A stretch of DNA of 15,685 nucleotides from positions 1-15,685 of the forward strand of contig JAHEEQ010000327.1 in the NCBI GenBank assembly GCA_024640585.1, given 5' to 3'. Origin of the DNA: Micrococcales bacterium. Lineage in GTDB: Bacteria > Actinomycetota > Actinomycetes > S36-B12 > UBA5976. The position numbers were made by a program, and so were the translations under genes. Below the pieces are notes generated by a model. That model ran no database searches. It was not told the origin of the DNA and was given only the letters and a program-made list of their open reading frames with translations. This document shows, piece by piece, positions 1 to 15,685 of the stretch (position 1 is the stretch's first letter; the number at the start of each line of letters is the position of its first letter).

Positions 1-67
1 CTCAGGTGGTTAGAGCGCTTCACTGATAATGAAGAGGTCGGAGGTTCAAGTCCTCCTAGGCCCACCA
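1..67 (+). tRNA. tRNA-Ile(GAU), 5' end truncated by the window edge
   Basis: The 3' portion of a tRNA is visible from the D-arm onward. The anticodon stem 18-22/30-34 (CTTCA/TGAAG) closes a seven-base loop with anticodon GAT at 25-27. The T-arm carries GGTTCAAGTCC, and the 3' side of the acceptor stem (TAGGCCC) runs into discriminator A64 and an encoded CCA at 65-67. About nine bases at the 5' end lie outside the window. It stands 67 bp before tRNA-Ala with no rRNA sequence between. In many Actinobacteria this pair lies outside the rRNA operons, after gyrA; applying that to this window is inference. Confidence 0.95.
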
Positions 68-134
68 GGAAGCCTTTCTCAACTGAGACAAGGGATCCAA
101 ACGTAGAAACACAGCAACAAATGCACCAAGACCC

Positions 135-207
135 GGGGATTTAGCTCAGTTGGTAGAGCACCTGCTTTGCAAGCAGGGGGTCAGGGGTTCGACCCCCCTA
201 ATCTCCA
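135..207 (+). tRNA. tRNA-Ala(UGC)
   Basis: A complete 73-base cloverleaf. The acceptor stem GGGGATT (135-141) pairs with AATCTCC (200-206) through one G-U pair, with discriminator A207. The anticodon stem 161-165/173-177 closes loop 166-172 with anticodon TGC at 168-170. The T-arm contains GGTTCGACC. Unlike the tRNA-Ile upstream, CCA is not encoded (207 is followed by CAA), so the end must be added by the CCA-adding enzyme. It probably shares a transcript with tRNA-Ile. It is also the last apparently conserved gene before the polysaccharide cluster. Confidence 0.96.
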
Positions 208-342
208 CAAATTTGAAATGGACTTCCTACGTACGGTCTATTTTTATTTTTAGTGGCATTCCCTGAGCTCATACGAAGTTTCACATCCAAATGCCCAGCG
301 TTGAAAAATCGAGATCTTGTATTAAACATTCTGGCCGTAAAA

Positions 343-371
343 TTGACCTAAGTCATGTGTCTAATTAGGGT
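343..371 (+). promoter_or_regulatory. Candidate promoter of the GtrB-like glycosyltransferase gene
   Basis: A -35-like TTGACC (343-348) is followed by a 17-bp spacer and TAGGGT (366-371), which fits the TANNNT -10 pattern common in Actinobacteria. A start point about seven bases on would fall near A378, giving an almost leaderless transcript for the TTG start at 381. A weak Shine-Dalgarno-like AGGA (372-375) would then be lost from the mRNA, so either this promoter or that ribosome site is in use, not both. It is the best match in the 173-bp gap between tRNA-Ala and the gene. Confidence 0.45.
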
Positions 372-380
372 AGGAACAAT

Positions 381-1310
381 TTGTCAAAGCTCTCGATAGT
401 TGTGCCCGTCTACAACGAAGCGCCATCAATTAATTCGGTGGTCAATCGCATAAAAATTGCAGCCGAGGCAACGAGCCTTGAATGGGAAATCCTGTTTGTT
501 GATAATTGCAGTACCGACAAGACGAAAACCGAAATTCTTAGATTTGCAGAAAATGATAACCGCATAAAATACATACGATTTAGTCGAAACTTTGGGCCAA
601 GCGTAGAGGCATCAATAGACGCGGGATATAGACACGCTTCTGGAGATGCAATTATGGTCATCTATTCCGACTTGCAAGACCCGCCGGAATTAATTCCGCA
701 ATTTGTGGAAAAATGGAAATCAGGCTTTGACGTTGTATATGGGGTTCAAAAAACTCGAACCGGAGAGCCATTGTGGCGCAGAATTGCAGTGAAGATCTTT
801 TACAAAATCTTAAAAAATGTAAGCGACTCTCCAACGATGACGGACTCCGGCGACTTCAAACTGATTTCAAGAAGAGTATTGGAAGTGCTGATTGAGATGC
901 CTGAGAAGGCGAGATTTACGCGTGGACTAATCTCTTGGCTCGGCTTTCCTTCAGCGAGCATTGCCTACGATAGGCTGCCCAGGGACACTGGCAAAAGTAA
1001 AGCAAACTTTCTTGCGATTTCACGCACAGCAATTACAGCCGTTACGTCATTTTCGTTGAAGCCCTTACGGATCCTCTCAGGATTTGGAATATTGGTCACC
1101 TTACTTTCGCTAATTTTTATGTTCGCGCTAGTTGGGGGGGCTATTTTTGGAAAACCACAACCTGGCATTACGACATTGGCTTGCCTAGCATTACTTTCTC
1201 TCGGCTTGAACATGGGCGCACTAGGACTGATAGGAGAGTATTTGGGTCGAATACAACAGGAAGTTAAAAATCGGCCACTTTTTGTGATCGAGGAAAAGAT
1301 TAATTTCTAA
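381..1310 (+). CDS. Polyprenyl-phosphate sugar transferase, GT2 family (GtrB/ArnC/DPM1-like)
   Basis: A 309-residue inner-membrane glycosyltransferase expected to move a sugar from a nucleotide donor to undecaprenyl phosphate on the cytoplasmic face. The GT-A domain begins at once with SIVVPVYNE (5-13), followed by VDNCSTD (40-46). The signature DLQDPPE (97-103) gives the metal-binding DxxD. GDFKLISRR (157-165) and RDTGKSK (201-207) match conserved family blocks. Two hydrophobic segments (about 231-256 and 264-286) and GEYLGRI (285-291) form the usual C-terminal membrane part. The TTG start is favoured because the GT fold starts at residue 4-5 and no ATG precedes it. Its 3' end overlaps the opposing transketolase gene by 11 bp. 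The transferred sugar cannot be read from sequence; the adjacent CDP-sugar genes make a deoxysugar a reasonable guess. No GtrA-type flippase gene lies beside it. Confidence 0.9.
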   Translation: MSKLSIVVPVYNEAPSINSVVNRIKIAAEATSLEWEILFVDNCSTDKTKTEILRFAENDNRIKYIRFSRNFGPSVEASIDAGYRHASGDAIMVIYSDLQDPPELIPQFVEKWKSGFDVVYGVQKTRTGEPLWRRIAVKIFYKILKNVSDSPTMTDSGDFKLISRRVLEVLIEMPEKARFTRGLISWLGFPSASIAYDRLPRDTGKSKANFLAISRTAITAVTSFSLKPLRILSGFGILVTLLSLIFMFALVGGAIFGKPQPGITTLACLALLSLGLNMGALGLIGEYLGRIQQEVKNRPLFVIEEKINF

Positions 1311-2214
1311 GTAATTCGATTATTTTTGTTTCAATTCCTAATGGGCTTAATCCAGCTAGGTTACGTAAATGGTCGGCCTGGCCTGAGTCGCGTCGAATTT
1401 CATCTCTAAGACCTATGCCAAAAACCCTTTGAAATTGGCCCACTTCACGAAAGTATTCGTATATTGCGGAGTTAAGTCCACCAGTCATGGAATGTTCTTC
1501 GATAGAAATTGCCGTGGAAAACTGCTGGAGATTTATACCTGCCAGGTTTAGCGGCTTAATCTTTGGAATTGAAGCAACCTGAGAGTTTCTAATTACGTCG
1601 ATTTCGCTAGTTTTGGTGAGATCCAAAACCTGTGCAGCGACTGAGCCAGTGACTAATAGCAAAAGTGCATTACCAGGCTTTAGGATGTTGACATCGGGTA
1701 AGGTTTGAAAGTCGTTGGACGTGATGTTTGGTTCCCCATTTTTACCAAGGCGAAGGTAAGTCGGGCAAGGGTCGGCAAGAATTGTATTAATTGCAGCCCT
1801 TACTTCATTTGGATCACAGGGCGACAATACCCTCATTCCAGGCAGGGCTCGCATAACTGCAAGGTCTTCAATAGCGTGATGAGAGTAACCGAGAGAACCA
1901 TAAGCAAGTCCAGCTCCTACAGAGACAACCGTTACTGGTAATTCGTTGTAACAGACATCATTTCTGATCTGCTCAAGGCAGCGAAAAGTAGGGAAGTTTG
2001 CAATTGAATACACAAAGGGCAGGCGACCAGAATCTGCTAACCCAGCAGCCATACCCATCATGTTTTGCTCTGCCACACCAGCGTTGAGAAATTGGGTAGG
2101 GAACTTTTCGGCAAATTGTTCGATGACCCCATAGCCCAAATCACCGGTCATGAGAAATATATTTGGGTTTTTTGAAGCAGCTTTTTCGAGCTCTTTGATG
2201 AATGCATCTCTCAA
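1300..2214 (-). CDS. Split transketolase, C-terminal subunit
   Basis: A 304-residue protein equal to the pyrimidine-binding plus C-terminal domains of transketolase. GDLGYGV (24-30) and NAGVAEQNMMGMAAGLA (44-60) hold the glutamate (E49) that activates the thiamine diphosphate aminopyrimidine. HHAIEDLAVMRALPGM (112-127) is the family's substrate-channel loop, and SIEEH (237-241) lies in the C-terminal domain. It must pair with the N-terminal subunit encoded just upstream. The TTG start overlaps that gene's TGA as TTGA, so translation is probably coupled. Located last in a sugar-nucleotide operon, it is unlikely to be the pentose-phosphate enzyme; two-carbon transfer onto a nucleotide sugar is my inference. 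The 3' end runs 11 bp into the opposing glycosyltransferase gene, and no terminator is visible between them. A DXS-type role is less likely because DXS is normally a single chain. Confidence 0.88.
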   Translation of the reverse strand: MRDAFIKELEKAASKNPNIFLMTGDLGYGVIEQFAEKFPTQFLNAGVAEQNMMGMAAGLADSGRLPFVYSIANFPTFRCLEQIRNDVCYNELPVTVVSVGAGLAYGSLGYSHHAIEDLAVMRALPGMRVLSPCDPNEVRAAINTILADPCPTYLRLGKNGEPNITSNDFQTLPDVNILKPGNALLLLVTGSVAAQVLDLTKTSEIDVIRNSQVASIPKIKPLNLAGINLQQFSTAISIEEHSMTGGLNSAIYEYFREVGQFQRVFGIGLRDEIRRDSGQADHLRNLAGLSPLGIETKIIELLRN

Positions 2215-3020
2215 TTCATGCCTTCTAACTCCAAAAGTGCCTTTGAGAGCAATTCACCTGACGGAGATTTGTAGTGCCACAAAACCGTATTCTCCATGAA
2301 CGAAACCCCATAGCCCTTAATTGTGTTGCAGATCACCACTTTGGGACAGGTTCTAGTACCGAGGTCTCCGAAGACAGCATTGTGAATCTCCTGGTGATTA
2401 TGCCCATCTACCACTTCAACTGTCCACCCAAAAGAGAGCCATTTTGAAGTAAAAGGTTCAAGAGAAATTGTGGATTCAGTGCTCCCGAGTGATTGCAGTC
2501 CATTTCTATCCACTAAAACCGTTAAGTTAGCAAGCTTTAAATGGGAGGCGACTAGGGCAGCCTCCCAGTTACTCCCTTCGTCACATTCACCGTCGGACAA
2601 GACAACAAAGAAGTTCTTACTCTGCTTATCTAAATTTGCGGCATAAGCCTTGCCAGTAGCAAAAGGCAAAGCATGACCCAATGAACCGGTTGAAAGATTA
2701 ACACCTGGGACCCCGTGCTTATTTACATGACCAATTAGAGGGGAGTCATTTTCGCAATATTCGTCTAGCCATTCTTTAGGAAACACCCCAGCATTCGCCA
2801 TAACAGCGTAGGTGCCGGCAGCAGCGTGCCCCTTTGATACATAAAAAGATTTAAGGTCAAGAAATGACTTAAGACTAGGGTTCCCTAATCCGTCGTAAAG
2901 CACTGCCAGCATGTCAATTATTGACAATGAAGACCCAATGTGAGCCGCTTTGGCGCTAGCAGTCATTTTTACTGCACTAATTCGCGAGGCATTTGCCAGC
3001 TTTTCTGAGGTTGTTGTCAT
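2211..3020 (-). CDS. Split transketolase, N-terminal (thiamine-diphosphate-binding) subunit
   Basis: A 269-residue protein equal to the diphosphate-binding domain of transketolase. Visible motifs are AAHIGSSLS (25-33, active-site His27), SKGHAAAG (62-69, His65), GSLGHALPFATG (112-123, His116), and the thiamine/metal site SDGECDEGSNWEAA (142-155) completed by DRN (171-173). DGHN (205-208) and NTIKGYG (232-238) are also typical. Together with the C-terminal subunit it should form a heteromeric ketol-transferring enzyme in the cytoplasm. It overlaps the upstream fusion gene by ATGA and the downstream subunit by TTGA, strong signs of one operon and stoichiometric expression. Split transketolases occur in primary metabolism and in secondary and polysaccharide clusters. 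The surrounding CDP-deoxysugar genes favour the latter here. The acceptor substrate cannot be read from sequence. Confidence 0.9.
   Translation of the reverse strand: MTTTSEKLANASRISAVKMTASAKAAHIGSSLSIIDMLAVLYDGLGNPSLKSFLDLKSFYVSKGHAAAGTYAVMANAGVFPKEWLDEYCENDSPLIGHVNKHGVPGVNLSTGSLGHALPFATGKAYAANLDKQSKNFFVVLSDGECDEGSNWEAALVASHLKLANLTVLVDRNGLQSLGSTESTISLEPFTSKWLSFGWTVEVVDGHNHQEIHNAVFGDLGTRTCPKVVICNTIKGYGVSFMENTVLWHYKSPSGELLSKALLELEGMN
2221..2226 (-). promoter_or_regulatory. Shine-Dalgarno supporting the TTG start of the transketolase C subunit
   Basis: On the minus strand AGAAGG lies six bases before the TTG at 2214-2212, inside the end of the upstream subunit gene. It supports TTG as the true start, since no ATG or GTG is available in that frame close by. 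Confidence 0.5.
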
Positions 3021-4819
3021 GAAATTTGACTTCTAACAGCTTCTCCTATTTTGGCGACTGAAGCTCTCGTCAATCCCACTCCGCTAGGCAAGTTAATCGC
3101 ATTCCTTCCTATCTCGAGCGCAATTGGACCCGGTTTGGAGGGGACTGGCCAAAATTCATATTGACTTATTGCTGGAAACGCGGGACGAGAATCAATCCCT
3201 CCCGCCCTTAGCTTCAATATGAAATCATCCCTGTTGAGGCCGGTTTCACTCCCCAGAACAATTGACGACATCCAGTGAATTGAGCGAGTACCGGGTTCTT
3301 CGAATTGCATGCGAACGCCGTCAATCCCCTGGAACTCCTCTTCGTACCACTGACGAATTCTCCGTTTACGGCTGATTTGATTTTCAGCTCTATGAAGTTG
3401 GCCAAGTCCCAAAGCGGCCGTTGCGTTTGACATTTTATATTTGTATCCAAGTTCTTCAATCCAGAAAGTACCAGGCCTTCTTCCATGGTCTTGGAGTTTG
3501 CGAGCTCGAGCGTAAAGCTCCGGATTACTTGTGACAATCATGCCGCCTTCGCCGGTTACAAGCATCTTTGCGCCCTGAAAGCTATAACATCCAAAATCAC
3601 CAAAAGTTCCGACCGCCTGGTCGCCTACAAGTGAACCAATTGCAGGAGCCGCATCCTCAACCACGAAAAGGCTGTACTTTTTAGCGATGGCCATAATTGC
3701 CGGCATTTGTGCAGCAAATCCGTACAAGTGAACCGGGACGATGGCCTTTGTTTTTTCGGTGATGACTGCCTCTATATTCTTCTCAGTAATCAACCAACTT
3801 GCTGGATCAACGTCTGCAAAAACAGGAGTTGCGCCAACGTATCTGACGGCTGAGGCAGTAGCGACCCAGGTAATTTCTGGAACGATAACTTCATCTCCTG
3901 GACCTATGCCCAGAGACAAAAGAGAAAGATGAAGGGCACCAGTGCAACTACTTGTTGCCATGGCAAATTCGGCACCGACGTAATCTGCGAATTCTTTTTC
4001 AAAAGACGATAGATAGTCTGAATGACGAGAGTTCCAGCCATTCGAAATCGCATCAAACGAAAAAGCTTTTTCTTTAGCGCCTATGTCCGGACCAGCAGTG
4101 AGAATTAGGTCCGGAACTCCTTGCCCACTAATTAGGGATTTTTCTAAAACTAAGAACTGATCAACTTCCGGTTGTCCCGGAACTAGATTCACAAAGCCGG
4201 TATCTTCATTTTTTGCGAGAGGAATTGAAGATTTTTCAATGTATCCAAGTCGTTGATAAAAACCGACCGCTCTAGAGTTTGACTTCAGTACCCTCAAAGT
4301 TAGGGATTCGACTGAAAATTCCTGTTCAGCAAATTTTTCAATACGCTTCATACAGGAGGCCATAATTCCAGGAACATCCGGAACTCCACGCAGGACATTG
4401 TCAATTTCGAGCGAATTTGTATTTCCGTCATAGACCAAGCCAATGTGCCCTAACGGACGAAGGTGTAAATCTACAATCCAAAAAAGCAGTCGCCCTGCAT
4501 TTTCAATTACCGCATTAGCCAACCAATTTCGTGTTCCGTCAAACGTGACTGGAAACCTAGTTGGATAGGCGTACTCATGATCTGCCCTCCATTTTCCCAG
4601 AAGAGTAATTTTATGATTGTCGTAATTATCAAGGCGACCCATCGGCAATAGGTAGCCTACAAGTACACCATCATCATTTGGAACTTCGACTGCTCTGCCA
4701 GCAAGGTCTGTTAAATTTACGCTTGACTTATAGAAATCTGCAGTTTGTTTGAAGTAAGTTTCCAATTCAAATTTTGCAATTGGCGTTGCTTTAGAGTTCA
4801 TTTTTACCAAATTTTCCAT
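3017..4819 (-). CDS. Bifunctional GNAT N-acetyltransferase / DegT-DnrJ-EryC1-StrS sugar aminotransferase fusion
   Basis: A 600-residue two-domain protein. Residues about 45-230 form a GNAT domain: GHIGLVY (124-130), EIDNVLRG (138-145) and the C-terminal acetyl-CoA-fold block NSRAVGFYQRLGY (181-193). Residues about 240-600 are a complete fold-type I PLP aminotransferase of the sugar family. VVEDAAPAIGS (386-396) has the Asp that contacts the PLP ring nitrogen. SFQGAK (413-418) supplies the Schiff-base lysine K418, followed by GEGGM (423-427) and KMSNATAALGLGQL (462-475). The likely role is to aminate a keto-sugar nucleotide and acetylate the new amine in one polypeptide. The aminotransferase part is close to the normal family length, so nothing appears lost by the fusion. 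The start overlaps rfbF by 16 bp. Which carbonyl is used is unknown; the split transketolase next door suggests a side-chain ketone. A C4 amino sugar is the main alternative. Confidence 0.88.
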   Translation of the reverse strand: MENLVKMNSKATPIAKFELETYFKQTADFYKSSVNLTDLAGRAVEVPNDDGVLVGYLLPMGRLDNYDNHKITLLGKWRADHEYAYPTRFPVTFDGTRNWLANAVIENAGRLLFWIVDLHLRPLGHIGLVYDGNTNSLEIDNVLRGVPDVPGIMASCMKRIEKFAEQEFSVESLTLRVLKSNSRAVGFYQRLGYIEKSSIPLAKNEDTGFVNLVPGQPEVDQFLVLEKSLISGQGVPDLILTAGPDIGAKEKAFSFDAISNGWNSRHSDYLSSFEKEFADYVGAEFAMATSSCTGALHLSLLSLGIGPGDEVIVPEITWVATASAVRYVGATPVFADVDPASWLITEKNIEAVITEKTKAIVPVHLYGFAAQMPAIMAIAKKYSLFVVEDAAPAIGSLVGDQAVGTFGDFGCYSFQGAKMLVTGEGGMIVTSNPELYARARKLQDHGRRPGTFWIEELGYKYKMSNATAALGLGQLHRAENQISRKRRIRQWYEEEFQGIDGVRMQFEEPGTRSIHWMSSIVLGSETGLNRDDFILKLRAGGIDSRPAFPAISQYEFWPVPSKPGPIALEIGRNAINLPSGVGLTRASVAKIGEAVRSQIS

Positions 4820-5574
4820 GGGGCTTTCCCTGAATTCCAGGCAGCATTTAACATTTGAGATTCTCTATATGTATCCATGGGTTGCCAAAAACCATTATGG
4901 CGATACGTGTTAACCTGTCCCGCTTGTGCCAAGTCACGAAGAGGCGCTTCTTCTAATACGGAATCGTCATCTAGGTAATTGAAGATGGATTGATTAAAGA
5001 TGAAGTATCCAATGTTGATCCAGTCTTGAACTTGAGGTTTCTCTCTAAATGCGACCACTTGTCCAAGCTGATCTGTGTCTACTACCCCAAATCGACTGGT
5101 GGGTTGAACGCATGTCATTGTTGCAACTTTATTCATATTTCTGTGGGATTTGACGAGGGCTGACAGGTCAACATCTGCAATTCCATCACCATACGTGCAT
5201 AAGAACGGCCCATCATCAAGATATCTTTCTATCTTCTTGATGCGCCCACCAGTATTTGTCTCTGGTCCAGTATCAGCGACAGTCACAGTCCAGCTCATCT
5301 CATCATGAGGACCGTGATAAGTTATGCGATCATGATCGCCTAATTTGACAGTGAAATCTGAATTTTCAAGGGCGTAGTTATAAAAATAGTGCTTGATCAT
5401 TTCTGCTTTGTATCCAGCGCAAATAACAAAATCATTTATGCCTTGTGCTCCAAGAACCTTCATTATGTGCCACAAAACTGGTCGCCCTCCAACTTCAACC
5501 ATAGGTTTTGGTCGAAATTCTGTTTCTTCTCGCATACGGGTGCCAAGCCCCCCTGCTAACAAAACTGCCTTCAT
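4804..5574 (-). CDS. rfbF: Glucose-1-phosphate cytidylyltransferase
   Basis: A 256-residue cytoplasmic enzyme that joins CTP and glucose 1-phosphate into CDP-glucose, the entry to CDP-3,6-dideoxyhexoses. The nucleotidyltransferase signature LAGGLGTRMREET (6-18) is followed by RPKPMVEVGGRPVLWHIMK (21-39) and the metal-site YGDGIADVD (128-136). REKPQ (197-201) and NIGYFIFN (207-214) belong to the RfbF family; GFWQPMDT (248-255 region) closes the substrate pocket. Length matches known RfbF (about 257). A purine-rich GGGGAAAG ten bases before the ATG supports the start. It is first in the minus-strand operon and divergent from rfbH-rfbG, so one pathway is split over two promoters. The cytidylyl assignment rests on family resemblance plus the neighbouring CDP-glucose dehydratase. 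Confidence 0.93.
   Translation of the reverse strand: MKAVLLAGGLGTRMREETEFRPKPMVEVGGRPVLWHIMKVLGAQGINDFVICAGYKAEMIKHYFYNYALENSDFTVKLGDHDRITYHGPHDEMSWTVTVADTGPETNTGGRIKKIERYLDDGPFLCTYGDGIADVDLSALVKSHRNMNKVATMTCVQPTSRFGVVDTDQLGQVVAFREKPQVQDWINIGYFIFNQSIFNYLDDDSVLEEAPLRDLAQAGQVNTYRHNGFWQPMDTYRESQMLNAAWNSGKAPWKIW
4824..4831 (-). promoter_or_regulatory. Shine-Dalgarno fixing the start of the GNAT-aminotransferase fusion
   Basis: Minus-strand AGGGAAAG ends four bases before the ATG at 4819. The next in-frame ATG (4801) has no such element, so the 16-bp overlap with rfbF is favoured as real. Confidence 0.5.
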
Positions 5575-5683
5575 ATTGCGACCACTTTCCCCTTATTTAA
5601 GTCAAGAATTTCAACACAAACTTCTAACTAAGAGAATAGGACTAAAATCTAAGCAATAACGAGAAAGACTAGGGCTACCTTCT
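5575..5683. promoter_or_regulatory. Divergent intergenic region between rfbF and rfbH operons
   Basis: These 109 bp are the only noncoding space between the two divergent operons and should carry both promoters. The plus strand shows TAAAAT (5643-5648), and the minus strand TATTCT (plus positions 5638-5633). Both fit TANNNT, but neither has a convincing -35 at 16-18 bp. A purine-rich ribosome site for rfbF lies at its left end. The presence of promoters is inferred from gene order; the exact boxes are uncertain. Confidence 0.5.
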
Positions 5684-6994
5684 ATGAACCAAGAAGACTT
5701 TCGAGAACGAATCCTAGGTGAAGTTTCAAAGTTTGCTGAAGTTGAGTTAAAGAAGACCTCCTTTATTCGCGGTAAATCGGTGGTTCCTGTATCTGGAAAA
5801 GTGCTATTTCCTGATGACTACGCTGCTCTTGTAGATGCTTCCCTTGATGGTTGGCTAACTGCAGGGAGATTTCACGAAGAATTTCAGCGACAACTATCAA
5901 GATATGTCGGTGCACGAAGCGCGGTGTTTGTAAATAGCGGTTCAAGCGCCAACTTGGTCGCTTTGAGTGCCCTAACCAGTCAAAAACTCGGTAAAAGAGC
6001 TTTGAAACCAGGGGACGAGGTAGTAACAGTAGCGGCGGGATTCCCCACTACGGTGAACCCAATAATTCAAAATGGTTTGATACCGGTAGTGGTAGATATC
6101 GAGTTAGGGACCTACGACGCCATTTCAGAACAGCTCAGGGAGGCAATTGGCCCAAAAACTAAGGCCATCATGATGGCGCACACCCTTGGAAACCCATTTG
6201 ACCTTGACACTGTCCAGTCTTTGTGCCGAGAAAATGATTTATGGCTAATTGAGGATTCTTGCGATGCCTTGGGATCAACTTATGGCGGTAAGAAAACCGG
6301 TAGTTTCGGCGACACAGCTACTTTGAGTTTTTATCCAGCACATCACATAACAACGGGCGAGGGGGGCGCAGTTTTTGTTAAATCGCCCCTAGTGCGAAAG
6401 CAAGTTGAATCCTTTAGGGACTGGGGAAGAGACTGCTACTGTGAAACCGGCCACGACGACACATGCCAAAAAAGATTCGAATGGCAGTTAGGTGACTTAC
6501 CACGTGGCTACGACCATAAATACATTTATAGTCACATTGGCTACAACTTGAAGGCAACAGACATGCAAGCTGCATTGGGCCTCTCGCAGCTAAAGAAAAT
6601 AGAATTATTTACTGCTGCCAGGAAACGGAATTTTGAATATTTGAAATCAAAACTTATAGGTGTCCAGGGCCTAATCCTTCCGAAGGCGACTTTCAATTCA
6701 GACCCATCATGGTTCGGCTACCCCATAACTTTAGACCCGGCTAGCCCAGTAGACAGAGCGGGGTTACTCAAGTTTTTGGATTCGCGGAAAATTGGGTCGA
6801 GGCTACTATTTGCAGGAAATCTTTTGAAACAACCCGCGTACCGAAACGTAGATTTTAGAGTTGTTGGAAATCTGGAAAATACCGATATTGTCATGAATCG
6901 AACTTTTTGGGTGGGTACCTACCCGGGCTTGACATTCGAGATGCTTGATTTTATTGCCGAATCTATCGCTGAATACGTTCAAAGTTATAAATAA
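5684..6994 (+). CDS. rfbH: CDP-4-keto-6-deoxy-D-glucose-3-dehydrase (E1, RfbH/DdhC)
   Basis: A 436-residue PMP- and [2Fe-2S]-dependent enzyme that removes the C3 hydroxyl of CDP-4-keto-6-deoxyglucose. The fold is that of DegT aminotransferases, with NSGSSANLVAL (84-94) and IEDSCDALGS (189-198, Asp191). The PLP lysine is replaced by histidine in SFYPAHHITTGEGG (215-228; His220 at the expected place). The four cluster cysteines C193, C251, C253 and C261 reproduce the family spacing C-X57-C-X1-C-X7-C exactly, which separates it from ordinary sugar aminotransferases and from ColD. Length equals characterised E1 (about 437). E1 needs electrons from an E3-type flavin/iron-sulfur reductase (RfbI/DdhD/AscD), which is not in this window. 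It is first in the plus-strand operon, two bases ahead of rfbG. Confidence 0.95.
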   Translation: MNQEDFRERILGEVSKFAEVELKKTSFIRGKSVVPVSGKVLFPDDYAALVDASLDGWLTAGRFHEEFQRQLSRYVGARSAVFVNSGSSANLVALSALTSQKLGKRALKPGDEVVTVAAGFPTTVNPIIQNGLIPVVVDIELGTYDAISEQLREAIGPKTKAIMMAHTLGNPFDLDTVQSLCRENDLWLIEDSCDALGSTYGGKKTGSFGDTATLSFYPAHHITTGEGGAVFVKSPLVRKQVESFRDWGRDCYCETGHDDTCQKRFEWQLGDLPRGYDHKYIYSHIGYNLKATDMQAALGLSQLKKIELFTAARKRNFEYLKSKLIGVQGLILPKATFNSDPSWFGYPITLDPASPVDRAGLLKFLDSRKIGSRLLFAGNLLKQPAYRNVDFRVVGNLENTDIVMNRTFWVGTYPGLTFEMLDFIAESIAEYVQSYK

Positions 6995-6996
6995 CC

Positions 6997-8085
6997 ATGA
7001 TTTCGTTTGAGGCGCTTTCTGGAAAAAAAGTATTCCTTACCGGGCATACAGGGTTCACGGGATCTTGGGCGTCTATCTGGCTATCTCAAATAGGAGCCGA
7101 AGTTCTTGGGTACTCATTAGAGCCCGATACTGTGCCAAATCTTTTTAACGCCGCTGAGGTACACAATTTTGTCACGAGCAATACAGGTGACGTACGAGAT
7201 TATCCTTCACTTCTGAGGTCGATGCAGAATTTTAAGCCAGATCTAGTTTTGCACCTTGCAGCTCAGCCTCTCGTTAGCAGGAGTTATCGCTACCCACGAG
7301 AGACCTTCGATATTAACTGTCAAGGCACCGCAAACGTCTTAGAGGCAGTCCTGAACACCCAGTCAGTAAAGGGTGTTCTTTGTGTCACAACTGACAAGGT
7401 TTATAAAAATCTTGAGACTGGACGAGCCTTCATTGAAAACGACGAGCTCGGCGGGAAAGACCCTTACTCTTCCTCTAAGGCGGCGGCCGAACTCACGATA
7501 AATAGTTACAGAGAACTATTTAGAACCAAGGAGACGGCCCCAATACTATCCGTTGCCCGCGGCGGCAACATTATTGGAGGCGGGGACTGGTCGGAAGACC
7601 GAATAGTGCCAGACTTCATAAGGGCATTTCAAACAAACCAAACTCTCAAGGTAAGAAATTTTGATGCGACTCGACCATGGCAGCATGTTATTTCACTGCT
7701 TGACGGGTATTTCTCTATTTTGGCCGGGATGCTTGGAAGTGATAAATCTGACTTTGATCGGGCATTTAATTTGGGCCCAATCCAGGAGGCCCCTGTTTCA
7801 GTCAGGCAATTACTGAGGCTACTTCAAGACAGAATTCCAAGCGTAAAATTAGCTGAGCATGGGACTTCTTTCGCCGAAGCAGAGTTATTGTCGTTGAACA
7901 GCTCGCTCGCGCAGAAAACATTTAATTGGCAACCTTTGTGGGGTACCAAGGAAACTATTGATAAAACGGCCTCTTGGTACCAAAGCTATTTGTCTGATAG
8001 TTCGGAGGCTCTGGAGCTTTGTTTGAAACAGATTTCAGACTGGTCAAAATTGCGTGCAGGTGAACTAGGGAAGACAAATTTATAG
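6997..8085 (+). CDS. rfbG: CDP-glucose 4,6-dehydratase
   Basis: A 362-residue extended short-chain dehydrogenase that converts CDP-D-glucose to CDP-4-keto-6-deoxyglucose with bound NAD. The dinucleotide motif is GHTGFTG (16-22). The catalytic TTDK (131-134) and Y157-xxx-K161 (in YSSSK) are present. RGGNIIGGGDW (188-198) and RPWQHV (226-231) with a following GY are characteristic of CDP-glucose rather than dTDP-glucose dehydratases. Length is normal (about 357-360). The ATG lies two bases after the rfbH stop with no clear Shine-Dalgarno, so coupled translation is likely. It supplies the substrate for RfbH and acts after RfbF. Confidence 0.95.
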   Translation: MISFEALSGKKVFLTGHTGFTGSWASIWLSQIGAEVLGYSLEPDTVPNLFNAAEVHNFVTSNTGDVRDYPSLLRSMQNFKPDLVLHLAAQPLVSRSYRYPRETFDINCQGTANVLEAVLNTQSVKGVLCVTTDKVYKNLETGRAFIENDELGGKDPYSSSKAAAELTINSYRELFRTKETAPILSVARGGNIIGGGDWSEDRIVPDFIRAFQTNQTLKVRNFDATRPWQHVISLLDGYFSILAGMLGSDKSDFDRAFNLGPIQEAPVSVRQLLRLLQDRIPSVKLAEHGTSFAEAELLSLNSSLAQKTFNWQPLWGTKETIDKTASWYQSYLSDSSEALELCLKQISDWSKLRAGELGKTNL

Positions 8086-8095
8086 CGCGCGGTCA

Positions 8096-9613
8096 GTGGG
8101 CCTAAAAAAACAAGAGGCCTCTCCTTTCTTAGCGAGGTACAACCTAGCTCAAAATATGAAAGTCTCTGCTGGTGTGGTTTTACTAGTTTTCTTCTACGCC
8201 TTTACGCTTCTTTTTTACATTGAATTAGCTGGGAAACCCTTTTCGTTGGATGATCCTACATACTTACTAAATGCAGAAAAATCGTCATCTTCTTCAAATA
8301 TTCAAAATATTTTTGGCAGCACGCTCGCGAACCGATTTAGACCAGTAAGCGACATTGCTCAATTTTTGTCCTTTAGGGTCGCAGGTGAAAACCCCTATGT
8401 ATGGTGGTTAATAAACTGTGCATTAATTGCACTTACGGCCTTTTTGCTTACTTATGCAGTAAATGAAAATTTCTCTAACAGATTGTTTGGCGTTGCTGCA
8501 GGATTATCTTTTTTAACATCTAGATTTCTGCAATACAACGCATCCCAAGTTGTTGGCGTCATGGAATCAACCAACAACATATTATTTGCTTTGATTTTAA
8601 TCTTCATTCAAAAACATTCAAAAACGAGCAACCTAAAGTACCTCTATGGGGCAGTAGCTTTTTTCACTCTAATTTGTTTTTCTCATGAACGATTTCAAAC
8701 TATTTTCGCGGCATTGGCTATGTACATCGCACTTTTATCCTTTCAAAGGAAACGAACAAAATATTCCCTATTGCTAATGTTGGCCGCGCCATTGTGTGTT
8801 CTTGCCTGGATCAAAAGCGCCATGCACTTTCCTCAGATAGTCGGCACTGGTTCAGTTACCGAACTGGGTTTTAGGTGGGACACTACGTTCATACACACCT
8901 GCGAAGGGTTGCTGCAAGTTTTCGGTATAAATTTTGGGCCCGGATACTTAGTGGGTGTGAGTTATGAGTTTGCCCCACTCTGGTTACAAAGCCTAGGTGC
9001 AATAGTTTTCGTTTCTGCTGCTATCTTTTGCGCAAAATACATAGGCAAATTACGCGGCCGTGTGGCGAAAAACGATTTGAATCGAATTGACCTTTATTGG
9101 CCCGTTCTGTTCCTTTTTGCGTTATTGCCAGGACTAGTAACAATAAGACTTGAACAACGCTGGTTAGCTGCACCAATGTTGGTAATAATATTTGTCTTCT
9201 CGAAAGCCTTGAATGAGAGAGAAAGACTTTTGAGGATTTCTGCGCGCATTTTCTTAGTTGGTTATTTAGCCATGAATTTCTTTTATGTCTCTAACTCGAG
9301 TTCAATCTTTTTTAGGGGCACGCAAGATTACGCAATTCGACTCCTATCTACTCTGGATAGCGCTTGGTTAGAATCCTCAAAATTGTCTTCTTCAATTATT
9401 TTGATTTCTAAAAATGATCCAAAGGGCTTGGCGGAAAATTTCGAACGCATAATGCTTGCGAACACTCGAACAAATAGTCACATACTCGGATATTCGTCTC
9501 TCGATGAAGCGAACGCGACAAATGAATCAAGCAGCGACTTTATTTTTGAATACGATGTTCACAACGGCAATTTAATACCAATTACAGACACAATTGAACG
9601 CAGATCACTTTAG
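8096..9613 (+). CDS. Polytopic membrane protein, probable GT-C-type glycosyltransferase
   Basis: A 505-residue integral membrane protein with about ten hydrophobic segments (roughly 24-44, 104-122, 128-146, 158-173, 183-215, 224-240, 297-312, 333-350, 357-370, 383-398) and a soluble C-terminal tail of about 100 residues. The first loop has LDDPTY (51-56), and NRFRPVSDI (79-87) precedes the second segment, a layout typical of GT-C enzymes using polyprenyl-linked sugars. SHERFQT (196-202) is a second polar loop motif. Such proteins transfer a sugar outside the membrane, which would fit the GtrB-like gene at 381. The start is GTG, ten bases after rfbG, with no obvious ribosome site; ATG at residue 21 is an alternative that keeps every membrane segment. 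I recognise the layout but not a specific family, so the function is inference. Confidence 0.65.
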   Translation: MGLKKQEASPFLARYNLAQNMKVSAGVVLLVFFYAFTLLFYIELAGKPFSLDDPTYLLNAEKSSSSSNIQNIFGSTLANRFRPVSDIAQFLSFRVAGENPYVWWLINCALIALTAFLLTYAVNENFSNRLFGVAAGLSFLTSRFLQYNASQVVGVMESTNNILFALILIFIQKHSKTSNLKYLYGAVAFFTLICFSHERFQTIFAALAMYIALLSFQRKRTKYSLLLMLAAPLCVLAWIKSAMHFPQIVGTGSVTELGFRWDTTFIHTCEGLLQVFGINFGPGYLVGVSYEFAPLWLQSLGAIVFVSAAIFCAKYIGKLRGRVAKNDLNRIDLYWPVLFLFALLPGLVTIRLEQRWLAAPMLVIIFVFSKALNERERLLRISARIFLVGYLAMNFFYVSNSSSIFFRGTQDYAIRLLSTLDSAWLESSKLSSSIILISKNDPKGLAENFERIMLANTRTNSHILGYSSLDEANATNESSSDFIFEYDVHNGNLIPITDTIERRSL

Positions 9614-9621
9614 GCAAGCAC

Positions 9622-11382
9622 GTGAAACCTACATCTTTATTCTCAAAACCTAGCTTGAAAGCTATGAAGAGTTTTTACGTTGGCTACTCTTTAGTGCTAG
9701 CGATAGCATCAATCGCGCGAGGGTTTTGGTCCGCCCCTGCTGCTAGATGGCAAGCAGACTTCTGGTTCATAAAGGATATCGATTTATTACTGAGTGGAAA
9801 ACTTGACCAAGTTGTTTGGTTTACGTGGGGAGGAGGGCAGGCAACAAATGGCTATCGGTGGTTTTCGTACCTAAGCTCAGTCCTATTTAAGTTTGATCCC
9901 CAAGTCGAAATTATCGTCTACGGGCTGGTTCTCTTTGCTCTATCACTGATGCTAGGAAGCCAAGTAGTTCCCCAGAACGGCCTTATGACGAGACGTTCTT
10001 TCCTAGTAAGCCTTTTAATTCCAACAGTATTGTTTAGCCTCATTGGCTCCTATCCCCGCGGAATGGAACTTGGAACTTTTACAGGTCTAGTGATTATGAT
10101 CTGGTTCGTAAATAATTTAGCGAAAACCAAAACCAAAACCAAGGAAAGCTACTTAGTTCAAGGATTAGTGGCTGCCATTGTTGGGCTATTACTCTTTTTT
10201 ATTTTCATGGGTGGCTATGCTTTAGGTTTAACTTTCGCACTCATCTTGGTTGCACTATTTCAAAGATTTGGAATTAGAAAGCCAAATCGAATTCTAGAGC
10301 TTTCAACCGTCGTCTATACGTGCACATCAGCGCTTTTCGCATTATCTCTCAGACTTGCCTCTTCTACTGAAGAGGCAAGCGCAATCTCAAAACTTATGTC
10401 ACAGGTTGAATCAAATAGCTTTTTCATACCAACATTTTTGTTATCAGCTCCATCTGCAGGCTTAGTAACTTCCCAGACTCTGGAGAATGTGAGCCAGGAT
10501 TTGTCAATTCCTTTAGTGTGTTGCTCATCTATTTTGCTACTAATTTATTCCTCATATTTAGTGCGCAAAACTTCCACAAAACACACCGTGGGCAATAGCT
10601 TGGCCCCTCAAATTTTGTTCTCCTATGGGCTTGGGACAGCGCTAATGCTTTTACTATTTAGACCAAATGATCAACTTCAACTTCTCAATCCGTGGTACGC
10701 GCTTCATTTTAAAGTAATGATCTGCTCAATCATTTCCCTCAGCATATTAATCAATGAAAGAAATGGGATAAAATCCAAAGTCAGTGGACGACTTATATCC
10801 ATTGCTTCAGTCCTTATTTTCTTAGTGGCCGTGTCCGCAAGTTATGTACAATATGTGCGTCAAAACTCAGAGCGAGAGTATTTTCTAAATGTTGCAGCTG
10901 TAGAGCTCTATCCGAAATTGTTGAATTCTGAATCAACTATGACACCACTTATCCTCCCGTACGCAGAATCCATTAACGCAATAAGAATCCTGAAAAAACA
11001 TAGCCTGAGCCCATATTCCGTTTCCGCGAAGATAAGTAAAATTCTCGGCGGCAAGGAGGGAATTTTATTGGGCGGAAGTTCTTTTGGAGATGGTTGGGTC
11101 GGAAAGGATTCCAAGCTGATCACTTTGAAGGCAAGTTGTAAGAAAATTCAGCTCATGTTCGACGTACCCAATTTCATAAAGGATCAGAGCTTGATTTTAA
11201 CTGTTGGTTCAAAAAGAACATCCCTAAATTCAGTTCAACTCAAAAGCGCCATCGAGATAGATGAAATGAAGGTGGGTGAGCCGATTCACATGACTTTTGG
11301 TGTTGAGACCATACCTGCAAAAATCGGCATTAACGATGACCAGCGTGCCCTATCCGCACATCTACTTGCTACGTGCAACTAA
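9622..11382 (+). CDS. Polytopic membrane protein with C-terminal extracytoplasmic domain, function unknown
   Basis: A 586-residue protein whose first 405 residues hold about ten hydrophobic stretches (for example 20-36, 95-112, 127-143, 150-164, 180-212, 228-244, 296-314, 330-346, 362-377, 390-408). A soluble domain of about 180 residues follows. The first loop has DFWFIKDIDLL (46-56), an acidic pair in a GT-C-like position, but no clear GT-C motif confirms it. The C-terminal part (about 487-582) begins GDGWVG, has an alternating beta-type pattern, and ends IPAKIGINDDQRALSAHLL (564-582). That ending resembles small beta domains appended to some surface-sugar glycosyltransferases. The start is GTG, eight bases after the previous stop; ATG at residue 15 is an alternative. 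It may be a second extracytoplasmic glycosyltransferase or a polymer-modifying protein. I do not recognise the family. Confidence 0.6.
   Translation: MKPTSLFSKPSLKAMKSFYVGYSLVLAIASIARGFWSAPAARWQADFWFIKDIDLLLSGKLDQVVWFTWGGGQATNGYRWFSYLSSVLFKFDPQVEIIVYGLVLFALSLMLGSQVVPQNGLMTRRSFLVSLLIPTVLFSLIGSYPRGMELGTFTGLVIMIWFVNNLAKTKTKTKESYLVQGLVAAIVGLLLFFIFMGGYALGLTFALILVALFQRFGIRKPNRILELSTVVYTCTSALFALSLRLASSTEEASAISKLMSQVESNSFFIPTFLLSAPSAGLVTSQTLENVSQDLSIPLVCCSSILLLIYSSYLVRKTSTKHTVGNSLAPQILFSYGLGTALMLLLFRPNDQLQLLNPWYALHFKVMICSIISLSILINERNGIKSKVSGRLISIASVLIFLVAVSASYVQYVRQNSEREYFLNVAAVELYPKLLNSESTMTPLILPYAESINAIRILKKHSLSPYSVSAKISKILGGKEGILLGGSSFGDGWVGKDSKLITLKASCKKIQLMFDVPNFIKDQSLILTVGSKRTSLNSVQLKSAIEIDEMKVGEPIHMTFGVETIPAKIGINDDQRALSAHLLATCN
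10123..10142 (+). repeat. Short hexanucleotide repeat (AAAACC, three copies plus AA)
   Basis: Three exact AAAACC units plus two bases lie in the membrane-protein gene at 9622 and encode an alternating Lys-Thr run (about residues 168-174) in a loop between two membrane segments. Unit loss or gain would keep the frame. Confidence 0.8.
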
Positions 11383-11424
11383 CAGAAATACGTCTATACA
11401 TCTAAAACCTTGGGGCAACGTTCC

Positions 11425-11454
11425 CTGACTCAAAGAAGGCTTTACGGCTATCCT
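11425..11454 (+). promoter_or_regulatory. Candidate internal promoter before the double glycosyltransferase gene
   Basis: In the 79-bp gap before the GTG at 11462, CTGACT (11425-11430) and TATCCT (11449-11454, TANNNT type) are separated by 18 bp. Transcription starting seven bases later would begin at or next to the GTG, giving a leaderless mRNA. The gap is the longest inside the plus-strand operon and no Shine-Dalgarno is visible, both of which fit. An imperfect dyad GGGCAAC/GTTCCC (about 11414-11426) lies just upstream. Confidence 0.35.
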
Positions 11455-11461
11455 TTGAACT

Positions 11462-13798
11462 GTGTTAGACATTTTTAGACGAGTCTCAGGTGCGGCATTG
11501 CTGTTCCTGCTTAGGTCCGCCCTTAAGTCAGTGCGCATAATCCAGAAAACTTGTACGACAAACGCATCTAAAATCTCTGTTGAGTCAATCTCGCAATCGG
11601 CTTATGTAGGACCAAACTCCATTGGCAAAATCGCCATTCTAATTCCGGCTTTTAACAACTGGGAATTGACATCAAACTGTTTGAAAAGCATCTTAAAAAC
11701 AGAAGATTCTAAAATTGCTGACGTTTGGGTTGTTGACGATGCATCAACTGATGAAACCAGAGCGAGCCTAGAAAGTTATTTTCCGGAAATCAAAGTTATT
11801 CACAATGACATTAATTTAGGATTTTTACTTTCATGCAACAACGCCTTTGAGGCTTTAGGCCCTCACTACGACTGGATTCACCTTCTGAACAACGACACTT
11901 CAGTGAACCAAGGCTTTTTACTTGAGGCTCTTGAGGTCGCTAGGGAACACACTGAAGCCGCACTCGTAGGAAGCAAGCTACTCTACCCAGGCGGGACTCT
12001 CCAAGAGGCAGGCGGTATTTTTTGGAGAAACGGTAACGCCTGGAATGTCGGACGAAACGGAAATGCTGAAACCTTGGCGTTTAACATCGATCGGCAGGTC
12101 GACTACTGTTCAGGTGCGTCATTATTACTAAGGACCGAGGCGCTTCGAAGCGTCGGTTACTTCAGCGAAGAATTTCTTCCGGCGTATTGCGAAGACGCAG
12201 ATTTAGCATTTAAATTGCGTAAAGCTGGATTCGAGACTTGGTACGCTCATAAATCCGAAGTCATTCACCTCGAAGGAATGTCCCACGGTATAGACAGCAC
12301 AGAGGGTATCAAAGCACATCAGGTAAAGAATCTGCGAACTTTTGAAGTTAAGTGGCGCCAAGAACTTAAATCTCACATCGAGGAAGACCCATTCAGGCTA
12401 TTAGATGCCGCCTTCAGATTATCGCCAGGTCTAAAACCATCGAATCAAGAATCCATGCCAGTAGGAGAATTCGACTGGATACCAACTACCCTGCTCCCGT
12501 TAGCAAATCGACTTGCAAACTTCTACATTCAGAATTCAGCTAGAAGCTACAGAGACTTACTGTTCAGACAAAATCGCCTGCGACAAAGACTGCCGAGACC
12601 TATTGGCAAGTTCAGTAAAATCCAATCCAAACCAAATTCGGGATTCATTCTTATTGTCGACCACGCCATTCCCAAGCCTGACACAAACGCTGGTGATTCG
12701 CTTACCTTTTCATATTTGAAACTACTTAGATGCATGGGCAAAGATGTGGTTTTCTTTCCCGTTGCTTTACCGGTCCGAGATTCATACTATGAAGACCTAA
12801 TTGAATTAGGCGTGAAAGTCATTGACGCCAATGAAACTTTTGAAGAGTGGATTGGGTCAAACGGTAGTCAGTTGGATCGTGCTTGGATAGCACGGCCTGA
12901 GATCGCGATCAAAACAATAAAATCTATTCGCCGTAATTCATCGGCACCCATCGCCTATTTAACGCATGATGTACACCACTTACGCTTGCGAGCGCAGGCG
13001 AAAATAAAGCGAAACCCCCTCATTTACTTGAACAGCTTGACGATGGAAGTAAAAGAGAAAAGAATATTTCGTGACGTTGACTTGATTCTTTCGATTTCAA
13101 CGGAGGAGTCGGCCTATATTGCATCAAGGAATATTCAAACACAAATTTCTACACTCGTTCCATATTTCCTTTGGAGCGATGCACCAACACCTCGACTACA
13201 GAACTCTTTTAAGAATGCTTCTGCGCTGGTGTTTTTGGGAGGCTACAGGCATGAACCAAACAGGGATGCTGCCGAAATTCTCGCAAAAAAAATTATGCCG
13301 CTAGTCTGGCAGAAGAAACCCGACACAATACTTACGTTGGCTGGCAGTTTTCCAGATCAAACAATTTTGTCTCTGGCAAATGACCGAATTAGGGTTCCTG
13401 GAAAAGTAGACGACATAAAAAAACTTTTTGATGAGAATTCTGTATTTGTTGCCCCACTCCGATTTGGTGCCGGAGTTAAGGGTAAAACCATAGAAGCTAT
13501 GAAATTTGGAATACCAGTTGTTGGATCGCGTGTCGCTTTCCAGGGAATTCAAGTCAAGGATAACGAGGAAGCCTTAGTAGGCGAAGACGAACAGGAAATC
13601 GCGTCGCTAATCCTTACACTTTTGGAGTCTCCCCCTATGTGTGAAGAGATTTCGAAGAAATCTATAGATTTCGTAAAACGGGAGTACTCTCTAGATTCCG
13701 CTCGTGAAAGTCTCAGGACTTTTCTGGACCTTGAAGTTCCTCTTTTGCGAAAAACAGAAAAATTTGACCCTAAAAGCATGAAAAGTCAAGATGCCTAA
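11462..13798 (+). CDS. Two-domain glycosyltransferase, GT2 + GT4 fusion
   Basis: A 778-residue cytoplasmic or membrane-associated enzyme with two complete glycosyltransferase domains. The N-terminal GT2 domain (about 56-300) shows AILIPAFNNWELT (58-70), VVDDASTDET (90-99), the nucleotide-sugar site LLNNDTSV (141-148) and CEDADLAFKLRKAGF (243-257); it resembles rhamnosyl- or galactofuranosyl-type enzymes. A linker (about 300-390) leads to a GT4/GT-B domain (about 394-760) with VDHAIPKPDTNAGD (399-412), THDVHHLRLRAQA (501-513), LGGYRHEPNRDA (592-603), and APLRFGAGVKGKTIEAMKFG (664-683), the donor-binding helix region. It probably adds two different sugars in sequence to the repeat unit. A short hydrophobic stretch (10-19) may touch the membrane. 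The start is GTG, possibly leaderless. The end overlaps the RgpF-like gene by 8 bp. Donor and acceptor sugars are not readable from sequence. Confidence 0.9.
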   Translation: MLDIFRRVSGAALLFLLRSALKSVRIIQKTCTTNASKISVESISQSAYVGPNSIGKIAILIPAFNNWELTSNCLKSILKTEDSKIADVWVVDDASTDETRASLESYFPEIKVIHNDINLGFLLSCNNAFEALGPHYDWIHLLNNDTSVNQGFLLEALEVAREHTEAALVGSKLLYPGGTLQEAGGIFWRNGNAWNVGRNGNAETLAFNIDRQVDYCSGASLLLRTEALRSVGYFSEEFLPAYCEDADLAFKLRKAGFETWYAHKSEVIHLEGMSHGIDSTEGIKAHQVKNLRTFEVKWRQELKSHIEEDPFRLLDAAFRLSPGLKPSNQESMPVGEFDWIPTTLLPLANRLANFYIQNSARSYRDLLFRQNRLRQRLPRPIGKFSKIQSKPNSGFILIVDHAIPKPDTNAGDSLTFSYLKLLRCMGKDVVFFPVALPVRDSYYEDLIELGVKVIDANETFEEWIGSNGSQLDRAWIARPEIAIKTIKSIRRNSSAPIAYLTHDVHHLRLRAQAKIKRNPLIYLNSLTMEVKEKRIFRDVDLILSISTEESAYIASRNIQTQISTLVPYFLWSDAPTPRLQNSFKNASALVFLGGYRHEPNRDAAEILAKKIMPLVWQKKPDTILTLAGSFPDQTILSLANDRIRVPGKVDDIKKLFDENSVFVAPLRFGAGVKGKTIEAMKFGIPVVGSRVAFQGIQVKDNEEALVGEDEQEIASLILTLLESPPMCEEISKKSIDFVKREYSLDSARESLRTFLDLEVPLLRKTEKFDPKSMKSQDA

Positions 13799-14735
13799 AA
13801 CAAATAGAAGAACATTTGTTTCAAAATTAGTTGCATTAGCTTACTTCACATTAGAAAAACGGAAGTCCTTTTCAGAACTCTTTCCAAATGCAGATTACTC
13901 AAAGAAAAATTTAGTGCCTGAGCCTCGACAAAAAATGGTAGACATATCCACTGTCGCAATTACGGCTCATATTTACTATCCAGAATTCACGCGAGAATTA
14001 TTTAACCTAACCAAAGATTGGCCTCCGGGAAGTAGTTTGTTTATAACAACCATGGAGAATAAGCAGGAGTCAGAGATAAGGAAACTTTTTTCCAATAGAG
14101 ATTTCAATTTGGACATCAGAGTTGTTCCAAACGTTGGTAGAAATTTTGGCCCACTCTTGGTCGAATTCTCGAGTGAACTTCAAAATTATGAGTTTTTCTT
14201 GCACGTGCACTCAAAAAAAAGTAATCACGGCCCGTCAGGCTTAGGATCCAACTGGGCCAACAGAAGTTTTGACCTCCTGCTAGACCCAGTGAAGTTGGGA
14301 AGGGCGCTTACGCTGATGAAGACTTCGCCAAAACTTGCAATTAGCTTTGCCGAAAGTCGTGACTTATTGCGTGGCATGAACTTTAGGTGGGGTCAAAGCA
14401 GGAAAGTGACTCAAAAGTTAGTTGGCACTCTAGGTATCACGGACGAGCTTAGATGGCAGGGACCAATCTCTTTTCCAGCTGGGGGAATGTTCCTATGTCG
14501 TTCTTCAGCTTTTATTGAGATTTTAAGTTTCCCCTGGAGCTATGACATGTTTCCCTTTGAGACAGGGCAGATTGACGGCACCCTGCAACATGGTATTGAG
14601 AGACTTTTTGGAGAGCTGCCTTTAGCCAAAGGGTTTAGCCAAGCTGTCTACGTTAAAAAGCTGGATGGTTTCTACGTTGAATCTACTGATATTTTGATAA
14701 AAGCTAGGAAGAGTTCCCGAAATGAAAATGCGTAA
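13791..14735 (+). CDS. RgpF-like polysaccharide biosynthesis protein (rhamnan synthesis F family)
   Basis: A 314-residue protein resembling the rhamnan synthesis protein F family, whose members lie in rhamnose-glucose polysaccharide and O-antigen clusters and are thought to be glycosyltransferases. Recognisable blocks are VAITAHIYYPE (55-65), NVGRNFGPLL (114-123), FFLHVHSKKS (135-144), PAGGMFLCRSSAF (229-241) and GQIDGTLQHGIERLFG (259-274). It has no clear transmembrane helix or signal peptide, so it should act on the cytoplasmic side. It overlaps the GT2-GT4 gene by 8 bp and the ABC permease gene by 14 bp, consistent with one transcript. Its placement directly before the exporter genes suggests a role in chain assembly or a terminal step; that is inference. 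Confidence 0.82.
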   Translation: MPKTNRRTFVSKLVALAYFTLEKRKSFSELFPNADYSKKNLVPEPRQKMVDISTVAITAHIYYPEFTRELFNLTKDWPPGSSLFITTMENKQESEIRKLFSNRDFNLDIRVVPNVGRNFGPLLVEFSSELQNYEFFLHVHSKKSNHGPSGLGSNWANRSFDLLLDPVKLGRALTLMKTSPKLAISFAESRDLLRGMNFRWGQSRKVTQKLVGTLGITDELRWQGPISFPAGGMFLCRSSAFIEILSFPWSYDMFPFETGQIDGTLQHGIERLFGELPLAKGFSQAVYVKKLDGFYVESTDILIKARKSSRNENA

Positions 14736-15483
14736 CTTCACTGTCCCCTTTATGCTGGGCTGGCAGGATACAAGGCAAGCGTATCGGAGATCGGTCGTGG
14801 GTCCTTTTTGGCTCACAATTGGGATGGCTGCCCAGATTGTCACCATGGGTCTAGTTTTTGGACTCATTTTTAAGACTCAATTATCGGAATACTTACCATT
14901 CTTGGCAACAAGCATCATCTTCTGGGGTCTAGTTTCGACCTCCATAAATGACGGATGCATGACCTTTATTTCTTCGGAGGCAATGATCAAGCAGCTAAAT
15001 CTGTCGCATTACCAATATGTAGTGAGGACGGTTTGGAGGAATATAGTTTCTGCCGGTCATAATTTAGTTATTCTGCCTATGGTTTTGCTTTTCTTTTGGT
15101 GTTTTCCAGGCTGGACACTTATCGCCTTAATCCCAGGCCTAGTTATTTTGGTGCTCAACATTGGTTGGGTAGTCTGGCTCCTTGGGATGATGAGTGCACG
15201 ATTCAGGGACATGCCACCAATTGTTTCCTCTGTAATGACAATTGCTTTTTATGTGACCCCAGTGATGTGGTACCCAAAGCTCATTGAAAATAATTCACTC
15301 GCTCACTTGTTGCTTGGCCTAAACCCGATTTATCACTGGTTGCAGATTGTACGACTACCAATTATGGGTCAGTGGCCAACTTGGGAAAACTGGTGGCTTG
15401 CGCTGTTATCTGCTGGCATCGGCTGGGCAGTCACATTGCTTGCATATAAGAAGTATCGACACATGATTGCGTATTGGGTGTAA
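14722..15483 (+). CDS. Polysaccharide ABC transporter permease (Wzm/TagG type)
   Basis: A 253-residue ABC-2-type permease that would form the membrane channel for exporting a lipid-linked polysaccharide. It opens with an amphipathic segment ending in YRRSVVGPFW (21-30) and has about six membrane helices (roughly 30-50, 58-76, 105-127, 132-155, 166-185, 225-242). ARFRDMPPIV (159-168) and NPIYHWLQIVRLPIMG (201-216) are conserved in this family. Length is normal. AGGAAGAG (14706-14713) eight bases before the ATG is a good ribosome site, and the gene overlaps its neighbour by 14 bp. The matching ATPase follows four bases after the stop. The exporter implies that the polymer is made in the cytoplasm rather than by a Wzx/Wzy route. 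Confidence 0.93.
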   Translation: MKMRNFTVPFMLGWQDTRQAYRRSVVGPFWLTIGMAAQIVTMGLVFGLIFKTQLSEYLPFLATSIIFWGLVSTSINDGCMTFISSEAMIKQLNLSHYQYVVRTVWRNIVSAGHNLVILPMVLLFFWCFPGWTLIALIPGLVILVLNIGWVVWLLGMMSARFRDMPPIVSSVMTIAFYVTPVMWYPKLIENNSLAHLLLGLNPIYHWLQIVRLPIMGQWPTWENWWLALLSAGIGWAVTLLAYKKYRHMIAYWV

Positions 15484-15487
15484 TTTG

Positions 15488-15685
15488 ATGGCGCAGATCA
15501 CTTTTGACAACGTTTCAATTGAATTTCCAATCTTTAATGCAACTGGGCGTTCATTAACTTCAAGCATCCTGAATGTTGCTACAGGAGGAAAGCTTGACGC
15601 CGACCCGAACGGGCGCGTGTTAGTAAAGGCTTTGACAGATATCTCACTCTCGCTTCGAGAGGGCGACAAAGTTGCATTACTTGGC
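15488..15685 (+). CDS. Polysaccharide ABC transporter ATPase (Wzt/TagH type), 3' truncated by the window edge
   Basis: The first 66 codons of an ATP-binding protein, open to the end of the window. It begins AQITFDNVSIEFPIF and continues to VLVKALTDISLSLREGDKVA followed by LLG, which is the start of the Walker A loop; the rest of the P-loop lies beyond the edge. The N-terminal extension between the first strand and the VKALTDI block is typical of polysaccharide exporters of this type. It should couple ATP hydrolysis to the permease encoded four bases upstream. Whether it carries a C-terminal carbohydrate-binding domain, as some Wzt proteins do, cannot be seen here. Confidence 0.9.
   Translation, partial: MAQITFDNVSIEFPIFNATGRSLTSSILNVATGGKLDADPNGRVLVKALTDISLSLREGDKVALLG

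Follow-up and report, generated by a model that had tools for sequence, protein, structure and literature searches.

The locus raises the question of which sugar is made where genes for a CDP-linked keto-dideoxysugar adjoin those of a split transketolase and of an aminotransferase fused to an acetyltransferase. The window, meaning the whole analysed stretch of 15,685 nucleotides, carries these genes in two divergent operons. The rfbF operon lies on the reverse strand and consists of RfbF, a glucose-1-phosphate cytidylyltransferase (4804-5574), the GNAT-DegT fusion gene (3017-4819), the N-terminal ThDP-binding half of the split transketolase (TKN, 2211-3020) and its C-terminal part (TKC, 1300-2214). 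In the ORF map, RfbF and the fusion overlap by 16 bases, the fusion and TKN by 4, and TKN and TKC by 4. The forward strand encodes RfbH, a CDP-4-keto-6-deoxyglucose 3-dehydrase of E1 type (5684-6994), and RfbG, a CDP-glucose 4,6-dehydratase (6997-8085). The gap of 109 bases between the operons (5575-5683) presumably holds both promoters. The first-pass annotation of this DNA had read the rfbF operon in the same way, and all six genes are found at the positions it gave.

It had also called the enzyme families well supported, and the profile scores agree. The Rfb proteins exceed their NCBIfam cut-offs: RfbF with 330.7 bits to TIGR02623 (cut-off 300.25), RfbH with 692.5 bits to NF011936 (cut-off 423; nearest PDB entry 3bcx) and RfbG with 411.2 bits to TIGR02622 (cut-off 278.45). 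The other parts are assigned by Pfam. The DegT/DnrJ/EryC1/StrS aminotransferase domain of the fusion (residues 238-600, positions 3017-4108) matches PF01041 with 350 bits, and its PLP lysine, K418, is invariant (24/24). The GNAT N-acetyltransferase domain (residues 1-232, positions 4124-4819, the domain edge being approximate) matches marginally, with 27.1 bits to PF13302 against 25.4 and 22.3 bits to PF00583 against 20.7; its score to the PseH equivalog, 28.4 bits, lies below the cut-off of 93.1. TKN matches Transketolase_N (5.4e-28) and TKC matches Transket_pyr and Transketolase_C, and their best PDB matches, 6yak and 6yaj respectively, are the split transketolase of Carboxydothermus. The best scores to NF004559 are 208.7 bits for TKN and 125.9 for TKC against a cut-off of 488, this model being full length while each half spans only a part of it.

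It is important to establish whether these genes belong together. Relatives of the fusion were picked by similarity alone, neighbours being ignored, and of 129 genome loci the best 80 entered the comparison; they come from more than 15 phyla by record titles, and five pairs among them share DNA. In these 80 loci rfbF is nearby in 57, rfbG in 62, an rfbH-type dehydrase in 68 and a ThDP enzyme in 69. Where at least 5 kb is available on both sides (47 loci), the numbers are 41 for rfbF, 44 for rfbG and 46 for the rfbH type. The gene arrangement is far beyond chance, because it recurs in relatives of many phyla, and the co-occurrence of rfbFGH, the split transketolase and the fusion, which had been proposed as a check, is seen around many of the 80 relatives. 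The usual finishing enzymes, earlier described as absent from the window, are indeed not seen there: no reductase, epimerase or second SDR is found among the proteins scanned by Pfam or NCBIfam (8096-11382 by NCBIfam only, 11462-14735 by Pfam only). Nor does a ketoreductase/epimerase set, which the first-pass annotation had named as fatal to its pathway, stand consistently alongside in the relatives. Of the 69 aminotransferase loci that carry a ThDP gene, only 3 have an SDR besides rfbG no more than 2.5 kb away from it, with weak matches of 63-86 bits. A Pfam scan of flanking ORFs (149 of 168, 19 being left out) finds Epimerase-family SDRs in 12 of the 149 and adh_short in 4 of 73.

The reactions of RfbF, RfbG and RfbH are known for their families. 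RfbF would form CDP-glucose, and RfbG would convert it to CDP-4-keto-6-deoxyglucose. The three together had been expected to yield CDP-4-keto-3,6-dideoxyglucose; the three enzymes are confirmed, but the trio alone is insufficient, because RfbH is of the Fe-S type, with His220 where the PLP lysine is expected and the cysteines Cys193, Cys251, Cys253 and Cys261 all present. This type requires a reductase partner (RfbI/AscD, E3). None is seen in the window by Pfam or NCBIfam, and it is possibly encoded elsewhere. An RfbI-like reductase is found with one query in just one of the 80 aminotransferase loci, and the NAD domain of such a reductase in 2 of 73 flanking ORFs by Pfam. RfbH thus has no evident electron source at these loci, which counts against the best explanation offered below.

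This explanation, to which we assign a probability of roughly 0.7, is that the product of the cassette is an N-acetylated amino octose, linked to CDP and branched at C4, which is formed by way of the split transketolase and then the fusion enzyme. RfbH would provide CDP-4-keto-3,6-dideoxyglucose, drawing electrons from a reductase that is not linked to the cassette. The split transketolase would take a hydroxyacetyl unit from a ketose donor, probably a phosphorylated sugar, and place it on the C4 ketone of this compound, so that C4 becomes a tertiary alcohol and the side chain carries a ketone. The enzyme would thereby take the role of YerE, which uses pyruvate in yersiniose synthesis; this role is suggested by gene exchange and by the pocket residues, both considered below. 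The DegT domain would aminate the side-chain ketone, at the step where yersiniose-type synthesis has a reductase, and the fused GNAT domain would acetylate the amine. The expected product is CDP-3,6-dideoxy-4-C-(1-acetamido-2-hydroxyethyl)hexose. The same order of branching, amination and acetylation had been put forward from the window alone. It now has the support of comparative genomics, namely co-occurrence, the exchange of the transketolase with a YerE-like lyase, and the frequent presence of a reductase where the aminotransferase is absent, while the chemistry is that which we infer.

The nearest known system is the synthesis of yersiniose A, in which, according to excerpts of PMC12247030, CDP-4-keto-3,6-dideoxyglucose is the precursor and a ThDP enzyme branches C4. 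The C4-acetyl branches undergo ketoreduction (excerpts of PMC4753412). The window has in common with this pathway the precursor, the logic of C4 branching by ThDP and RfbF, RfbG and RfbH, but in it YerE is replaced by a split transketolase, and the reductase by an aminotransferase with an acetyltransferase; neither a YerE-like thiamine lyase nor a side-chain ketoreductase is seen in the window by Pfam or NCBIfam. In erwiniose synthesis ErwE, like other YerE-like enzymes, branches this CDP-ketosugar too, the donors being a variety of 2-oxo acids (PMC12247030, excerpts). The lyase-bearing relatives of the cassette look to be of that type, whereas the window is without such a lyase, and the excerpted text of PMC12247030 does not mention amination for it. 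For the split transketolases of miharamycin and amipurimycin synthesis in Streptomyces, a transfer of hydroxyacetyl onto a keto-sugar is proposed, and 13 putative sequences, all from Streptomycetes and with no in vitro demonstration, are recorded in the same excerpts (PMC12247030). The likeness to the window lies in the split genes and the proposed transfer; those enzymes serve nucleoside antibiotics, whereas the window concerns CDP-sugars. The route had been called possibly undescribed. No such pathway was found in a literature search, but for the Streptomyces nucleosides an action of split transketolases on keto-sugars had been proposed before (PMC12247030, excerpts).

The relatives differ in their ThDP enzyme. 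Among the 80 loci, 48 have the transketolase only, 18 a YerE-like lyase only (21 with a lyase in all), 3 have both and 11 neither. The overlap of transketolase and lyase is below that of independence (Fisher p 7e-8, kinship uncorrected), and the three loci with both enzymes count against the best explanation. On the tree of the aminotransferase domain, swaps between transketolase and lyase number at least 13 in a careful tree and 14 in a quick one, or 8 in a quick tree with complete loci only. All six lyases tested have the TPP-enzyme domains N, M and C. That of locus L010 scores 454 bits to 5ahk, which we take to be YerE of Pseudomonas protegens, as against 303 bits to the acetolactate synthase 6lpi. 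One lyase-bearing locus (L078) also has genes for 4-hydroxy-2-oxovalerate aldolase and acetaldehyde dehydrogenase. Among 45 distant relatives on viral contigs, only in L081 does the aminotransferase occur together with rfbH, rfbG and a lyase, and 19 plasmid records match the aminotransferase domain, none spanning 80% of the fusion.

A second sample of 56 rfbH loci was obtained by another route, from 22 + 39 genomes, leaving out G001, G013, G545, G127, G275 and G224 and the secondary matches G131:C273 and G123:C76. It includes one locus (L197) with the same DNA as L011 of the 80, and 15 of the 56 are shorter than 15 kb, at contig ends or where a shorter stretch was taken. Here 6 loci have the transketolase, 25 the lyase, none both and 25 neither; six of the 25 lyases score below 300 bits and may be ordinary acetolactate synthases.

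The acyl step varies in a comparable manner. A GNAT alone is present in 59 of the 80 loci, a formyltransferase alone in 10, both in 3 and neither in 8, the antisense ORF L018:11755-12804 being excluded as a query. N-acetyl- and N-formyltransferase thus tend to be mutually exclusive. Of the loci with both, L018 has its formyltransferase about 9 kb off and L074 a match of just 30 bits, and in L031, L037, L051, L052 and L060 a degenerate GNAT-like N-terminus is seen, so that the absence of a GNAT there holds at that threshold only.

The aminotransferase could instead act directly on the C4 ketone of CDP-4-keto-3,6-dideoxyglucose, with the GNAT domain acetylating the amine to give CDP-4-acetamido-3,4,6-trideoxyhexose and the thiamine enzyme serving a second sugar. 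In a structure model, of low confidence at residues 416-423, the fold of the domain is closest to the sugar transaminase 7b0m and to GDP-perosamine synthase, an enzyme that aminates a ring C4 ketone. This resemblance favours ring amination and counts against the best explanation. The likeness to GDP-perosamine synthase and ArnB-type DegT enzymes lies in the fold, the PLP lysine and the best structural matches; the difference is that these act on a ring ketone, whereas the window enzyme would act on a side-chain ketone and has a GNAT fused in front. The 11 loci without an adjoining thiamine enzyme are also consistent with ring amination. However, 69 of the 80 aminotransferase loci do have a thiamine enzyme. 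Moreover, when eight of the 11 were traced into their genomes, a TKC with the same pocket as in the cassette was found outside the locus in all eight, with a TKN beside it in seven; genome-wide lyase matches there were indistinguishable from ordinary IlvB and were left out. The transketolase of these genomes is apparently on another contig, so the genes do not form one cluster, a point against the best explanation. Amination at C4 would also deprive the thiamine enzyme of its acceptor, and the tendency of reductase and aminotransferase to swap in thiamine-enzyme loci, described next, argues in the same direction. Ring amination is accordingly considered unlikely.

In 29 of the 56 rfbH loci a transketolase or lyase is present without the aminotransferase. 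In such loci nine ORFs close to the ThDP gene were tested, and all nine were SDRs. An SDR near the ThDP gene occurs in 15 of these 29 loci as against 3 of the 69 with the aminotransferase, the former figure being inflated, as the nine SDR queries come from the counted group; two of the 15, L201 and L202, reach only 55-58 bits. Where a ThDP enzyme is present, the reductase and the aminotransferase tend to stand one in place of the other. The same 29 loci indicate that the thiamine enzyme keeps company with rfbFGH even where the aminotransferase is missing. This bears on the proposal that transketolase and aminotransferase form an unlinked product, either an amino sugar phosphate or an amino acid, for which the aminoshikimate pathways are a model, while rfbFGH lead to an ordinary dideoxysugar. 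A split transketolase with a DegT protein and without rfbFGH is indeed found at locus L162 and, according to excerpts of PMC13390465, in Actinoplanes wps-2. However, in view of the 29 loci and of the scarcity of a finishing SDR beside the aminotransferase, we regard two separate products as quite improbable.

The residues of the split transketolase are in keeping with its predicted role in octose synthesis. The ThDP and catalytic residues are found in the window as His27, His65, His98, Asp143, Asn173 and His249 of TKN and Glu49, His112 and Arg155 of TKC. They are kept in the cassette transketolases, one His in 48 of 52. At the positions of yeast His469 and Asp477, whose numbering and substrate-pocket role we assume, the TKC of the window has Gly100 and Leu108. 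All 52 cassette TKC sequences have Gly at the former and none keeps Asp477, whereas of five TKC-type sequences that do not belong to the cassette, two of them full-length and three split, all keep Asp477 and four keep His469. As a mark specific to the cassette this signature was ruled out, since a wider TKC subfamily in Pseudomonadota shares it: Gly without Asp occurs in 27 of 30 TKC loci from 299 genomes, and wider flanks of 19 of these loci (of the 29 outside G013) hold rfbH in none and rfbF with rfbG in three. The signature may be taken as a sign of non-canonical function only. AptA and AptB of apiose breakdown, also a split transketolase, are 38% and 31% identical to the window pair. AptB has Leu at the Asp477 position as in the window, but Asn at the His469 position where the window has Gly. 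It presumably acts as a transketolase whose acceptor is a ketone, and AptA/AptB are catabolic, with a sugar phosphate substrate.

The first-pass annotation had held its pathway to be refuted if the transketolase pair were the only one in the genome. This is not so in the relatives' genomes that were checked: 13 of 18 have a separate full-length transketolase, including G001, whose locus L003 is a near relative of the window. Another split or approximately 560-residue match is present in four of the 18, and in G002 a second transketolase is not clearly seen, which counts against the best explanation. A supply role, in which the split transketolase belongs to ordinary pentose-phosphate metabolism and feeds precursors, would suit the kept ThDP and catalytic residues and G002, but these additional enzymes, the two pocket positions altered in 52 of 52 and the replacement by a YerE-like lyase, unexpected for a supply enzyme, make this the least credible reading.

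Glycosyltransferase and ABC-export genes neighbour the cassette. The amino octose would pass into the polysaccharide of these genes, perhaps via a GT2 of ArnC/PgfS kind on the forward strand (381-1310), which is probably part of the cassette. It scores 244 bits to NF047588 and 154 to NF007986, both under the cut-offs, and could, as judged from sequence, put the finished sugar on polyprenyl phosphate. In 33 of the 80 relatives a homologue above 60 bits lies no farther than 8 kb from the aminotransferase gene, and in the Planctomycete locus L038 a GNAT and a GT2 are fused in a single ORF. Two membrane-protein-like ORFs 3' of rfbG (8096-11382, forward strand) are a possible part of the cassette. 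The first (8096-9613) has a weak NCBIfam match to AZOBR_p60025 'cell surface glycopolymer', the second (9622-11382) has no NCBIfam match, and neither has a homologue in the loci of the 80 relatives. Our guess is that they perhaps represent an outside glycosyltransferase.

The cassette is likely to be one form of a modular system, found in more than 15 phyla by record titles, for CDP-linked C4-branched N-acylamino octoses and, with reductases, for neutral ones. Its swappable parts would be a transketolase or YerE-like lyase for the branch, an aminotransferase or SDR for the ketone and a GNAT or formyltransferase for capping the amine. Among its enzymes would be many transketolases, forming a large family, that take a ketone of a nucleotide sugar as acceptor and form tertiary alcohols. 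If this is true, there are dozens of candidate enzymes, some of them from cultured carriers such as Polynucleobacter sp. 73C-SIWE and Chromobacterium subtsugae; their acceptor, CDP-4-keto-3,6-dideoxyglucose, can be named, and what becomes of the product can be predicted. Gene content would then show whether a branch is hydroxyacetyl or acetyl and whether it is finished as an amine or an alcohol, and a class of surface sugars would be predicted for which no description was found in the literature search.

The cassette consists of two divergent operons. The minus-strand operon contains rfbF (4804-5574), the fusion of a GNAT N-acetyltransferase and a DegT aminotransferase (3017-4819), and the N-terminal (TKN, 2211-3020) and C-terminal (TKC, 1300-2214) halves of a split transketolase, with successive overlaps of 16, 4 and 4 bases. 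The plus-strand operon contains rfbH (5684-6994) and rfbG (6997-8085), separated by 2 bases. The gene families are established: RfbF, RfbG and RfbH, named in the first-pass annotation, all pass the curated NCBIfam cut-offs. RfbH has His220 at the position of the aminotransferase lysine and four cysteines at what we take to be the Fe-S positions of the 3-dehydrase E1. In the fusion, the DegT part carries the PLP-type lysine, K418, which is invariant in 24 of 24 relatives. The structure model of the fusion has a mean pLDDT of 85.9, with low values for residues 416-423, and its best matches are the sugar transaminase 7b0m and GDP-perosamine synthase. The window is otherwise a polysaccharide cluster with glycosyltransferases. 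Its section 11462-15483, containing a two-domain glycosyltransferase (GT2 and GT1 group), an RgpF-like protein and a Wzm-like ABC permease, looks from its sequence like an ABC-exported polysaccharide cluster.

A profile built from 24 fusion relatives was used to search genomes, one for each species, and the best 80 of 129 loci were analysed, gene presence being counted by fixed score limits; in five pairs among the 80, DNA is common to both members. This is the neighbourhood search called for earlier, and rfbF, rfbG and rfbH (or its His-type relative) do recur with the aminotransferase, in 57, 62 and 68 of these best 80 of 129 loci, and in 41, 44 and 46 of the 47 among them with at least 5 kb on either side of the aminotransferase. 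By record titles, the hosts of the best 80 of 129 belong to Actinomycetota, Planctomycetota, Verrucomicrobiota, Bacteroidota, Pseudomonadota, Cyanobacteria, Acidobacteriota, Chloroflexota, Nitrospirota, Armatimonadota and Bacillota, and include a Desulfovibrio, several candidate phyla and one thaumarchaeon. In the aminotransferase tree of these loci, L002, L003 and L001 are nearest to the window; the record titles of L001 and L003 name actinobacteria. The cassette of L002, a close relative of that in the window, is of the lyase type (YerE-like or acetolactate-synthase-type thiamine enzyme) and comes from a metagenome-assembled genome doubtfully titled Bifidobacterium breve. A His-type dehydrase lacking the Fe-S cysteines, with the motif SFYGSH or SFFGSH, was found in 13 of the best 80 of 129 loci (L010, L034, L039, L040, L043, L045, L049, L054, L061, L068, L070, L073 and L075); the one compared with the PDB, from L061, is nearest to E1 itself. 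The IMG/VR contig L081, filed as viral, contains rfbH, rfbG, a lyase and a fusion-type aminotransferase. In two Planctomycete cassettes (L056:8509-11748 and L050:14154-17380), rfbH is followed by a pair of ORFs, about 820 and 255-282 residues long, for which Pfam gave no match at 1e-5.

Gene exchange is also established: one slot in the cassette is filled by either of two thiamine enzymes. Among the best 80 of 129 loci, 48 have only the split transketolase, 18 only the lyase, three both (L013, L035 and L060) and 11 neither. All three TPP-enzyme domains are present in the six lyases tested. For the single lyase compared with PDB entries, from L010, the score was 454 bits with 5ahk, presumably a YerE, and far lower, 303 bits, with acetolactate synthases. 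The transketolase/lyase label requires 13 changes on a careful maximum-likelihood tree of the aminotransferase domain, 14 on a quick tree and 8 on that quick tree with complete loci only, some differences being due to truncated contigs: the aminotransferase domain of L037 is identical to that of L060, which has both enzymes. Closely related cassettes also differ, as L039 and L045 (transketolase) versus L061 (lyase), with support of 100 on the quick tree. In eight of the 11 genomes with neither enzyme at the locus (all except those of L032, L054 and L076), a search found TKC with a cassette-type pocket elsewhere in all eight, adjoined by TKN in seven; at one such place, L251, rfbF and rfbG lie alongside TKC.

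A second sample was anchored on rfbH, whose family model matched 22 of 396 Actinomycetota and 39 of 398 Pseudomonadota genomes. The 56 loci fetched with flanks, one of which (L197) duplicates the DNA of L011 in the first set, include 6 with transketolase, 25 with lyase and 25 with neither; co-presence of the two was not found in any of the 56. The lyase score falls below 300 bits in six of the 25, which may be ordinary acetolactate synthases. A fusion-type aminotransferase occurs in 2 of the 56, so most rfbH genes in this sample are without it.

The active-site residues were compared in 52 cassette transketolases (51 loci and the window) and are likewise established. The thiamine and catalytic residues His27, Glu49, His65, His98, Asp143 and Asn173 are kept in all 52 and His249 in 48; Arg2 and Arg155 are also retained, in 51 of 52. 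At the positions of yeast His469 and Asp477, which we take, with this numbering, to bind the acceptor, Gly is found at the first in 52 of 52 and Asp at the second in none; a third pocket position is Tyr or Phe in 50 of 52. Five TKC-type sequences lying outside the cassette in five of the genomes concerned, two of them full-length and three split, were compared as well: Asp477 is retained in all five and His469 in four. A sixth, from Vibrio, aligned in the TKN part only. AptB of apiose breakdown in E. coli SE15, presumably a transketolase whose acceptor-side partner is a ketone, has Asn and Leu at these positions. Since 27 of 30 control TKC loci from 299 Pseudomonadota genomes also have Gly without Asp, the pocket signature marks a subfamily wider than the cassette; in the 19 control loci seen with wider flanks, rfbH occurs in none and rfbF with rfbG in three. 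The first-pass annotation would have been contradicted if the cassette pair were the sole transketolase in the genome. This does not apply to 13 of 18 cassette genomes, which have a full-length enzyme (at least 660 residues) besides the pair; 4 of the 18 have another split or roughly 560-residue match, and one, G002, has no second clear match. Three loci (L163, L167 and L168) contain a split transketolase, rfbF and rfbG with no rfbH match, which would perhaps fit branching of CDP-4-keto-6-deoxyglucose without 3-deoxygenation. A separate split-transketolase group (L169-L173, L177 and L180), with a motif near NGGGLVYAPLGPTH, has no rfbF, rfbG or rfbH match nearby; the L169 enzyme adjoins a radical SAM protein.

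In loci that have a thiamine enzyme but lack the aminotransferase, nine ORFs of 310-364 residues near the thiamine gene were tested, one per locus, and all nine are short-chain reductases (SDRs, PF01370); they cover all five such transketolase loci. Within 2.5 kb of the thiamine gene, 15 of 29 such loci have an SDR, as against 3 of 69 loci carrying the aminotransferase (best 80 of 129), a contrast that is partly circular because nine of the queries came from the former group. A ketoreductase/epimerase set consistently accompanying the cassette, which would have spoken against the earlier proposal, is thus not seen; with 12 of 149 ORFs flanking aminotransferase cassettes being Epimerase-family SDRs by Pfam, such enzymes are inconsistent companions rather than absent. 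Yersiniose-type synthesis relies on an SDR to reduce the side-chain ketone; an aminotransferase replacing it should act on the same ketone. Ketoreduction of C4-acetyl branches is mentioned in the abstract of PMC4753412. The acyl step is represented by GNAT only in 59 of the best 80 of 129 loci, formyltransferase only in 10, both in 3 and neither in 8; such swapping fits a free amine made first and then capped.

The split transketolase would transfer a hydroxyacetyl unit to C4, and the side chain would then be aminated and N-acetylated. The finished sugar may pass to polyprenyl phosphate through the GT2 at 381-1310, a homologue of which lies near the aminotransferase in 33 of the best 80 of 129 loci. 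Planctomycete ORFs joining GNAT and an ArnC-like GT2 (L038:1823-3874 by Pfam; L056:5215-7263 and L050:10873-12924 by homology scores) hint that the GT2 handles an N-acylated sugar. An ORF like the RfbI/AscD-type partner E3, a candidate electron source for RfbH, was matched in just one of the best 80 of 129 loci. The lyase-type cassette of L078 (5302-9065) includes a 4-hydroxy-2-oxovalerate aldolase and an acylating acetaldehyde dehydrogenase, which could make a hydroxylated 2-oxo acid for ErwE-type enzymes. This linkage fits the hydroxylated 2-oxo-acid donors of ErwE described in PMC12247030. That paper also cites Krug et al. An Actinoplanes cluster contains a split transketolase and DegT proteins, for which the relevant part of PMC13390465 names no pathway. 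Among the literature matches listed, judged mostly on titles and abstract openings, none describes a transketolase that acts together with rfbFGH. If the transketolase transfer is demonstrated, the enzymology would be new.
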